64,000 bases of DNA from positions 7,564,001 to 7,628,000 of the forward strand of contig NZ_CP083590.1 in the NCBI RefSeq assembly GCF_020099395.1, given 5' to 3'. This DNA comes from Streptomyces mobaraensis. Lineage in GTDB: Bacteria > Actinomycetota > Actinomycetes > Streptomycetales > Streptomycetaceae. Both the position numbers and the translations under genes were made by a program. The notes beneath the pieces were generated by a model, which was not told where the DNA came from, made no database searches, and was given only the letters and a program-made list of their open reading frames with translations. Positions 1 to 64,000 of the stretch are shown in pieces (the stretch's first letter is position 1; each line of letters opens with the position of its first letter).

Positions 1-95
1 CCGCCATCGCAGGCGGTCAGGCCCAGCGCCAGCGCGGCGGTGACGGCGGCCAGGGCGGCGGAACGGGCGGTACGGCGGGCATGGTGATTGATCAT
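1..95 (-). CDS. Putative lipoprotein, N-terminal end only
   Basis: Only the first 31 codons lie in the window; the gene runs off the left edge. The ATG at 95 is preceded by GGGGA about ten bases upstream. The N-terminus has two histidines and several arginines, then an alanine/leucine-rich hydrophobic stretch ending in LTAC-D, which fits a type II (lipoprotein) signal peptide with the lipid-modified cysteine at residue 29. The mature protein is not visible, so no function can be given; substrate-binding proteins and small cell-surface lipoproteins both start this way in Streptomyces. Confidence 0.7.
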   Translation of the reverse strand, partial: MINHHARRTARSAALAAVTAALALGLTACDG

Positions 96-689
96 GATGA
101 GGGTTCCCCACGGTCTGTCAGGACGGCACTTCCCCTTCGACCACAAGGCGACCGTCCGCATCGGCTGTTTCGCTGTGCACCCCATGAGACGACGTCAGGA
201 CGGGCGTCGTTCGCTCAGGTCTGTCCGCATTCGGTAACAAGACCCCGGCAACGTGTGGGCGCCCTAGGGCCATTGAGTCCTGATCACTGTGTGCTCCGGG
301 TCCCGCGCCATGTCTTGAGCTTGCCGACCGACGCTGTGATGGCTGGTCAGTCGGTCGTCACACCGACTTCGGTGGCGGAGACAGCGAGAGTTCGGCCACG
401 CGCCCCGACCGCCCCGCGCCGCGCCCTGATCCTCTGGACCCGCGGCGAACCGGAGCACCTGACGCGACAGACGACCGCCGCAACGACGCGCGAGGGACGC
501 CCGGACTCCGTGCCGGGAAGGGTCGGCGTGGCTTCTGCGGAGGTCTGCGACGCCGAAGCCGCCGCACACTTCGCCGGCGTCGAGCCGTCGGTGCCTGCGC
601 TGCCCGTCGAGGTGGCCGAACGGATCGGTCCGCGTCACCGCGCCGCCCGGCTCGACTGCGGGCGAGCCTTGCTCAGGAGGGGCGGGCGA
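96..689. other. Gene-poor stretch with no convincing reading frame
   Basis: Several open frames cross this stretch on both strands, but their translations are arginine/proline/alanine-rich with no domain resemblance and no good ribosome site. It lies between the lipoprotein start and the decayed Rieske/PKS fragments, so some of it may be further decayed coding DNA from the same deleted region. Confidence 0.5.
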
Positions 690-838
690 CCAGGACGACG
701 CCGTGCAGGTGCGCGCGGGGGCACGTAGTCGTCGATGCCCATGGGCACGGTGATGCGTTCGAGTGTGCGCTCGGCGCACAGCACCGCGGTCTGCAGCGCA
801 CCGTCCGTGGCTGCCACGTCGGTGTGCCAGTGCTCCTA
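690..838 (-). pseudogene. Fragment of a polyketide-synthase-type dehydratase domain
   Basis: On the minus strand one frame reads EHWHTDVAATDGALQTAVL and continues through PMGIDDYVP. This resembles the second hot-dog half of PKS or PUFA-synthase DH domains, where the catalytic Asp sits in a DxxxQ motif (here DGALQ) followed by a Pro-Met-Gly-Ile segment. The similarity dies out near 690 and the frame has no start or domain context. It abuts the broken Rieske gene, suggesting a deletion that joined two unrelated fragments. The matching stretch is only about 45 residues, so the call is tentative. Confidence 0.45.
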
Positions 839-839
839 C

Positions 840-1048
840 GGCCAGTGCGTCCCGCGCAGGGTGGAGTGCGCACGTAGGTTCGACGACGCGGACGGTGCCC
901 CGCCGGGTGCGGCAGAGGACCACGTCGGCCCCATCGGCGGTGAGCGCAGGACCGTTCCTGGCTTCAGCTCGCTGCTGAAGGCGACCGCGAACCATCCGTC
1001 CGGGTAGGGCAGCGGCCTGTCCGGGCACCGCGGGCCGACGTGCGCCAT
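840..1048 (-). pseudogene. Rieske [2Fe-2S] oxygenase gene, 5' fragment, frameshifted
   Basis: An intact start remains: ATG at 1048 with a GGAAGAG ribosome site. The first 37 residues (MAHVGPRCPDRPLPYPDGWF, then AVAFSSELKPGTVL) match the N-terminus of Rieske-type ring-hydroxylating oxygenases. Near 935 the reading frame shifts and continues as DVVLCRTRRGTVRVVEPTC. The CxH part of the first cluster-binding box is garbled (CALHPA instead of CPHLGA), the second CxxH box is absent, and the homology ends near 840. It lies 45 bp downstream of the flavin monooxygenase on the same strand, so the two were probably one operon for oxidative tailoring. The product cannot be functional. Confidence 0.65.
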
Positions 1049-1092
1049 GGCTGCTCTTCCTTCTTCGTCGCCGCGCGCCGCGGTGGGGCGGC

Positions 1093-2343
1093 TCACTCAC
1101 CGGGCTGCGGGTGTCCCGCCGCCCGGCCCGGTCCGGAGCGGTTCCGGCCGGGGTCGGACGTGCCGCGCGGCGCGGGCACCCGCGGAGTGCCGGCCACGAG
1201 GGTCCGGGCGATCGCACGTGCTTCGACGCCGGCCTGGTACAAGGCGCCGCTGAGGGGATTGGTGAAGCCTGCGAAGTACAGGTGCGGGGCGGCGCGGGAG
1301 GTCTCCGCCCCGTGCACGATGGGACGGCCCGAGGCGTCCAGAACGTCCTGGACGGGCAGCAGTTGTTCGAGTCCCGGGCGGTAGCCGGTGGCGGCGATGA
1401 CGACGTCGGGACGGAGACGGGTGCCGTCCGTCAGCACCACCCGGTCGGTCTCGAAGCCGGCCACCGCCGCCACCGGCCGGACCCGACCTGCCCGCACGGC
1501 TTCCACGAACCCGTGGTCGAGCACCGGGTTGTTGCCCTCTTCGGCGTTGCGGGTGAAGGGCCCCTTGCGGGGCCGGGGAATACCGAAGGGCGTCAGGTCG
1601 GGAACCGAGCAGCGCTGGGTGAGCAGTGCCGAGCGGTCGCGCCAGGACAGGGGAAGGGACTCCGTCAGGCGCCCGAGCACGTGCCACTGGCTGGAGCTGC
1701 GCGGCAGGATGTTCGGAGGGGTGCGAAAAGACAGCCACACCCGGTCGGCTCCCGCGTCCGCCAGCACGCTCGCGATTTCCGTACCGCTGTTTCCTGCGCC
1801 CACCACCAGCACGGACCTGCCGCGGTAGGGGGCGGGGCCGCGGTAGTGAGCCGAGTGCAGCAGATGGCCGCGGTACTTCTGCCGGCCGGGCCAGTCCGGC
1901 AGTTGAGGGGTGTGGCAGCGCCCGGTGGCCACCACCACCGCCCTGGCCGCGACCACGCCGCCGTCGGTGTGCACCCGCCAGCGCTCCACCGCCCCGGCGG
2001 GGCCCGGTTCGATGCGTTCCACCGTGGTCCGCAACCGCACCGGAAGCCGGTGATGTTCGCGGTAGCGCTCCAGGTAGCGCACGAAGTCGTCCCGACCGAC
2101 CCACGGACCGCAACCACGCGGGAGCCGCAGGCCGGGAAGCCGCGACGCCCCCCGCACCGTGTGCAGTCTGAGATGGTCGTAGCGGTCGGCCCAGCTCTTT
2201 CCCACCCCCTCGCCCCGCTCCAGCACCACCGGGGGAACCCCGGCACGGCGCAGCATCGCGGCGACCGCCAATCCACTGGGCCCGGCTCCGACCACCGCTA
2301 CGACGCATGTGCGTTGCACAGACACATCCCGTTCTCGACCCAC
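1093..2343 (-). CDS. Flavin-containing monooxygenase / NAD(P)-binding oxidoreductase
   Basis: The 416-residue protein has the FMO layout: an FAD Rossmann motif near residue 17 (VVGAGPSGLAVAAM), an FMO-type signature near 165 (YRGHLLHSAHYRG), a second NADP-binding Rossmann motif near 180 (VVGAGNSGTEIA), and a late VIAATGYRPGL segment. Such enzymes use FAD and NADPH to hydroxylate or oxygenate soft nucleophiles or small metabolites in the cytosol. GTG at 2343 is used as start; GTG at 2328, just behind GAACGGGA, is an alternative. The Rieske fragment downstream implies a former oxidative tailoring pair. The substrate is unknown. Confidence 0.85.
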   Translation of the reverse strand: MGRERDVSVQRTCVVAVVGAGPSGLAVAAMLRRAGVPPVVLERGEGVGKSWADRYDHLRLHTVRGASRLPGLRLPRGCGPWVGRDDFVRYLERYREHHRLPVRLRTTVERIEPGPAGAVERWRVHTDGGVVAARAVVVATGRCHTPQLPDWPGRQKYRGHLLHSAHYRGPAPYRGRSVLVVGAGNSGTEIASVLADAGADRVWLSFRTPPNILPRSSSQWHVLGRLTESLPLSWRDRSALLTQRCSVPDLTPFGIPRPRKGPFTRNAEEGNNPVLDHGFVEAVRAGRVRPVAAVAGFETDRVVLTDGTRLRPDVVIAATGYRPGLEQLLPVQDVLDASGRPIVHGAETSRAAPHLYFAGFTNPLSGALYQAGVEARAIARTLVAGTPRVPAPRGTSDPGRNRSGPGRAAGHPQPGE

Positions 2344-2394
2344 TGATCCGGAAACGGCCAGACGGTGCCGAGACCACGCGCCTCGACCGAGACC

Positions 2395-2544
2395 TCAAGA
2401 AGCATGGGCGATACAGGTCCCGGAGTTGCCGACGGACTGGATGGCGAAGGGACCCGACGGGTACGGCTGCGCGGCGGCCGGCACGGCCGATACCGGCAGG
2501 ACGGCCATGGTTGCCACAGCCACCGATGCGACACGGGTGCGCAA
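2395..2544 (-). CDS. Small secreted peptide (49 aa) with TTG start
   Basis: A TTG at 2544 sits behind AGGAG. The product opens LRTRVASVAVATMAVLPVSA and then VPAAAQ, a short n-region, hydrophobic core and AxA-type cleavage site, followed by a 24-residue mature part ending NSGTCIAHAS with one cysteine. A clean signal peptide, a good ribosome site and a stop in register argue for a real exported peptide. Alternatively it is the surviving 5' end of a longer secreted protein cut by an early stop. No family recognised. Confidence 0.5.
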   Translation of the reverse strand: MRTRVASVAVATMAVLPVSAVPAAAQPYPSGPFAIQSVGNSGTCIAHAS

Positions 2545-2625
2545 GGCTTCTCCTCAGAGTCCGGGAACGACGGCACCCGTGTCCATGCCCATGCGCCCGG
2601 CACCCCAACAGCTGGCCTCCCGTAT

Positions 2626-2994
2626 TCACTCTTTCGGGACCACACCCCGGATACGGTGTCGGGTCCCCATCGGGACCTTGAGCGGTGAGGCCGGCGGTCC
2701 CGCAGGGCAGGTGTCGAAATGGAAGCGCACGTCCGCGGTGCCCGTCTCGGCCGCTCCGTCGACGGCGAGTTCGGCCTGGAGGATGGCCGTGCGGTCCGGG
2801 TCGGGAGACGGACGCAGGTCCAGCGGCACGGTGTCGGCCGTCAGCGCCCCGCCGTCGGAGGTCATGCTGCCCGAACGGGGTACGTGGCCCGGCCGGGTTT
2901 CCGCACCCACAGCATCTCGCCGGCGAAATGCGTGCCTTCGGGCGTGACGACGGTGATGGTCTCGGCACGGTAGGGGCACGTGCCTACGAGCTGG
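2626..2994 (-). pseudogene. Hypothetical protein remnant split over two frames
   Basis: Downstream frame 2865-2626 encodes 79 residues with protein-like composition (from MTSDGGALTADTVPLDLRP to the C-terminus GVVPKE). Directly upstream, in another frame, 2994-2866 reads VEVQLVGTCPYRAETITVV and on to GEMLWVRKPGRATYPVRAA before a stop. Both halves look like real protein and meet at about 2866, so a single frameshift in an older gene is the simplest reading. The alternative is a genuine short gene starting at 2865. No family or catalytic motif is recognisable. Confidence 0.35.
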
Positions 2995-3347
2995 ACCTCG
3001 ACGGAGGGCCTGACACCGCGGCGACTTCGGACGCGTCGCGGGCGCCGGACGGGCAGGGTCCCCGGGGCCGGCTGCAGGGGGGCGGCGAGCGGGGGCGTTC
3101 GGGGGGAACCCGATGGTGTCGATGCCGGCCGGCCGAGACGTCGACGTGGTTACGGGAAGGGGCCATCGGCCCGCATGAGGATGAGGTATTGAGGTCCGTT
3201 GTCAAGCGGAATATGATGCGCGAGCGCTGACAGATTCCCGTGTGTGCAACTGTGCGCCCTGCGACCCGACTTGATCCGCCGGTCGCGGGCGTGGAAGGTT
3301 GATCCGGAACGTTTGCTGCCGAGGCGCAAGCAACTGCGGAGGCGCGA

Positions 3348-6300
3348 GTGAGCGTCCTGCCTCCGGCTCCTCCGGCATGGTCCAGGTTCCAGAGTCCCTC
3401 GTGGGGAGCCGTCTTCGTGGTGCAGACAACCGTGATCGGTGTCAGTCCTTTCGGGGAGGCCGACCCGCGACTCGTCGCGGCCGTCCGCAGAGCCGGCGGA
3501 CTCGGCGTCCTCGACCTCGGCGACGGGGGCAGGCACGCCCGCGAAGCCCTCGCGCTCGTTCGTCGTTGGACCGGCGGCGATTTCGGCGTACGCGTCGCGG
3601 AGGGCTGCGCGCTCTCCCCGGACGAACTCCGCGACCGGCACGCCCCGGGACCGCACACCGTCCTCCTCGCCCCCGGCGCCCGCCCGCCCGTGGGCTGGGG
3701 TCCCGGCGTCACCGTCCTGGCCGAGGCCGGCTCCCGCGCCGAAGCCCGGGCAGCGGTACGGGCGGGGGCGGCCGGCATCGTCGCGCGCGGCAGCGAGTGC
3801 GGGGGGCCGGCCGGTGACCTGTCCACCTACGTGCTGCTGCAACAGCTGCTCGCCGACCCCGAGTCGGACGTCCCCGTCTGGGCGTGCGGCGGCGTCGGGC
3901 CCAACACCGCCGCGGCGGCCGTGCTCGCCGGCGCCGCCGGCGTCGTCCTCGACGTACAGCTCGCGCTGCTGGCGGAAGCGGCCACCCCGCCCGCGCTCGC
4001 CCGCCTGCTGCGCACGGCGGACGGCACCGGCACGGTCCACGCCGACGGGCGGCGCCTGCTGGACCGGGAACGGCCGGGCCTCCCCGCAGAGCTACGGGAA
4101 CGCCCCGTCCCGCTCGGGCAGGACGCCTTCCTCGCCCGCCGTTTCGCCCGGGACCACCGCACGGTGGGCGACGCGGTACGGGCCGTCCGCGAGGGCGTCG
4201 AGCAGGCCTTCCGGGCCCCCGGCGCCGCCGACGCGCTCCGTCCGGGATCCGCCATGTGCCGCTCGCTCGGCACCGAACTACCCGTAGCCCAGGGGCCGAT
4301 GACGCGGGTCAGCGACCAGGCGCGCTTCGCCGCGGCCGTCGCGGAGAGCGGTGGACTCCCGTTCCTCGCGCTGGCCCTCTCCGGCCCCGAGCGGACGAGG
4401 TCCCTCCTGGAGGAGACCAGGGACGTGCTCGCCGGGCGGCCCTGGGGCGTCGGCATCCTGGGCTTCGCGCCGGACGAGGTGCGCCGCGCCCAGCTCGACG
4501 CCGTCCGCGAACTCCGGCCCACCCACGCCGTCCTCGCCGGCGGCCGCCCCGCCCAGGCCGCCGCCCTGGAAGCCCACGGCGTCCGAACGTTCCTGCAGAC
4601 CCCGACGCCCGGGCTGCTCGGGCAGTTCCTCGACGCGGGGGCCCGGCGCTTCGTCTTCGAGGGCGCCGAGTGCGGCGGCCACGTCGGCCCCAGCAATTCC
4701 TTCCCGCTCTGGGAGGCCCAACTCGACGTCCTCGAACGGTTCCTCGACGACCGCCACCGGCGGGAGCCGGACGAACCACCGGGAATCGAGGTGTTGTTCG
4801 CCGGCGGGATCCACGACGAGCGCTCGGCGGCCATGGTCGCGGCCTTGTCCGCCGGGCTCACCCGGCGCGGTGCCGCCGTCGGCGTCCTGATGGGCACCGC
4901 GTACCTCTTCACCCGCGAGGCGGTGGAGTGCGGCGCGGTCCGGCCGGGTTTCCAGCACACCGTGCTCGCCGCGGAGAGCACCGTCCTGCTGGACACCGCC
5001 CCCGGACACGTCACCCGCTGCGTACCCAGCCCGTTCACCGACACCTACCGCAGGCGCCAGGAGGAGCTGCGCCGGCAGGGCGTTCGCGGGCGAGAGGCGT
5101 GGGAGCGGCTGGAACGGCTCAACCTGGGACGGCTGCGCATCGCCGCCAAGGGGGTCGAGCGCGTGGCCGACGAACTTCGCCCGGTGGACGAGGAACGGCA
5201 GCTCGACGAGGGCATGTTCATGGCCGGGGAGGTCGCGGTGCTCCGCGACGCCACCACGACCGTGGCCGCACTGCACCGCGCCGTGACGGACCGGGCGGCC
5301 GCCTTCTACGAGCGGCGCGCCGCACCGGCGGCCGGCGTCGCGCCCTCCCGCACCACCCCGGCCCCCGCGCCGCCGCTCGACGTCGCGATCGTCGGCATGG
5401 CCGGCATGTTCCCCGGAGCCCCCGACCTGTCCGCCTTCTGGGCCCAGGTGCTCGCCGGCACGGACGCGGTGACCGAAGTGCCCGAGAGCCGCTGGGACCC
5501 GGCCCTCCACCACGGCCCGGAAGCGCCCGCGCACGACACCTCGGCCTCCCGGTGGGGCGGCTTCCTGCCGGGCATCCCCTTCGACCCACTGCGCTTCGGC
5601 ATCCCGCCGGCCTCACTCGCGTCCGTCGAGCCCGTGCAGCTGCTCGCCTTGGAGGCGGCCCGGCGCGCCCTCGCCGACGCGGGTTACGAGCGGCGCGACT
5701 TCCCGCGCGCACGCACCGCGGTGATCTTCGGGGCCGAGGCGGGCAGCGACCTCTCGAACGCGACCGCGCTGCGCACCGTCCTGCCCTCCTACCTGGGCGG
5801 GCCGCTCCCTGAGGACCTGGCGGAGCAGCTGCCCGTCCTCACCGAGGACTCCTTCCCCGGGATGCTCGCGAACGTCATCTCCGGCCGGATCGCCAACCGC
5901 CTGGACCTCGGCGGGGCCAACTACACCGTGGATGCCGCCTGCGCCTCCTCGCTGGCCGCCCTCGACGCCGCCTGCAAGGAGCTGACGACGGGCACGGCGG
6001 ACCTCGTCCTGTGCGGCGGCGCCGACCTGCACAACGGCATCAACGACTACGTCCTCTTCTCGTCCGTGCACGCGCTGTCCCCCACCGGTCGCTGCAGGAC
6101 CTTCGACGCCGAAGCGGACGGCATCGCCCTGGGCGAGGGCATCGCCTGCGTGGTGCTCAAACGGCTGGCCGACGCGCGGCGCGACGGCGACCGGATCTAC
6201 GCCGTCGTCAAGGGCGTCGGTTCCTCCAGCGACGGACGCTCCCGCGGCCTGACCGCGCCACGGCCGGAGGGCCAGCGCACGGCGCTGGAGCGGGCCTACG

Positions 6301-9300
6301 CCCAGGCCCGGATCGCACCGGCGCAGGTCGGCCTGGTCGAGGCGCACGGCACGGGCACGGTGGTCGGCGACCGTACCGAACTCGACGTGCTCACCGAGGT
6401 GTTCCGGGAATCCGGGGCCGAACCGGGCGGGTGTGTGATCGGTTCGGTGAAGTCGCAGATCGGCCACACCAAGTGCGCGGCCGGCCTCGCCGGCCTGATC
6501 AAGACGGCCCTGGCGCTGTACACCGGGGTGCGCCCGCCGACCCTGCACGTCCGGCGGCCCAACCCGGCGTGGCGTCCGGAGAACAGCCCGTTCGTCTTCC
6601 ACCGACGGGCCCTGCCGTGGGCCGTGCCGCCCGGCGAACGGGTGGGCGGTGTGAGCGCCTTCGGCTTCGGCGGGACCAACTTCCATGTGGTGCTGCGCGG
6701 TTGCGAAGACGACGCGCCCCCGCGCCAGGCCGCCGACGCCTGGCCGGCCGAGCTCTTCCTGTTCCGCGGCGAGGCGGCGATCGAGGAGCTGCTGCGGCTG
6801 GCGGGGATGGGGTCGGAGGCGGGGTGGGAGGCCGGCGCGGACGGATCGGGCGCGGCTCGTTGGCGGCCCTGGCGCCTTCGCGACCTGGCGCGCGCGGCGG
6901 CGCGCCGGGCCGCGGACCCGGCCGCCGGGCCGGTCACCGCGGCCGTGGTCGCCGCCGACCTCGCCGAACTCCCCGGCCTGCTCAGGGCCGCGCTGGCGGG
7001 CCGCGCGGCGCCGGGCGTCTTCACCGCCGGGGAGGAGCGCGAAGCGCTCGCGTCCGCGGCCGGGGGAAACGCTTTCATGCCGGGGGCCGATGGGGACGGC
7101 CGTGCTTCCGGGGGCGAGTGCGACGCCCTCACTCCCGGTGCCGAAGGGAACGGACGCGCACCCGAGGCCGAGTGCAACACCCTCACCCCCCGGGCCGAGG
7201 CGTGCACCCCCAAGCCCACCGCCGGACGTCCGGCCGGCAAGCTCGCCTTCCTCTTCCCGGGCCAGGGCAGCCAGCGGCCCGGCATGCTGGCCGACTTGTT
7301 CACGGCCTTCCCGGAGACGCACGAGCGCCTGCGCCGCGCCCCGGTCGCCGCGATGTTCCCGCCGGCCGCGTTCGACCCGGCCGAGCGGGACGCGCAGCGG
7401 GCCCGGCTCGCCGACACCCGGCGGGCCCAGCCCGCCCTCGGCGCCACCTGCCTGGCCGTCCACGACGTGCTGTCGACGCTCGGCGTCCGGCCCGACATGG
7501 CGGCCGGCCACTCCTACGGGGAACTCGTGGCGCTCTGCGTGGCCGACGCGTTCCCCGCCGCCGACCTGCCGGAGCTGAGCGAGCTGCGCGCCGAGGCGAT
7601 GCTGAGCGCGGCCGGGGGCGAGCCGGGCGCCATGGCCGCCGTCACGGCGGGGGCGGACGCGGTCGAAGCCGTACTGGCCGGGGCCGGGCTCCTCGGCGAC
7701 GTGGTGGTCGCGGGCCGCAACTCCCCGTCCCAGACGACGATTTCGGGCCCCAGCCTGGCGGTGCGCCGGGGAACGGCGGCACTGGAGGACGCCGGATTCG
7801 GCGTGCGGCCGCTCGACGTGGCGTGCGCCTTCCACAGCCCGATGATGGCCGGCGCGGCGGAGACCTTCGCCGAAGCGCTCGCCTCCCGCCCGCTGCGGGC
7901 ACCGGAGATCCCGGTGTGGTCCGGGCTGACGGCCACCCGTCACCCGGCCGACCCCGCGGAGCTGCGGTCCCGCCTCGCCGGGCAGATCACGGCGCCGGTG
8001 CGCTTCGCCGAGCAGATCGAGGCGATGTACGAGGCCGGGGCCCGGGTCTTCGTCGAGGCCGGCCCGGGCACCGTCCTCACCGGCCTGGTGCGTGCCACCC
8101 TCGGCGACCGGCCGCACCTCGCCGTCCCCTTCGAGCCGCACCCCGAGGCCGGGCTGCGCGGCCACCTGGAGACGCTGGCCCGGCTGGCGGTCTCAGGAGG
8201 CGTGCACATCGACGCGGAAGCGCTGTTCGCGGGCCGGGACGCGGTGGAGGCCGAGCCCGGGCGGACGCCGGAGCGCCCCGGCTGGATCGTGGACGGGCAC
8301 CTGGTCCGCACCGCGGACGGCGGGCCGGTCCCCGGAGGGATGCGGCCGGCCCGGCGGATCGCACCGCCGGCACCGGCCCCGGGCGGTGCCGGCGCGCACG
8401 GGGCCGGAGGTGCCGACCGCGCGGTCCTTCTCCAGGACTTCCTGCGGGGCGGCCGGGAGCTGATCGCGGCACAGCGCGACGTCCTGCTGACGTACTTCGG
8501 CGGGACGGAGGCCGTCCCGCCGCAGGCTCCGGCGGAGCCGCTGCCGGGACTGCTGCCGGAGCCGGCCGCCGTCCCCGCGGCGAGAACGGCGGCCGAGGCG
8601 GCGGCCCTCCCGGCCGAGGACGCCGAGCCCGACCTGCTGGCCACGGTGCTGTCGGTCATCAGCGAACGGACCGGCTACCCCGTGGAGATGCTCGACCCCG
8701 GGCTCGACCTCGAAGCCGACCTGAGCGTGGACTCCATCAAGCGGACGGAGATCGCGGGCGAACTGGCGAGACGGCTGGCCGGCACGGGGGCGCGGATCCC
8801 GGACGACGCGGACCTGGAGGCCCTGACCCGGGCCCGGACCGCGGAGTCGATCGTCGCGTGGATGGGCGCGCACACGGGCGGCCCGGCGGCGGAGACCCTC
8901 GCCCCGGGACCGGGCCAGGACCAGGAGCCGGACGGCACGGCGGCGCCGGAACCGGCCGGCGTCGCGCCCCGGCGGTACGTCCCCTGCCGCGTGGCCCTGG
9001 ACGACACCCCGCCGCCGGACGAGCCCCCGGACCTGCGGGGCATCCGCGTCCTCGTGCTCGGCGGCGGCGACGCGACCGCCCGGGCGCTCCTCGCCCGGCT
9101 CGGGGAGATGGGAGCGCACGCCACCCGTTCCGACGACGCACCCGGGCCGTTGGGCGCGGTGATCCTGCTGGACGGGTCCGCCGGGGAGGGCGCCGGGCCC
9201 GTGCTGCCGGGCGCCTTCCCCCTCCTGAAGGAGCTGCTGGGACGCGGGCCCCGCCACCTGCTGTGCGTACGGTGGGCCGAGGACGGCGACCGGGCCGACG

Positions 9301-10406
9301 GGCTGGGCGGCTTCCTCCGTACCGCCGCCCGCGAGTATCCGGACACGGTCGCCCGCCTGGTGACCCTGCCCGGCGGGCCGGACACCGGCGGGACGGCGGC
9401 CGCGATCGTCGCGGAACTCCTCGCCCCCGACCGGGAACCCGTCGTCGTCCGCACCGACGACGGCCGGCGGTTCGGCACCGAGCCGCGGGAGGCCCCGCTG
9501 GGCCCGCTGCTCACGGACGACGCGTCCACGGCCGAGCGGGCGGCGACGGCGCTCGGGCTCGGCCCGCAGTCCGTCCTGCTGTTCGCGGGCGGGGCGCGCG
9601 GCATCGCGGCGCGCGTCGCCGTCGCCCTCGCGGCGGCCGCCCGCTGCCGGATCGAACTGCTCGGCCGCACCGCCCTGTCCGACGCCCCCGAGCCGCCCGG
9701 CATCGCGGGGGTCACCGGGCGCGCCGCCCTGCGGACCGCGCTCGCCGGGCTCGACGGGCTCCGGCCCGCGGAGATCGACCGGCAGGCCGGCCTCGTCCTG
9801 GCCCGCCGCGAGATCGAGGCGACCCTCGCCGCGATCCGCACGTCCGGCGGCGCGGCCGGATACCGCTCCGTCGACCTGCGGGACGCGGAGGCCGTCGAGC
9901 AGACGGTCAAGGAGATCCACGCCCGGCACGGACGCGTCGACGGCCTCGTGCACGCCGCCGGCGTCATCGAGGACAGACTCATCGCCGACAAGGACCCGGC
10001 CTCCTTCACCCGCGTCCACGACACCAAGGCGGAGAGCGCCCGCACGCTCTTCGCCGCGCTGCGCCGGCTCCCCGAACCTCCGTGCTTCACCGTGCTGTTC
10101 GGATCCGTCGCGGCGGTGCACGGCAACCGGGGCCAGGCGGACTACGCCGCCGCCAACGACGCCCTCGCCGCCCAGGGCCGGGCGTGGCACCGCGCCACGG
10201 GCGCGCGGACGGTGACCGTCCACTGGGGGCCGTGGGCCCCGGACGGCTCGCACGGCGGGATGGTCGGCCCGGAACTCGCCCGGGAGTACGCCCGGCGCGG
10301 CATCGGCCTGATCGACCCGAGGGAGGGAACGCTCGCCCTGCTGCGGGAGCTGACCTGGGGCGACGACGCCACGTGCGAGGTCGTCCACGCCGCTCCGGGG
10401 TGGTGA
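3348..10406 (+). CDS. Iterative type I PKS, PUFA/HglE-like: NPD-NPD-KS-AT-ACP-KR
   Basis: The 2352-residue synthase subunit has these domains in order: two nitronate-monooxygenase-type (PfaD-like enoyl reductase) barrels at about 25-260 and 300-640; ketosynthase at about 674-1110 with Cys865 in VDAACASS plus EAHGTGT and GHTKCAAG histidine motifs; acyltransferase at about 1297-1600 with Ser1389 in GHSYGE; one ACP with Ser1796 in LSVDSIKR, the PUFA-type ACP motif; ketoreductase at about 2075-2330 with GGARGIA and Tyr2266. The second barrel keeps ECGGH (His445); the first has ECGGP and may be non-catalytic. GTG at 3348 follows GGAGG at ideal spacing; GTG at 3420 is an alternative matching where homology begins. 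Its stop overlaps the next gene by GTGA. It likely extends and reduces a chain iteratively with the second subunit. The product is unknown. Confidence 0.93.
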   Translation: MSVLPPAPPAWSRFQSPSWGAVFVVQTTVIGVSPFGEADPRLVAAVRRAGGLGVLDLGDGGRHAREALALVRRWTGGDFGVRVAEGCALSPDELRDRHAPGPHTVLLAPGARPPVGWGPGVTVLAEAGSRAEARAAVRAGAAGIVARGSECGGPAGDLSTYVLLQQLLADPESDVPVWACGGVGPNTAAAAVLAGAAGVVLDVQLALLAEAATPPALARLLRTADGTGTVHADGRRLLDRERPGLPAELRERPVPLGQDAFLARRFARDHRTVGDAVRAVREGVEQAFRAPGAADALRPGSAMCRSLGTELPVAQGPMTRVSDQARFAAAVAESGGLPFLALALSGPERTRSLLEETRDVLAGRPWGVGILGFAPDEVRRAQLDAVRELRPTHAVLAGGRPAQAAALEAHGVRTFLQTPTPGLLGQFLDAGARRFVFEGAECGGHVGPSNSFPLWEAQLDVLERFLDDRHRREPDEPPGIEVLFAGGIHDERSAAMVAALSAGLTRRGAAVGVLMGTAYLFTREAVECGAVRPGFQHTVLAAESTVLLDTAPGHVTRCVPSPFTDTYRRRQEELRRQGVRGREAWERLERLNLGRLRIAAKGVERVADELRPVDEERQLDEGMFMAGEVAVLRDATTTVAALHRAVTDRAAAFYERRAAPAAGVAPSRTTPAPAPPLDVAIVGMAGMFPGAPDLSAFWAQVLAGTDAVTEVPESRWDPALHHGPEAPAHDTSASRWGGFLPGIPFDPLRFGIPPASLASVEPVQLLALEAARRALADAGYERRDFPRARTAVIFGAEAGSDLSNATALRTVLPSYLGGPLPEDLAEQLPVLTEDSFPGMLANVISGRIANRLDLGGANYTVDAACASSLAALDAACKELTTGTADLVLCGGADLHNGINDYVLFSSVHALSPTGRCRTFDAEADGIALGEGIACVVLKRLADARRDGDRIYAVVKGVGSSSDGRSRGLTAPRPEGQRTALERAYAQARIAPAQVGLVEAHGTGTVVGDRTELDVLTEVFRESGAEPGGCVIGSVKSQIGHTKCAAGLAGLIKTALALYTGVRPPTLHVRRPNPAWRPENSPFVFHRRALPWAVPPGERVGGVSAFGFGGTNFHVVLRGCEDDAPPRQAADAWPAELFLFRGEAAIEELLRLAGMGSEAGWEAGADGSGAARWRPWRLRDLARAAARRAADPAAGPVTAAVVAADLAELPGLLRAALAGRAAPGVFTAGEEREALASAAGGNAFMPGADGDGRASGGECDALTPGAEGNGRAPEAECNTLTPRAEACTPKPTAGRPAGKLAFLFPGQGSQRPGMLADLFTAFPETHERLRRAPVAAMFPPAAFDPAERDAQRARLADTRRAQPALGATCLAVHDVLSTLGVRPDMAAGHSYGELVALCVADAFPAADLPELSELRAEAMLSAAGGEPGAMAAVTAGADAVEAVLAGAGLLGDVVVAGRNSPSQTTISGPSLAVRRGTAALEDAGFGVRPLDVACAFHSPMMAGAAETFAEALASRPLRAPEIPVWSGLTATRHPADPAELRSRLAGQITAPVRFAEQIEAMYEAGARVFVEAGPGTVLTGLVRATLGDRPHLAVPFEPHPEAGLRGHLETLARLAVSGGVHIDAEALFAGRDAVEAEPGRTPERPGWIVDGHLVRTADGGPVPGGMRPARRIAPPAPAPGGAGAHGAGGADRAVLLQDFLRGGRELIAAQRDVLLTYFGGTEAVPPQAPAEPLPGLLPEPAAVPAARTAAEAAALPAEDAEPDLLATVLSVISERTGYPVEMLDPGLDLEADLSVDSIKRTEIAGELARRLAGTGARIPDDADLEALTRARTAESIVAWMGAHTGGPAAETLAPGPGQDQEPDGTAAPEPAGVAPRRYVPCRVALDDTPPPDEPPDLRGIRVLVLGGGDATARALLARLGEMGAHATRSDDAPGPLGAVILLDGSAGEGAGPVLPGAFPLLKELLGRGPRHLLCVRWAEDGDRADGLGGFLRTAAREYPDTVARLVTLPGGPDTGGTAAAIVAELLAPDREPVVVRTDDGRRFGTEPREAPLGPLLTDDASTAERAATALGLGPQSVLLFAGGARGIAARVAVALAAAARCRIELLGRTALSDAPEPPGIAGVTGRAALRTALAGLDGLRPAEIDRQAGLVLARREIEATLAAIRTSGGAAGYRSVDLRDAEAVEQTVKEIHARHGRVDGLVHAAGVIEDRLIADKDPASFTRVHDTKAESARTLFAALRRLPEPPCFTVLFGSVAAVHGNRGQADYAAANDALAAQGRAWHRATGARTVTVHWGPWAPDGSHGGMVGPELAREYARRGIGLIDPREGTLALLRELTWGDDATCEVVHAAPGW
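7056..7217 (+). repeat. Three 54-bp in-frame repeats in the KS-AT linker
   Basis: Three consecutive 18-codon units at 7056-7109, 7110-7163 and 7164-7217 encode related peptides: GGNAFMPGADGDGRAS-like, GGECDALTPGAEGNGRAP and EAECNTLTPRAEACTP. They lie in the glycine/alanine-rich linker between ketosynthase and acyltransferase. Units 2 and 3 are more alike than unit 1. This suggests in-frame tandem duplication in a flexible spacer. Confidence 0.75.
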
Positions 10407-13400
10407 CGGTGGACCGCGGCCGCTCCGGGAACCCCGTGCAGGAACCGGTGGCCGTCACCGGCATGGCGGTCGTGCTGCCCGGCGCGGACGACCTGGACCG
10501 CTACTGGCGCAACCTCCGCACCGGCGTGGACGCCGTCACCGAGGTGCCGCCGGGGCGCTGGGACGAGGAGGAGTACCGCTCCGGTGCCGTCTACTGCCGG
10601 CGCGGCGGCTTCGTCGACGACCGGCTCGCCGGCTTCGACCCCGCCGCCTTCGGCATCATGCCGGGCTCCGTCCCGGCCACCGAGCCCGACCAGCTGATCG
10701 CCCTGCGGACGGCCGCCGCCGCGATCGCCGACGCGGGCGGGCTCGCCGCGGTGGATCCCGCACGGGTCGGAGTGGTGCTGGGCCGCGGCGGCTACCTTAC
10801 GCCCGGGCTGGCCCGGCTCGACCAACGCGTCCGCACCGCAGGCCAGTTGGTCCGTACGATGCGGGAGCTGCTGCCCGAGCTCGGCGCGGAGCGGCTGGCC
10901 CGGGTCCGTACCGCCTTCGAGGAGGCCCTCGGGCCGGACAGCCCCGAGGCCGTCATCGGCCTGGTCCCCAACTTCGCCGCCTCGCGCGTCGCCAACCGGC
11001 TCGACCTGCGCGGCCCCGCCTACACGGTCGACGCGGCCTGCGCCTCGTCCCTGCTGGCGGTCGCCCAGGCCGTGGGCGAGCTGACCGCCGGACGCTGCGA
11101 CGTGATGCTCGCCGGAGGCGTGCACCACTGCCACGACGTGACGCTGTGGTCGGTGTTCGCCCGGCTCGGGGCCCTCTCCCCGAGCCAGCGGATCCGCCCC
11201 TTCCACCGGGACGCGGACGGCGTGCTGATGGGCGAGGGCACCGCCGTGCTCGTCCTCAAGCGGCTGGCCGACGCCGTCCGGGCCGGCGACCGGGTGTACG
11301 CGGTGGTCCGGGGCACCGGCGTGGCCGGCGACGGGCGTGCCGCCGCCCTGGTGAACCCGGACCCGGACGGTCAGACGCGGGCGGTCCGGCTCGCCTGGGA
11401 GGCGGCCGGCCTGGATCCCGCCGCGCCCGGCGCGATCGGGCTGCTCGAAGCGCACGGCACCGGAACGCCCAACGGGGACGCGGCCGAAATCACCACGTTG
11501 CGACGGGTGTTCGGCACTCCGCGTGAACCGGACGCGGTCATCGGCTCGGTCAAGTCGATGATCGGCCACACCATGCCCGCGGCGGGCGCCGCCGGCCTGG
11601 TCAAGGCCGCTCTCGCGCTCCACCACCGCGTGCTGCCGCCCACCCTGCACTGCGACGACCCCCACCCCGGGCTGCTCGCCACCCGCTTCCGCCCGTCCCC
11701 GGTGGCCCGCCCCTGGGAGGCCGGTCCCGAGACCGACGTGCGTCGGGCGGGGGTGAACGCCTTCGGCTTCGGCGGCATCAACGCCCATGTGGTGCTGGAG
11801 GAGTTCCGCCCGTCGGTGGGGAAGAGGCGTTCCGCGTCCGCGGGGCTCCGGGTCGACGAGCCCGAACCGGTCCTGCGGCTCGCGGCGGACTCGGCGGAGG
11901 GGCTGCGCGCGCTGCTCGACAGCGAGGACGCCCGGCTGCGTGCCGCGACGGACGCCGGCACCGGAGGCGTCCGGCTGGCCGTGGCCGGGCCCGGAACCGA
12001 CCGTCTCGCCCTCGCCCGTAAAGTGGTCGCCCGCGGCACGGCCTGGGGAGGCCGCCGCGAGGTGTGGTTCGCGCCCAGGCCGCTGCTCGGGCCGGCCGGC
12101 GGCCGTACCGCCTTCCTCTTCCCCGGCCTGGAGGCCGGTTTCACCCCGCAGGGCGAGGACGTCGCCCGCCACTTCGGGCTGCCCCGCCCCACCTGGCAGC
12201 AGGCCCGCGTCGGCGCCGTGGCCGAACACGGCGCCGCCGTCGTCGACCTCGGCCGGCTCCTCGCCACCGCGCTCCGCCGCTGCGGCATCACCCCCGACGC
12301 CCTGGCCGGGCACAGCGTGGGGGAGTGGACCGCCATGGCCGTCGGCGGAATCTTCGCCGACAAGGAAGTCGACGCCTTCCTGAGGGACTTCGACCCCCTG
12401 ACGCTGCGGGTCCCCGACCTGGTCTTCACGGCCTTCGGAGCGCCCGCCGAGCAGGTGGAGGCGGCCATGTCCGGGATCCGCGGCGTGGCCCTCTCCCACG
12501 ACAACGCCCCGCACCAGTCCGTGGCCTGCGGCCCCGCGGCCCAGGTGGAGAAGGTCGCGGAACGGCTGGGCCGCGCGGGTGTGCTCGGCCGTACGCTGCC
12601 CTTCGCGTCCGGCTTCCACACGCCCATGCTGATGCCCTATCTCGGGCCGATCCGGGAGGCGATGCGGCGCTTCGCCCTGCACCGCCCCTCGGTGCCGGTC
12701 TGGTCGGGCACCACCTGCGCACCGTTCCCCGCGCAGGAGGCCGAAATCCGTGAGGTGACGGTACGTCACCTTGTGGAACCGGTCCGATTCCGCGGCCTGG
12801 TCGCATCCCTCCACACGGCCGGGTTCCGGGCCTTCGTCCAGGCGGGCCAGGGCCAGTTGCCCGCCCTCGTCGACGACATCCTCGCCGACCGCGAGCACCT
12901 GGCGGTCACCGTCGGAAGCACCGACGGCGACGGCCTTGGTCCGCTGCGCCGGGCGGCGGCCGGTCTGTGGGCGTACGGGGCGGAACCCGACCTCGCCGCC
13001 CTGGCCCCCGGGGCGGGCCGCTCCGCCGGCACCGTCCCGCTGCCGCCCACGGCACCGGCCCACCCGGGCGTACGGCTCGGCCTGGACGCCGGGCCGGTCC
13101 GTCTCGAACCGGCCACCAGGGACCGGCTGCGGACGGAACTGCGCGCCGCCCTCACCGGTGCGAGAGCGCCCGGTACCGGTCAGCTCGACGCCGCCGCACG
13201 GCGGTTCCCGGAGGCAGCCGAGCTGCGCGCCCTGCTGACCGAGACGGCCGGCACGGCCGCGGCCCTCTTCGCGGCGCACTCCACTCGCGGCGCGGCCGCG
13301 CAGTCCTCCGCCCCCGGCACGCCGGCGCCGGTGGCCGGTCCGGAGTCCGAGGGCGCGACCGGAGACCCCGCCCCCGGCCCGGCCGGGGCGGCCCCCCGGT

Positions 13401-15025
13401 GGCCGGAAGAGGCCCCGTCCGCCGCGGCCGCCCCCGGCGCGGCGTTGCCGCCTCCCGCGCGGACCACCACGCTCAGAGTGGCCCTCGACACCATGCCCTA
13501 CCTCACCGACCACTGCTTCTACCACCAGCGGCCGGACTGGCCCGACATCGGCGACCGCTGGCCCGTCGTCCCCGCGACGACCATGATCCGGCACATGACC
13601 GACGCGGCGGCCGCGTCCGGCGCCGGTGTCACGGTCGCCGTCCGCGGCGCCCGCTTCCTCGCCTGGCTGGTCGCCGAGCCCGCCGTCGACGTGACCATGA
13701 CCGTCCGGAGCGTCCCCGGACGCCCGGGCCGCCACACCGTGGACTTCGGCCCGTACGCGCGCGCCGAGACCGAAACGGCGCCTCGGTACCCGGCGCCGCC
13801 GGCCCGCTGGAGCGTGCCGGCCGGCGAGGAGGCGCCCACCGTGTCCGCCCGGCGCATGTACGACCAGCGCTGGATGTTCCACGGTCCGCTCTTCCAGGGC
13901 GTCACCGCGGTCACCGGACTCGGCGCACGGCACGTCCGGGGCGTGCTCACCGTTCCGCCCGCGCCCGGTGCGCTCCTCGACAGCGCCGGACAGCTCCTCG
14001 GCTACTGGCTGATGGCCACCCGTTCCGACCGCACGGTGGTCCTGCCGGTCGGGATCCGCGAGATCCGTTTCCACGGCCCCGAACCCGCCACCGGCGAGCG
14101 CCTCGACTGCCACGTCCGCATCACCGACCTCACCGAGACCCGGCTGGCGGCGGACGTCCAGCTCAGCCGGCGCGGAACCGTCCGGTGCGAGATCACCGGC
14201 TGGGAGGACCGCCGGTTCGACTCGCCGGCCGCCGCCGACGCCATCCGGCGCAGGCCCGGGGACAGCACCCTCGCCCGGATTCAGCCCGGCGGCTGGCACC
14301 TGGTCTTCGAGCACTGGCCCGACCCTGCCTCCCGTGACCTGGCGATGCGCAACCTGCTGGGCGGTGCCGAACGCGACGCCTACGCGGCCCGCCCGGCGCG
14401 CGGCAGAGCGCAGTGGCTGCTCGGCCGGATCGCCGCCAAGGACGCCGTACGCCACCACCTGTGGCGGCACGGCGCGGGCCCCGTCTTCCCCGCGGAGATC
14501 CGGGTGCGCAACGACGACACCGGCCGGCCGTACGCGGAAGGGGTGCACGGCCGCGAACTGCCGCTCCTCGACCTGTCGCTCGCCCACTGCGCGGAAGCCG
14601 CGGTCGCCCTGGCCCGCCCGTCGGACGCCGCGCCCACGGGCACCGGCCCCGGCATTGGCCCCGGCGTCGGCATCGACATCGAGGAGATCACCGAGCGGCC
14701 GGCGGCCACCCGCGACGCGGTCCTGGCCCCCGGGGAACTCCCGCTCCACGACCGCCTCGGCGGTGACGCGCGCGCCCTCACCCGCTTCTGGACGGCCAAG
14801 GAGGCCGCGGCCAAGGCCGAGGGCACCGGTCTGCACGGCAGGCCGCGCGACTTCCGCGTCACCGCCGCGGACGGGGACCGGATGACGGTCCGCACGCCCT
14901 CCGGCCGTACCCACTCCGTGTCCCTCGCCGAGGTCGGCAACCCGGCGGGCCTGCCGCCCCGCCGCTACGTCGTCGCCTGGACCGAGGACGCCCACCGGCA
15001 GCACCACGAGGAGAGTCCCTCATGA
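10403..15025 (+). CDS. Iterative type I PKS subunit: KS-AT-DH-PPTase
   Basis: The 1540-residue second subunit starts at GTG 10403, overlapping the first subunit's stop (GTGA), so translation is coupled. Ketosynthase at about 10-460 has Cys213 (VDAACASS), EAHGTGT and SVKSMIGHT, so it is a full condensing domain and not a Cys-less chain-length factor. Acyltransferase at about 570-890 has Ser638 in GHSVGEW. Dehydratase at about 1025-1280 has His1037 (LTDH) and Asp1193 (LLDSAGQ). The C-terminal 4'-phosphopantetheinyl transferase has Asp1425 in GIDIEE and WTAKEAAAKAEG. The fused PPTase probably activates the ACPs of the system. With the KR and NPD domains of the first subunit it completes a reductive cycle, as in PUFA synthases and heterocyst glycolipid synthases. 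Confidence 0.93.
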   Translation: MTVDRGRSGNPVQEPVAVTGMAVVLPGADDLDRYWRNLRTGVDAVTEVPPGRWDEEEYRSGAVYCRRGGFVDDRLAGFDPAAFGIMPGSVPATEPDQLIALRTAAAAIADAGGLAAVDPARVGVVLGRGGYLTPGLARLDQRVRTAGQLVRTMRELLPELGAERLARVRTAFEEALGPDSPEAVIGLVPNFAASRVANRLDLRGPAYTVDAACASSLLAVAQAVGELTAGRCDVMLAGGVHHCHDVTLWSVFARLGALSPSQRIRPFHRDADGVLMGEGTAVLVLKRLADAVRAGDRVYAVVRGTGVAGDGRAAALVNPDPDGQTRAVRLAWEAAGLDPAAPGAIGLLEAHGTGTPNGDAAEITTLRRVFGTPREPDAVIGSVKSMIGHTMPAAGAAGLVKAALALHHRVLPPTLHCDDPHPGLLATRFRPSPVARPWEAGPETDVRRAGVNAFGFGGINAHVVLEEFRPSVGKRRSASAGLRVDEPEPVLRLAADSAEGLRALLDSEDARLRAATDAGTGGVRLAVAGPGTDRLALARKVVARGTAWGGRREVWFAPRPLLGPAGGRTAFLFPGLEAGFTPQGEDVARHFGLPRPTWQQARVGAVAEHGAAVVDLGRLLATALRRCGITPDALAGHSVGEWTAMAVGGIFADKEVDAFLRDFDPLTLRVPDLVFTAFGAPAEQVEAAMSGIRGVALSHDNAPHQSVACGPAAQVEKVAERLGRAGVLGRTLPFASGFHTPMLMPYLGPIREAMRRFALHRPSVPVWSGTTCAPFPAQEAEIREVTVRHLVEPVRFRGLVASLHTAGFRAFVQAGQGQLPALVDDILADREHLAVTVGSTDGDGLGPLRRAAAGLWAYGAEPDLAALAPGAGRSAGTVPLPPTAPAHPGVRLGLDAGPVRLEPATRDRLRTELRAALTGARAPGTGQLDAAARRFPEAAELRALLTETAGTAAALFAAHSTRGAAAQSSAPGTPAPVAGPESEGATGDPAPGPAGAAPRWPEEAPSAAAAPGAALPPPARTTTLRVALDTMPYLTDHCFYHQRPDWPDIGDRWPVVPATTMIRHMTDAAAASGAGVTVAVRGARFLAWLVAEPAVDVTMTVRSVPGRPGRHTVDFGPYARAETETAPRYPAPPARWSVPAGEEAPTVSARRMYDQRWMFHGPLFQGVTAVTGLGARHVRGVLTVPPAPGALLDSAGQLLGYWLMATRSDRTVVLPVGIREIRFHGPEPATGERLDCHVRITDLTETRLAADVQLSRRGTVRCEITGWEDRRFDSPAAADAIRRRPGDSTLARIQPGGWHLVFEHWPDPASRDLAMRNLLGGAERDAYAARPARGRAQWLLGRIAAKDAVRHHLWRHGAGPVFPAEIRVRNDDTGRPYAEGVHGRELPLLDLSLAHCAEAAVALARPSDAAPTGTGPGIGPGVGIDIEEITERPAATRDAVLAPGELPLHDRLGGDARALTRFWTAKEAAAKAEGTGLHGRPRDFRVTAADGDRMTVRTPSGRTHSVSLAEVGNPAGLPPRRYVVAWTEDAHRQHHEESPS

Positions 15026-15342
15026 CCACCACCCCCACGCCCGACGCCGTCACCCCCCTCCCCGGGACCGACGAGAGCGCCGTCCTCGCCGAGCTCACGG
15101 AGGCCCTGCACGCCGTCATCCCCGAACTCGCGCTGGAGAGCACGCCCGTCACCATGGAGACCCGCTTCGTCGAGGACCTCGACCTGGAGTCCATCGACCT
15201 GGTCACCCTCACCGCCGAACTGGGGCGCCGCTACGGCGACCGGGTCGACTTCCCGGCCTTCTTCGCCTCCCTCGAACTCACCGAGGTCATCGAGCTCTCC
15301 GCCGGGCGGCTGGTCCGGTACGTCGCAGGGCGTACGAGGTGA
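15022..15342 (+). CDS. Free-standing acyl carrier protein
   Basis: The 106-residue acidic protein has the carrier motif DLDLESIDLV with the phosphopantetheine serine at residue 57, in a four-helix-type ACP of usual size preceded by a loose 18-residue N-terminal tail. The ATG at 15022 overlaps the PKS stop (ATGA). A discrete ACP next to a megasynthase with a single internal ACP could load a starter, carry the finished chain to the hydrolase, glycosyltransferase or methyltransferase, or supply extra carrier capacity. The fused PPTase immediately upstream is the likely activating enzyme. Confidence 0.92.
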   Translation: MTTTPTPDAVTPLPGTDESAVLAELTEALHAVIPELALESTPVTMETRFVEDLDLESIDLVTLTAELGRRYGDRVDFPAFFASLELTEVIELSAGRLVRYVAGRTR

Positions 15343-16127
15343 CGACGGCCCGCCGCCCGCGCCTCAACGTCGCCCGCGTCGGACCACCCGGCGGGACCAC
15401 CGCCGTCCTGGTCCACGGCATCGCCACCGACAACCTGACCAGCTACTACTTCACCGTGGCCGCGGCGCTCGCCGAGGCCGGACACGACGTGGTGATGTAC
15501 GACCAGCGTGGCCACGGCCGCAGCGAACGCCCCGCCGCCGGCTACCGGCTGGAGGACTTCACGGGCGACCTCGCCGCCCTCGTCGACGGCCTGGACACCA
15601 CCGGTCCCGTCCACCTGGTCGGGAACTCCTTCGGCGGCACCGTCGCCTTCGACTACGCCCTGAGCCACCCCGACCGCGTCGCCGGCCTCGTCGTCGTGGA
15701 GTCCGAGCCGCCCACCGCGGCCTGGGCCGCGAAGATGAGCGGCATCCTCGCGGACTCCGCGGGCAGCCTCCACGACGCGCGCGCCCTGCCCTGGATCGAG
15801 CGGAACTACGGCCGGCACTCGGCCCGGCTGGTCCGCCAGGCCCGCCCGCTGCTGCGGGAGACGACGATCGCCGCCGACATCGCGGCCAGCCGGATCCCCA
15901 CCGAGGAACGCTGGCGGGAGCTCGACCTGCCCGTCCTCGCGGTGTACGGCAGCACCTCCGACCTCGCCGGCACGGCACCGTGGCTGGAGTCCCTGCTCCC
16001 CGACTGCCGCACCCACCGGATCGCGGGCCACGGCCACTCCGTCCTCGTGAACGCCCCCCGGGCCGTCGGGACGCTCCTGCTCGACTGGATCCGCGACGGT
16101 CACCGGGCGAAGGCGGCGCGCGTATGA
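15339..16127 (+). CDS. Alpha/beta hydrolase, possible chain-releasing thioesterase
   Basis: The 262-residue alpha/beta-hydrolase has an oxyanion-region HG (VLVHGIATDN), nucleophile elbow GNSFGG with Ser97, an Asp after the strand VLAVYGSTSD, and the late GHGHS histidine. GTG at 15339 overlaps the ACP stop. Its place directly after the ACP in a coupled operon suggests it releases or edits the acyl chain, a role often taken by such type II thioesterase-like hydrolases. A hydrolase acting on the glycosylated or methylated product cannot be excluded. Confidence 0.85.
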   Translation: MTTARRPRLNVARVGPPGGTTAVLVHGIATDNLTSYYFTVAAALAEAGHDVVMYDQRGHGRSERPAAGYRLEDFTGDLAALVDGLDTTGPVHLVGNSFGGTVAFDYALSHPDRVAGLVVVESEPPTAAWAAKMSGILADSAGSLHDARALPWIERNYGRHSARLVRQARPLLRETTIAADIAASRIPTEERWRELDLPVLAVYGSTSDLAGTAPWLESLLPDCRTHRIAGHGHSVLVNAPRAVGTLLLDWIRDGHRAKAARV

Positions 16128-17344
16128 GGCGGCCGAGGCGATTCCTCTTCGTCGTGCCGCCGCTCGTCGGACACGTCAACCCGGCCGTCGCGGTGGCCAC
16201 CGAACTCACCCGGCGCGGACACCGGGTCGCCTGGGCCGGTCTCCCCGGGCCCGTCGGGGACCTGGCCGGACCCGGCGCCGAGATCCACCCCTGTGACGCA
16301 CCCCGCGACCTCCACCGGCCGCCCGATCTGCGCGGGGCCGCCGCACTGCGCTTCCTGTGGCAGGACTTCCTCGTCCCGCTCGCCACGGCGATGGCGCCCG
16401 GGGTCGAACGGGCGGCCGCCGTCTTCCGCCCGGACGTGATCGTCGCCGACCAGCAGGCACTTGTCGGCGCCCTGACGGCCGAGCGGCTCGGCATCCCCTA
16501 CGCGACCTCCGCCACCACCTCCGCCGAGTTCTCCGCCGTCCTCGCCGGAATGCCGAAGGTGGCGGAATGGATCCACGGACTGCTGGCCGGACTGCGCGCC
16601 ACGCTCGGCGACCCGGCACGCACCCACGACCTCCGCTTCTCGCCCGACCTCGTCCTCGCCTTCACCACCACCGCCCTGGCGGACGGGTGCGCCGCGCCCC
16701 CGCAGACCCGCTTCGTGGGGCCCGCCCTCGCCCGGCGGTCCGACACGGCGCCCTTCCCCTGGGAGCGGCTCGACCCGGCACGGCACACCGTCCTGGTGTC
16801 CCTCGGCACCGCCAACACCGACCTCGGCGGCCGGTTCCTCACCGAGTGCGCGGCGGCCGTACGGGACCGCTCGCCGCGCCTCCAGGCCGTCGTCGCCGAC
16901 CCGGGCGGGGCGCTCGCCGGCACCTCGGACGACACGGTGCTGGCCGTGCCGAGCATGCCGCAACTCGCCCTGCTGCGGCGGGCGTCGGCGGTCGTCTGCC
17001 ACGCCGGGCACAACACCGTCGCGGAGTCCCTGCTGCACGGGGTGCCCCTGGTCGTCGCCCCCATCCGGGACGACCAGCCCGTGATCGCCGCACAGGTCAC
17101 CGCGGCCGGTGCCGGGATCCGGATCCGGTTCGGCCGCGGCGACCGCCAGGTGATCGGCGCCGCACTGGACGCCGTGCTCACCGAGCCCGGGTACCGCGCG
17201 GCCGCCCACCGCGTCCGGGACTCCTTCCGCGCCGCGGGAGGCGCCGCCGCGGCCGCCACGCACCTCGAAGAGGCCGCCGTACGTTGGGCGGAAGCCGAGC
17301 CCACCCCTGCCCCCACCCGACGAGGAGAACCGGGAAGACCATGA
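16124..17344 (+). CDS. GT1-family glycosyltransferase
   Basis: The 406-residue protein has the GT-B fold layout of UDP-glycosyltransferases and macrolide glycosyltransferases. The N-terminal acceptor half opens FLFVVPPLVGHVNPAVAVA. The donor-binding half carries HAGHNTVAESLLHGVP and then a VVAPIRDDQPV segment, the usual place of nucleotide-sugar contacts. ATG at 16124 overlaps the hydrolase stop (ATGA). It probably transfers a sugar to a hydroxyl of the synthase product, making a glycolipid-like molecule. There are no deoxysugar genes nearby, so a common cellular nucleotide sugar is likely. Confidence 0.9.
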   Translation: MRRPRRFLFVVPPLVGHVNPAVAVATELTRRGHRVAWAGLPGPVGDLAGPGAEIHPCDAPRDLHRPPDLRGAAALRFLWQDFLVPLATAMAPGVERAAAVFRPDVIVADQQALVGALTAERLGIPYATSATTSAEFSAVLAGMPKVAEWIHGLLAGLRATLGDPARTHDLRFSPDLVLAFTTTALADGCAAPPQTRFVGPALARRSDTAPFPWERLDPARHTVLVSLGTANTDLGGRFLTECAAAVRDRSPRLQAVVADPGGALAGTSDDTVLAVPSMPQLALLRRASAVVCHAGHNTVAESLLHGVPLVVAPIRDDQPVIAAQVTAAGAGIRIRFGRGDRQVIGAALDAVLTEPGYRAAAHRVRDSFRAAGGAAAAATHLEEAAVRWAEAEPTPAPTRRGEPGRP

Positions 17345-18405
17345 ACCGGACCCAGGAGGTAGACCGGCTCCGTGCCGATTACCAACGTGAACTCGCCCTC
17401 GGCACCGACCGCTTCCACGAACCGAGACGCACCACCTGCCCCTGGTGCGGCTCCTCCCGCCTGCGCACCCGCCTGCGCACCGTCGACCTGCTCCAGCACA
17501 AGCCCGGCACCTTCGTGGTCGACCAGTGCCGCGCCTGCTCCCACTCCTTCCAGAACCCCCGGCTCACGCCCGAGGGACTGGACTTCTACTACCGGGACTT
17601 CTACGACGGCCTGGGAGCCGAGCAGGCGGCGTGGATCTTCGACAGCAAGGGCAGCCGCAGGCGCTACCTCGCCAGTGCCCGCGCCCTCCTCCCGTTCGGC
17701 ACGCCCCGCCGCTGGCTGGACGTCGGCACCGGGCACGGGCACTTCCCGCGGACGGCCGCGACGGTCCATCCGGCCACCGACTTCGACGGCCTCGACGTCG
17801 GCGAAGGAGTCAAGGAGGCCCGGCGCCAGGGCCGGATCGCCGAGGCGCACCGCGGCCTCCTCACCGAGCTCGCCCCCAAGCTGGAGGGCACGTACGACAC
17901 GGTGAGCATGTTCCACTACCTGGAGCACACCACCGACCCGCGCGCGGAACTGACCGCCGCCCGTACGGCCCTCGCCCCCGGCGGGCACCTGATCGTCGAG
18001 GTCCCGGACCCGGAGTGCCTGGCGAGCGCGGTCCTGGGCCGCTGGTGGTTCCCGTACTTCCAGCCCCAGCACCTGCACCTCATGCCGCTCGCCAACCTCC
18101 GCCGCGAGCTGGGAGCACTCGGCTACACCGTCGTCGCCGTCGAACGACAGGAACCGCACATCCCGTTCGACTTCACCGGCGCCGCGCTCCTCGCCCTCGC
18201 GCACGCCCTGCCGCCCGCCGACGACCCCTGGCGCGCCACCCCGCCCAGCAATCTCCAGCGGAGGGCCCGTACGGCCCTGTTCTGGTCGGCCGTGCCCGTG
18301 CTGGCCGGTGTGTACGGCGCGGAACAGCTGCTCGCGCCGCTCCTCCGCCGGACGCGGCTCTCCAACGCGTACCGCGTCGTGGCACGCGCCGGGGCCGCGG
18401 CCTGA
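17341..18405 (+). CDS. Zinc-ribbon class I SAM methyltransferase
   Basis: The 354-residue protein has an N-terminal zinc ribbon (Cys33, Cys36, Cys63, Cys66 as CPWC and CRAC), then a Rossmann methyltransferase domain with SAM motif LDVGTGHGHFPR near residue 122 and a SMFHYLEHTTDP segment typical of Methyltransf_23-type enzymes. The C-terminus has a hydrophobic stretch (ALFWSAVPVLAGVYG) that may touch the membrane or bind lipid. ATG at 17341 overlaps the glycosyltransferase stop; it is the last gene of the coupled operon. It likely O- or C-methylates the sugar or chain; members of this ribbon family often act in sugar modification. Confidence 0.88.
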   Translation: MNRTQEVDRLRADYQRELALGTDRFHEPRRTTCPWCGSSRLRTRLRTVDLLQHKPGTFVVDQCRACSHSFQNPRLTPEGLDFYYRDFYDGLGAEQAAWIFDSKGSRRRYLASARALLPFGTPRRWLDVGTGHGHFPRTAATVHPATDFDGLDVGEGVKEARRQGRIAEAHRGLLTELAPKLEGTYDTVSMFHYLEHTTDPRAELTAARTALAPGGHLIVEVPDPECLASAVLGRWWFPYFQPQHLHLMPLANLRRELGALGYTVVAVERQEPHIPFDFTGAALLALAHALPPADDPWRATPPSNLQRRARTALFWSAVPVLAGVYGAEQLLAPLLRRTRLSNAYRVVARAGAAA

Positions 18406-18427
18406 CCGGCCGGGTCCCGCTACGCGG

Positions 18428-19303
18428 TCAGGCGAACCGCAGCAGCGTCACCGCGGGGGAGACGGACCGGAAGACCGGCACCAGGTGCTGGTACCGGACG
18501 AGCCGGCCCGTCACCCCGCGGCCGCGCGGCATGGTCAGCGCCCGCACATCCGTGATCCGCGGGTGCACCGCGTACAGCCGGGAGCGGTCGCCCGGCGCCA
18601 TCGACCAGCGCATCGGCGGAATGGCCAGCTCACCGATGCGGATCTTCCCTTCGCGCGTCAGCCGGGTGATCCAGCGGGGCATCGAGTCCAGGACCAGCGC
18701 CCCGCCCGGCAGCCGTTCGGCACACGCGGCGATGATGTCCCGCACCTCGCGGGGCCGCAGGTACATCATCAGCGCCTGTGCGGTCACGATCGTGCCCCGT
18801 TCCGGGGCGTCGATCTCGTCGAGCCAGCTCAGATCGGCGGCGGACCGGGCGAGGACCCGCGCCCGCGGGTGCTCCGGCAGCAGGGCGCGCCGCAACCCGG
18901 CGGCCTCCGGCAGGTCGACGCTCAGCCAGCGCAGCCGCCCGTTGTCCACCCGCCAGAACCCGGTCTCCAGGCCTTCGCCGAGCGCGACGACGGTCGCCTC
19001 CGGACGCCGCTCGGTGTACTGCCGCACCGCCCGGTCGAAGGTCAGCGAACGCAGGCCCTGCACCTGGGAGAAGAGCGGATGCGGCGGTCCCAGCCGTTTC
19101 TCGAAGGGGTAGTCGAGCTTCCGGACCAGCGCCTCGGCCATCGGATCGGCCAGCACCGGATCGGCGTGCTCCGCCTCGCAGGCCCGGTTCCACAAGGTCC
19201 ACAACAGCGTCTCCGGGAGGCCGCTCAACTCCACCTTGACCTTGGCTCCTTCGGCCCCGGCCACGGCACCGCCGCCCCGCCCGCGCTCAGCGCTCGTCGT
19301 CAC
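18428..19303 (-). CDS. Class I SAM methyltransferase, Tcmp / leucine carboxyl methyltransferase type
   Basis: The 291-residue protein resembles the PPM1/Tcmp family of O-methyltransferases: VELSGLPETLLWTLWNRACE near residue 25, a core with VVALGEGLETGFWRVDNG, RWLSVDLPEAAGLRR and VTAQALMMYL. The usual LGCGLDT-type SAM loop appears as LGEGLETG. It faces the PKS operon tail to tail with a 22-bp gap, so it is transcribed separately; a link to the PKS product is possible but unproven. The alanine/glycine-rich first 20 residues make the start uncertain. Confidence 0.82.
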   Translation of the reverse strand: MTTSAERGRGGGAVAGAEGAKVKVELSGLPETLLWTLWNRACEAEHADPVLADPMAEALVRKLDYPFEKRLGPPHPLFSQVQGLRSLTFDRAVRQYTERRPEATVVALGEGLETGFWRVDNGRLRWLSVDLPEAAGLRRALLPEHPRARVLARSAADLSWLDEIDAPERGTIVTAQALMMYLRPREVRDIIAACAERLPGGALVLDSMPRWITRLTREGKIRIGELAIPPMRWSMAPGDRSRLYAVHPRITDVRALTMPRGRGVTGRLVRYQHLVPVFRSVSPAVTLLRFA

Positions 19304-19587
19304 ACCCCGAGCCTACAAGCGGGCCCGGTGGTCCGGGGGCGGGACAACGCGGTTGCCGCGCCCGGCTGTCCAGGCGCAGCGGCCGCTGGTACTGATGAGC
19401 CGTCAGTGAAGTCGGCATTAGGTCGGCATGAGGATGAAAGAAGTTGTCGGCAGAGGTCCAAGCTTTGGAAGCAGGCTGTCCCTGATGCGGCTGTCGAACC
19501 GCCGGGCGCCCAGGCCGGTTCGGCGAGGGACTGGGCCGGAAGGCCACGGCTGCGGCGAGCAGCCTGGCCCTTACGCGTTTGCCCGGT
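19304..19587. other. Intergenic, 284 bp
   Basis: It lies between the start of the minus-strand methyltransferase and the 3' end of the pirin gene. No credible gene seen. Minus-strand reading shows ATGCCGAC repeated twice within about 20 bases near 19420, in a more AT-rich patch; a promoter or operator for the methyltransferase is possible there. Confidence 0.4.
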
Positions 19588-20553
19588 TCAGCGCACCCTT
19601 CCTCGCGGTTTGAGCGCCACCGGCGGCAGTTCGGGAGCAGGCAGTCGGGGCCCGTCGTAGCCGTCCACGGTGCCGAATCGGGAGCCGTTCATCCAGTCCG
19701 AACGGGCCTGTGCGATATCCTCGTGGGAACGACCGACCAAGTTCCACCACATGACCAGGTGTTCCTCGAACGGCTCGCCGCCCAGCAGCATGAACGCGCT
19801 GTCCGTGGTGGCTCGCAGCGGGAGTTCGCGGCGTCCGCAGCCCAGGTAGAGCAGGGAGCCGGGGGCGAGCCGGACGCCGTCCACCTCGGCTTCGCCCGAC
19901 ATCGTCAGTGCCGCGTACTCGAAGTCGGGCTCGACGGGGAGGCGTGCCGAGGCGCCCGCGGCGAGGGTGATGTCGGCGCCGACGATCGGGGTGAAGGTGG
20001 TGCCGGGGGAGCGGGCGCCGTCGAGTTCGCCGAGGATGACGGTGGCGTCGAGGCCGCCGCCGTGGACCCGCGGCAGGTCCGTGTGGTGCTCCCACATGGG
20101 CGCCCGGTGCCGGTCGGCGTCGGGCAGGGCCACCCACAACTGCGCGCCGTGCAGCAGGCGGGCGTGCTCGCGCGGCGACTCCTCGGAGTGGGCGATGGCC
20201 CGACCGGACGTCATCAGCCCCAATTCCCGCGGCCGCACCGTCTGCAGGCTGCCGAGGCTGTCACGGTGCAGGACCTCGCCCTCGTGCAGCCAGCTGACGG
20301 TCTGCAGACCCATGTGCGGATGCGGCGCCACCTGCATCCCCGGCCGGCCGGCGATGTCGTCGGGCCCGTAGTGGTCGACGAAGCACCAGGCGCCGATCAT
20401 GCGCCGTCCCATGCCGGGCAGCAGCCGCCGGACCATGGTGCTCTCACCCAGCGGGACGCTCTTCGCCCGCAGCAGCTCGTGCACGGGACGCGCGGTGACG
20501 TCCTCCCGGCCGCCGCACGGAGTGGGAGCCGGATGAAGATCGAGGTTGCTCAT
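19588..20553 (-). CDS. Pirin family protein
   Basis: The 321-residue bicupin has the pirin metal-binding pattern: APHPHMGLQTVSWL (His78, His80) and a later IAHSEES matching the His/Glu pair of pirins, plus the conserved opening RRLLPG and FVDHYGP. Pirins are cytosolic iron-binding bicupins linked to quercetinase-like dioxygenation or redox sensing. ATG at 20553 (MSNLDLH) is chosen because upstream codons are low-complexity. No clear ribosome site precedes it, so a leaderless transcript is possible. It is divergent from the DUF488 gene. Confidence 0.9.
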   Translation of the reverse strand: MSNLDLHPAPTPCGGREDVTARPVHELLRAKSVPLGESTMVRRLLPGMGRRMIGAWCFVDHYGPDDIAGRPGMQVAPHPHMGLQTVSWLHEGEVLHRDSLGSLQTVRPRELGLMTSGRAIAHSEESPREHARLLHGAQLWVALPDADRHRAPMWEHHTDLPRVHGGGLDATVILGELDGARSPGTTFTPIVGADITLAAGASARLPVEPDFEYAALTMSGEAEVDGVRLAPGSLLYLGCGRRELPLRATTDSAFMLLGGEPFEEHLVMWWNLVGRSHEDIAQARSDWMNGSRFGTVDGYDGPRLPAPELPPVALKPRGRVR

Positions 20554-20720
20554 GGCAGCACTGTGCCATGGGCGGTGTCCGGTCACCGCAGGCCGTCGGG
20601 ATTCCGCTGTCTTCCCGCGACCCGCGTCGTGGCAGCGCGGCGGACCGGGCGGATTCCGGGAGGGTGGCCTGTGGCAGCCGTGGCATACGGCACCACCGTG
20701 ACGGAAGGACAGGAGCCTCC

Positions 20721-21089
20721 ATGAGCCGGAAACCCGCACCCCGCGTCCGCGTGCGACGTGTCTACGACCCTCCCGAGCCCGCCGACGGCACCCGGGTCCT
20801 GGTCGACCGCCTCTGGCCGCGCAGCCTCGCCAAGGAGGACGCGCACGTCGACGAGTGGCCCAAGGAGCTCACGCCCTCCACCGAGCTGCGCCGGTGGTAC
20901 CACGGTCACGACGGCGCGTTCGACGAGTTCCGCCGCCGCTACGAGGCCGAACTCGCCGCGCCCGAGGCGGCCGAGGCCCTCGGGCGTCTGCGCGGCCTCG
21001 TCGCCGAAGGCCCCGTCACCCTCCTGACCGCGGCCAAGGACCCGGCCCACAGCCATACGGAGGTGCTGCGCGGGCACCTCGGAGGGTGA
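20721..21089 (+). CDS. DUF488 family protein (YeaO-like)
   Basis: The 122-residue protein has hallmark family segments: RRVYDPPEPADGTRVLVDRL then WPRSLAKEDA, a W-x-KEL-P-S-x-ELRRWY block, and a C-terminal VTLLTAAKDPAHSHTEVL. ATG at 20721 follows AGGAG. Biochemical function of the family is not established; members are small cytosolic proteins of unknown role. It is divergent from pirin with about 170 bp between the starts. Confidence 0.9.
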   Translation: MSRKPAPRVRVRRVYDPPEPADGTRVLVDRLWPRSLAKEDAHVDEWPKELTPSTELRRWYHGHDGAFDEFRRRYEAELAAPEAAEALGRLRGLVAEGPVTLLTAAKDPAHSHTEVLRGHLGG

Positions 21090-21273
21090 AGGGCTGCAGG
21101 GACTTCAGGGGCATCGGGGACCATACGAGGCCGGTCGCGCGCTCGCCTCGGCGGGGACCGGGAGCGGACCGGCCGCGCACGTCGTGTCGCGTCCGGGCGC
21201 CCGGCCCGTCAGCAGGTACTCGGTGAGGCCCGCATCGGCGCCCCGGTCCCGACGGCCTGGTGCCTCCCCGGGA

Positions 21274-22521
21274 TTACTCGATCCACTTCCGGTCGAGCGC
21301 CATGCTCCGGATCCTGTCCAGGCTGAGCGGCGGCTCGGAACGGGTGACCGGACCGCTCTCCGCGAAGGAGTTGATTTCCCGGACCAGGACGCGACGGCCG
21401 TCCTTGCGGAGGGTGTCGGCGGTCCAGACGACGGCGTCGCCTCCCTTCTCCGACGGGGTGCGGGTGACCTTGACCCGGGTCCCGTCCGGCAGGGGCCGGG
21501 CGCGGCAGTCGTCGCCGGCGTCGGACGGGCAGGTCATATGGCCGTCCAGCGCCTCCGCCATGCCGTCCTGCACATCCACTTCGATCATCGACTTGCCGTG
21601 GCCGTCGTCGTACACGAGTTGGACGAGGGCGTCGTCGGAGTGCAGATCCGTGATCCGGCCGCCGGGCGGCAGCAGGGAGAGCAGCACCCGGGCCAGGCGC
21701 CCGTCCGAGGCGGTGGGTTTCCCGGACGAGGAGGGGGCGCCGGCCGGCGGCAGGGCGTCGACGGCCTTGTGCCACGCCGGACTCCGCACGATCGAACCCA
21801 ACTGGTCGAGGGTGAGGGCCGGGTCGGCGCCGCTCTCCGTGGCCTTCTCCTCGCCGCCCCCGAACTCCTGGAGCAGCAGGGACACGCCGTCCTTGGTGAC
21901 GAGCTCGGCGTACCAGCGCCGCTGGCCGGTGTCGCCGGTGGGGCGGGTGAAGGACCGGGTGGTGTACAGCGTTCCCCCGCCGGGGAGTTCGCGCGCCTCG
22001 CACCGGTCGTACGGGCGGACCTGGACGGGCAGGCAGCCGTCCGGCCGGTCGCCTGGGTTCAGCCGCCGGATCGCGATGTCGAGAGCGGTGGCGCCGTGCG
22101 CGCCGGTGTAGGTGAGCTTGGCGGTCAGGGCCTGCCCGGCGTCCCCCGAGCCGGTCCCGCTCGCGCCCGTGACGGTGCCGCCCTTCGGCAGCAGGCTCGT
22201 GAGCGTCGCCACCATCTCCTGCCCGCTGACGCGGGTGGGGGACGGCCGCGCGGTGCGGGGGGCCGCGGGGCGGACGTCCTCGGCCGGCGTGGCCCCGCCG
22301 GCCCCGCCGGTGTCCAGCAGCAGGGTGCCGCCGAGCGCGACGAGCGTCAGCGTGGCGGCCCCGGCACCGGCCTGGAGGAAGCGGGCCCGGCGCAGCCGGC
22401 GCCCACGCGCGGTGGCGCGGTCGACCAGGCCGGGGGAGGGCGGCGGGCAGGCTTCGGCCGCGTTCTTCAAGGCGGCGGACAGCCGCCGTGCCAACGCGTC
22501 GTCGTGGTCGTCGAGGGGCAT
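21274..22521 (-). CDS. Single-pass membrane protein downstream of ECF sigma factor
   Basis: The 415-residue protein has a cytosolic N-terminus of about 55 residues (DDALARRLSAALKNAAEACP), one membrane segment at about 60-80 (AATLTLVALGGTLLLDTGG) and a long extracytoplasmic part. The outside part seems to hold two related halves, each with a LLP-GG-x(1,2)-T module: SLLPKGGTVTGASG and SLLPPGGRITDLHS. ATG at 22521 has GGAG upstream. It follows the sigma gene on the same strand after 101 bp, the usual arrangement for a regulator or target of an ECF sigma factor. The short N-terminal region lacks a clear zinc-binding anti-sigma motif, so an anti-sigma role is inference. Confidence 0.75.
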   Translation of the reverse strand: MPLDDHDDALARRLSAALKNAAEACPPPSPGLVDRATARGRRLRRARFLQAGAGAATLTLVALGGTLLLDTGGAGGATPAEDVRPAAPRTARPSPTRVSGQEMVATLTSLLPKGGTVTGASGTGSGDAGQALTAKLTYTGAHGATALDIAIRRLNPGDRPDGCLPVQVRPYDRCEARELPGGGTLYTTRSFTRPTGDTGQRRWYAELVTKDGVSLLLQEFGGGEEKATESGADPALTLDQLGSIVRSPAWHKAVDALPPAGAPSSSGKPTASDGRLARVLLSLLPPGGRITDLHSDDALVQLVYDDGHGKSMIEVDVQDGMAEALDGHMTCPSDAGDDCRARPLPDGTRVKVTRTPSEKGGDAVVWTADTLRKDGRRVLVREINSFAESGPVTRSEPPLSLDRIRSMALDRKWIE

Positions 22522-22622
22522 GGACAGCTCCGTTCGTACGGCTCGAACAGCGGTGACCGGGCAGCAAAGGTGGTGCCGGGCACCTCGGTGGATCCGCGGT
22601 GGGAAGGGGGGAGTGGGGCGGG

Positions 22623-23126
22623 TCAGCGGACGGCCGGCTCGGACAGCTCGTCCCCGAGCAGCTCGCGCAACCGCCGCAGGGCCCGCAGGCTCCGCACCCG
22701 TACCGCGCCCTGCGAGATCTTCATCGCCGCGGCGGTCTCTTCGACCGTCCGGTCCTCCCAGTAACGCAGTACGAGCACGGCACGGTCCTTGGCGGCCAGC
22801 CGCGCCAGACCGTCCAGCAGCGTCAGCCGCAGCTCGACGTCGTCGGCGCGGCCGGCGGAGTCCGGGAAACAGTCGCTGGGGCGCTCGCGCGAACTGCGCA
22901 GCCGCCGGTGCGAGAGGAACGTCCGTACCAGCACGGTGTGCGCGTAGGCGACGGGCGACTGCCGGCGGTCGATCCGGCGCCACGACCGGAACATCTTGGC
23001 GAGGGTCTCCTGGACCAGGTCCTCCGCGAGGTGCCAGTCACCGCCGGTCAGCAGGCATGCCGTGCGGAACAGATAGCCGCTGCGCGCGGTCGCGAACTCC
23101 AGGTAGTCGCCGGGTGCTTCCCCCAC
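22623..23126 (-). CDS. ECF RNA polymerase sigma factor, SigE family
   Basis: The 167-residue protein has sigma region 2 (SGYLFRTACLLTGGDWHLAE, then DLVQETLAKMFRSW) and region 4 (LAAKDRAVLVLRYWEDRTVE, followed by ETAAAMKISQGAVRVRSLRAL). These are typical of the Streptomyces SigE-type ECF group, which redirects polymerase to a small regulon. GTG at 23126 is preceded by GGAAGG. It probably forms a two-gene operon with the membrane-anchored protein downstream. Its upstream region is shared with a 35-bp repeat array. Confidence 0.92.
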   Translation of the reverse strand: MGEAPGDYLEFATARSGYLFRTACLLTGGDWHLAEDLVQETLAKMFRSWRRIDRRQSPVAYAHTVLVRTFLSHRRLRSSRERPSDCFPDSAGRADDVELRLTLLDGLARLAAKDRAVLVLRYWEDRTVEETAAAMKISQGAVRVRSLRALRRLRELLGDELSEPAVR

Positions 23127-23275
23127 CGTGTTTCCTTCCGTGATCCGATCTCTCCCCCTGTACGCGGTGGGGGGCGTCCGGCGTTACACGGAATCTTCAC
23201 CGGTGCGCGGGTGACGTCCGCCGGGCGGCGAGGTCGCCTCCGCGTGGGTCCGTTCCGCGCGGGTCCGTCCCGGCC

Positions 23276-23540
23276 GTGGTCGGCCGCCCGGCCGCGTCGT
23301 CACCGCGGTCGGCCCGCGGCGCCCGGCCGCGTCGTCACCGAGGTCGGCCCGCGGCGCCCGGCCGCGTCGTCACCGAGGTCGGCCCGCGGCGCCCGGCCGC
23401 GTCGTCACCGCGGTCGGCCCGCGGCGCCCGGCCGCGTCGTCACCGAGGTCGGCCCGCGGCGCCCGGCCGCGTCGTCACCGAGGACGGCTCGCGGTGCCCG
23501 GTGGCGCCGTCACCGCGGACGGCCCGCGGTGCCCGGCGCG
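23276..23540. repeat. 35-bp tandem repeat array, about seven copies
   Basis: The sub-string GTCGTCACCG recurs at 23296, 23331, 23366, 23401, 23436 and 23471, exactly 35 bp apart; a seventh, degenerate unit follows near 23506. Each unit contains CGCGGC-gcccg-GCCGCG, a perfect 6-bp hairpin stem. Units differ mainly at one position (CGAGG or CGCGG). The array spans the 3' end of the TetR gene and the region upstream of the sigma gene. Its period is not a multiple of three and it is not part of a gene, apart from the last unit overlapping the TetR C-terminus. Confidence 0.9.
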
Positions 23541-24136
23541 AGCAGCCGGTCCAGGGCGCGGCGGGTACGGGCCGGGGCCTCCGGGTCGGCGAGGAGCTGC
23601 AACTCCTGGTTGAGCGCGAGGTAGCAGCCGACGAGTTCGTACGTCACCTGCTCGGGGTCGGTGCCGGCGGGCAGGTCACCGGCCGCGACCGCGTGGCGGA
23701 CCTCGGCCGCGAGGCGGCGGCGCCAGACGCGGCTGAGACGCACCACCGCGTCGCGCACCCGGCCGCCCCGGGCGTCGAACTCCACGGAGGCGGTGGTGAA
23801 GAGGCACCCGCCGGGGAAGACGGCGCGCTCGTGCTCCAGGTAGCCGATCCACGCCTCGCACACGGCGCGCAGCCGCGGCAGGCCCGGCGCGGCGTCCTCG
23901 GCGGGGTGCCAGACGGCATGGGCGAAGACCGCGGAGGCGCCCTCCAGAACGGCGAGCTGGAGGGTCTCCTTGGTGCCGAAATGGCCGAGGACACCGGCCT
24001 TGCTCATGCCCAGGTCGGTGGCGAGCCGCCCGAGGGTCAGCCCCTCCAGGCCCTCCACCGAGGCGATCGCGATGCCGCGGTCGATGATGCGCCGGCGGGT
24101 GGAGCGGGCTTCGGCGGCGGACTTGCGTGGGCTCAT
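23510..24136 (-). CDS. TetR/AcrR family transcriptional regulator
   Basis: The 208-residue protein has an N-terminal helix-turn-helix (LTLGRLATDLGMSKAGVLGH then FGTKETLQ) and a C-terminal ligand-binding helical domain with the TetR_C motif around YLEHERAVFPGGCLF. The start is ATG 24136. It is divergent from the KAS III gene; an 8-bp palindrome CCGATCGG at 24172-24179 lies next to the KAS III promoter, so it likely represses that gene and itself. Its last codons run into the 35-bp repeat array, so its C-terminal tail (APGTAGRPR) may be repeat-derived. Confidence 0.9.
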   Translation of the reverse strand: MSPRKSAAEARSTRRRIIDRGIAIASVEGLEGLTLGRLATDLGMSKAGVLGHFGTKETLQLAVLEGASAVFAHAVWHPAEDAAPGLPRLRAVCEAWIGYLEHERAVFPGGCLFTTASVEFDARGGRVRDAVVRLSRVWRRRLAAEVRHAVAAGDLPAGTDPEQVTYELVGCYLALNQELQLLADPEAPARTRRALDRLLAPGTAGRPR

Positions 24137-24164
24137 CCGGCCATCCTAGTCATCCGGGCGGCAT

Positions 24165-24195
24165 TTAGCTTCCGATCGGTCGGTTGCTATATTCC
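24165..24195 (+). promoter_or_regulatory. TetR operator and promoter for the KAS III gene
   Basis: The 8-bp palindrome CCGATCGG (24172-24179) is followed at 24188-24193 by TATATT, a good -10 element preceded by TG. The palindrome would overlap the -35/spacer region, suited to repression by the divergent TetR protein. The same CCGATCGG core sits in the operator of the other TetR gene in this window (36672-36683). The leader to the KAS III start would be about 105 bases. Confidence 0.5.
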
Positions 24196-24253
24196 GGCGT
24201 GGCGGTGCCTCGCCCGGCCGGACCCCGGGTGCGCCGCCCTTCCTGTCGAGTCG

Positions 24254-24297
24254 CAGCGAAGCAGACCGAAGCAAGCAGCGAAGCAGACCGAAGCAAG
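24254..24297 (+). repeat. 22-bp tandem duplication in the KAS III leader
   Basis: Two exact head-to-tail copies of a 22-bp unit (starting CAGCGAAGCAGACC) at 24254-24275 and 24276-24297. The second copy ends at the AAGGAG ribosome site just before the GTG start, so the duplication lengthens the untranslated leader and sits where it could affect translation. Confidence 0.85.
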
Positions 24298-24307
24298 GAG
24301 AACGACC

Positions 24308-25252
24308 GTGCCGGGATCCCGTATCGCCGCCCTGGGCCACTACCAGCCGTCGCGCGTCCTGACCAACGACGACCTGGCGGGCATGGTCGACACCAGTGAC
24401 GAGTGGATCCGCCGCCGGACCGGCATCGCCACCCGGCGGATCGCCGCCGAGACCGAGTCGGTCGCCGACATGGCGACCGCCGCGGCGGCCAAGGCCCTCG
24501 CCGCGGCCGGCCTGGCGCCCTCCGACATCGACCTGGTCACGGTGGCGACCTGTACCGCCGTCGACCGCTGCCCGTCGACCGCCGCCCAGGTGGCCGGACG
24601 CCTCGGCATCCCCTCGGCCGTCGCGTACGACCTCAACAACGGCTGCGCCGGCTTCTGCACCGCCCTTGCCACCGCCGACCACTCCGTCCGCGCCGGCGCC
24701 GCCCGCCACGCCCTGGTCATCGGCGCGGAGAAGATGTCCGACGTCACCGACTGGACCGACCGCGGCACCTGCGTCCTGCTCGGCGACGGCGCGGGCGCGG
24801 CCGTCGTCAGCGCCGCCGGCCACGAGGGGATAGGCCCGGTCGTCTGGGGCTCGGACCCGACGCGCGCCGACGCCGTCCGGCTCGTCGGCGACTGGCACCC
24901 GCGCTTCGCCCAGGAGGGCCAGACCGTCTTCCGCTGGGTCACCGCCGAACTCCCGGCCCTCGCCCGCGAGGCGTGCCGCCGCGCCGGGCTCGCCCCGTCC
25001 GACCTGGCGGGCCTGGTCACCCACCAGGCCAACCTGCGCATCATCGAGTCCGTCGCCCGCCAACTCGACCTGCCCGACAGCGTGGTGGTCGCCCAGGACG
25101 TCGTCGACTCCGGCAATACCTCCGCCGCGTCCGTGCCCCTCGCCCTCGCCAAACTGACCGAGCGCGGCGAACTGCCCAGCGGCGGACCGGTCCTGCTGAT
25201 GGCCTTCGGCGGCGGGATGTCCTGGGCGGGGCAGATTGTCACGTGCCCTTGA
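24308..25252 (+). CDS. 3-oxoacyl-ACP synthase III (KAS III / FabH-like)
   Basis: The 314-residue protein carries the KAS III triad Cys113 (NNGCAGF), His239 (HQAN) and Asn270 (SGNTSAAS), the typical start RIAALGHYQPSRVLTNDDLA, and the glycine-rich end FGGGMSWAGQ. It catalyses a decarboxylative Claisen condensation of acyl-CoA with malonyl-ACP, or a related acyl transfer. GTG at 24308 follows AAGGAG. No fatty acid synthase genes (fabD, acpP, fabF) flank it, and a TetR gene is divergent, so it is probably a secondary-metabolism or stress paralogue rather than the housekeeping enzyme. A link with the PLP/ATP-grasp genes downstream is possible. Confidence 0.9.
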   Translation: MPGSRIAALGHYQPSRVLTNDDLAGMVDTSDEWIRRRTGIATRRIAAETESVADMATAAAAKALAAAGLAPSDIDLVTVATCTAVDRCPSTAAQVAGRLGIPSAVAYDLNNGCAGFCTALATADHSVRAGAARHALVIGAEKMSDVTDWTDRGTCVLLGDGAGAAVVSAAGHEGIGPVVWGSDPTRADAVRLVGDWHPRFAQEGQTVFRWVTAELPALAREACRRAGLAPSDLAGLVTHQANLRIIESVARQLDLPDSVVVAQDVVDSGNTSAASVPLALAKLTERGELPSGGPVLLMAFGGGMSWAGQIVTCP

Positions 25253-25460
25253 GGGGGGAGCGTTCCGGGCCGGTGCTCACTCATGCCTCCGGCGGGCGTC
25301 GGAGGTAGGTGGTCGGCGCGGCCGCCGCGCCATCCGCGCCTGTCAGGTCGCCTGCCGCGGGTTTCCGCGGAGATTGGCGACGGTGCGGGCGGGGACCACG
25401 GCGTCGTGCGGAGGCACAGGGCGGTCGGAGTCGGTGGGGCCCCGGGGGAGAAAGACCGGG

Positions 25461-26456
25461 TCAGCCGCGCGTCGCGGTCTCCGAGGGGAGTTCGCCGAAG
25501 CGGGCGCGGTACTCGCGGGCGAAGCGGCCCAGGTGCGCGACGCCCCACCGGTAGGCGATCGTGCCGACAGGGTCGGTGGAGGCGAGGATGTCCTCGCGGA
25601 TCCGGTCGAGCCGCAGGCCGCGGACGTAGGCCATGGGCGGCAGGCCGAGCCGGTCGCGGAACGCGGCGCTGAGGGTCCGCGGACTGCAGCCCGCGGCGTC
25701 GGAGATGCCGCCGAGGCTGATGCGCTCGGCGAGGTTCGCTTCGATGTACGCGAGGGCCGCCCGCAAGGAGCGCGGTAGGCCGGGTCGCGGACCGTCGCGC
25801 AGCTCGTCGGTGTGCGAGTGCGGCTGGGCCAGGAGCAGGGCGGTGACGAGGCAGCGCAGCTGGCCGCGCCGCAGCTCCGCGCGCTGGAACAGGGGGTCTC
25901 CCGAGTCGAGCTGTTCGACGAGGGAGTGGATCAGCAGTCGCACCGCCCGGCCCTTGGACCCCGCCAGGTCGAGGGCGAAGTCGAAGCGCACGGTGGACGC
26001 CGGCGGACGCCCGGTCAGCGCGGTGAACTCCCGCCGGACCAGGGCGGCGTCGATCCGCAGGCCCAGGAACCGCGTCCGCCGGCTGGGCAGGGGCCGCAGT
26101 TCCTGGGTGTCCCCGGGGTTGGCGACTCCCGCCGTCGACTCGTCGAGGGTCGCCCGCAGGCCCCCGCACGAAGCCGAGATGGCCCCGCACACACCGACGT
26201 TGACGAAGTAGGAGCCGCCGTCACGGCCCCCGGCCGGGGCGACGCGCACATCGAGCGGCGAGGCGAAGCAGCCCACCGCGAAGTCGTGCGCGGCCGTGCC
26301 GCGCAGTTCGTGCTCGCCGCCGCTCAGCTCGCCCAGGGGCGATGTGGCGATCGCCCCGCCGAACAGCCGGGCGGCGGCGTCGAGCAGGTCGACGGGGTTG
26401 CGAGACCTGGTGATGAGGTGGTTGCGCAGCGGCGTCGGCACGGTGGTGTCGGTCAT
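25461..26456 (-). CDS. AraC family transcriptional regulator
   Basis: The 331-residue protein has an N-terminal AraC-binding-like domain (about 1-200) and a C-terminal double helix-turn-helix: SLRAALAYIEANLAERISLG, then a GCSPRTLSAAFRDRLGLPPM turn, and YRWGVAHLGRFAREYRARFG, the AraC signature. ATG at 26456. It is convergent with the KAS III gene and about 270 bp from the FAD oxidoreductase stop on the same strand. Effector unknown. The 200-bp gap to KAS III holds no gene. Confidence 0.9.
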   Translation of the reverse strand: MTDTTVPTPLRNHLITRSRNPVDLLDAAARLFGGAIATSPLGELSGGEHELRGTAAHDFAVGCFASPLDVRVAPAGGRDGGSYFVNVGVCGAISASCGGLRATLDESTAGVANPGDTQELRPLPSRRTRFLGLRIDAALVRREFTALTGRPPASTVRFDFALDLAGSKGRAVRLLIHSLVEQLDSGDPLFQRAELRRGQLRCLVTALLLAQPHSHTDELRDGPRPGLPRSLRAALAYIEANLAERISLGGISDAAGCSPRTLSAAFRDRLGLPPMAYVRGLRLDRIREDILASTDPVGTIAYRWGVAHLGRFAREYRARFGELPSETATRG

Positions 26457-26730
26457 CTCTCCAGGATCTATCGGCGGCCATGGCCACCGGGCCCGCCCCT
26501 TGCCTCGGCCCCTCCGGACGCGCGGCCCGCCGCTTCCCTCGGGGCCCCTCGCCGATGTGACCGCCGGGGAACGACCGGGCCGCCTTGGGGCGTCGTACCA
26601 GCGCGCCCTCGCGGTCGCCGTTCCCTCGCGGTCGCCGCGCTCCGTGGTCCCGCGCGCCCGGCTCGCGAAGTCCTCCGCCCCCGCCGGCCGGTGCCCGGCC
26701 CCCAGGGCTCCGGATCGACGGGCCGGACGG

Positions 26731-27876
26731 TCATGCGGGCTCGGCCATCAGCCGGTGGCAGGAATCGACCAGCGGGTACGCCACGTGGTGGCGCCGCGCC
26801 CGTTCCAGGCGGACGATCGCCACCGAGGTCTCGACGAGCGTCCGGCACCGTCGCGCGCGCCGGCCGGCGAACGCCCGGAGCGCCGCGCCGACGGACTCGT
26901 GCCGCACGAGCTCCCGGGCCAGCACGAGCCCGTCCTCGACGGCCAGGGCGGTGCCGCCGGCCGTCTGCGGTGCGGGCGCGTGCGCCGCGTCGCCGATCAG
27001 CACGCTGTTGCCCCGGTTCCAGGCGCCCGCCACGAGCATGGTCAGCACCGGGCGGCGCACCACCGATTCCGACGTGGACACCAGGGCGCGGATCTCCTCC
27101 ACCCGGCCCGGGAAGGGGGCCAGCAATCGCCGCAGGCGCGGGGCGAGTTCGGCGTCGGGCAGGACGCTCCGCTCGGCACCGTTCTCCGTGTTCTCCGTGT
27201 TCTCCGTCAGGAACACGTACGCCTGCCCGTCCGAGAGGGGCACGAGACCGGCGGCGCCGGCCTTCCCCGCGAACTGGTGGATCCCGGTGGCCCACGGCGG
27301 GCGTGGTACCAGAGCCCGCCAGACCACCTGCCCGTGACAGCCGGGCGAGGTCTCCAGCCCCAGCAGACCCCGTGTCGTCGAGCGGATCCCGTCCGCGCCC
27401 ACCAGCAGCGCGGCTCGCCGTGCCGTCCCGTCCGACAACCGTACGCGGACCGGTTCCCGCTCCGGATCCACCGCGGTGACGGTCACTCCGTGGCGGACCA
27501 CCACACCGCGCCGCTCGGCTTCCGCGCGCAGGACGCCGTGCAGTGCGGGACGGGCGATACCGGCCATGGCCGGCCGCCGCGCACCGATCAGGCGCGGCAA
27601 CCGGACCTCACCCACGGGCTCACCGCGCACGTCCACACGCGTGATCGTGCTCATGCCGTAGCCCTCGGCCAGACACGTGTCCGCGAGACCCAGCGCGTCC
27701 AGCGCGCGCAGCGAAGGGCCGGTGAGGCACAGCCCCCAACCGGAAGCCGCCTCCGGCGGTCCGGCCTCGGCGATCTCCACCTGCCATCCCTCGCGTGCCA
27801 GGGCGGTGGCCGCTGCCAGACCGGCCACGCCCGCACCCACGATCACGGCCGTCCGCGCATCGCGACAGTTCTCCAT
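26731..27876 (-). CDS. FAD-dependent aromatic hydroxylase-type monooxygenase
   Basis: The 381-residue group A flavoprotein monooxygenase has a GxGxxG motif at the N-terminus (VIVGAGVAGLAAATAL), the middle DG motif (GADGIRSTTRG) and the GD motif binding FAD ribose (LIGDAAHAPAPQTAGG). Family members hydroxylate aromatic or polyketide rings with NAD(P)H. ATG at 27876 is chosen because GGAGG lies nine bases upstream; longer in-frame extensions lack this. Oddity: a 9-bp unit repeated three times at 27181-27207 encodes ENTENTEN in a surface loop. It is divergent from the PLP decarboxylase, 320 bp apart. Confidence 0.9.
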   Translation of the reverse strand: MENCRDARTAVIVGAGVAGLAAATALAREGWQVEIAEAGPPEAASGWGLCLTGPSLRALDALGLADTCLAEGYGMSTITRVDVRGEPVGEVRLPRLIGARRPAMAGIARPALHGVLRAEAERRGVVVRHGVTVTAVDPEREPVRVRLSDGTARRAALLVGADGIRSTTRGLLGLETSPGCHGQVVWRALVPRPPWATGIHQFAGKAGAAGLVPLSDGQAYVFLTENTENTENGAERSVLPDAELAPRLRRLLAPFPGRVEEIRALVSTSESVVRRPVLTMLVAGAWNRGNSVLIGDAAHAPAPQTAGGTALAVEDGLVLARELVRHESVGAALRAFAGRRARRCRTLVETSVAIVRLERARRHHVAYPLVDSCHRLMAEPA

Positions 27877-28196
27877 GTACGTACGCCTCCAGAACGCCGA
27901 TTCCCTCCGGAACCGTAGGGCGCGTCGGCCCTCCGCCTTATCCGAATCGGGCGACGGCCGTCCGCTGTCGGCAAGCGGCCCCCGGACACCCCGGGGCATG
28001 CGGGGAGTTGGCCCCCCGCGCGCAAGCAACAGGGGCACGGCGCACCGCCATCGGACGGGGGCCGGGGAGCGCGTCACGGCGCACATACACCCGGGATGCG
28101 CTTCCCCCGTTCGGGTGAGACCGCGGACGAGGGCCGCGCGTCCGGAGGGGCCGTGGCTACCGTGGCCCGGTCGGGCTGTGGCGCTGGGGGGCGGAC
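27877..28196. other. Intergenic divergon, 320 bp
   Basis: Space between the divergent FAD monooxygenase and PLP decarboxylase starts. It should hold both promoters. Open frames crossing it are continuations of neighbouring frames with no protein-like content, and I see no clear palindromic operator. Confidence 0.4.
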
Positions 28197-29609
28197 GTGG
28201 AGCTGAAACGGTGGCTGGCGTACGGGGTCGAGGCGTTCGAGGCGTGGACCCGGTCGTACGAGGAGTACACGGCCCACCCGGCCATGGAGGTCACCGAGGA
28301 CGCCTGCGCCGAGGCGTTCGCCGAACTGGCCGGCAGGCTGCGCGGCAGCTACCCGTTCTTCCACCCCTGCTACGCGGGACAGATGCTCAAGCCCCCGCAT
28401 CCGGCCGCCGTCGCCGGATACCTCGCCGCGATGCTCGTCAACTCCAACAACCACGCGCTGGACGGCGGCCCCGCCACCTCCGCCCTGGAGGAGGAGGCCG
28501 TCGCTCAACTGGCCTCCATGCTGGGCCTGGGGGAGACCTTTCTCGGGCATCTCACCAGCAACGGCACCCTGGCGAACCTGGAGGCGCTGTTCGTCGCCCG
28601 GGAGAGCCGGCCCGGACGTTCCGTCGCGGTCGGTGCCGAAGCCCACTACACCCACGCGCGGATGTGCCACCTGCTGGGCGTGCGGGTGCGCACCGTGCCG
28701 GCCGACGGCGCGGGACGGATGGACGTGGGGGCTCTGGAGCGGCTGCTCGCCTCGGGGGACGTGGGCACCGTCGTCGTCACCACCGGCACCACGGCGCTGG
28801 GCGCGGTCGACCCCGTGCACCGCGTCGTGCCGCTGGCGCGGCGGTACGGTGCCCGCGTCCATGTGGACGCCGCCTACGGCGGGTTCTTCACGCTGCTCAC
28901 CGACGACCCGCTCCTCGACGAGGACACCGCCGACGCGCTCCGGGCCGTCGGCCGGTGCGACTCGGTGGTGATCGACCCGCACAAGCACGGCCTCCAGCCC
29001 TACGGCTGCGGCGCGGTCCTCTTCGCCGACCCCACGGTGGCCCGCTTCTACCGGCACGACTCTCCCTACACCTACTTCACCTCCGCCCGGCCGCACCTGG
29101 GCGAGATCAGCCTGGAGTGCTCACGGTCGGGAGCCGCCGCGGCCGCCTTGTGGCTGACGCTCCGGCTGCTGCCGCTCACCCGGCAGGGGCTGGGCGGAGT
29201 GCTCGCCGCAGGGCGCCGGGCGGCCCTCCGATGGGCCGATCTGATCGCCGCCACGCCCCACCTGGAGCTCTACCAGCGGCCCGAGCTCGACATCATGACG
29301 TACCACCCGCGCACCGAACCCGCCGCTCTGTCCCGCATCGGCACCGCGTCGCGAGAGGTCATGCGGCGCGGCATGGAAGTCCGCCGCATGGAAGCCCGCG
29401 GCATGGATGCCAAAGAAGCCAAGGAGACCCCCGTCTTCCTCAGCGTCGCACGGGTCGACGCGGACGCCTTCACCCGGCGCCACCCGCACGTCGTACGCGA
29501 TGACGAGGACACGCACGTCCTGCGCAGCGTCCTGATGAAACCGGAGAGCGAGCCGTACCTGGACCGCCTGCACCACCGCGTCGCGGACCTCGCGAAGCCG
29601 GCGGAGTGA
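28197..29609 (+). CDS. PLP-dependent group II amino acid decarboxylase
   Basis: The 470-residue fold-type I PLP enzyme of the aromatic/acidic amino acid decarboxylase family has HPCYAGQMLKPPHP at 52-65, the NSNNHALDGGPATSALEEE block, THARMCHLLGV, VHVDAAYGGFFTLL (Asp of HVDAAYGG pairing with the pyridine nitrogen) and VVIDPHKHGLQPYG with Lys263 as the Schiff-base lysine. GTG at 28197 follows a G-rich site. Near the C-terminus a 15-bp unit is repeated three times (29367-29411), giving RGMEV-RRMEA-RGMDA. The substrate is not deducible; diaminobutyrate, glutamate/aspartate and aromatic acids are all used in the family. It sits 393 bp before a gene carrying a second such domain. Confidence 0.9.
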   Translation: MELKRWLAYGVEAFEAWTRSYEEYTAHPAMEVTEDACAEAFAELAGRLRGSYPFFHPCYAGQMLKPPHPAAVAGYLAAMLVNSNNHALDGGPATSALEEEAVAQLASMLGLGETFLGHLTSNGTLANLEALFVARESRPGRSVAVGAEAHYTHARMCHLLGVRVRTVPADGAGRMDVGALERLLASGDVGTVVVTTGTTALGAVDPVHRVVPLARRYGARVHVDAAYGGFFTLLTDDPLLDEDTADALRAVGRCDSVVIDPHKHGLQPYGCGAVLFADPTVARFYRHDSPYTYFTSARPHLGEISLECSRSGAAAAALWLTLRLLPLTRQGLGGVLAAGRRAALRWADLIAATPHLELYQRPELDIMTYHPRTEPAALSRIGTASREVMRRGMEVRRMEARGMDAKEAKETPVFLSVARVDADAFTRRHPHVVRDDEDTHVLRSVLMKPESEPYLDRLHHRVADLAKPAE

Positions 29610-30002
29610 CCGCCCGCGAGAACGACGACGGCCGGTACGGCGGCATCGTCCGCGACAGGCATCGCCCGGCACCGCCGTGGAGTTCGCCGTCGGCTTCCCC
29701 ATGGCCGTCCACCGGGAAGAGACCCGTCCGACCATGGAGTCGCCTCATATGCCGCCGGGACCCTCCGGGGCGTTCGACCGGGACCGCCGCGCCACGGTGC
29801 GCCGTATACGGCGTCTCCAAGTGCCTGGTGCGCGAACTCCTCCAGGACACCTTGGAGCGTGAGACGACGCACCGGGAGGCCCAGCGGCGAGATCGCCGTC
29901 ATCACGGCAGCCTGTGCGAGCGGTGCGCACCCGCCGGTGCCTCCCGCACTCCCGCACTCCTGCGCGCCCACTCGCCCAGCACCCGTCCCGGGAAGGAGCA
30001 CC
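29610..30002. other. Intergenic, 393 bp, no convincing gene
   Basis: It lies between two same-strand genes. A 42-codon frame (ATG near 29732) exists but has no ribosome site and an arginine/proline-rich product. The 3' end carries AAGGAG just before the GTG at 30003. A promoter for the fusion gene may lie here, since the gap is long for an operon. Confidence 0.4.
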
Positions 30003-32894
30003 GTGCACCAACGACTGAACGGTCGCGCCGGCGACGGCGGGCCGGCCACGGAGCACACCGGAGACATCGAGGGGATCGACGCCGACACCGGCCGGGAGCT
30101 GCTGGACGGCCTGCTCGACGAGGCCGTGTGGCTGGACCACTGCGCGTTCGTCAGCGCGTCGTTCGGCCCGGCACCGGCCTGGCTGCGCCATGAACCGGTG
30201 TCCGCGTTCCGGCCGTTGCCCGTGCCGCCGCCCGCGTCCGCGAGCCTCCGGGGCACGCCAGGGCGGCGACGTGTGTGCGTCTCGTTCGCGCCCGAGCACG
30301 GCCCCAACGCCCGTACCTGGGCCCGTACCCACGGCTACCGGCTGCTCGCGCCGGACGCCGGGGTGACCGCCTGGGCGGCGGACAAGATCAGCGTGCTGGA
30401 GCTGTTCGGGGAAGCGGGAGTGGCCACCCCGCCGTGCGTGGTCGTCCCCGCGACCGGCCGGGCACCGGCGCGGGCGTACTGGCACGACGACTGGCCCGGG
30501 GCCGTGGCCCAGCGCAGGGAGAACAACCTGATCGGACGGGGCACCGCCCCGCTCGCCTCCCCGGCCGACCTCGACCGCCGCCTCGCCGGCTGGCCGGACG
30601 AGCCGGTCCGGCTCAGCCGCCGGGCTCCCGGGATCTCCCTGACCGTCACGGCCTGCGCCGGACCGGACAGGACCGTCGTCTCGGCCGTCTCCCACCAGCT
30701 GGTGGGACTGCCCGAACTCGCCGCCTCCTGGGGCACACACTGCGGCAACCAGCTCGTCCACCCCGGCGATCTGCCGGACGGGTTGTACGGACAGGCCCGC
30801 GAGGCGGCGCGGCGCGTGGGCGAGGTGCTGCGGGGCCGCGGCTTCCGGGGCGTCTTCGGACTCGACCTCGTCGAAGAGGACGGCAGGCTCCTGGCCGTCG
30901 AGGTCAACCCCCGCTTCCAGACCGTGGTCTCCCTCGTCCAGGCCGCCGAACGCGCGGCGGGACTCCTGCCCACGCTGGGGCTGCACATCCTCTCCTTCCT
31001 CCTGCCCGCGCTGCCGCCGTCCGTGCCGGGGACGCTGCCGTCGGAACCGTGCCGTCCGAGCCAACTCGTCGTCCATGCCGCTGAGGACACCACGCTGCAC
31101 GGCCTTGCTCCCACCGGGCGTTACCGGCGTGCCGGCCGAGTTGTGACAGGCCCGCTCGCCGCGCCCGCGGACCTGACCGAACTCCACGACGACGAGGCCC
31201 TGTACTGGGCGGTCGCCCGTCCGGGACCGGTCGCGGCCGGCCAGGAGCTGGCCCTGCTCCAGTTCCGGCACCCCGTCGCCCCGCTCGAACCTCGGCCCCG
31301 CCTCCACCCGGAGGCACGGGAGTGGATTTCCTCCTTCCACGGCCTGTCGTGGACAGAAGAGGAGGAAGAGAAGGAAGAGGCCACGACGCCCCTGCTCCGG
31401 CTGCCCGAGGGGCCGATGCGCACGGCGGGCCTCCACGCCCTCGACCTCATCATCGAGCGGTTCACCACCTCCCGCGCGCGCCCGCCGCTGTGCGTCCCGT
31501 CCCCCGACGAGCTACGGGCCGTCCTGGACGAACCCCTGCCCGAGAGCGGCACGGACGACCTGTGCGCCCTCCTCGAACGCGTCACCCGTGACGCCCTCGG
31601 CCAGGCCACCCGCCTGGACCACCCCCGGAGCTTCGTCTTCACCCCGGCCACCGGCAACTTCCCGGCCGTCCTCGCCGACGCCCTCGCCTCCGCCTACCTC
31701 TCCGTCCCCGGGGCGTGGCTGGTCGGCGCGGGACCCACCCAGCTCGAACTCACCACGCTCGACTGGCTCAAGGCACTCCTGGGCCTGCCCGAGGAGGCCG
31801 GCGGTCTGTTCGTCAGCGGCGGCTCCGTCGCCAACCTCACCGCCCTGGCCGTCGCGCGCGACCACCACCTCAGCGACGACCGCTCCCGCGCCCGCCTCTA
31901 CTGCTCCACCCAGGCCCACCCCTCCGTCGCCCGCGCCGCGCACCTCCTGGGCCTCACCCGCGGGCACCTCTCCGTCGTACCGGCCGACCGCGCCCTGCGG
32001 CTCGACCCGGCGGAGGTCGCGCGGCGCGTCACCGGCGACCGCGGCGCCGGCCTGCGCCCCTTCGCCGTCGTCGCCACCCTCGGCACCACCGGCACCGGCG
32101 CCGTCGACCCCCTCGACGACCTCGCCGACCTCTGCGAACGGGAAGGACTCTGGCTCCACGTCGACGGCGCCCACGGCGCGGCGGCGGCCGCCACCGCCCG
32201 CGGCCACGGGCTGCGCACGGGACTGCGCCGCGCCGACTCCCTCACCGTCGACCCGCACAAATGGCTCTTCCAGCCATACGAGATCGGATGCGTCCTCCTA
32301 CGCCGCCCGGAACTGCTGCGCGCCACCTTCGACCTGGCACGCCACACCCTGGACAGCGGCTACCTGGCCCCCACCTTCCCCCGGGGCGACGAGGTGAACC
32401 TCTCCGACCACGGCCCCCAGCAGAGCCGCGGACTCCGGGCCCTGAAGCTGTGGCTGTCGTTGAAGACCTTCGGCGCGGGAGCCTTCCGGCAGGCGATCGA
32501 GCACGGCATGGACCTGGCCGAGCACGCGGCGGCCCTGATCACGGACCGGCCCGAGCTGACGCTGGTCACACCGGCCAGCCTCGCCGTCCTCACCTTCCGC
32601 TACCACCCGGCCGACGCCCCGCCCGGCTGGGACGCCGACGCCGCACAGGAGGACATCAGCCGGGCGGTGTGCGCGGAAGGCGAGGCGCTGCTCCTCACCA
32701 CCCGGGTGCACGGCGCCACGGTGCTGCGCATGTGCACCGTCAACCCCGGCAGCACCCGGGACGATGTCGCGTACGTACTCCATCAGGTGGTCCGCCACGG
32801 CCGCCGGTCGGTGGCTGCGTTCAGAGAGTCGACGGGCGCGCTCGCGGAGTCGTCGGGCGTGCTCAGAGAATCGCCAGCGTCGAAGGACCGGTGA
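30003..32894 (+). CDS. Fusion: ATP-grasp ligase + PLP-dependent decarboxylase
   Basis: The 963-residue two-enzyme fusion starts at GTG 30003 behind AAGGAG. Residues about 80-400 form an ATP-grasp domain: a DKISVLELFGEAGVATPP start of the carboxylate-binding part, ending in GFRGVFGLDLVEEDG and LAVEVNPRFQ, where Glu300 and Asn302 are the metal-binding pair. A small C-terminal lid-like part follows (to about 445), then an acidic linker WTEEEEEKEE. Residues about 490-930 form a complete group II decarboxylase: LFVSGGSVANLTAL, STQAHPSVARAAHLLG, GTTGTGAVDPLDDL, WLHVDGAHGAAAA, and VDPHKWLFQPYE with PLP lysine Lys753. The ATP-grasp half would join a carboxylate to an amine (or another nucleophile); the PLP half would decarboxylate an amino acid that may be the amine donor or the ligation product. 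The last 32 bp overlap a convergent gene. Confidence 0.88.
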   Translation: MHQRLNGRAGDGGPATEHTGDIEGIDADTGRELLDGLLDEAVWLDHCAFVSASFGPAPAWLRHEPVSAFRPLPVPPPASASLRGTPGRRRVCVSFAPEHGPNARTWARTHGYRLLAPDAGVTAWAADKISVLELFGEAGVATPPCVVVPATGRAPARAYWHDDWPGAVAQRRENNLIGRGTAPLASPADLDRRLAGWPDEPVRLSRRAPGISLTVTACAGPDRTVVSAVSHQLVGLPELAASWGTHCGNQLVHPGDLPDGLYGQAREAARRVGEVLRGRGFRGVFGLDLVEEDGRLLAVEVNPRFQTVVSLVQAAERAAGLLPTLGLHILSFLLPALPPSVPGTLPSEPCRPSQLVVHAAEDTTLHGLAPTGRYRRAGRVVTGPLAAPADLTELHDDEALYWAVARPGPVAAGQELALLQFRHPVAPLEPRPRLHPEAREWISSFHGLSWTEEEEEKEEATTPLLRLPEGPMRTAGLHALDLIIERFTTSRARPPLCVPSPDELRAVLDEPLPESGTDDLCALLERVTRDALGQATRLDHPRSFVFTPATGNFPAVLADALASAYLSVPGAWLVGAGPTQLELTTLDWLKALLGLPEEAGGLFVSGGSVANLTALAVARDHHLSDDRSRARLYCSTQAHPSVARAAHLLGLTRGHLSVVPADRALRLDPAEVARRVTGDRGAGLRPFAVVATLGTTGTGAVDPLDDLADLCEREGLWLHVDGAHGAAAAATARGHGLRTGLRRADSLTVDPHKWLFQPYEIGCVLLRRPELLRATFDLARHTLDSGYLAPTFPRGDEVNLSDHGPQQSRGLRALKLWLSLKTFGAGAFRQAIEHGMDLAEHAAALITDRPELTLVTPASLAVLTFRYHPADAPPGWDADAAQEDISRAVCAEGEALLLTTRVHGATVLRMCTVNPGSTRDDVAYVLHQVVRHGRRSVAAFRESTGALAESSGVLRESPASKDR

Positions 32895-33390
32895 TCTCCC
32901 GCACTCCCCGTGCCGTGGTGCACGCCGGCACGTCGAGTGTGAGCTGGACCCCGGGAGAGGCGACGGTCCGCCCCCGGAACGCGCCCGAGACCACCTTGCC
33001 GACCACCAGCACGACCGCCTGGCCGGCCACCTGCTGGACAGCCCCCATGGGATAGATCACCACGCTCTTCGCCCCGTTCCTCCAGGTGATCTTCTCCACC
33101 GTGGTGGCATCCGAGGCGAAGCACCCGTTCACACCGCCGCCGCTGATCACGGACGTGGCGGAGGCGAATCCCGGGTGGGCGGACGGACAGGTGTAGACGC
33201 CCGTCCCGGAGATCCGGGTCCTTCTCGCCTGGAGGCCGAGCCCCGGGGAGAACCCGACGGTGTTGGTCCCGACGCAGCTGACGGCCGCTGCCGCCCCCTG
33301 CGCCTCCACCGTGGCCGGCCCGGCCGCCATCATCCCCACGGCCAAGGCCGCACCCCCGCACCTCATCACCCACGACCTCGCCCGGCGCAT
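32863..33390 (-). CDS. Secreted protein of unknown function
   Basis: The 175-residue protein starts at ATG 33390 behind GGGAGGG. It has a signal peptide (MRRARSWVMRCGGAALAVGM, then MAAGPATVEAQGA) and a mature part with cysteines in VSCVGTN, GVYTCPS, VNGCFAS and VPACTT, four in all, suggesting two disulfides. The mature region is rich in Gly, Thr and Val with beta-strand patterns, like small secreted Streptomyces proteins of unknown role. It is convergent with, and overlaps by 32 bp, the ATP-grasp/decarboxylase fusion. Confidence 0.75.
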   Translation of the reverse strand: MRRARSWVMRCGGAALAVGMMAAGPATVEAQGAAAAVSCVGTNTVGFSPGLGLQARRTRISGTGVYTCPSAHPGFASATSVISGGGVNGCFASDATTVEKITWRNGAKSVVIYPMGAVQQVAGQAVVLVVGKVVSGAFRGRTVASPGVQLTLDVPACTTARGVREITGPSTLAIL

Positions 33391-33797
33391 GCCACACCCT
33401 CCCCACTCGCACCAGCCGCTCCCGGGAGCGGAAGCGGCCCGTTCACTGAGGCACATGCATGCCCAACCGCGCCGCGTTCCACCGAGGACCGGTAGCGCGC
33501 ACCACACGGGGGGCGCGCACGGCAGGGCCGTCCGCCTGGCGCGCTCCCGTGCTCTCGCGCGCTGCGGGCGCGCGGTCGTCGGCAGGCGGCGATGTGCCGT
33601 GCACGGGAGGCATGGAGGGGAACGGCGGCAAATGGCGGCGGGTACGGGGGCGGAGGGGACGGTGCCCGGTGATGGCCCCCCGAGCTCTGCGCTTCATCGC
33701 CGAAGCGGCCGTGTACCGCACGTCCTGACGCCCCGAAGCCGACCGTCCCCACCGCACGCCGCGGCCAGGCCGCGCACCCCGGGGAATCCGGCCCCGC
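33391..33797. other. Intergenic, about 400 bp
   Basis: Upstream region of the secreted protein and downstream region of the NUDIX gene. Long open frames on both strands cross it but are arginine/proline-rich shadow frames without ribosome sites. No gene or clear repeat seen. Confidence 0.4.
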
Positions 33798-34232
33798 TCA
33801 AAGATTTTTCTCCCGCTCGTACCGCTCGATGACGGCCTGCGCCCACGGACACATGACCAGGCGCGGGATCACCGAGGCCGGGAACCAGCGCACCATGATC
33901 CCCTCGGTGAGGGGCAGGGCCTCGGCCTCACCGTCCCAGCGGCCCAGGAAGACGGCGATCAGGTCATCCGTCGCGTCCGTCGCGTCCGTCGCGTCCGTCG
34001 CGTGCGCTGGGACAACGGCGTACGGCCTGAGCCCGGGCAGAACCAGGCCCGCTTCCTCCTTCAGCTCCCGGGCGACGGCCGCCTCGGGCGTCTCCTCGTC
34101 GCCCTCCCGGCCCCCTCCGAGCAGCGACCAGGTCCCCGGGTCGCAGATGCCGGGGATGTCGTCCCGCAGGTGCAGCAGGTACTCCCCACGCGAATTGACG
34201 ATCAGAGCTGCCGTGCCCAGCGGTTCCTCCAT
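33798..34232 (-). CDS. NUDIX hydrolase
   Basis: The 144-residue protein has an exact Nudix box at 41-63: GREGDEETPEAAVARELKEE followed by AGL (GX5EX7REXXEEXGU with U as Leu). These enzymes hydrolyse nucleoside diphosphates linked to another moiety, with Mg2+ on the Glu cluster; the substrate cannot be told. ATG at 34232. A 9-bp unit repeated four times (33969-34004) encodes ATDATDATDATD in the loop before strand LIAVFLGRWDG, probably a variable-length surface loop. Confidence 0.92.
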   Translation of the reverse strand: MEEPLGTAALIVNSRGEYLLHLRDDIPGICDPGTWSLLGGGREGDEETPEAAVARELKEEAGLVLPGLRPYAVVPAHATDATDATDATDDLIAVFLGRWDGEAEALPLTEGIMVRWFPASVIPRLVMCPWAQAVIERYEREKNL

Positions 34233-34470
34233 GACTCTTCCTTCCTGCTCTCGGTCGCCCGGGGGAGGGGTGAGTGGTCCCGGGAGTCAACTTCCGTGCG
34301 CGGGTTGCCCGTCGGCCGCCTTCCGTCTTCTTTCCCCCCGAACGGAGAGCGCTAAGGGGGACGGATCATGGCGCATCGTTTCTCCACAGCCGAACGCATG
34401 TTCACCGCGGTCGCGCCTATCGTCGGTGCCCGTTCCACCACACCGAGAACGCGCACAAGGGGGCACCACC

Positions 34471-35088
34471 ATGGACGTTTTGCGGCACCTCACCGCCCAT
34501 CTGGGACTCGACCTCGCGGCCGTCTGCCTGCTGACCTTCCGCATCTACCATCCGCGCCACGGGCGCCGGGACCTCGTCCCGCCCCTACTGGCGCTGAACG
34601 TCGGGCTGTTCACCGTCGTCCACGTCCTCGCCGCGACGGGGGGCGGCCACGGCGGGACCTCGCTGGGGCTCGGGCTGTTCGGCGTGCTGTCCCTGGTCAG
34701 GCTGCGGTCCGACGCCGTTCAGCAGGAGGAGGTCGGCTACTACTTCACCGCGATGGTCCTCGGCCTGCTCTGCGCGCTGCCGCACCTCTCGCTCCTGACG
34801 GCCGCGGCGCTCAGCGCCGTCCTGCTGCTCGTCGTCCACGCCGCGGACCACCCACGCCTGTTGGCCGGATCGCGCCGGGCCCTGGTCACCCTGGACACCG
34901 CGCACGGCGACCCCGACACTCTGCGGGCCGACCTCGCCCGAAGGCTCGGCGAGCCCGTGCACTGGGCGGTGCTGAACGTCGACTACGTCCGGGACCTGAC
35001 CGTCGTCGACGTGCGGTACCGCGAGCCCCTGCCGGCGCTCCCCGGGGTGAACGCGCACCGCGCCCAGCCCGTCGGCGAGGCGGCGTGA
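34471..35088 (+). CDS. DUF4956 membrane protein
   Basis: The 205-residue protein has three or four N-terminal membrane helices (VCLLTFRIYHPRHGRR, PPLLALNVGLFTVVHVLAAT, AMVLGLLCALPHLSLLTAAA) and a soluble C-terminal domain from about residue 130. It contains the family hallmark LFGVLSLVRLRSDAVQQEEV. ATG at 34471 follows AAGGGGG. DUF4956 genes typically sit beside VTC-domain polyphosphate polymerase-like genes, as here; the pair shares a GTGA overlap. The role in the pair is not established; a membrane partner for polyphosphate or an analogous polymer is inferred. Confidence 0.9.
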   Translation: MDVLRHLTAHLGLDLAAVCLLTFRIYHPRHGRRDLVPPLLALNVGLFTVVHVLAATGGGHGGTSLGLGLFGVLSLVRLRSDAVQQEEVGYYFTAMVLGLLCALPHLSLLTAAALSAVLLLVVHAADHPRLLAGSRRALVTLDTAHGDPDTLRADLARRLGEPVHWAVLNVDYVRDLTVVDVRYREPLPALPGVNAHRAQPVGEAA

Positions 35089-35915
35089 GCGGCATCGGAC
35101 AGATGGCGACGCTATCGGCCGGCGTCCGCGGCATCCGGGCCGCCGCCGACGCCGCCTCCCCCGTCTCCCTCACCGAACTCAACGCACGCGCCGGGCTCCT
35201 CACCCGCTTCGACCGCTCCTACCTGCTCCCCACGGAGGTCTTCCTGCGGCTGGCCGAACGGCTGACGGACCCGCGGCGCCCCGGCGGCCCCTTCCGCGCC
35301 CTGACGATCGACGGGCGGCGCGCCTTCCGCTACCACTCCGTCTACTACGACACTCCGGGACTCCGCTCCTTCCACGACCACCGCCAGGGCCGCAGACTCC
35401 GGTTCAAGATCCGTGAGCGGGTGTACGAGGACTCGGGCGAGCGGCAGTTCGAGATCAAGCTCAAGGGACGGCGCGGCGACACCGTCAAACACCGCAGCGC
35501 CCTGACGGACGGCGCCGGCCCGCTCGACGCCCGCCACCGCTCCTTCCTCGCGGGCACGCTGCGCCGCGCCTACGGCATCGAACCCCCCGCCGCGCTCACC
35601 CCGTCCGTCACCACGGACTATCTGCGCACCACCCTGGTGGCCGACGGCGAGCGCGTCACCTGCGACGCCGGGCTGGTCTGCGGCGATCTGCGGACAGGGC
35701 GGACGGTGCACTGCGACACGGACCTCGTCCTCGTCGAGACCAAGTCGGCCGGCCATCTCACCGACGCGGACCGGCTGTTGCACTCCTACGGGGAGCGCTC
35801 TGCGACCTTCACCAAGTACTGCGGCGGGCTCGCGGCCCTGCGCCCGGGCCTGCCCGCCAACCAGTGGCGCCGCGCCGCACGCCGAGCGTTCGGGGCCGCC
35901 TACGGGCCCCACTGA
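35085..35915 (+). CDS. VTC-domain protein (polyphosphate polymerase-like)
   Basis: The 276-residue cytosolic protein has the tunnel-fold VTC/CYTH-like features: RFDRSYLLP, HSVYYDTPGLRSFHDH, RLRFKIRERVY, ERQFEIKLKGRRG and a late LVETKSAG, the basic and acidic residues expected to line the polymer tunnel and bind metal. Yeast Vtc4 makes polyphosphate from ATP using this domain; bacterial stand-alone VTC proteins are assumed similar. GTG at 35085 overlaps the DUF4956 stop (GTGA); ATG at 35103 is an alternative. A CotH kinase gene, often present in such loci, is absent. Confidence 0.88.
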   Translation: MSGIGQMATLSAGVRGIRAAADAASPVSLTELNARAGLLTRFDRSYLLPTEVFLRLAERLTDPRRPGGPFRALTIDGRRAFRYHSVYYDTPGLRSFHDHRQGRRLRFKIRERVYEDSGERQFEIKLKGRRGDTVKHRSALTDGAGPLDARHRSFLAGTLRRAYGIEPPAALTPSVTTDYLRTTLVADGERVTCDAGLVCGDLRTGRTVHCDTDLVLVETKSAGHLTDADRLLHSYGERSATFTKYCGGLAALRPGLPANQWRRAARRAFGAAYGPH

Positions 35916-36031
35916 GACAGGGGGCCGCGGCCGCGGCCCGGTCCCCAAACCACCCAGCTCCTCCACCACCCGATCCCTCAACCACCCACTCGCGCCGCGC
36001 TCCGACGATTCCCGGGAGGCATGCGGCCCGC

Positions 36032-36616
36032 TCACTTCCCCGGAAAGGCCCGCATCGCGATGTCGACGGCGCCCTCCAGGTCGCCGGAGGTCGCGCCGGA
36101 GGTCGCCTGGACGGCGATGCCGTACCAGAGGAGGCAGACGTAGCGGGCCAGGTCGTCGGCGTCGGTGCCGGCGGGCAGGTCGCCGTCGCGGACGGCCTGC
36201 TCGAAGCGCTCGCGCAGGGCGTCCTCCGCGGCGTGCCGCCGCGCGGCCGCCTCGGCGCGGACAGCGCCGGACGCGCCCCCGGTGGCCAGGGCCCCGTGCA
36301 CCATGAGGCAGCCGGGGCCGTCCTCCCCGGTGGTGGCCGCGATGGTGCCGCGCAGCAGGGTCTCGGTGGCGGTACGGGCGGTGGGCTGCCGGAGCGCGTC
36401 CCGCACATGGAGGGCCGTCTCCATGTAGCGGTCGAGCACCTTCCGGAACAGCGCCTCCTTGTTGCCGTAGGCGGCGTACAGGCTGGGCCGGCTGATGCCC
36501 ATCGCCTCGGTGAGGTCCGACAGCGCGGTGCCCTCGTACCCCTGGCGCCAGAACACGCGCAGGGCGCGGTCGAGCCGTTCGTCGAGGTCGAATTCGCGCG
36601 GGCGTCCGGGCGTCAT
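36032..36616 (-). CDS. TetR/AcrR family regulator
   Basis: The 194-residue protein starts at ATG 36616. N-terminal helix-turn-helix: GRPREFDLDERLDRALRVFW then GYEGTALSDLTEAMGISRPS and LYAAYGNKEALF, the classic TetR signature. The C-terminal domain carries CLMVHGALATGG, common in regulators of reactive-electrophile or oxidoreductase genes. Divergent from the SDR gene; the shared 88-bp interval holds a strong palindromic operator, so autoregulation and repression of the SDR gene are likely. Confidence 0.92.
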   Translation of the reverse strand: MTPGRPREFDLDERLDRALRVFWRQGYEGTALSDLTEAMGISRPSLYAAYGNKEALFRKVLDRYMETALHVRDALRQPTARTATETLLRGTIAATTGEDGPGCLMVHGALATGGASGAVRAEAAARRHAAEDALRERFEQAVRDGDLPAGTDADDLARYVCLLWYGIAVQATSGATSGDLEGAVDIAMRAFPGK

Positions 36617-36634
36617 GAGGCTGCCTCCGTCGAA

Positions 36635-36690
36635 GTTCTGTACTGAACGGTATGGTAGCGTCCCCGTTCAGTACCGATCGGTACAGAACT
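36635..36690. promoter_or_regulatory. TetR operator region between divergent TetR and SDR genes
   Basis: GTTCTGTACTGAACGG (36635-36650) is mirrored by a second block starting CCGTTCAGTACCG (36664) and ending CGGTACAGAAC (36689). Within the right block TACCGATCGGTA (36672-36683) is a perfect 12-bp palindrome. The arrangement offers two operator sites covering both divergent promoters, well suited to the adjacent TetR protein. Confidence 0.75.
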
Positions 36691-36703
36691 AGGGAGGGTT
36701 TCC

Positions 36704-37498
36704 ATGGTCCCCACGAGCACCACACCCACCAAGAGCGCCCCGGCCCCTCGCGAGCGGCGACTGGCCGGCCAGGTCGCACTGGTCACCGGAGGATCAAGGG
36801 GCATCGGAGCGGCCACCGCACGCATGCTCGCCGAGGCGGGGGCGGACGTCGCGATCTCCTACGCCGCGTCGGCCGCCCGGGCCGAGGACGTGGTCGGCGA
36901 ACTGACCGCCCTCGGCGTCCGGGCCGCCGCCCACCGCGCCGACCAGGCGGACCCCGAGCAGGTCGCCCGGCTGGTCGCCACCGTCGCCGAGGACTTCGGC
37001 CGGCTGGACATCCTCGTCAACAACGCCGGAGTGATCGCCTCCGGCACGGTCGGCGACCCGGCCGCGGACACCGCCGCGCTCGACCGCCAGTACGAGGTCA
37101 ACGTCGGCGGCGTCGTGGCCGCCATCCGCGCCGCCGCCGGCCTGCTCTCCGACGACGGCCGCGTCATCACCATCGGCTCCAACCTCGCCGCCCGCACCGC
37201 CTTCCCCGGCGTCGCCGACTACGCGGCGGGCAAGGCGGCGGTCGTCGGATACAGCAAGGGCGCCGCGCGGGACCTGGCACCCCGGGGCATCACCGTCAAC
37301 GTCGTCGCGGCCGGCTCCACGGCCACCGATATGAACCCGCAGGACGGCCCGACGGCCGACCGCCAGCGGTCCACCAACGCACTGGGCCGCTACGCCCGCC
37401 CCGAGGAGATCGCCGCCGGAGTCCTCTTCCTCGCCGACCCCGCCGCCTCCTTCGTCACCGGCACCGTGCTCACCATCGACGGCGGCAGCCTGGCGTAA
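36704..37498 (+). CDS. SDR family NAD(P)-dependent oxidoreductase
   Basis: The 264-residue classical short-chain dehydrogenase has cofactor motif TGGSRGIG (28-35), NNAG (106-109), catalytic Ser159, Tyr173 and Lys177 (YAAGK), and a conserved end FVTGTVLTIDGGSLA. The basic residue after the glycine motif favours NADPH. It is the likely target of the divergent TetR repressor, an arrangement common for inducible detoxifying reductases. ATG at 36704 has AGGGAGG upstream. Confidence 0.93.
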   Translation: MVPTSTTPTKSAPAPRERRLAGQVALVTGGSRGIGAATARMLAEAGADVAISYAASAARAEDVVGELTALGVRAAAHRADQADPEQVARLVATVAEDFGRLDILVNNAGVIASGTVGDPAADTAALDRQYEVNVGGVVAAIRAAAGLLSDDGRVITIGSNLAARTAFPGVADYAAGKAAVVGYSKGAARDLAPRGITVNVVAAGSTATDMNPQDGPTADRQRSTNALGRYARPEEIAAGVLFLADPAASFVTGTVLTIDGGSLA

Positions 37499-37542
37499 CC
37501 CGGGACCGCCCGGCGCGACGGGGACACCCCCAGCCGTCCCGC

Positions 37543-38517
37543 TCAGCGTTCGACCGGCAGAAGAGCGCCGGCCCGCTTCACCGTGCGGATCACCGGAGCC
37601 GTCTCCATCGTGCGGATCGCGTTCAACGAGGCGATCCGCTCGCTCAGATACCGCGCGAGATCGAGGGCGTTCCGGCAGTTGACGGCCGCGAGCAGATTCG
37701 TCGGACCCGTGGTCCGGGCGACGAGCGAGACTTCGGGATGGCGGGCCATCGCGGAGGCGACGGCGGTGAGTTCGGAGGGCCGTACGGACATCCACAGGCG
37801 GGCTTCGCTGCGGAAGCCCAGTACGGCCGGTGGGATGTCGAGGAGGAAGGTCAGGACACCGGCCCGCCGCAGGGCGGTGATCCTCCGTCTCACGGTCGAT
37901 TCGGAAGCACCGGCCGCCACGGCGAGCTCGGCGTGACTCGACCGCCCGTCCCGCGACAGCAGTTCCAGGAGCCGGCGATCCACGGGCTCCAGGGAGACCT
38001 CGCCGACTCCGATGGTCGGAGGCGTGAACAGCGCCGTCCGCTCCGGCGTAAGGCACGCGATCCCGGCCCAGTCGCCGGGCAGGGCGTGGTGGTCGAGGAG
38101 CAGGTGGGCGGAGACGGAGGTGACGCGCCCGGTCCTGGGCAGCTTGTGCAGCAGCAGTGCTTCGCTCTCCTCCGTGGTGGATGTCCGGACACCGCACGAG
38201 ATTTCCGTGCCGCCGGAGAGCAGATGGACGTAGGAGGTGTCGGGGCGGGCGGCGAGCGCCCTGGCGATGGCGGTCGCCGCGTCGGGGGTGCGGTGCAGCC
38301 GGATGGTCCAGGCACTGTGCCCGAGGCGGGCGCCGTTGAGGGCGCCCACCACACGCAGGATGCCCGCGGCGCGCAGCCGGCGGTACCTGCGGGCGACGGT
38401 GTTCTCGGACACGCCGAGCGCTCGGCCGACGAGACGGAACGGGGCGCGCCCGTCGATCTGCAGGGCATGGACCAGCCCCCGGTCCACCTCGTCCAGCCTG
38501 ACGGTATCCCCCTTCAC
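37543..38517 (-). CDS. AsnC/Lrp family regulator, tandem two-HTH form
   Basis: The 324-residue protein contains two Lrp-type helix-turn-helix modules: RLDEVDRGLVHALQIDGRAP then FRLVGRALGVSENTVARRYR near the N-terminus, and LEPVDRRLLELLSRDGRSSH then AELAVAAGASESTVRRRITA near 170. Each is followed by a ligand-binding AsnC region. Such duplicated forms are usual in actinomycetes and act as pseudo-dimers. Start is uncertain: GTG at 38517 gives a typical N-terminus but has no good ribosome site. It is divergent from the MFS gene 106 bp away and probably controls it. Confidence 0.88.
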   Translation of the reverse strand: MKGDTVRLDEVDRGLVHALQIDGRAPFRLVGRALGVSENTVARRYRRLRAAGILRVVGALNGARLGHSAWTIRLHRTPDAATAIARALAARPDTSYVHLLSGGTEISCGVRTSTTEESEALLLHKLPRTGRVTSVSAHLLLDHHALPGDWAGIACLTPERTALFTPPTIGVGEVSLEPVDRRLLELLSRDGRSSHAELAVAAGASESTVRRRITALRRAGVLTFLLDIPPAVLGFRSEARLWMSVRPSELTAVASAMARHPEVSLVARTTGPTNLLAAVNCRNALDLARYLSERIASLNAIRTMETAPVIRTVKRAGALLPVER

Positions 38518-38623
38518 GGGGGACGAGTGTGCCAGTATCCGGCGCGCGGGACGGGCCGGATGGCTGATCAGGGTGCCGGTCCCGACCGTGGAGGCAACCG
38601 ACAAGCTCCATGGAGGAAGCCCC

Positions 38624-40018
38624 ATGCGCAAGTGGTGGCCGTTGGCGGCCGTCTGCCTCGGCACGTTCCTGTTCCTGCTCGACACCACCGTGTTGACCGT
38701 CGCCCTGCCCGACATCGGGGACGACCTGTCCGCTCCGCTGCCCGCCCTGCAGTGGGTGGTGACCGTTTACCCACTGGTTCTGGCCGTTTCGCTGCTCACC
38801 ATGGGGGCGTTGGCCGACCGGCACGGTGCGCGCGCCGTGTACGTGGCCGGCCTGACGGTCTTCGGCCTCGCCTCCCTGGCGTGCGGCCTGGCCTCGGACA
38901 CGGGGGTGCTGATCACGGCCCGTGCGGTGCAGGGCATCGGCGGCGCGGCGATGGCCGTGACCACCTTCGCCCTGATCGGCGCCGTCTACCGGGGCCCCGA
39001 CATGGGACGGGCGATGGGAGTCTTCGGGGCGGTGACCGGCCTGGCCGCCGCGGTCGGGCCGATGCTCGGCGGTGTCCTCACCCAGTACCTCGGCTGGCGG
39101 GCGGTCTTCTTCCTCAACCTCCCCCTCGTCGCCGTCACCGTCGCACTGTCCCTGCGCGTCCTGACGGCCGGGCGGCCGGATGCCGGGATCCGCGTCGACC
39201 TGCCGGGAACGGTCGCCTTCGCGGTCTGCGCGGGATCGCTGGCCTACGCCCTGACGCGGGCCGGCGAAGACGGCTGGACATCCCCGGCGGCACTCGGGCT
39301 GCCGGCCCTGGCCGCCCTCGCCTTCGCCGTCTTCGTCCGCGTCGAACTGCGCCGCAGCGCGCCGCTGTTGGACGTGCGGCTGTTCACCCGGGCGTCCTTC
39401 TCCGCGGTGATGACGTGCGTGATCGCCTCCACGGCCGCCTTCGCGGCGCTCGTCTACACCTCGTTGTGTCTGCGGTCGGGGCTCGGCCTGGGGCCGGTAC
39501 GTGCCGGGCTCGCGCTCATGCCCCTCGCCTTGGCCTCGTTCGTCACCTCACTGATCGGCGGCCGTAGGCTGCACGGAAAGCCTCCGCGCGTGGTCCTCTC
39601 CGCAGGTCTGCTGCTGAACGGGGCCGGCTGCGCGCTGCAGGCGGGGCTGCGCGCCGACTCGTCCGCCGCGTCCCTGGCCGTAGGACTCGCCGTCACCGGC
39701 GTCGGGGTGGGACTGACGGGGCCGGTCATGGGCACCGCGGTCTTCGCGGCGTTCCCGGCCGAGCGGTCCGGCATGGCGGCCGGCGCCATGACGACCTTCC
39801 GGCAACTGGGGCAGACGCTCTGGGTCGCCGCCTTCGGCGTCCTGTTCCAACATGGCGGTGGCCCCATGGCCGACGGCCTGAACCGGGTCCTGGTGGCCAC
39901 CGCGGCGGTCGGCGTCGCCGGTTCCGTCCTCGCCTGGTTCTCCGTGGCGGAACCGGCGGGGGAGAAGGACGCGCTGCCGCCCGCCCGCCGGGATCACACC
40001 GGTTCGCGGCCGCGGTGA
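38624..40018 (+). CDS. MFS transporter, DHA2 (14-TMS) drug-efflux type
   Basis: The 464-residue membrane protein starts at ATG 38624 behind GGAGGAAG. It has the DHA2 motif D1 in TMS1 (LDTTVLTVALPDIGDDL), motif A in the loop after TMS2 (GALADRHGARAVYVAG), and motif C-like GAVTGLAAAVGPMLGGVL in TMS5, with 13-14 hydrophobic segments. It is expected to be a proton-driven exporter of small molecules or drugs at the cell membrane. Divergent from a two-HTH AsnC regulator that likely senses its substrate. Confidence 0.92.
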   Translation: MRKWWPLAAVCLGTFLFLLDTTVLTVALPDIGDDLSAPLPALQWVVTVYPLVLAVSLLTMGALADRHGARAVYVAGLTVFGLASLACGLASDTGVLITARAVQGIGGAAMAVTTFALIGAVYRGPDMGRAMGVFGAVTGLAAAVGPMLGGVLTQYLGWRAVFFLNLPLVAVTVALSLRVLTAGRPDAGIRVDLPGTVAFAVCAGSLAYALTRAGEDGWTSPAALGLPALAALAFAVFVRVELRRSAPLLDVRLFTRASFSAVMTCVIASTAAFAALVYTSLCLRSGLGLGPVRAGLALMPLALASFVTSLIGGRRLHGKPPRVVLSAGLLLNGAGCALQAGLRADSSAASLAVGLAVTGVGVGLTGPVMGTAVFAAFPAERSGMAAGAMTTFRQLGQTLWVAAFGVLFQHGGGPMADGLNRVLVATAAVGVAGSVLAWFSVAEPAGEKDALPPARRDHTGSRPR

Positions 40019-40048
40019 TCCCCGCGTCGGGGAGGGGCGCGCCGGGTG

Positions 40049-40666
40049 CTACTCCGCCCCCGTCTCCGCCGAAGCCGCAGGGAACGCCCCGCCGACGAGG
40101 GGGAACAGCCGGTTGATCGCGGCCACGGCCACGGCGCCCCGGGGGCGCGCCGCCGGGTCCTCGTCGCGGTCGCGGTAGGCGGCGAACAAGCGGCGGACGG
40201 ACGAGGTGAGTTCGGCGGCCTCCGCCGGGGTGAGGTGGAGGACGGCGCTGAAGGAGTCGTCCCGCTGCCACTCCGCCGGCGCCTGGTGCCGGTGGGTCAG
40301 CCACTGCCGGTAGCTCTCGTCCTCCAGCCCGCGGGCGAGGGCCGGGAACGCTTCCGGTTCGTCGTGTTCGGCCTGCGGGGGCCGGCCGGACGGTTCGGGC
40401 GAGCCCCAGCGCAGCCGCCACGGCCGGGCCCGGCCGCCCTGGTGCGGGACCTCCTCGATGAGGCCGTGCCGGGCGAGCTGACGCAGGTGGAAGGAGCAGA
40501 GGCCGGAACTGTGGCCGAGGCGGACGGCGGCCTCGGTGGAGGTGAGGGTGCCGGCCTCGGCCAGGAGGTCCAGCAGCGCGATCCGGACGGGGTGGTCGGG
40601 AAGGGAGCGCGGGGCGCGGTCCGGCGGGGGACCGGCGGGTGTGGTTCGAGGGTTTTGATCACTCAC
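40049..40666 (-). CDS. ArsR/SmtB-type winged-helix regulator
   Basis: The 205-residue protein has an N-terminal winged helix: HPVRIALLDLLAEAGTLTST then EAAVRLGHSSGLCSFHLRQL and ARHGLIEEV, matching ArsR-like HTH_20 proteins. The C-terminal part of about 110 residues (AEWQRDDSFSAVLHLTPAEA) is shared with larger actinomycete members and lacks a visible metal-binding cluster. GTG at 40666 has no strong ribosome site; the operator lies on the start itself, which could permit tight autoregulation. Divergent from a peptide deformylase gene. Confidence 0.88.
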   Translation of the reverse strand: MSDQNPRTTPAGPPPDRAPRSLPDHPVRIALLDLLAEAGTLTSTEAAVRLGHSSGLCSFHLRQLARHGLIEEVPHQGGRARPWRLRWGSPEPSGRPPQAEHDEPEAFPALARGLEDESYRQWLTHRHQAPAEWQRDDSFSAVLHLTPAEAAELTSSVRRLFAAYRDRDEDPAARPRGAVAVAAINRLFPLVGGAFPAASAETGAE

Positions 40667-40692
40667 TTTGCAAAGGGTGCTACTTTGCAAAG
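40666..40692. promoter_or_regulatory. Paired CTTTGCAAAG palindromes, ArsR operator
   Basis: CTTTGCAAAG, a perfect 10-bp palindrome, occurs at 40666-40675 and 40683-40692, 17 bp start to start, overlapping the regulator's own start codon and lying upstream of the deformylase gene. The AT-rich palindromes stand out in this GC-rich DNA and fit two dimer sites for the ArsR-type protein. Confidence 0.75.
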
Positions 40693-40769
40693 CATCTGGC
40701 AACCTGTCAGACGGCCGGACCGGCACCCCGCGTCCCGCCGGCGGCACACACGGAAGGCGTTGATCGTTC

Positions 40770-41429
40770 ATGGCTCTTGGTTTCGGTGACACCGCGCGGG
40801 ACCGCCGCGTACGCGTGCAGGGCGAGCCCGTCGCGTCGTACCCGCGCCTCGCCCCCGAGGTGGAACGCGGCGCGGTGCGCCGGATCACCGTGGTCGGGGA
40901 GGAGGTCCTGCACCGTCCGTGCCGGGAGGTGACCCGGTTCGGCACTCCCGAACTGGCGGCGCTGATCGACGACATGTTCGCCACCAACCAGGCGGCCGAC
41001 GGCGCCGGACTCGCCGCCAACCAAGTCGGCGTGGACCTGCGCCTGTTCGTCTGGGACATCACGGACGAGTGGGGCGTCCGCCACGTCGGGCACATAGCCA
41101 ACCCCGTCCTGGACGAGGTGCCCGCCGAACACCGCCGCCTGGTGGACGAATCCGAGGGCTGCCTCTCCGTCCCCGGCCCCTACCGCGTCGTGCCACGCCC
41201 CGACCGCGCCGTCGTGCGGGGCCGTGACAAGAACGGCGATCCGCTGGTGATCGAGGGCAGGGGCTACTTCGCCCGCTGCCTCCAGCACGAGACCGACCAC
41301 CTCAACGGCCGCCTGTACCTGGACCGGTTGACGCGGCGGGAACGGAAGTCCGCCCTCCGCGAGATGGAGGACGCCCGGGACGAGGTCTTCGCCCGGCGCG
41401 CCGCCGCGGCGAGAAGCCTCGGCAAGTGA
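40770..41429 (+). CDS. def: Peptide deformylase
   Basis: The 219-residue protein has all three deformylase motifs: GAGLAANQVG at 78-87 (Pro to Asn in the usual GxGLAAPQxG), EGCLSVPG with metal ligand Cys131, and QHETDHLNG with His173, Glu174 and His177. It removes the N-formyl group from nascent proteins in the cytosol. ATG at 40770. No fmt (methionyl-tRNA formyltransferase) gene adjoins it and it is divergent from an ArsR-type regulator with paired operators, so it is likely a regulated extra paralogue, perhaps for stress or for resistance to deformylase inhibitors, rather than the housekeeping copy. Confidence 0.93.
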   Translation: MALGFGDTARDRRVRVQGEPVASYPRLAPEVERGAVRRITVVGEEVLHRPCREVTRFGTPELAALIDDMFATNQAADGAGLAANQVGVDLRLFVWDITDEWGVRHVGHIANPVLDEVPAEHRRLVDESEGCLSVPGPYRVVPRPDRAVVRGRDKNGDPLVIEGRGYFARCLQHETDHLNGRLYLDRLTRRERKSALREMEDARDEVFARRAAAARSLGK

Positions 41430-41482
41430 CGCGCGGGACGGACCGTGAGACGGACCCGCGCCCGTCTCCCTCAGCTTGTTCT

Positions 41483-41610
41483 TTATGGTCTGAGTAGGTT
41501 TCGTTCGGTAATGCTTTCTGGTCGTTTCGCGGTCTTGCCCACGTCGTAGCGGGTGGCGGGGCGTCGGTTCTTCGAGCCGGGTGGCCGTCCCGGCCCGTGC
41601 CCCCAAACCC
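41483..41610 (-). pseudogene. Transposase C-terminal remnant (IS701-like)
   Basis: Minus strand reads GHGPGRPPGSKNRRPATRYD, then VGKTAKRPESITERNLLRP and a TAA stop at 41483. The RPPGSKNRxPAxRxDVGKTxKR block is the basic C-terminal tail of a widespread Streptomyces transposase family (IS701-like). Everything upstream of about 41610 is lost. It marks the left edge of a run of broken genes reaching 43345. Confidence 0.65.
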
Positions 41611-41742
41611 TCAACACCTGGACCAGGAAGACCGCTTGGCTCCTAGAATCGCCGTCCCACGACCCGCTAGGACGTCGGGAAGACGACCAGACGGCCCTAG
41701 AACATCATCGAACGCGACAGCCTCAGAGGTCAGAAGACGTGC

Positions 41743-42165
41743 TCAGTGCCCACGCTGGTCCAGGACGCGATCCCGGTATGCGCGCCAAGCATCGAAAGCC
41801 GACTGGGCGCAGTCCGCGGTGAGGAAGTCTCCCGACCCGGTCTCGAAGGCCCGTGCTTTCAACGCATCGGCGACCGCGAGGGCAGCGTGAGCTGCTGCTT
41901 CGCTGTCGCCATGGATGAAGAGACTGACTCCGGCGACCGGGGCGTCATCAGCCTCGTTGACCGGGGTACTGATGGAGAAGCCGGGCCCCTCGTAGTCGCC
42001 CCAACCATTCTGCGAATACTCGATGCCCGGCAACACATCCGCAAGGACACCGCGAACGTCGCGGCCCGCGCCCAGGCTCGGTGGCTCCCAGTCCTCGGGG
42101 ATCTCGTCTATCGCCTCGGCCTCGGGCGGAAACCGCATGATGAATACATCCCAGCTCACCCGCAC
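41743..42165 (-). CDS. Hypothetical protein (SWDVFIMRFP-type)
   Basis: The 140-residue acidic protein opens SWDVFIMRFPPEAEAIDEIP then EDWEPPSLG and ends DAWRAYRDRVLDQRGH; the middle has NGWGDYEGPGFSISTPV and a GVSLFIHGD strand. This pattern is one I associate with small Streptomyces proteins near rearranged loci and SUKH/immunity-like genes, but no function can be stated. GTG at 42165 or 42159 as start; neither has a strong ribosome site. It sits between a transposase remnant and a truncated LysR gene. Confidence 0.7.
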   Translation of the reverse strand: MRVSWDVFIMRFPPEAEAIDEIPEDWEPPSLGAGRDVRGVLADVLPGIEYSQNGWGDYEGPGFSISTPVNEADDAPVAGVSLFIHGDSEAAAHAALAVADALKARAFETGSGDFLTADCAQSAFDAWRAYRDRVLDQRGH

Positions 42166-42229
42166 AATCTACGTGCCAGCACTGACACTCAGCCCGGCAC
42201 TGAGCCAGCCGCCTGGTTAAAGGACAGGC

Positions 42230-42570
42230 TCAGCGCGACCGCGCCCCCGCCGCCCGGTCCACGGCCTCGCGGTCCGGCTCGGGCAGCCACCACTCGCGGT
42301 CGGGGAGGCGGTGCCAGCCGTGGTCCCGGGCGTAGGTATGGACGAGTTCGAGGGTGCGGTCCAGCACGGGTGACGCGCCGGTGGCCGGGTGCCAGACGGC
42401 GTGCCACGGATAGAGCGGTACAGGGTCGGTCAGGGGGCGGGCGGTCAGCCCGTCGGGGAGCCGCCCGGTCGTGAGGCCGAAGGAGGGGTAGCCGCGGGCG
42501 GCGACCATGGCGTGGATGGCGGCGCGCCCGTGCCCGCGGACCCGCAGCGCGACGGGGAGCCCGAATCGTC
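42230..42570 (-). pseudogene. LysR-type regulator, C-terminal fragment
   Basis: The frame reads FGLPVALRVRGHGRAAIHAM, then VAARGYPSFGL, PVPLYPWHAVWHPATGASPV and ends WLPEPDREAVDRAAGARSR, matching the last third of the LysR substrate-binding domain. There is no helix-turn-helix: homology stops near 42570, where a fragment of a different gene on the other strand begins at 42583. The ATG at 42508 could give a 92-residue protein but without DNA binding. Gene truncated by rearrangement. Confidence 0.6.
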
Positions 42571-42582
42571 GGCTCGACGACC

Positions 42583-43345
42583 GTGGACCGCACTCTGCGC
42601 GTCCAACTGGCCGTCCTCGGCGCGACGCTGGAACAGATGGAGCCGTGCAGCGACCTCAAACTGGACCAGAAGCGCCGCGTGGAGCGGATCCACGAGATCC
42701 TCGCCGAACACCCCGAGTACCACTGGATGCGCCAGTACCACGACGACATCCACTACCTCGGCTACCGTCCGATCGCCGACCGGATCCGGGAGGCGGTCGG
42801 CGCGGACGGACTGACCGTCGTCGGCGGGGTCGGCTCGGGGGCCTCCACGGGCGCGCTCGCCCGCCGACTGCGGGACGGGCCCGACGGGCCGGCCGACGTC
42901 GAGCTCGTCGGCGTCCAGCCGTACGGAAGCGTCACGTTCGGTGCCGAACACGTCACCGACCCCGAGATCATTATCGCCGGAATCGGCAGCTCCATCCCGT
43001 TCGGGAACGTTTCACACGAGCTATACGACACCCTCCACTGGATCTCCTTCGAGGCGGCGCTGGCCGGCAGCGTCGACCTGCTACGGCGGCACGCGGTCTT
43101 CGCGGGCCTGTCCACCGGCGCCGGCTACCTCGCCGCCCGCCACGAACGTGAGCGCTCGCCCGACCGCCTTCATCGCCGCCGATACCGGCCACCGCTACAC
43201 CGACACCGTCCACGCCCGCCACCACGAAGCCGTCCCGATCACGGACCTGGCCCCGCGCGACGTGTCCGACCGGAGCGGACTGACCCTGCCCTGGTCCCGC
43301 ATGCGCTGGAACCGCGCGCCCGCGCCGGCGTGCACTATTCGGTAA
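42583..43345 (+). pseudogene. PLP-dependent cysteine synthase-like gene, truncated and frameshifted
   Basis: From 42583 the frame reads QLAVLGATLEQMEPCSD, HPEYHWMRQYHDDIHYLGYR, then the phosphate-binding GGVGSGASTGALARRL, and STGAGYLAARHE, clearly the C-terminal two thirds of a fold-type II PLP enzyme of the cysteine synthase family. Near 43140 the frame shifts and continues in another frame as AFIAADTGHRYTDTVHARHH and ends LPWSRMRWNRAPAPACTIR. The N-terminal part with the PLP lysine is missing. So it has at least two lesions and cannot be active. Confidence 0.75.
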
Positions 43346-43374
43346 CCGACGGCGTCGCGACGCCGACCATTGCG

Positions 43375-43418
43375 GGGGAGGGGAGGGGAGGGGAGGGGAG
43401 GGGAGGGGAGGGAAGGGG
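43375..43418 (+). repeat. (GGGGA)n microsatellite, G-quadruplex-prone
   Basis: Seven perfect GGGGA units at 43375-43409, then GGGAA and GGGG. It lies just after the stop of the broken cysteine synthase gene and before the 3' end of the minus-strand hypothetical gene. Runs of four or more G tracts with one-base loops can fold into a stable G-quadruplex and tend to vary in length. Confidence 0.9.
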
Positions 43419-43468
43419 CCGGGCCCGGATCGGCTCGGCTCCGCGGGACGAGGCGCCCCGTCCCGGGA

Positions 43469-43933
43469 TCACGGCGGCTCGACCTCCAACCAGCGCAGCC
43501 CCCGCGCCCCCCGGTACTCCAGTGCCTGCCAGCCCAGCCCCCGCAGCACGTCCGCGCACCGCCGAAGGCCCTCCTGCTGCTGATACCGCACGCGACTGCC
43601 GGGCGGACCGACCCACTCGACGCGTACCGTCCCCCCGTCCGCGTGCACACGGTAACCGGTCGCCAGGCGCCGGCCGTCGGTCCCGACGGCGGACGGCGGC
43701 ACACCGGCGGCCTCCAGCGCCAGGGCGACGGCGCGGACCGGCTGGAGGCGCTCCCAGTCGGCGGGCACGGACAACGGCCTGCCGGCCGGCGGGTTCATCA
43801 CCGCACGAATCCGGTGCAGCCCGTCCATCGCCTGCCGCACGGCGTCCGCACGCTCGTCGGGCCTCCGACCGGCGGGCGCGGACGGCCCCTCGTCACCCGT
43901 GGCGGCGTGGAAGCCGCCCGTACCGTCGGCCAT
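43469..43933 (-). CDS. Hypothetical protein
   Basis: The 154-residue protein starts at ATG 43933 with GGAGGGGCAGGAAGC upstream. It shows an alpha/beta pattern with PVRAVALALEAAGVPPSAVG, TGYRVHADGGTVRVEWVGPP and LRRCADVLRGLGWQALEYRG followed by a WLEVEPP end, reminiscent of a small two-layer domain. I recognise no family. Codon use is normal for the genome, so it is likely a real cytosolic protein. Confidence 0.65.
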   Translation of the reverse strand: MADGTGGFHAATGDEGPSAPAGRRPDERADAVRQAMDGLHRIRAVMNPPAGRPLSVPADWERLQPVRAVALALEAAGVPPSAVGTDGRRLATGYRVHADGGTVRVEWVGPPGSRVRYQQQEGLRRCADVLRGLGWQALEYRGARGLRWLEVEPP

Positions 43934-44212
43934 GCTTCCTGCCCCTCCTTCGCAGCACATCACCCATCGCGTTCGGGCCGGCTTCCATGATGAGGCCAGG
44001 GTCTGACATCGACCGCGGAGGCCGGGGGCGGATCCACGAACAGCCGCCCGGCGAGACCGCCGCAGACGGCCGGACACGAGCCCGGACCCGTCCCGGGACC
44101 AGCCCCTCGACGAGGGGCAGGACACGGGCGGCGGGTTTTCGTCTCACCCGTGGCCCTGTCCGGCCCCTAGGGTCGGCGCCGACGAAAGCCCGTGCACCCA
44201 CTGGAGGTACCT

Positions 44213-44734
44213 GTGCGTACGTCAAGGCGGTTGGGCTCCTTGTCGGCAGCCGTGGGCTTGTGCCTGGGCCTGGCCGGCCTCTTCGCCGCGCCGACCACGG
44301 CCACGGCCGCGGTTCCGGCCGCGGAGCGCCCCGACGGTGCCCGGATCAAGGTCGGCTTCATGATCGCCTCCAATATGAACAACAGGTGCCTGGAGGTCAG
44401 AGCGGGCAACACCGGCATCGGCGCGCTGGTCGACATGTGGGACTGCCACGGCGGCTCCAACGAACGCTGGTACTGGGACGGTTCGACCATCCGCAGCGAC
44501 CTCAACGGGAAGTGCCTCGACGTCGTCGCCGGGAACAGCGAGAACGGCGCCGCGCTCAACATGTGGGACTGCCACGGCGGAGCCCCGCAGCAGTGGGTCT
44601 GGGACGGCGCCCGGCTGCGCGATCCGGTGTACGACCGATGCCTGACCATCGGTAACGCCAACTGGTGGAACGGCGCGTCCGTCATCCTCTGGGACTGCAA
44701 CCTCGGCTCCCACCAGCAGTGGCACACCACCTGA
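44213..44734 (+). CDS. Secreted ricin-type beta-trefoil lectin
   Basis: The 173-residue protein starts at GTG 44213 with GGAGG five bases upstream. A signal peptide (RRLGSLSAAVGLCLGLAGLF, then AAPTTATAA) is followed by one beta-trefoil with three repeats: NNRCLEVRAGN...NERWYW, NGKCLDVVAGN...QQWVWD and YDRCLTIGNAN...QQWHTT, each with the CLDV and QxW-type hallmarks. These bind galactose, xylan or other glycans outside the cell. No catalytic domain is attached, so it is a stand-alone lectin, unusual since the module is most often fused to glycosidases. Confidence 0.9.
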   Translation: MRTSRRLGSLSAAVGLCLGLAGLFAAPTTATAAVPAAERPDGARIKVGFMIASNMNNRCLEVRAGNTGIGALVDMWDCHGGSNERWYWDGSTIRSDLNGKCLDVVAGNSENGAALNMWDCHGGAPQQWVWDGARLRDPVYDRCLTIGNANWWNGASVILWDCNLGSHQQWHTT

Positions 44735-44852
44735 CCCGACGCGTCACGCGCACACGGACGCCCGGGGCCCCGCCCGCCCAACGCCGGAGCCGCCCAGACC
44801 GCCCTGACCGCCCAGGCCCGCTTGACCGGCCGGCCGGATAGGCTCAGGACCC

Positions 44853-45506
44853 ATGAAAGACACGCTCACCACCCTCCGGCCGGCACCGGTTCCGTACTTC
44901 GCCCAGTGGGCCTCCGCCCACCTCGTCGAGGACATCGTGACCGGCCGGATCCGGGCGAGCGAGGACCCGGCCTGGGCCCAGTACGGCGCCTCCGACCCGG
45001 AGGAGTACGCGTGGTGGTCCTGGCGGCTCTGCGGCATCGCCTGTCTGCGCATGGCCCTCGCGCACTTCGGGCGGACCCCGCCGAAGGCGATGGAACTGGC
45101 CGCGGAATGCACCGCCGCCGGCGGATACGTCAAGCACGCCGACGGGCTGCACGGCCTGATCCACGCGCCGTTCGCCTCCTGGGTGCGGGACCGGTTCGGC
45201 CTGGCGGCCGAGGCGCGCCCCGAACTGTCCGCCGCCGACCTCCCCGGCATCCTCGCCGCCGGCGGACTGGCGATCCTGTCGGTGCACCCGTCGATCCGCC
45301 ACCCCGACAGCGAACCCCCGGCCAAGGGCGGCCACCTGGTGCTCGCGGTCGGAGCCACCGAGCACTGCCTGCTGATCCACAACCCCTCCGGCTTCCCGGG
45401 CACCTCCCAACGCGACTTCCCCGTCCCTTGGGACAGACTGGGCCGCTTCTACGCCCGCCGAGGCATCATCCTGGCCCCTCCACCCCCCACCACCGACCCC
45501 GCGTGA
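44853..45506 (+). CDS. C39-like papain-fold peptidase family protein
   Basis: The 217-residue protein has RLCGIACLRMALAHFG with Cys60 as likely nucleophile, then KGGHLVLAVGATE (His) and LLIHNPSG (Asn), the order of catalytic residues in the Peptidase_C39_2 family. No signal peptide or membrane segment, so cytosolic. Proteins of this kind may cleave peptides or act as cysteine-dependent amidases; the substrate is unknown. ATG at 44853. Confidence 0.8.
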   Translation: MKDTLTTLRPAPVPYFAQWASAHLVEDIVTGRIRASEDPAWAQYGASDPEEYAWWSWRLCGIACLRMALAHFGRTPPKAMELAAECTAAGGYVKHADGLHGLIHAPFASWVRDRFGLAAEARPELSAADLPGILAAGGLAILSVHPSIRHPDSEPPAKGGHLVLAVGATEHCLLIHNPSGFPGTSQRDFPVPWDRLGRFYARRGIILAPPPPTTDPA

Positions 45507-45608
45507 CGCGGCGCATCCCGCCACGGGCCGCTCACCTCCGCGCCGAGGCCCGCTTCGTCCAGAGGTCCAGATGGGTACCAACCCGTGCGCGCCCCGAAAC
45601 CGCCTCCG

Positions 45609-46649
45609 TCAGAGCATCACCAGCAACCGAGTGTTCGGTACGAGCTTCCGGTTCACACTGGTGCTCTGGACGAAGATCGTGAAGTCGTCGTTGTGGTCGG
45701 GCCTGACGCGGACCTCCACGTCCGGCAGTCCGAGCAGGGCGCGTGCCTCCGGCCCCGTGTAGACGCGGTCCGTCTCCTTCTCCAGCACCGCGATCTGCTT
45801 GCGCGCCTGGACCTTCTCCGACTTGCTCAACTGATAGAATGCGCAGCCGGTACGGTAAGCGTGACCGTGCTCGACGACCCGGTCGCGTATGGCCATCTCC
45901 CGCACCACCGGGATCAGTTCGTATCCCGAAGGGTCCGCCGGAGTGAGACCGGCCGCCTTGATGGTCTCCTGATTGACCGCCTCCGCCCCCGTGGAGAACA
46001 CGGCCCGCGACCCCCGGATCCCTTGCGAGCGGCCCACCATGAACTTCTCGGTGGCCTCCCGGATGACCTGCCCGGCCTCTTCCAGGCCGTGTGTGCTCGT
46101 GGCGTCCCAGACGGCGATGTTGTCCTTCGGGAAACCGCACTGCATGGCCTCGCGCTTGCCCATCTGGTCCGGAACGAGCACGGCCAGCGTCCAGTTGTCC
46201 TCCTGCGTCTCGATCATCCTGGCCACCGCCCGCACCAGCTCACGCCGGTCACCGGAAGGAGCGTCCGCGCAGTGATGGCTCGCGTTCTCCTGCCCGTCGG
46301 TCAGGACGAACGTGAGGAAGCTGTGGTCACCGTACAGCTGCGCTGTCTGCGCCAGCTCATGCTGCGACTTCAGCGTGGCCGCCAGCAGAGCCGTCATCCC
46401 GCCGACCCGGTACAGCTCCCTCAGCGACGGCATGCGCAGCACGTCCTTGTCGTAGATGACGCACTCGACCTCGTTCGCGAAGACGTACACCGTCACACGG
46501 GTCTCCTGGTCCAGCTCCTCCGACCGGCGGGCCAGGTAGGCGATCTGCTGGTCGGCGACGTCGACGACCTTCTGGCTCAGATGCGACATGGACGAACTGG
46601 CGTCCAGCACCAGGGCAACGTGATTGATGTAGTTCTGCGTTCCGGACAT
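45609..46649 (-). CDS. VWA-domain protein
   Basis: The 346-residue protein starts at ATG 46649 behind GGGGGAG. A von Willebrand A domain at the N-terminus has a complete MIDAS: DASSSM (Asp16, Ser18, Ser20), a Thr in GGMTAL and Asp in VLTDGQENASHH. The second half (from about 215) is alpha-helical, with SKSEKVQARKQIAVLEKETD and an end resembling proteins in VWA/toxic-anion or phage-defence-like neighbourhoods. No signal peptide, so intracellular, probably binding a partner protein in a metal-dependent manner. No MoxR ATPase or kinase gene adjoins it, so its partner is not evident. Confidence 0.85.
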   Translation of the reverse strand: MSGTQNYINHVALVLDASSSMSHLSQKVVDVADQQIAYLARRSEELDQETRVTVYVFANEVECVIYDKDVLRMPSLRELYRVGGMTALLAATLKSQHELAQTAQLYGDHSFLTFVLTDGQENASHHCADAPSGDRRELVRAVARMIETQEDNWTLAVLVPDQMGKREAMQCGFPKDNIAVWDATSTHGLEEAGQVIREATEKFMVGRSQGIRGSRAVFSTGAEAVNQETIKAAGLTPADPSGYELIPVVREMAIRDRVVEHGHAYRTGCAFYQLSKSEKVQARKQIAVLEKETDRVYTGPEARALLGLPDVEVRVRPDHNDDFTIFVQSTSVNRKLVPNTRLLVML

Positions 46650-47186
46650 GGCCGTCTCCCCCTCGTTCCGACTCGGTGTTCCCACCTTCTCACCCACCAC
46701 TGACAACGGCCTCCGACGCCGACCGCCGGGCGAACGCCCCCTCGAAGCGACCACTGCCGACCCCGTCCGCCGCCCGGTGCGGGAAGGCGACGGCCGGTAC
46801 CCTCCGGGCACTGCGCGCCGTCGCCGCCTGCGCCCTGCCACGCTGCGGACGCCGGGTGCCGGCCCGCGGCTTCCTCGCCTTCAGACGTCGTCGCAGGGTG
46901 CCGCTGGGCTCGGCGGGGTCAGGCAAGACGACCTTCGCTCGCCGCGACCGACATCCGCCTTGGCCGCCCGCTCGTGGACACTCATCGCGCGCCTGCTCCC
47001 CACCGCCCACGGCCGGCTTCCCCGGCACCCCGGGCGAACGGCTGACGCGCGCGACGTCACGGCCGGCGCCCGCTCCCATCCACCCGACCGGACGCACCGC
47101 ACCCACGAATTCGTCATGGGCATATCAACACGCCATCGCTTACAGTGCCCTGATTGATCAACTCCCCCACGAAAGCAGGGCGTTAC
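46650..47186. other. Divergent intergenic region, 537 bp, with a P-loop-like relic
   Basis: No intact gene. On the plus strand around 46900-46945 one frame reads GSAGSGKTTFARR, a Walker A-like motif with the sequence expected of small P-loop kinases, but no surrounding homology or start is visible. The rest is shadow frame. Promoters of the divergent VWA and phosphatase genes must lie here. Confidence 0.4.
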
Positions 47187-48815
47187 ATGGCGATCACACG
47201 GAGATCCGTACTCAAGGGCTCATCGGCCGCGGCCGCCGCCTCCTTCGTGGCCACCGCCGCCGGTGAAGGGGAAGCGGCGGCCGCCCCCTCACCGGCGGCG
47301 CCGGCCGTCGGACCCCTGCTGCAGAACCGGCCGCACCGGCTGGGCGCGCCCGGAGTGCTGGGCGTGCACCTGCAGTTCGGCTCGGACCCGTCGTCGGAGA
47401 TGACCGTCTCCTGGATCACCCCGCAGTCGGTCCGCCGACCCCAGGTGCGGCTCGGCTCGCCCGCGGGCGGCCACGGCGGCCGGGCCGTCGAGGCCGAGAC
47501 CCGCACCTACCGCGACGGGCTGTCGAAGGAGGAGGTGTACGTCCACCACGCCCGGATCACCGGCCTGCGCCCCTCGACCACGTACCTCTACACCGCCGGG
47601 CACGACGGCGCGACCCCCGAGACCGGCTCGTTCACCACGGCACCCCGCGGCCGCGCCGCCTTCACCTTCACCAGCTTCGGCGACCAGGCCACACCCAACC
47701 TGCGCCGGATCATCCACCTCCCGGACGGTGTCCCCTCCCCGGTCAACCGCTTCCCGCTGCACACCAGCAGCCAGGTCGGTTCGCCCGCCTCGGCCGACAT
47801 CGTCGCCGCCGTGGAACGGGTCGCCCCGCTGTTCAACTTCGTCAACGGCGACCTCTGCTACGCCGCGATCGCCGGCGCGTGGGGCACCAGCCGGGTGGCG
47901 ACCTGGGCGGACTGGTTCATCAACAACAGCCGCTCCACCCGGCTGCGCCCATGGATGCCCTGCGCGGGCAACCACGAGAACGAGAAGGGCAACGGCCCCA
48001 TCGGCGCCGCCGGTTACCAGACCTACTTCGCGCTGCCCTCCTCCACCTCGGGCGACGAGGAGACGCGGGGCATGTGGTACGCGTTCACCGTCGGCGCCGT
48101 CCGCTTCATCAGCCTCGCCAACGACGACGTGGCACTCCAGGACGGCGGCGACACCTACATCAGCGGCTACTCGGGCGGCGCCCAGCGCCGCTGGCTGGAG
48201 CGGGAACTCAAGGCGGCGCGGGCGGACCGGGACATCGACTGGATCGTGGTGTGCATGCACCAGCCGATGATCTCCAGCCACCGCAGCGCCGGCAGCGACC
48301 TGGGGGTGCGCCGGGCCTGGGGCCCGCTGTTCGACGCGTACGGCGTCGATCTGGTCGTCAGCGGCCACGAACACCACTACGAGCGCTCACACCCGGTCCG
48401 CGGCACCCTCCCCAACGAGACCCGCACCCCCATACCGACGGCCACCCGCACCGACCTGGTCGACACGAGCAAGGGCACCGTCCACATGGTCATCGGCGCG
48501 GGCGGCAACATCGCCACGAGCCAGGACGACCTCTTCGACACGCCCCAAGCCCGGGTCCTCGTCGCCCTGAAGGACGACAAGACCTCCTCCGGCCACCGCG
48601 AACCGGTGTGGATCGCCGAGGAGGCCCCCTGGGCGGCCGTCCAGGACCGCAAGTACAACCGCGGTTTCGCCGCGTTCGACGTCGACCCCGGCGACCGCCA
48701 CGAGGGCCTGACACGCATGCGGGTCACCTACTACACCTTCGACGGCCCACACGGCGACCTCACCCCCGTCGACACCTTCACCCTCCAACGCCCCCGCACG
48801 GACACCCGCCACTGA
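47187..48815 (+). CDS. Purple acid phosphatase-like metallophosphoesterase, Tat-exported
   Basis: The 542-residue protein begins MAITRRSVLKGSSAAAAASF, a Tat signal with the RRSVLKG motif. An N-terminal fibronectin-like domain (about 60-160) is followed by the dinuclear metallophosphatase core with all five blocks: SFGDQ, NGDLCYA, GNHENE, VVCMHQPM and GHEHHYERS. These enzymes hydrolyse phosphate monoesters with an Fe/Zn-type centre outside the cell, which fits phosphate scavenging. ATG at 47187 chosen over the upstream in-frame codon at 47154 because the Tat motif then starts at once. No PHO box was identified by eye. Confidence 0.93.
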   Translation: MAITRRSVLKGSSAAAAASFVATAAGEGEAAAAPSPAAPAVGPLLQNRPHRLGAPGVLGVHLQFGSDPSSEMTVSWITPQSVRRPQVRLGSPAGGHGGRAVEAETRTYRDGLSKEEVYVHHARITGLRPSTTYLYTAGHDGATPETGSFTTAPRGRAAFTFTSFGDQATPNLRRIIHLPDGVPSPVNRFPLHTSSQVGSPASADIVAAVERVAPLFNFVNGDLCYAAIAGAWGTSRVATWADWFINNSRSTRLRPWMPCAGNHENEKGNGPIGAAGYQTYFALPSSTSGDEETRGMWYAFTVGAVRFISLANDDVALQDGGDTYISGYSGGAQRRWLERELKAARADRDIDWIVVCMHQPMISSHRSAGSDLGVRRAWGPLFDAYGVDLVVSGHEHHYERSHPVRGTLPNETRTPIPTATRTDLVDTSKGTVHMVIGAGGNIATSQDDLFDTPQARVLVALKDDKTSSGHREPVWIAEEAPWAAVQDRKYNRGFAAFDVDPGDRHEGLTRMRVTYYTFDGPHGDLTPVDTFTLQRPRTDTRH

Positions 48816-49356
48816 CCGCCCCTTCCGCCCCGCGGTCAGGACGAACGCCAGCGGGCGGCGCTTGTGGTCGAAACGCGGTGCCTGCCCAGCTCGAACCCGT
48901 AGCACCAGCGGACGCCGCCGACCATGGCGTCGGTCTCCTACGGGCTGGACCGCCGCGCGGAGTCGCGGTCCAGCGCGAAGGGGGGCGGGGGGATCTGCTC
49001 CAGACCGCCCCAGCCGCCGAGTGGGGTGAGCACGGTCGCGCGCATGTCGCCCAGGGCCCGCTCCGCGGCGTAGCGAAGGGAGCGCGAGTCGGCGGTGCGG
49101 AAGCGGAGCGGCATGTCGTCGTTCCTGCTGCCGGCCCGCAGGGTGCGGGCTGCCTGCTCAGACCCCCGGCCCGGCCACGCGCCCGAAAGTGCGGCCTCCG
49201 GCAGATGGCGCGATGGAGTACTCCAGCCTGGTGACCTGCGGCGGGTGCTGACATCGAACCCCTGCTCGGCGCGATGGACTGAGCGGACCGAGATCCGCGC
49301 GGCCCCGGCCCGTCCGAGCGCCGGTACTGCCGGAGCCGCGCAAGAAAGGCTTTCCG
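48816..49356. other. Intergenic, 541 bp, with a possible transposase relic
   Basis: No intact gene. Minus strand 48829-48872 reads FDHKRRPLAFVLTAG, which resembles the RPLAFVLTxG motif of IS5-type transposases, but the match is only about 15 residues. A minus-strand frame ending at 48938 (PLRFRTADSRSLRYAAERAL) looks protein-like for about 55 residues. Together this suggests insertion debris between two real genes. Confidence 0.35.
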
Positions 49357-51336
49357 ATGAACACTCCGCCGGCTTCCGCAGGCGAGGACATTGGCCCGCT
49401 GCCACCGGACCTCTGTCCGTACGCCTCGGTCTGGCATCCGCGCACCCTGCTGGACTGGGACCCGAAAGAGGACCCGGACGCGGATTTCAACCGCTCCCGG
49501 GTGCCGCTCGCGAAGCGTGTGCGGAACCTCAAGGTGGCCGCCAACGCCAACGCACGCCCGGAAGCCCGGCTCGTGTCCCTGGCCGAATTCCACGAGACAT
49601 CGAAGAATCCGTCGCAGGGAGCACCGACCTGGAAATACTACGCATTCGGCTACTGGCAGTACGTGGATATCGTCGTGGCGTTCGGCGGCTCGCTGAAGGA
49701 GGGGCTCATTCTGGCGCCGAACCCCACGATCATCGACGCCGCGCACCGCAACGGCGTCAAGGTCTACGGCTCGATCTTCTTTCCCGCGGGCTCGGACGAA
49801 GACCACCGGCAGCAACTCAGGGACTTCGTGCGGAAGAAGGTCAGCGGTCATCAGGTCACCTTCCCGGTGGCGCACAAGCTCGTCGAAGTCGCGCGGACCT
49901 ACGGCTTCGACGGCTGGTTCGTCAACCAGGAGACCCCCGCGTCCCGCATCGACCGGATCGGCGCCGACATGCGCGCCTTCATGGCCTACACCCGCGGCCT
50001 GGCTCCCGGGCAAGTGGACGTCATGTGGTACGACTCGATGATCGAGGACGGGTCGATCTCCTATCAGAACGCACTGACCGACGCGAACAAGATGTTCTTC
50101 CAGGACGACGGCACACAGGTCGCCGACTCGATGTTCCTCAACTACTGGTGGGGAGCCGATCACTTGAAGGGATCCGCGGCTCTGGCGCGGAAGCTGGGCC
50201 GCAGCCCGTACGACCTGTACGCCGGCCTGGAACTCGTCGAGAAATACGGCGACTTGGACCAGGTGTGCCCACCGGGAAAGGAGCATCGGGTCTCGGTGGG
50301 GCTGTATCCGGCGCAAAGAGCGTCGATGCCGAGCCTCGGCGAGATCGACTCGATGAAGCTGGAGGAGTACTACCGCAAGGAGTCGGTGTTCTGGGTCGGG
50401 CCGAACGGTGATCCCTCCGACACCACCGGCGCCACCGCACGCACCGGGGTGGCCCGCTGCATCCCCGAGTACTCACCGGTGTGCGAGCTGCCGTTCGTCA
50501 CCAGCTTCAACACCGGGCACGGCACCGACTTCTACGCCCAGGGCGACAAAGTACGCGTCGGCGGCTGGCACAGTCTGTCGCTGCAGGACGTCCTGCCGAC
50601 CTATCGGTGGATCATCAGCGGCGACGGCGCCGGACTCACCCCCTCCCTCGCCTTCGACGACGCCTACCACGGGGGTACCAGCCTCCTCCTCCAGGGTGCC
50701 GTCGAGGCCGGCGAACCCCAGCTCCTCCGCCTCTACCAGGCAGAGCTGCCCGTCGCCGCCGGAACCCGGATCACAGTGACCGCCAAGAGCGAGGCCGCGC
50801 ACTCCCTCCACCTCAAGGCCGCACTCGCCTTCACCGACGACCCCACCCGCTTCGTCCTCGCGGATCTGGGCGATGTCACGTCCACCGACTGGCAGACCCT
50901 TACGGCCGACCTGGATATCGCCCACCAGGGCCGGGCCATCGCCCAGATCGGCCTGCACCTGAGTGCCACCAGCGCCACTGTGGCCCATTCCGCCCTCCGC
51001 ATCGGGCAGCTCGCCGTCCACCAGGAGCCGCTGACCGCTCCGGCGGCACCTACCGACCCGAGTGTCGTCTCCATCGCCGCCGGCGCCACGGACCGCGGCA
51101 AAGCCCTGCGCCTGCGCTGGAAAGAACCGGCGCCCACAGCGCCCGTGCACCACTTCGAGGTCTACCGCACGCGGCCGAAGGTCTTCCTGGCCGCCACCAC
51201 CAACACGGTCTGCCACGTCCCCGAGCTGCTACGCCACGGGCAGGAAACCACGACGGCCTTGGAGATCGTCGCCGTCGGCCCCAGCGGCGTCCCCTCCGCA
51301 CCGGCCACCCCCGCACCCACCGTGACCTGGCCTTGA
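49357..51336 (+). CDS. Endo-beta-N-acetylglucosaminidase, GH85 family
   Basis: The 659-residue protein starts at ATG 49357 behind AAGAAAGG. The catalytic barrel (about 60-340) carries YWQYVDIVVAFGG, GVKVYGSIFFPAGSD and GFDGWFVNQETP with Asn190 and Glu192, the catalytic Asn/Glu pair of GH85 that cleaves the chitobiose core of N-glycans by substrate-assisted catalysis. A beta-sandwich (about 400-560) and an FN3-like domain near the C-terminus follow (PTDPSVVSIAAGATDRGKAL, VHHFEVYRTRPKV). No signal peptide or membrane segment is seen, which is odd for an enzyme whose substrates are extracellular glycoproteins; it may act on imported glycans or leave by another route. Confidence 0.9.
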   Translation: MNTPPASAGEDIGPLPPDLCPYASVWHPRTLLDWDPKEDPDADFNRSRVPLAKRVRNLKVAANANARPEARLVSLAEFHETSKNPSQGAPTWKYYAFGYWQYVDIVVAFGGSLKEGLILAPNPTIIDAAHRNGVKVYGSIFFPAGSDEDHRQQLRDFVRKKVSGHQVTFPVAHKLVEVARTYGFDGWFVNQETPASRIDRIGADMRAFMAYTRGLAPGQVDVMWYDSMIEDGSISYQNALTDANKMFFQDDGTQVADSMFLNYWWGADHLKGSAALARKLGRSPYDLYAGLELVEKYGDLDQVCPPGKEHRVSVGLYPAQRASMPSLGEIDSMKLEEYYRKESVFWVGPNGDPSDTTGATARTGVARCIPEYSPVCELPFVTSFNTGHGTDFYAQGDKVRVGGWHSLSLQDVLPTYRWIISGDGAGLTPSLAFDDAYHGGTSLLLQGAVEAGEPQLLRLYQAELPVAAGTRITVTAKSEAAHSLHLKAALAFTDDPTRFVLADLGDVTSTDWQTLTADLDIAHQGRAIAQIGLHLSATSATVAHSALRIGQLAVHQEPLTAPAAPTDPSVVSIAAGATDRGKALRLRWKEPAPTAPVHHFEVYRTRPKVFLAATTNTVCHVPELLRHGQETTTALEIVAVGPSGVPSAPATPAPTVTWP

Positions 51337-51370
51337 CCGCACACAAGGACGCGCCCTGACCTGTGCGCGC

Positions 51371-51544
51371 TCAGTGCGTCACCGGGGAGGAGGTTGCCGT
51401 CGCCGAGGGCCGAGGAGACCGAGGCCGTCTGCTGGGGGCCGTGTCGGCGGGGCTCACGGCGAGACCGCATGCTGCGGCGGCGATCGCCACGGCGGCAGTC
51501 GCCTTGCCGAGGCGGCGGAGTGCGGTGCTGTTGTCATGCGACAT
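51371..51544 (-). CDS. Small secreted peptide (57 aa), possibly frameshifted
   Basis: From ATG 51544 the product opens MSHDNSTALRRLGKATAAVA then IAAAACGLAVSPADTA, a convincing signal peptide with an AxA-like end. After that the frame gives a basic low-complexity tail (PSRRPRSPRPSATATSS), while the neighbouring frame reads QQTASVSSALGDGNLLPGDA followed by LSAHRSG, which looks more like a mature peptide. A one-base shift near 51430 may have replaced the original C-terminus. Weak ribosome site. Confidence 0.45.
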   Translation of the reverse strand: MSHDNSTALRRLGKATAAVAIAAAACGLAVSPADTAPSRRPRSPRPSATATSSPVTH

Positions 51545-52054
51545 GGTGCTCGATTCCGATCATGAGCCTGGGGAATGTCATCCCGCCCTCGGAGAGCGGC
51601 GACTGTCACCGTAGGGGCCGGAATGTGGCTTGATCCGCTCGGAAGCGAGTGCTGATCACGGCCGTTCCCGCGCCAGGACCGATGTCACCTCGTCGGCCGT
51701 GCCGTCCAGCCTCACCCCGAAGACAACTGCTGGGCTGTGACGTCACAAGGCGACGTAAGGGCTCCCATCTCGCGATGGTGTGCCGACGCTGTCGGAGCCT
51801 CCGGCGGGCGGCAGCGGTTCCAGCCCGGCTCCCTCGCCTTCCCCACGCTCGCCGCGGTGACGGCACAGCCCATCAGGCGCACCGGTGCGCTGACCGACGG
51901 TGCAGTGCACTCCCGCCCCGTCCGCAACCGTCTCCCTCCGCCCGGGCTGCGGCATCCAGTGCACGGCCGCGATGCGCACCCGGTGCGGGCGGTGCAGGGC
52001 ATCGAGCGTGCACAAGGGTGGAAACCGCCCTTTGACGTGGGCGTGGCTATGTGA
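51545..52054. other. Intergenic, 510 bp
   Basis: Two overlapping open frames of 90-105 codons, one on each strand, cross 51737-52054, but neither shows domain-like content or a strong ribosome site. TGACGTCACA at about 51737 contains the palindrome TGACGTCA. I call no gene here. Confidence 0.4.
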
Positions 52055-52519
52055 TCACGGCGTCTGGCCGCCGCCCGGGCCGTCGGCGAGCACGACGGCG
52101 GCTGTGATGCGCTTGCCCACGGGTTCGCGGTGCATCGCGAAGCTCCGGCAGACCGCCATGACGATTTCCAGGCCATGCTGACCGATCCGTTCCGCGTCGG
52201 GAGCGCCTACCGACGGCAGCCCCGGTTCGCTGTCCCACACGGTCACCTCGACGGCGCCCTCGTCGACCTCCAGCGATAGCAGGCACGGTCCCGGGGCGTA
52301 TTTGCGCGCGTTGGTCACCAGCTCGCTCACCACCAGCAGCACCATGCCCATCGCCCGCTCGGACACCGGCAAGCCGTGCACCGCCTGCACGTCCGTCAGA
52401 AAGGAACGAGCGAGATCACGGGCTTGGCCGATCTCGGTGTCCGCTTCGAACGCGGCAGCCACCGACGGCACCACACCGGCCACAGCCTGCCAACCCTCAT
52501 CCTCCACTGCCTGACCCAT
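52055..52519 (-). CDS. RsbW-like ATP-binding regulatory protein (HATPase_c_2)
   Basis: The 154-residue protein has the GHKL anti-sigma-type ATP lid: N box ELVTNARKYAPGP near 66-78, G1 box VWDSEPGLP and G2 box GQHGLEIVMAVC. Many such stand-alone serine kinases/ATPases occur in Streptomyces, acting as anti-sigma or anti-anti-sigma kinases in the cytosol. No sigma or STAS partner gene adjoins it. GTG/ATG start at 52519 gives an N-terminus VAAAFEADTEIGQARDLARS of family type. Confidence 0.88.
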   Translation of the reverse strand: MGQAVEDEGWQAVAGVVPSVAAAFEADTEIGQARDLARSFLTDVQAVHGLPVSERAMGMVLLVVSELVTNARKYAPGPCLLSLEVDEGAVEVTVWDSEPGLPSVGAPDAERIGQHGLEIVMAVCRSFAMHREPVGKRITAAVVLADGPGGGQTP

Positions 52520-52994
52520 ACGGCCCTACCAGATCCCCGCGCCACCCGGCTGACGGAAACCGGATACCCCCGGAACCCCCCCACAGCCCCATCAACGAGT
52601 GACGCGGAGGCCCGTGGCACCCAGATGTTCAGAACCAGCCAACAAAATCCCCGACAGCGTCACCCACGGAGAGCTGTGCGTAGATGTACGGGCCTTGACA
52701 GTGGAGTCATCTGCTGGCGGTTTTCGGGGTGGGGGGGCGTGTGGCCGGGCGACGCGCGGGAGTTGCGTGGTCTCGGAGGCGCCCGCGGGACGGGCGAGAC
52801 GTCGCTGCCGGCACCCGCTGTGCGGGATCGACCGTGAAGTTCCGGTCACCCCCCCCGCCCCGCGGAACCGTTCTTTCGCACAGGCCAGAGCAGGTGTTCG
52901 CTGCCGGGTTGATCAGTGTTGCGAAGGTCCAGCGACGGAATGCCTGGCGGTACTGCGTGCGCGGCGAGGCGTCGCATCGGGGAACGGGCACCGG
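52520..52994. other. Intergenic, 475 bp
   Basis: No gene is supported. A run of C or G (52731-52738 and 52848-52857) and shadow frames only. It leads into the relaxase remnant, whose missing N-terminus may once have extended here. Confidence 0.35.
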
Positions 52995-53517
52995 GTGGCC
53001 GACTGGTCGCTGAAGGACACCCAGGAGATGGCCGGGCGGCCGCCCGGGGCGTGGAGGGGCCGCGGCCTGCCCGTGTTTGTCCTCACGGACGGACAGGTGG
53101 TGACGGAACGGCAGACGAAGCTGGTGTCCGGGGAAGGCCGGCACCCGGACGCCGACCGCATGAAGCGCGAGCTCCTGGACGGAGGTCTTGCATGAGCACT
53201 GTCTGATCGCCAACCGGGTACAGCGCGCGGATGGCTTCTGGTACGCGCTGGACACGGTCCGGCTCTACAAGAACATCGTGGCGGCCGACCCGCTGTACAC
53301 CTTGGAGATGACCACCGAGGTGCGAGAAGCCGGGTCGGCGACCGCGCCCCGGGAGGTGACGCCGGGCCTGCGCCCGGTGACGGAGATGGCCGGCGTCGGC
53401 TCCGAGCTCATCGACTGGTCCTCCACCCGCCGCCGCCGGATCGAAGGCGTCCTCGAGGGCATCACCGACGACTACGTGAAGAAGTACGGCCGGCTGCCCG
53501 GAGAGCGCGCCCGCTAG
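52995..53517 (+). pseudogene. MobF (TrwC-type) relaxase remnant, two frames
   Basis: Frame one, 52995-53195, reads DTQEMAGRPPGAWRGRGL and EGRHPDADRMKRELLDGG, matching the N-terminal GxPPGxWxGxG and HPDAD stretches of actinobacterial MobF relaxases. Frame two, from 53188, opens LHEHCLIANRVQRADGFWYA (the HxH metal-binding strand) and ends GSELIDWSSTRRRRIEGVLE then KKYGRLPGERAR before a stop. The segment between, with the rest of the N-terminal catalytic core, is deleted, and the helicase half is absent. It is a fossil of a conjugative plasmid or integrative element. Confidence 0.8.
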
Positions 53518-53827
53518 ACCAGCTGCTCGCTGATGGCCCGTCCCCGCGCTCCTGAAGTTCGGGCAGCGGATCGTCGACGGGCTCCTTCAGCCGCTCCGCT
53601 TCGTTCCCGCGCGTGTGGATCGCGGGTGTGCTTGTTCTGCCGTCTGCGCAAGTAGCGGCGGTTGCGGCGCGGGGGGTGCGGCTTGTCGCCGCCGAGAGAG
53701 TCCGGCCGGGTGCGGGGGAGCTCCCATTTCTCGTTCGTGGGATCTCCCGAACCCGAGGTGGCCGCATGATCCGCCGCGCGGGCGCCGGCCGTTGCGGACG
53801 CGCGACGACCGTCGGGAGTGTCGGTGC
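53518..53827. other. Intergenic, 310 bp
   Basis: No gene supported; only shadow frames. It lies between the relaxase remnant and the 3' end of the MarR gene. Confidence 0.4.
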
Positions 53828-54343
53828 CTACCGGGGCCTCCCTTTCGCCATGCCCCGGTAGCCGGGGTGCACGCCAGGTGTGAGGCCCTGTCGCGCGGCC
53901 ACGCGTTCGAGGAGTGCGGTAAGGGTGGCGCGCTCCTCCGCGTCCAGGCCGGCGCAGATGTCGGCCTCGTGCTCCGCGGCCACCTCGCCAATCTCCTCCA
54001 GCATCCGCCGGCCGCCGGGGGAGAGGTGCAGCGCGTGGTTGCGGCGGTCCTCGGTGCTGCGCCGCCGCTCGACGAGCCCCTTGCCGTCCAGGTGGTCGAC
54101 GAGGGTCACGACTCGGCTGGGCACCACGCCCAGGTCCGCCGCGAGCGCCCGCTGACTGAGCCCGGGGCGGTTGGCGATCATGCGCAGCAGCCCGACGTCC
54201 GGCGGGGTGAGGCCGAGGGCGGCGACGCGTTCGCCGAAGCGGCCCGCCGCGTGCGCCCCGATCTGGGCCAGGAGAAAGGCCGTGCCGCGGGGGTGAGTTG
54301 AAGCCCTGCCGGGTTCCTCGCTCGGTTGCCTTGTCGTGCTCAC
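53828..54343 (-). CDS. MarR family transcriptional regulator
   Basis: About 171 residues with the MarR winged helix: LGLTPPDVGLLRMIANRPGL then SQRALAADLGVVPSRVVTLV, DHLDGKGLVERRRSTEDRRN (the wing, with the typical DRR), and a long C-terminal dimerisation helix. GTG at 54343 is chosen; GTG at 54361 is an alternative. Neither has a ribosome site, so a leaderless message is likely. It is divergent from an SDR gene across a perfect inverted repeat (54364-54389), the probable operator. Confidence 0.9.
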   Translation of the reverse strand: MSTTRQPSEEPGRASTHPRGTAFLLAQIGAHAAGRFGERVAALGLTPPDVGLLRMIANRPGLSQRALAADLGVVPSRVVTLVDHLDGKGLVERRRSTEDRRNHALHLSPGGRRMLEEIGEVAAEHEADICAGLDAEERATLTALLERVAARQGLTPGVHPGYRGMAKGRPR

Positions 54344-54363
54344 GGGGCTATCGTACGCCACCA

Positions 54364-54389
54364 GAACGATTCAGCTGTATGAATCGTTC
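54364..54389. promoter_or_regulatory. MarR operator, perfect inverted repeat
   Basis: Arms GAACGATTCA (54364-54373) and TGAATCGTTC (54380-54389) are exact reverse complements separated by six bases. The site lies between divergent MarR and SDR genes, close to both starts, as expected for a MarR repressor controlling itself and the SDR/membrane protein/hydrolase operon. Confidence 0.85.
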
Positions 54390-54399
54390 AGTAGAGAGA

Positions 54400-55257
54400 A
54401 TGGATTGCGCTGTGTCATCCCGATCTCCTTCGGCCTCCCCGGCCCCGCTCAGCCCCAGCCCCATCTCCAACTCCAGTCCCCATCCCCATCCCGGCCCCGG
54501 GTCCCGTTCCGGACTCGCGGGCAAGGCCGCCCTCGTCACCGGCGGCTCGGGCGGCATCGGCGCCGCCACCTGCCGGGCCCTCGCCGCGCACGGCGCGCGG
54601 GTCGCCGTCACCGGCAGGAACGCGGCCGCCGTCGCCGCGGTCGTCACCTCGATCGCCGAAGGCGGCGGGCAGGCCCTGGCCGCTCCCGCCGACGTCACCG
54701 ACCCCGCCGCCGTCGACCGGCTCCGCGCCCGAGTGGAGGGCGAGTTCGGCCCGGTGGAGATCCTCGCCCCCTTCGCGGGCGGCCAGGGCGGCCCCGTACC
54801 CACCGCGGAACTTGACCCGGACCGCTGGCGCTCCGTCATCGAATCCGACCTCACCTCGGTCTTCCTGACCGTCTCGGCGTTCCTGCCCGGCATGATCGAA
54901 AAGGGCTCCGGCGCCGTCGTCCTGATGTCCTCCACCGCGGGGCGCGTCCCGGGCGGTGCGAACATCGCGTACGCCGTCGCCAAGGCGGGGGTGGTGATGT
55001 TCGCGAAGCACCTGGCGGCCGAGGTCGGCCGGCACGGCGTCCGCGTCAACTGCCTCGCACCCTCCGCCGTACCGAACGACCGCATGCGGCGGGAGACGAC
55101 CGACGGGCAGCGGGCCGCACTCGCCGCCGGGTTCCCGCTTGGCCGCCTCGGGCGGTCCGACGACATCGCCGAGGCCGTTCTCTACCTCGCCTCCGACGCC
55201 GCCTCCTGGGTCACCGGCGCCACCCTCGACCTGACCGGTGGGCGGGTGATCGCATGA
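54400..55257 (+). CDS. SDR family oxidoreductase
   Basis: About 285 residues; classical SDR with TGGSGGIG (47-54), catalytic Tyr191 and Lys195 (YAVAK), Ser near 178 (LMSSTAG) and the C-terminal VTGATLDLTGG. The usual NNAG motif is replaced by PFAGGQG (APFAGG), which is odd but seen in some quinone-reductase-like members. The first 40 residues are a Pro/Ser-rich tail (SPSASPAPLSPSPISNS), so the true start could be ATG 54400, GTG 54412 or ATG 54379. It is the first gene of a three-gene group under the MarR operator. Confidence 0.85.
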   Translation: MDCAVSSRSPSASPAPLSPSPISNSSPHPHPGPGSRSGLAGKAALVTGGSGGIGAATCRALAAHGARVAVTGRNAAAVAAVVTSIAEGGGQALAAPADVTDPAAVDRLRARVEGEFGPVEILAPFAGGQGGPVPTAELDPDRWRSVIESDLTSVFLTVSAFLPGMIEKGSGAVVLMSSTAGRVPGGANIAYAVAKAGVVMFAKHLAAEVGRHGVRVNCLAPSAVPNDRMRRETTDGQRAALAAGFPLGRLGRSDDIAEAVLYLASDAASWVTGATLDLTGGRVIA

Positions 55258-56018
55258 GCACCGCCGTCACCGCGGCCGCGACCCGCGCGTCCAGCGCCCC
55301 GCACCAGGGCGGGCCGCCGCCCGGAGCCGTCGCCACCGTCTTCGCCGCGCTCTTCGTGGCCGGGGTCGTTCTTACCGCCGTACTGTCCGGCGGCAGCCCC
55401 TTCCCCTCGCCCTTCGGGGACACCGACTCGATCGTGGCCTACTTCCGCGACCACGACGACGCCGTACGGTTCGGGGCCGCGCTCCAGTTCGCCGCCGCGA
55501 TGCCGCTCACCGTCTACGCCGCCACCGTCACCGCCCGTCTGCACCGGCTCGGCGTGCGGGCCCCCGGCGCGTTCATCGCCCTGGCCGGCGGACTGCTCGC
55601 GGCCGGCCTGCTGGTCTGCTCGGCGCTCGCGAGCTGGGTGCTCACCCGCCCCGAGGTCCTGGCGCAGCCCGGGCTCGTCCGAGCCCTGCACTACGTGGCG
55701 TTCGTCTCCGGCGGCCCCGGCCACGTCGCGCCGCTCGGCCTGCTCGTCGCCGGCATCGCCGTACCCGGGCTGCTCGCCCGGCTGCTGCCCCGCTGGTTCG
55801 CGTACGCCGGGCTGGTCATCGCCGCCGTCGCCCAACTCGGCGTGCTCGTCCTGCTCGCCGAGGACACGGCACCGCTGTTGCCGGCCGCCCGCTTCTCCGG
55901 CCTGATCTGGCTCGTGGCCGCCGGGTTCCTGCTGCCCCGGGAGCGTGCCCGCACCCAGGCGCCCACACCGGCTCGTACCGCGTCCGCACCGAGGAGTGCC
56001 CATGAACCCCGACCGTGA
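55254..56018 (+). CDS. DUF4386-type membrane protein
   Basis: The 254-residue protein has about six hydrophobic helices, beginning VATVFAALFVAGVVLTAVLS and including PGAFIALAGGLLAAGLLVCS, HVAPLGLLVAGIAVPGLLAR and a last SGLIWLVAAGFLLP, then a short basic tail. ATG at 55254 overlaps the SDR stop (ATGA). Function unknown; family members are small multi-pass proteins. Coupled to the SDR and the GDSL hydrolase, whose start lies 17 bp inside its 3' end. Confidence 0.82.
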   Translation: MSTAVTAAATRASSAPHQGGPPPGAVATVFAALFVAGVVLTAVLSGGSPFPSPFGDTDSIVAYFRDHDDAVRFGAALQFAAAMPLTVYAATVTARLHRLGVRAPGAFIALAGGLLAAGLLVCSALASWVLTRPEVLAQPGLVRALHYVAFVSGGPGHVAPLGLLVAGIAVPGLLARLLPRWFAYAGLVIAAVAQLGVLVLLAEDTAPLLPAARFSGLIWLVAAGFLLPRERARTQAPTPARTASAPRSAHEPRP

Positions 56019-56796
56019 GACCGCCGCCCACGAGGCGCTCACCGCCAAACTCGTCCGCTTCCAGCGCCCCGAACGCGACCTCCCGTACCTCACCGGCCTC
56101 GACGAGGACCGTGTCGCCGGGCTCTTCGGCCTGACGCCACCGGCGTACCGTGACCGGCTGGCGGCCCTCGACGCGCAGACCCGCACGGCGGCGGCGGTGC
56201 TCCGCGACGCACCGGGCACCGCCGGCCTGCCGGCCCGGCTGCCCTTCGCGCCGGGGCAGCGGATCGTCGCCCTCGGCGAGAGCACCACCGCCGACCGGCT
56301 CTCCTGGCTGGAGATCCTGCGGCACCTGCTGCCCGACGGCGTCGCCGTCACCAACCTCGCCGTCTCCGGCTCCACCACCACCCAGGCCCTGGCCCAGGCC
56401 CCGGCCCTCACCCGGCTCCGGCCCGGCTGGGTACTGTGCCTGCTCGGCACCAACGACGCCCGGCGCACCGGTCCGGCCACCCTCGTCAGCGCCTCCGAGA
56501 CCCGGCGCAACCTGGCGGCCCTGCGCGAACTCACCGACGCCCGCTGGGTCTGGCTCACCCCGACACCGGTCGACGAGAAGCGGGTCGCGTCCTTCGAGCC
56601 CTTCCGCAGGGCGGGACTGACATGGGCCGGCAAGGACGTCGACGCCATCACCGCGTACCTCCTCGAACGCCCGGAACCGGCGGTCGACACCCGCCCGGCG
56701 GTCACCGGCCGTCACCTCGACGACGGCGTCCACATCACCCTCGACGGCCAACGCGAGATCACCGCCGCGGTCCTCCGCCTCCTCGCGGAGCTCTGA
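56002..56796 (+). CDS. SGNH/GDSL-type hydrolase
   Basis: The 264-residue protein has block I as ALGESTT (Ser nucleophile), Gly in VSGSTTTQ, LGTND (Asn) and the final DGVHIT (Asp/His). The N-terminal 80 residues, TAAHEALTAKLVRFQRPERD onward, are an added helical region. No signal peptide, so a cytosolic esterase acting on small esters, with MarR-controlled neighbours suggesting xenobiotic or lipid handling. ATG at 56002 follows GAGGAG and overlaps the upstream membrane protein gene. Confidence 0.87.
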   Translation: MNPDRETAAHEALTAKLVRFQRPERDLPYLTGLDEDRVAGLFGLTPPAYRDRLAALDAQTRTAAAVLRDAPGTAGLPARLPFAPGQRIVALGESTTADRLSWLEILRHLLPDGVAVTNLAVSGSTTTQALAQAPALTRLRPGWVLCLLGTNDARRTGPATLVSASETRRNLAALRELTDARWVWLTPTPVDEKRVASFEPFRRAGLTWAGKDVDAITAYLLERPEPAVDTRPAVTGRHLDDGVHITLDGQREITAAVLRLLAEL

Positions 56797-57011
56797 CTGC
56801 GTGGCACTCATGGTGCGTTCCACCTGGAGGTGCGCGGCACCGCCCACACCGAGTAGAGAGGGGAAGGCATCGCCAGGCGCAGGTGGAGTCCGCCCGATGC
56901 GCACCACCAGGCGGGGGAGTGCGTTGCATCGCGCGCAACTCAACGCATCGTGCGCGCGCCGGTTCGCACACCCGTGCGCCGTAGTCCCGGGCATCTGGTG
57001 CCTGTGGCGCG
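56797..57011. other. Intergenic, 215 bp
   Basis: No gene is supported. GTTGC-atcgcgc-GCAAC is a short inverted repeat at about 56923-56939, followed by a second GCATCG-type element; a regulatory role is possible but unproven. Confidence 0.35.
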
Positions 57012-57191
57012 CTACCCGTGCGGGCGGCACAGGTTCTCCTCGGCCGACAGCAGCCCGAGCACGGCGTGCTCCTGGTGGTGGGCGTGCCGGCGCTCCGCCA
57101 GGGCCCGGTCGTGGACAGGGCCAAGCCCCCGTGCTGTCTCTGCGGTCAAGCCGACGGCAGCGAAGTCGCCGGCGGCCTGGAGGAGCCCCAT
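57012..57191 (-). CDS. Small hypothetical ORF (59 aa)
   Basis: From ATG 57191 the product reads MGLLQAAGDFAAVGLTAETA then RGLGPVHDRALAERRHAHHQ and EHAVLGLLSAEENLCRPHG, all helical and natural-looking. It starts 58 bp past the stop of the methyltransferase on the same strand. There is no good ribosome site, and the frame stays open upstream, so it may be the C-terminal relic of a longer gene. No family recognised. Confidence 0.3.
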   Translation of the reverse strand: MGLLQAAGDFAAVGLTAETARGLGPVHDRALAERRHAHHQEHAVLGLLSAEENLCRPHG

Positions 57192-57248
57192 CGCGATGTC
57201 GTGGAAACGCGGGCCGCCGACGGGGTCAGATGGCGGCGCCCTCGTCGC

Positions 57249-58049
57249 TTACCGGACGGTGGCGGAGGTGAGGAAGTAGGTGACGGAGTACAGGAACTGG
57301 CTGCCCTCGATCGCCTTGTCGAGGAGCGTGTTGAACCGCTGGGCCTCGGACCGGTCGAGGTGGCCAAGGTCGGCGAAGACCTCGGCCCAGCTGCGGATGC
57401 CCATCGTGTCGTCGACGGTGCTCTTGTCGCGGACGAGGAGAGTACGCGGCTCGACCTCGACGTCGAGCAGACCACGCGCGGTGAGCAGGCCGGGAACGCG
57501 TCGGGCGAAGGTGCCGTGTTGGACACTGACCCTCTGGCGCAGGTCCAGGATCTCCGCGGCCAGCTGGTGGTCCTCGATGTTCAGAGCCTGCGTCGCCGTG
57601 TCCGGGTCGCAGATGACGATGCGACCTCCCGGGCGGACGACGCGCAGCATCTCGTCCAGCGCCTGGCCGGGGCCTTGGACGTGTTGGAGGACACGGTCCG
57701 CCCACGCTCCGTCGAACGCCCCGTCTTTGAACGGAAGACGACGGCTGTCGGCAACGGCCAACCGCCGGAGGCCGGCGCGCTTCATTTCGGCGCACATGGT
57801 CTGGGACAGGTCGCAGGCGACGGCCTCGGCGCCGGTCTCGGCTTCGAGTTCGCGCACGGCATCCCCGGTGCCGGCCCCGACGTCGAGAAACCGCCGGCCG
57901 GGCTGCGCCCGAAGCAGACCGCGCAGACGCTGCTTGTAGGAGACGAAGAACGACTCGGCCCTCAGGCGGTGCAGCGTGGTGACCAGCCGCCCGGGGTCGG
58001 GGTGCGCGTCGATGTCGGAGAAGGCATGCGGCACATAAAAGTCGCCCAT
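57249..58049 (-). CDS. Class I SAM-dependent methyltransferase
   Basis: The 266-residue methyltransferase has SAM motif I FLDVGAGTGDAVRELE near residue 53-68, the acidic end of strand 2 VACDLSQTM, post-I VADSRRLPFKDGAFDGAWAD and motif III RVVRPGGRIVICDPD. It resembles Methyltransf_11/25 enzymes acting on small molecules. The C-terminal part (residues 200-266) with YSVTYFLTSATVR is typical for that family. Substrate unknown. ATG at 58049. Confidence 0.9.
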   Translation of the reverse strand: MGDFYVPHAFSDIDAHPDPGRLVTTLHRLRAESFFVSYKQRLRGLLRAQPGRRFLDVGAGTGDAVRELEAETGAEAVACDLSQTMCAEMKRAGLRRLAVADSRRLPFKDGAFDGAWADRVLQHVQGPGQALDEMLRVVRPGGRIVICDPDTATQALNIEDHQLAAEILDLRQRVSVQHGTFARRVPGLLTARGLLDVEVEPRTLLVRDKSTVDDTMGIRSWAEVFADLGHLDRSEAQRFNTLLDKAIEGSQFLYSVTYFLTSATVR

Positions 58050-58125
58050 GGACGGAGCCTACGGCTCGCGGGCGTGCCGTGCGGACGAATTCGCTCAGCC
58101 AGGAGGGCGGTCGTGCCGCCGGCGC

Positions 58126-58168
58126 GAAAGGCCCCGGCGGGGGCCCGCAGCGCGCTGCGGGGCCTTTC
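58126..58168 (-). terminator. Strong hairpin terminator after DUF5954 gene
   Basis: GAAAGGCCCCG (58126-58136) and CGGGGCCTTTC (58158-58168) form an 11-bp perfect stem; inside the loop GCAGCGCGCTGC is itself a perfect palindrome. The hairpin is 36 bp past the stop of the minus-strand DUF5954 gene and upstream of the methyltransferase, so it separates the two transcripts. No long U tract, as usual in Streptomyces. Confidence 0.7.
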
Positions 58169-58203
58169 GTTCAGCGCCTCGTCCGTCGCCTACGCCGGTG
58201 ATG

Positions 58204-59298
58204 TCAGTCTTCGTTGGCGTCATCGTCGTAGTGCACGTTGCCGTCTTCGTCGAGGTAGGGGTGGATCTGCGCGGGAGGGTGGCCGTCGGTGTCGGAGGGG
58301 CGTGGCCCTTCGGGCCCGTCGGGGCCCCAGCGCAGGAGTCGGCGGGCGCGGCAGATCCGGTAGACGGTGCCGCCGGCCTCGAGCTGGTTGGCGCGTTCGG
58401 TCCGCAGCCGGTCGGCAGCCTGTGCGTACTCGGTCAGCTCTCCGGCCGCGGGGTCGGTTCCTTGCGCGGCGATCGCGCGGGCGTCGACCGTTCTGTCGTC
58501 GCAGTCCCAGGGGATGAGGCCGCGCCGGCGGGGCTCGAGCCAGGTCAGGGCGAAGTCCAGCGACTTGCGGGCGTCGTGGGCGGTGGCGTGCGGACCGCCG
58601 CTGGCCTTCCACCCCTGCCCGTCTTGCTCCACGATCCGGAAGACGGGGGGCAGCGGCATCACGTCCGGATGGGTCGTCAGCGCCCGCCGGGAGTCCCCGC
58701 GCACGTCCTCGGGGAAGCGGCCCCCGGCGTAGCCGAGATCGCGCAGCGCCAGCCGTTCCGCGGCCTGAAGGGGCGTGATCGGCGCGTCGGGGTCCAAGAC
58801 CAGGCCGTCATCGATGCGCGCGTCCCGGGCGCCGCGGTCCCAGTTGGGGACGGCGGGCTCGTAGTCGGTCGGCCGAGGCTGCTCAATCCCGTCGGGTCCC
58901 AGCCCCGTGTACTCCTCGGCCCGCACCACCCGGTAGCGGGTCCGCAGCACGGTGAGCTCATCGACGCGTTCGCTCTCCAGCCGGGCCACCGCCGCCAGCA
59001 GGGCCCGCCGCTCCATCACGTCCTTGGCCTCGTCCTTCGCCCGGAACCACAGCAGCGAGTTGAGGCCGTCCCGGGCCAGCTGCGGAAAGCCGTCCTGCAC
59101 CGCGATCACGACCCGCCACCGCTGTTCCTCGCCGGCATCCTGTGCGACGACCCCGAACAACGGCCCCCGCACCAGCACCGTGTCCACATCCAGCGCGGCG
59201 TCCAGTGCGTCGGCCTCCACGACCGCCTCCACCGGACCCTCCGGGTACCTGACCTTGATCGGCCGTACCCCGTCCGGCGTCGTCTCCCCATGACTCAT
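58204..59298 (-). CDS. DUF5954 family protein
   Basis: The 364-residue acidic protein begins MSHGETTPDGVRPIKVRYPE, with the start at ATG 59298 behind GGATGGGCG rather than the longer frame to 59331. It contains AVQDGFPQLARDGLNSLLWF, RYRVVRAEEYTGLGPDGIEQ (matching a second copy RICRARRLLRWGPDGPEGPR near the end), and a C-terminal acidic tail DEDGNVHYDDDANED. These two R-x-R-x-x-G-PDG-E-x-P repeats are characteristic of the Streptomyces DUF5954 family, whose function is unknown. Confidence 0.88.
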   Translation of the reverse strand: MSHGETTPDGVRPIKVRYPEGPVEAVVEADALDAALDVDTVLVRGPLFGVVAQDAGEEQRWRVVIAVQDGFPQLARDGLNSLLWFRAKDEAKDVMERRALLAAVARLESERVDELTVLRTRYRVVRAEEYTGLGPDGIEQPRPTDYEPAVPNWDRGARDARIDDGLVLDPDAPITPLQAAERLALRDLGYAGGRFPEDVRGDSRRALTTHPDVMPLPPVFRIVEQDGQGWKASGGPHATAHDARKSLDFALTWLEPRRRGLIPWDCDDRTVDARAIAAQGTDPAAGELTEYAQAADRLRTERANQLEAGGTVYRICRARRLLRWGPDGPEGPRPSDTDGHPPAQIHPYLDEDGNVHYDDDANED

Positions 59299-59521
59299 GC
59301 GCCCATCCTGCCGACCACAGCTTGAGCGCACGTGCGTTTCCTGATTCTCAGGACTGGGATGTGCCCGTGTGGGACGGTGGTGCCCCGCTTCCTCCCCCGC
59401 AGGCGGAGAGGCGCCATCGCTTCCGGCCGGTGTTCGTCGGGCCGGCTGCGGCTAAAGGGCGGCGAGAGCGGGGAGCGCCGGCCCTTCTCCACCGCGCGCA
59501 GCTGCCCCCAGCCGACCTCGG

Positions 59522-60110
59522 CGCGAGTGGCGGGCGGGGCCCGGGTGGCGGGTGGTCAGCAGCGCGGTACTCGGCGGTGGCATCGGTGAACGGTCCTGGG
59601 TCCTCAACGCCCAGGTCCCGCACGGCTACCGGCGCACCGACCCGGACCGGCACCTCGCCGCCCTGGCCTCCGGGGCGGGCGCGCGCGGGCCGGGCGTGGG
59701 TCTGCTCACGGCCGCGGACGTCCGGGCCCACGGCCACGCGCGCGACGGCGGGGCCGAGGCGGTCGTCACCGCGGGGCTTGGAGTGCGCGGCTGGGCCGCC
59801 GCACTGCCGACGGCACGACCGCCGCCCCCGGCCTGGCACCATCAACATCGTCCTCGCCGTCCCGGCCCCCCTGACCGACGCGGCACTGGTCAACGCCGTG
59901 GCCACGGCCACCGAGGCCAAGGTGCAAGCCCTGCTCGACGCCGGGTTCGACTGCTCCGGCACACCCACCGACGCGGTCTGCGTCGCCGCGCACGCTCCGC
60001 GCCCCGGCGAGGAACCCCACGCCTTCGCCGGCCCCCGATCTCTGTGGGGCTCCCGCCTCGCCCGAGCCGTCCACACCGCCGTCCGGGACGCAGCCGGGGC
60101 GCACTACTGA
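59522..60110 (+). pseudogene. cbiZ: CbiZ (adenosylcobinamide amidohydrolase), truncated and frameshifted
   Basis: First frame reads RVVSSAVLGGGIGERSWVLN then AQVPHGYRRTDPDRHLAALA and GGAEAVVTAGLGVRGWAAA, matching the core of CbiZ, the amidohydrolase used to salvage adenosylcobinamide in cobalamin metabolism. Near 59820 it switches to a second frame, GTINIVLAVPAPLTDAALVN then ATATEAKVQALLDAGFDCSG, running to the natural C-terminus at 60110. The gene's N-terminal part is missing or unrecognisable. A recent lesion is likely because both halves are otherwise well preserved. Confidence 0.8.
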
Positions 60111-60125
60111 GCTTGTGGGCGAGGT

Positions 60126-60575
60126 GTGGTGCTATCCCCGCCTGCCTGCTACAAACCCGGCGAGCGGTCTCGAACCTCCCACGCGGTCTGCGAGTACAAC
60201 GGCCGCAAGGACCAGCCCAAGGGCTTCGGATGGCGCGACTTCCGCAGCCTGCTCATACGCGCCCGCGTCCTGGGCTCGGTGGCCCAATCATCCTGGTATG
60301 CGCCTGCGTCCGGATCCACCTAACGGCCCCGCTTCGGGAGTTCACCGCCGTGAATGCCGACTGGCTCACCGTCTTCGAGCTGTCCGCATACTCACCGGCC
60401 GCCATCGGCAGGAGGGCATCTGATCACTTGTCAGACGCGACGTCGGCAACCTCACCGCAGCCGACCTCGGCGCCGGATCACGAAGGCCGTCAAACGCAGG
60501 CTCAAGCAGATCCAATACTTCCCGGGCCTGGTCGGCGGTTGCGTCGTCGGTACCGTCTTGGCTCTCAGAATGTGG
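60126..60575 (+). pseudogene. IS630-family transposase remnant
   Basis: Three frames in turn encode pieces of one DDE transposase: GRKDQPKGFGWRDFRSLLIR near 60200; LGGPIILVCACVRIHLTAPL then REFTAVNADWLTVFEL near 60270-60390; and TKAVKRRLKQIQYFPGLVGG near 60480-60550. The order and wording match the C-terminal half of IS630 transposases (QPKGFGWRDFRDLLIxAH, NADWLTVFxLPxYAPDLNP). At least two frameshifts and loss of the N-terminal half make it inactive. Confidence 0.75.
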
Positions 60576-60578
60576 TCA

Positions 60579-61065
60579 TCAGAAGCTGCCGAAGAAGCGA
60601 TGCCACCAACTGGGCCGCTGGACATGCGAAGGCAACTGGCTGGGCCCGTCGTAATCGCGTTCCAGTAGTTCTTCGGGAAGTACCACATACCCGAGATCGG
60701 CCAGTGCCCATTCGACCTTGGCGAGATCGGCGGCATCCAGCTCGCCCTGGGCCTGGGCATCCTCTGTGCCGAGGAAGGCTCCTGGGTTCTCGGCACAGAT
60801 GAGGGCGAGGGACCCGAACTTGCTCACGCAGGCCACGATCCGAGTCCCACGCAAGGTTGCTTCCGCGGGCACGACGACACGTCCGTACTCGCTGGAGTCC
60901 TGGGTGTCCCGCTCGGCAGTGAGTTGTGAAGTCGGCCTCAAGCCGTGCCACCAGGTCGCCGAACAGGGCAGCCGTCCGGGTGCGATCGCAGCCGGACGGC
61001 CACTCCAGCCACTCCGGGTCATCGAGCTTGACCAGTATCGTCAGCAGATCCGCCTCGCTCTTCAT
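60579..61065 (-). pseudogene. Hypothetical protein gene, single frameshift
   Basis: From ATG 61065 one frame reads MKSEADLLTILVKLDDPEWL then DRTRTAALFGDLVARLEADF. Near 60935 it must switch by one base to the other frame, which continues QLTAERDTQDSSEYGRVVVP, CVSKFGSLALICAENPGAF and ends SQLPSHVQRPSWWHRFFGSF. Both halves are full of protein-like sequence with good codon use, so this is a single 150-160 residue protein broken by one indel (real or sequencing). Function unknown. It adjoins the IS630 remnant. Confidence 0.65.
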
Positions 61066-61238
61066 CACCGGCACATTGTGGGCGTGAGCATCGAACCTGG
61101 ATCCCTACGGGGTACGGCCGCGCGACTTGCCGAACCTCATACCGCCGACAACACCCATTCATGTTCGACAGCAACAAAGGGGGAGGGGCAATGAAGGGGA
61201 CCGCCTCGGAGAGAGCGCGACGTCCTTCGATTGCGGGG

Positions 61239-61820
61239 TCAGGACCCGTCCTGCCCGGCGATGCGCAGTGCGACCGCGATGTGGCTGTATCCAGGGATAG
61301 TCGGCTCGCCGGCTTTCTCGTAGCGCACAGCGTCGGCTATGCCGAGCTTCTCGCCCGACGGGAGTGCCCTGTTCGTCGTCCACAGAAGCATGCGCAGGTG
61401 GTCGTCCTGGACGCCAAGAAGCGGGGCGGCGGGCTGCAACGGCTGGCCGGTGCGCACCCGCCAGTCGGCCACCGCGGCCCAGAAAGCGTTCAGAGTGTCC
61501 CAGCAGATCGTGTTGCGGGGCCCGAGGAGCAGACGTATCTCGTCAGCGGACCGGAGAACGTCGAGGCCGTGGGAGACGAGGTTTTGGAGGTCCTCCAGAA
61601 ACGTGACGACGAACTCGTACTCTGCCTCTTCGCCCAGAAGGTCTTCGACGACCGACAGAACCTCGACGGTCGCGCTGTGACCCTTCCGGGCGACCCGAAA
61701 GGCGACCTGTCGGCAGACGTCGAGGTCGTCGGTGCCGTCAACCGATCCCGGCGTGACGCCCGCCAAACTGAGGAGCCGTTGCGACCGCCCTGCCGGTCGT
61801 CGGCGCCACGGGAAGCGCAT
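61239..61820 (-). CDS. Hypothetical protein
   Basis: The 193-residue protein starts at ATG 61820 behind GGAAAGG, itself downstream of an AT-rich patch that could be a promoter. It reads as a helical protein (VARKGHSATVEVLSVVEDLL then EEAEYEFVVTFLEDLQNLVS) with a C-terminal LGIADAVRYEKAGEPTIPGY. I recognise no family; size and location beside element debris fit an accessory cargo gene, perhaps an immunity-like or antirestriction-like factor, but that is guesswork. Confidence 0.7.
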   Translation of the reverse strand: MRFPWRRRPAGRSQRLLSLAGVTPGSVDGTDDLDVCRQVAFRVARKGHSATVEVLSVVEDLLGEEAEYEFVVTFLEDLQNLVSHGLDVLRSADEIRLLLGPRNTICWDTLNAFWAAVADWRVRTGQPLQPAAPLLGVQDDHLRMLLWTTNRALPSGEKLGIADAVRYEKAGEPTIPGYSHIAVALRIAGQDGS

Positions 61821-62152
61821 AGTGTCCCTTTCCTATGTAAATAGAAATTGCGACTGCTCAGCATGACATGGCCGGAGTGCCTCCAACGCATTGACGACCC
61901 CGCTGGGACGGCGCCCATAGCGCCCGGCGTACGCTCTGCAGGCAGTCGACCGGTGACAGCAGGCGGCACGGTGAACGGTAGCGGGCTGGCCCTGACGTCA
62001 CGGCGCGTAAGGATGTGCGGTGCTCCACCGACACCTCACTCTCACGCGTGGCTGATCTCCGTCCTGACCGTGTCGACCGGCGCCTGTGCCGAAGCGGCGG
62101 ATGCCGTCCACCAGCCGATCGCCGCCGCTCCACCTGGTAGGACGCCGAGGCA
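61821..62152. other. Intergenic, about 330 bp
   Basis: Upstream region of the hypothetical gene at 61239-61820, including an AT-rich stretch (TTTCCTATGTAAATAG at about 61829). Only shadow frames otherwise. Confidence 0.4.
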
Positions 62153-62458
62153 GTGGTCGACCCGATCGCCTGGGCTTTCCGCTGGACGGTCGACGAACCG
62201 CCGCTCCATCCGGGGGAGGAGCGGGTGACCGAGCTCGATGAGACGCACCACGGCCGGCTGCTCGCTTTCCTCAGCGCACACAGCCCGGCCCGCTCCACCC
62301 AGATAGCGGTGCGTGTGGGCACAGTCGTCGCCTTGCTGACCTATCAAAACGCGGATAAAAACCCAGATAACGCTCGTGTTCTTCTTCCCCTGGCCCGTGC
62401 GCAGGCCGATCGCCTGCTGCGCGCACAACAGGGCGGAGAACCCGGATCACCCTCCTGA
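62153..62458 (+). CDS. Possible small hypothetical protein (101 aa)
   Basis: A GTG at 62153 opens a 101-codon frame containing FRWTVDEPPLHPGEERVTEL and AFLSAHSPARSTQIAVRVGT then VVALLTYQNADKNPDNARVL. The composition is protein-like, but there is no ribosome site before this start; GTG at 62225 (VTELDETHHG) is an alternative. The region has lower GC than the rest of the window, which would fit an imported element gene. No family recognised. Confidence 0.35.
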   Translation: MVDPIAWAFRWTVDEPPLHPGEERVTELDETHHGRLLAFLSAHSPARSTQIAVRVGTVVALLTYQNADKNPDNARVLLPLARAQADRLLRAQQGGEPGSPS

Positions 62459-63108
62459 TCCCCTGTTGCGGGCGATACCCCGGCCCACGAAAGCTTCGCT
62501 GCCCGGCAGTGCCCGGGGGGCTTTCTCATCTCGCGCGCTACAGCAGCAAAGGCCAAGAACCCGGCCTGCCGTATCAGGAGCGGGTCGGGCCGAGGAACGG
62601 CTGAACCGTTGGCTGGACGGTTGCTCCGAGCGAGGGGTCGAGGGGATGACCGAAGGTGGGCGCCCCCCCCACATCGGATGCCGCCCGTTCGCGCAGGTCA
62701 GGCTCTGTGGGTAAGCCGTCCGGAGGCGGCGACACCTCTTCCCGACGCGACAGCAGTGAGGAAGAGGTGTGATACAGCCGGGCCGGGTGGCTTCCCCCGT
62801 CACTCTGACCGCTGAAGCGGTGCCCGTACGGCCGAACACTGCTGGCAGCACGGGGCCGTTGTGCTTCTGGACGTGGGGATGAATCAGCTTCCGCCCGCCG
62901 GGAACGCCCAGGACGACGCGGTGGTGCCGGCGCCTCCTGCGAAGCCGATGCTCAAGCAGCCGCATGACATGCTTCCCGGCCCCGGTGCGCTGCTTGGCGC
63001 TCTGGAATTCGACGGGAGCCGGCGGCTGATGGCCGGGCCGAGGTTGCTTTCTCCGCGGCTCGGCCGTGGCGCCCAGCTGTCCGGATCCTGTTGTGCTCCT
63101 GGACGGAT
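62459..63108. other. Gene-poor stretch in the mobile-element region
   Basis: Apart from the inverted repeat at 62732-62770 no gene is supported. Open frames on both strands are short and arginine/proline-rich. Confidence 0.35.
62732..62770. repeat. 11-bp perfect inverted repeat
   Basis: ACACCTCTTCC (62732-62742) and GGAAGAGGTGT (62760-62770) are exact reverse complements with a 17-base spacer. The site is in a gene-poor part of the mobile-element region and not next to a recognised regulator. It could be a transcription terminator, a replication/att-related site or a repressor site. Confidence 0.7.
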
Positions 63109-63768
63109 ATGGCCGCTGCCCCTCTCGCGGTCTTCGGAGAGGTACGGCATCCTCGGCCGGATACCGGCTCGGCCTGTGCGGGGGAGGGGAGTGGTCTGGC
63201 GCTGTGGTGGGCGGCGGCCTTATGGGGGTCGTCCGGCGCGGCTGCGGTGGAGGGTCTGGTCCTGTACCGCGCGATCCACCGGGTCAAGGACTTCCCCTGG
63301 CGCAAGGAAGGCGAAGCCGCCTTCGCCGCCCACCTGGCCTCCGTAGTCATCCGGGTCGTGCTGGGCGGTGGCCTCGCGGCCGCCTTCGGAGCGTCGGCAC
63401 AAGTCGCCGGCCCACTGGGCGCCCTCGCGGCCGGGATCGCCGCCCCGAAGACCGTTGTTTCCGGCAGGGCCTGGCCCACCAGGCAGTGGAACCCCTGCCG
63501 CAGACAGCCCCGAGCACGTCCGCGCAGACGGCCAAAGCTTCCGCGCAAGGAGGTCCCGGTGCGGCCTGACTCCTTCGGCTCTCAGCTGTGCGCCGCCCCG
63601 GCACGCACTACTCCAGCCTTCCAGAAAGCCCCCCGTCCTGCCCGCACGGGCTTCCTCAACCAGCTCGCCGGCGCCCTCGCTCGGGGCCACCCCCGCATCC
63701 CGCAGCGCCCCGGCCACCGCGCAGCCGCCCCGCCCGGACGGTTCTCCTGTGGCCCAACCCGAGCCTGA
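63109..63768 (+). CDS. Element-type membrane protein, C-terminus possibly frameshifted
   Basis: The frame from ATG 63109 contains SGLALWWAAALWGSSGAAAV then EGLVLYRAIHRVKDFPWRKE, AAHLASVVIRVVLGGGLAAA and QVAGPLGALAAGIAAPKTV: two hydrophobic segments around a charged turn, as in small membrane proteins found in Streptomyces integrative elements next to xis/int genes. Downstream of about 63480 this frame turns arginine/proline-rich, while the next frame gives HQAVEPLPQTAPSTSAQTA up to a stop at 63569, so a frameshift probably changed the natural C-terminus. The start is uncertain. Confidence 0.45.
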   Translation: MAAAPLAVFGEVRHPRPDTGSACAGEGSGLALWWAAALWGSSGAAAVEGLVLYRAIHRVKDFPWRKEGEAAFAAHLASVVIRVVLGGGLAAAFGASAQVAGPLGALAAGIAAPKTVVSGRAWPTRQWNPCRRQPRARPRRRPKLPRKEVPVRPDSFGSQLCAAPARTTPAFQKAPRPARTGFLNQLAGALARGHPRIPQRPGHRAAAPPGRFSCGPTRA

Positions 63769-64000
63769 CACGCGGCAGCGCGATCGCAGGCCCGGCACAG
63801 GCCCGAACCGCCGCTGCCGGATTACGAGGGGCGGCTGCTGACCGTCGCCGAAGTCGCCTCCACCCTGCGCGTGTCGAAGATGACCGTGTACAGGCTGGTA
63901 CACGCCGGGTATCTCCCGGCCATCCGCGTAGGGCGCGCCTTCAGGGTGCCGGAGGAGGCGGTGCACGACTATCTGCGGGAGAGCCTGCGCAGCGTGAGCT
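63769..64000 (+). CDS. Excisionase-like HTH protein (BldC/MerR type), 3' end off window
   Basis: A continuous frame reads LTVAEVASTLRVSKMTVYRL then VHAGYLPAIRVGRAFRVPEE and AVHDYLRESLRSVS at the edge: the winged helix-turn-helix of the BldC/excisionase family. These act as recombination directionality factors or DNA-binding regulators, and a tyrosine integrase gene often follows. No ATG or GTG lies between the upstream stop (63766) and the domain in this frame; the adjoining frame (QPEPDTRQRDRRPGTG) looks like its N-terminus, so a frameshift or unusual start is likely. Confidence 0.65.

Follow-up and report, generated by a model that had tools for sequence, protein, structure and literature searches.

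A fused ATP-grasp–PLP decarboxylase protein of Streptomyces mobaraensis and its relatives, and neighbour genes suggestive of a possible new pathway to an aromatic amide

The stretch of Streptomyces mobaraensis DNA analysed here (64,000 nucleotides of contig NZ_CP083590.1; hereafter, the window) carries an open reading frame of 963 uninterrupted codons in which an ATP-grasp domain comes first and a group II pyridoxal phosphate (PLP)-dependent decarboxylase second (Table 1). Both halves are members of their superfamilies by Pfam, with ATP-grasp_3 (PF02655) scoring 27.5 bits against a cut-off of 23.2 and Pyridoxal_deC (PF00282) scoring 180.6 bits against a cut-off of 27. The first-pass annotation had described just such a single 963-residue protein, with metal-binding Glu300 and Asn302 in an EVNPR motif, Lys753 (in DPHKW) in the decarboxylase, and an acidic linker between the two; the open frame and the Pfam domains bear this out, and the residues lie where it had placed them, the acidic run at residue 452. 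The fusion is part of an operon, behind a second PLP decarboxylase gene (DEC1) and the remnant of a gene that we call C1, and faces the gene for a small protein with a predicted β-barrel (SEC).

Table 1 Features of the ligase–decarboxylase locus in window coordinates
Feature	Position	Strand	Basis
FAD_binding_3 monooxygenase, divergent neighbour; membership uncertain	26731..28086	-	
DEC1, second PLP decarboxylase (470 aa), upstream operon gene	28197..29609	+	PF00282, 92.7 bits
C1 remnant (pseudogene); limits approximate	29606..29990	+	DNA alignment; two profile pieces; 46 bits
AG-DEC fusion (963 aa, GTG start)	30003..32894	+	Open frame, domain profiles, homologues
ATP-grasp part, about residues 1–450; outer limits approximate	30003..31352	+	PF02655 at residues 209–307; K128, D288, E300, N302 conserved
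Linker with acidic run; site of ligase stop and decarboxylase start in separate homologues	31326..31412	+	
Group II PLP decarboxylase part, about residues 465–935	31395..32807	+	PF00282 at residues 501–867; K753, H752, loop Y787
SEC, small, signal-peptide-like N terminus (by eye), predicted β-barrel, convergent with the fusion	32863..33390	-	

Of all genes predicted from 15 to 64 kb of the window, the fusion has the highest coding score (302). Its GTG start is matched by an aligned GTG in L006, L004, and L007 in the DNA alignment, and a GTG at 29859 marks the upstream limit of the same open frame. Eight residues of the ATP-grasp part (K128, R171, N174, N175, D288, E300, N302, and R304) are invariant in 40 of 40 fusions, including what we take to be the ATP-binding lysine (K128) and the metal-binding residues (D288, E300, and N302). 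In the other half, the PLP lysine K753 and Y787, presumably the catalytic-loop tyrosine, are each retained in at least 97% of 108 aligned relatives, and Y787 pairs with the tyrosine of the solved structure 4obu. No RNA element reached the gathering threshold between 26 and 36 kb of the window. A defence role was considered and set aside: PADLOC made no call on the fusion, and its SspA/DndA matches to DEC1 were weak.

Elsewhere in the window, a DUF4956 protein adjoins a VTC-domain protein (34471–35915, plus strand). Two large adjoining ORFs, followed by hydrolase, glycosyltransferase, and methyltransferase genes (3417–18405, plus strand), look like a PUFA-synthase-like or iterative PKS cluster; the first has nitronate-monooxygenase-like, KS, AT, and KR domains and the second KS, AT, dehydratase, and phosphopantetheinyl transferase domains.

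A protein search, in which the 7991 candidates with the most words in common were scored, gave 82 proteins with E values of 1e-3 or lower, and among these 82 are at least 40 full-length fusions (P0002–P0041, P0002 being the window's own protein). They measure 920–989 residues and cover 95–100% of the window protein at 67–100% identity, and the matches listed after P0041 are lone decarboxylases. Both domains in this order, which the first-pass annotation had advised looking for, occur in at least 40 proteins. The same annotation had named what would undo its claim—a frameshift between the domains, or homologues in which the parts are always separate and unrelated—and neither holds: 40 full-length fusions rule out a missed stop or frameshift, and the separate parts are adjacent and clearly homologous. 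Among the named entries, the fusions come from Streptomyces, Crossiella, and records labelled Streptoverticillium reticulum and Streptosporangium nondiastaticum; many of the Streptomyces species names presumably belong to the old Streptoverticillium group.

In a genome scan, the best 80 of 400 relatives led to 77 loci (L004–L080), and we kept the 35 loci with both parts, namely the window, 16 further fused loci (L004–L019), and 18 split ones (L020–L023, L025, L026, L028–L032, L034, L035, L039, L042, L044, L046, and L062). Loci outside this set had the decarboxylase only, in L024 and L027 at a contig edge. At all 18 split loci the two genes are immediate neighbours on one strand, ligase first. 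At 16 of them a possible start codon for the decarboxylase would let the genes share 4, 7 or 8 nt across the ligase stop, and gaps of 3 and 5 nt separate the genes in L020 and L039. That the unfused forms are adjacent and mostly overlapping genes lends support to the functional link between the two activities postulated at first pass. A maximum-likelihood tree was built from 26 of the 35 loci (nine of 17 fused, 17 of 18 split); excluded were rows below 230 bits for the ligase or 380 bits for the decarboxylase, such as L020, and exact copies of a database protein. In this tree a single, fully supported branch sets the nine fusions apart from the split loci. Since the split genes adjoin or overlap and the fusions lie on one branch, the fusion arose from neighbouring genes, probably with coupled translation, and probably did so a single time. 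Crossiella falls within the fused group, which suggests transfer.

The ligase is present in eight of 392 Streptomyces genomes sampled, several of which, having contigs equal in length to those of loci in the set of 35, are not independent of it. It is fused in the window genome, G035, G219, and G303 and split beside a decarboxylase in G073, G113, and G135; seven of the eight copies are thus fused to or adjoin a decarboxylase. The eighth, in G345 (L115, about 10141–11640, minus strand), has no decarboxylase within the 19.5 kb fetched around it and reads AVGINPRF, against a consensus of AVEINPRF and AVEVNPRF in the window. The metal-binding glutamate is lost, and we read this homologue as a probably decaying or repurposed copy. 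Glycine likewise replaces the metal-binding glutamate in four separate database ligases (P0186, P0198, P0200, and P0201). A phylum-wide sample of 396 genomes gave a match in the window genome only. Among 72,556 plasmid records searched at E 1e-40, no place covered 80% of the fusion, the top match being a lone decarboxylase of S. clavuligerus. The S. mobaraensis genome also holds, at 1.128 Mb (L002), a fragment of a decarboxylase relative (44% identity over 158 residues), probably a pseudogene.

Among PDB structures, the nearest relative of the decarboxylase part is 4obu (E 6.3e-78, 266 bits; the next scores 186), which, like 4obv, we take to be the tryptophan decarboxylase of Ruminococcus gnavus and hence an aromatic enzyme. 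The likeness runs over 403 aligned residues with the loop tyrosine and PLP lysine retained, but 4obu is a 490-residue decarboxylase and, unlike the fusion, has no ligase part. The highest NCBIfam score of the decarboxylase part goes to the diaminobutyrate decarboxylase RhbB (NF052646), at 221.3 bits and below the cut-off of 900, and therefore a non-aromatic substrate is possible; the aspartate decarboxylase PanP scores 141 bits. The tyrosine decarboxylase family MfnA (TIGR03812) gives the window protein 88.9 bits against a cut-off of 299.4. Hydrophobic residues most often follow W572 (WLVG), with WLE in some sequences; 5o5c, from desferrioxamine biosynthesis, has WDQ there. The ATP-grasp part appears, by sequence, to have no close characterised relative. 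Its best solved match, BesA (PDB 8yi6; E 4.6e-7), is an amino-acid ligase by name (L-propargylglycine–L-glutamate ligase), but the likeness covers no more than 43 profile positions, those surrounding the metal site, and the BesA family NF042917 scores 18.4 bits against a cut-off of 750. With the MfnD family (NF040722, cut-off 400), the window protein is not listed at E 0.001 and the P. humisilvae ligase scores 13 bits.

Examining the conservation of the neighbourhood, as the first-pass annotation had also advised, brought out three recurrent families: DEC1 (17 of 35 loci), C1 (18 of 35), and SEC (25 of 35). In relatives, C1 lies between DEC1 and the fusion or ligase and is intact at those 18 loci; the window copy is no intact gene, with a long internal deletion and a broken frame. 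Scans of C1 against copies of Pfam and NCBIfam gave no match, and its protein database entry names PF27188. Its profile finds SfmD (E 2.4e-30) and a heme-dependent tyrosine hydroxylase (E 4.6e-18), and SfmD also heads the fold comparisons made by two methods with its predicted structure (mean pLDDT 86.7). An H...HxxxC arrangement of two histidines and a cysteine, which we take to be the heme-binding pattern of SfmD, is invariant in 16 aligned sequences. Fold and motif are thus of the SfmD/TyrH type, and C1 is a putative heme hydroxylase of that kind. DEC1 and C1 overlap by 4 nt at seven loci. C1 is absent from the fused loci L005, L009, L014, L017, and L019; in L005 and L017, DEC1 itself overlaps the fusion by 4 nt, and these two, L019, and L028 are among the loci with DEC1 but no C1.

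Other families take the places of DEC1 and C1 at some loci. DEC1 accompanies C1 at 12 of the 18 C1 loci, a canonical aromatic-amino-acid decarboxylase stands in its stead at four (L022, L023, L025, and L031), and both kinds of decarboxylase are missing from L039 and from L021, where the contig starts within C1. When two of these four canonical enzymes were searched against solved structures, tyrosine and DOPA decarboxylases topped both lists. In L029, which has no C1, a gene for an HpaB-type 4-hydroxyphenylacetate 3-hydroxylase overlaps the end of the decarboxylase gene; HpaB was not found at the rest of the 35 loci. We read this filling of the phenol hydroxylase and aromatic decarboxylase roles by different families as the strongest pointer to a tyrosine-derived amine. 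Nevertheless, hydroxylation cannot be the core step, because 15 of the 35 loci have no C1, C1 wreck or HpaB in the stretch examined (one or both flanks being under 2 kb in L009, L026, L042, and L044). In the Lentzea-type loci, Saccharothrix, Crossiella, and S. orinoci, only ligase, decarboxylase, and SEC were present among the families sought. One Lentzea locus has a weak AurF-like protein after the decarboxylase (L062, 12726–13397; 24.5 bits against a cut-off of 29.6).

Two candidate substitutes for the broken C1 of the window were considered. A phmmer search of the 34 loci besides the window gave no match to the divergent FAD monooxygenase. A hydroxylase supplied from elsewhere in the genome was rejected: the gene with C1 likeness at 6.817 Mb is of TyrH type and probably serves another pathway, since it lies in an NRPS cluster beside VOC-like and γ-glutamyltransferase-like genes (labelled by eye). 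That cluster (L091, 6.808–6.827 Mb), which holds the TyrH-like heme tyrosine hydroxylase and, by eye, an ATP-grasp-like gene, resembles pathways starting from L-DOPA.

In L014 and L030 the SEC gene runs into the start of the ligase gene; at ten of the 35 loci, some of them short contigs, SEC had no match. The family was found in 19 of 150 Streptomyces genomes, its C terminus varies between groups, and relatives also occur without the ligase–decarboxylase enzyme; eight regions around such relatives, with SEC called in seven, had no common partner (neighbours judged by eye from their first 110 residues). SEC is a candidate allene-oxide-cyclase/dirigent-type barrel; a Foldseek search with its fold returned nothing under E 0.001, the top row being a permuted fluorescent protein. 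Sets of three small secreted-looking proteins lie near the ligase–decarboxylase genes in L022 (6625–7495), L029 (8951–9814), and L031 (6573–7421); two of these proteins were tested and had no Pfam match.

The reading we favour, held with about even confidence, is that the fusion is a two-step, NRPS-free enzyme forming an aromatic amide (an arylethylamide). The C-terminal PLP domain would turn a free aromatic amino acid (one of the tyrosine, DOPA or tryptophan class) into an arylethylamine by decarboxylation. A carboxylate, probably that of an amino acid, would be activated as an acyl phosphate by the N-terminal ATP-grasp domain and joined to this amine. If the ligase uses that nitrogen, decarboxylation would come first and ligation second, because the PLP aldimine needs a free α-amine. 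At many Streptomyces loci, C1 and DEC1 may provide an aromatic building block or alter one (from tyrosine through DOPA to dopamine), and the product may be handled by SEC. The polyamine conjugate entertained at first pass is less supported, as the heme hydroxylase, the aromatic decarboxylases (four loci), and HpaB (one locus) point to an aromatic amine. Several observations nonetheless weigh against our reading: no hydroxylase of the kinds sought at 15 of 35 loci, a broken C1 in the window itself, HpaB at a single locus, RhbB as top NCBIfam score (below cut-off) of the decarboxylase part, and an ATP-grasp part without a close characterised relative.

The RhbB (221 bits) and PanP (141 bits) scores would fit a different division of labour, in which the product of the fused decarboxylase is a small non-aromatic amine or amino acid (β-alanine from aspartate, GABA or diaminopropane) that the ligase couples to an aromatic amine from C1 and DEC1. 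Insects make N-β-alanyldopamine in this manner, and such a scheme would account for the presence, at many loci, of two decarboxylases alongside a hydroxylase and a single ligase. We consider it unlikely, though worth keeping in view: the best solved match, 4obu, is, we take it, an aromatic enzyme, the commonest residues after W572 are hydrophobic (despite some WLE), and at the Lentzea-type loci neither a hydroxylase nor a further decarboxylase is present in the stretch examined. Somewhat more doubtful is that the two activities share a pathway without channelling, the decarboxylase making an amine and the ligase joining other members of the pathway. Separate genes suffice at 18 of 35 loci, and a fusion by itself is no proof of channelling; however, order and adjacency are constant in all 35 loci (which were chosen for having both parts), and the only ligase found without a nearby decarboxylase is the one that lost its metal-binding glutamate.

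The remaining alternatives give SEC a larger part. That the ATP-grasp part modifies a protein, perhaps SEC, by attaching an amine to a carboxylate before export seems quite improbable. SEC adjoins the pair at 25 of 35 loci, its overlap with the ligase start in L014 and L030 is suggestive, and its family was found in only 19 of the 150 genomes; but it looks exported, so that an ATP-dependent modification must precede export, its C terminus differs between groups, no SEC match was found at ten loci (some on short contigs), and relatives of it occur elsewhere without the enzyme. Catecholamine-amide chemistry is known in insect cuticle and plant lignanamides, and a bacterial counterpart would have the hydroxylase, the aromatic decarboxylase, and the fused decarboxylase–ligase build a catecholamine amide whose oxidative coupling or deposition outside the cell is guided by a secreted dirigent-like barrel; we give this very little credence. 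Least probable of all is a catecholate iron-binding, siderophore-like amide with SEC as its binding protein. C1 or HpaB would imply catechol formation and SEC is a predicted barrel, yet no siderophore gene was recognised among the neighbours annotated, which are part of all neighbours. The transport-type neighbours seen were SBP_bac_8 (L021), SBP_bac_5 (L029), and an MFS transporter (window).

The logic of decarboxylase followed by ligase that we propose is already known from methanofuran, whose ligase MfnD we take to be an ATP-grasp enzyme, whereas a fusion of the two appears to be without description in the literature we searched. The first-pass annotation, too, had known of no enzyme with this pairing, and our search, which covered mostly papers outside subscription, found, judging by titles and the opening of abstracts, no published account of such a fusion or operon. 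In methanofuran biosynthesis, the L-tyrosine decarboxylase MfnA and the tyramine:L-glutamate ligase MfnD yield γ-glutamyltyramine (PMC8141765). The two-step logic is comparable—a PLP decarboxylase makes tyramine and a ligase then forms the amide—but MfnA and MfnD are separate proteins, both halves of the fusion fall outside their families by NCBIfam cut-offs, and the neighbours differ, with a heme hydroxylase family and a second decarboxylase beside the fusion. SfmD (saframycin) and TyrH (lincomycin, anthramycin) are described as heme-dependent aromatic oxygenases (PMC11791213); C1 of the fusion relatives has their fold and His/His/Cys pattern but a different setting, among decarboxylases and a ligase. 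The fungal E-64 clusters combine the ATP-grasp enzyme Cp1B, the PLP decarboxylase Cp1C, and Cp1D in an NRPS-free amide pathway, in which removal of the decarboxylase is reported to have left the metabolites of a heterologous host unchanged (PMC12568646). Like the route proposed here, theirs brings together an ATP-grasp enzyme and a PLP decarboxylase for amide formation without an NRPS; unlike the fusion, their enzymes are fungal and separate.

If our reading is right, some Streptomyces and their relatives possess a compact, testable route to aromatic amides. A natural fusion of amine-forming and amide-forming activities would be a ready-made biocatalyst, and the occurrence of fused and unfused forms side by side would allow the effect of fusion on channelling to be tested.
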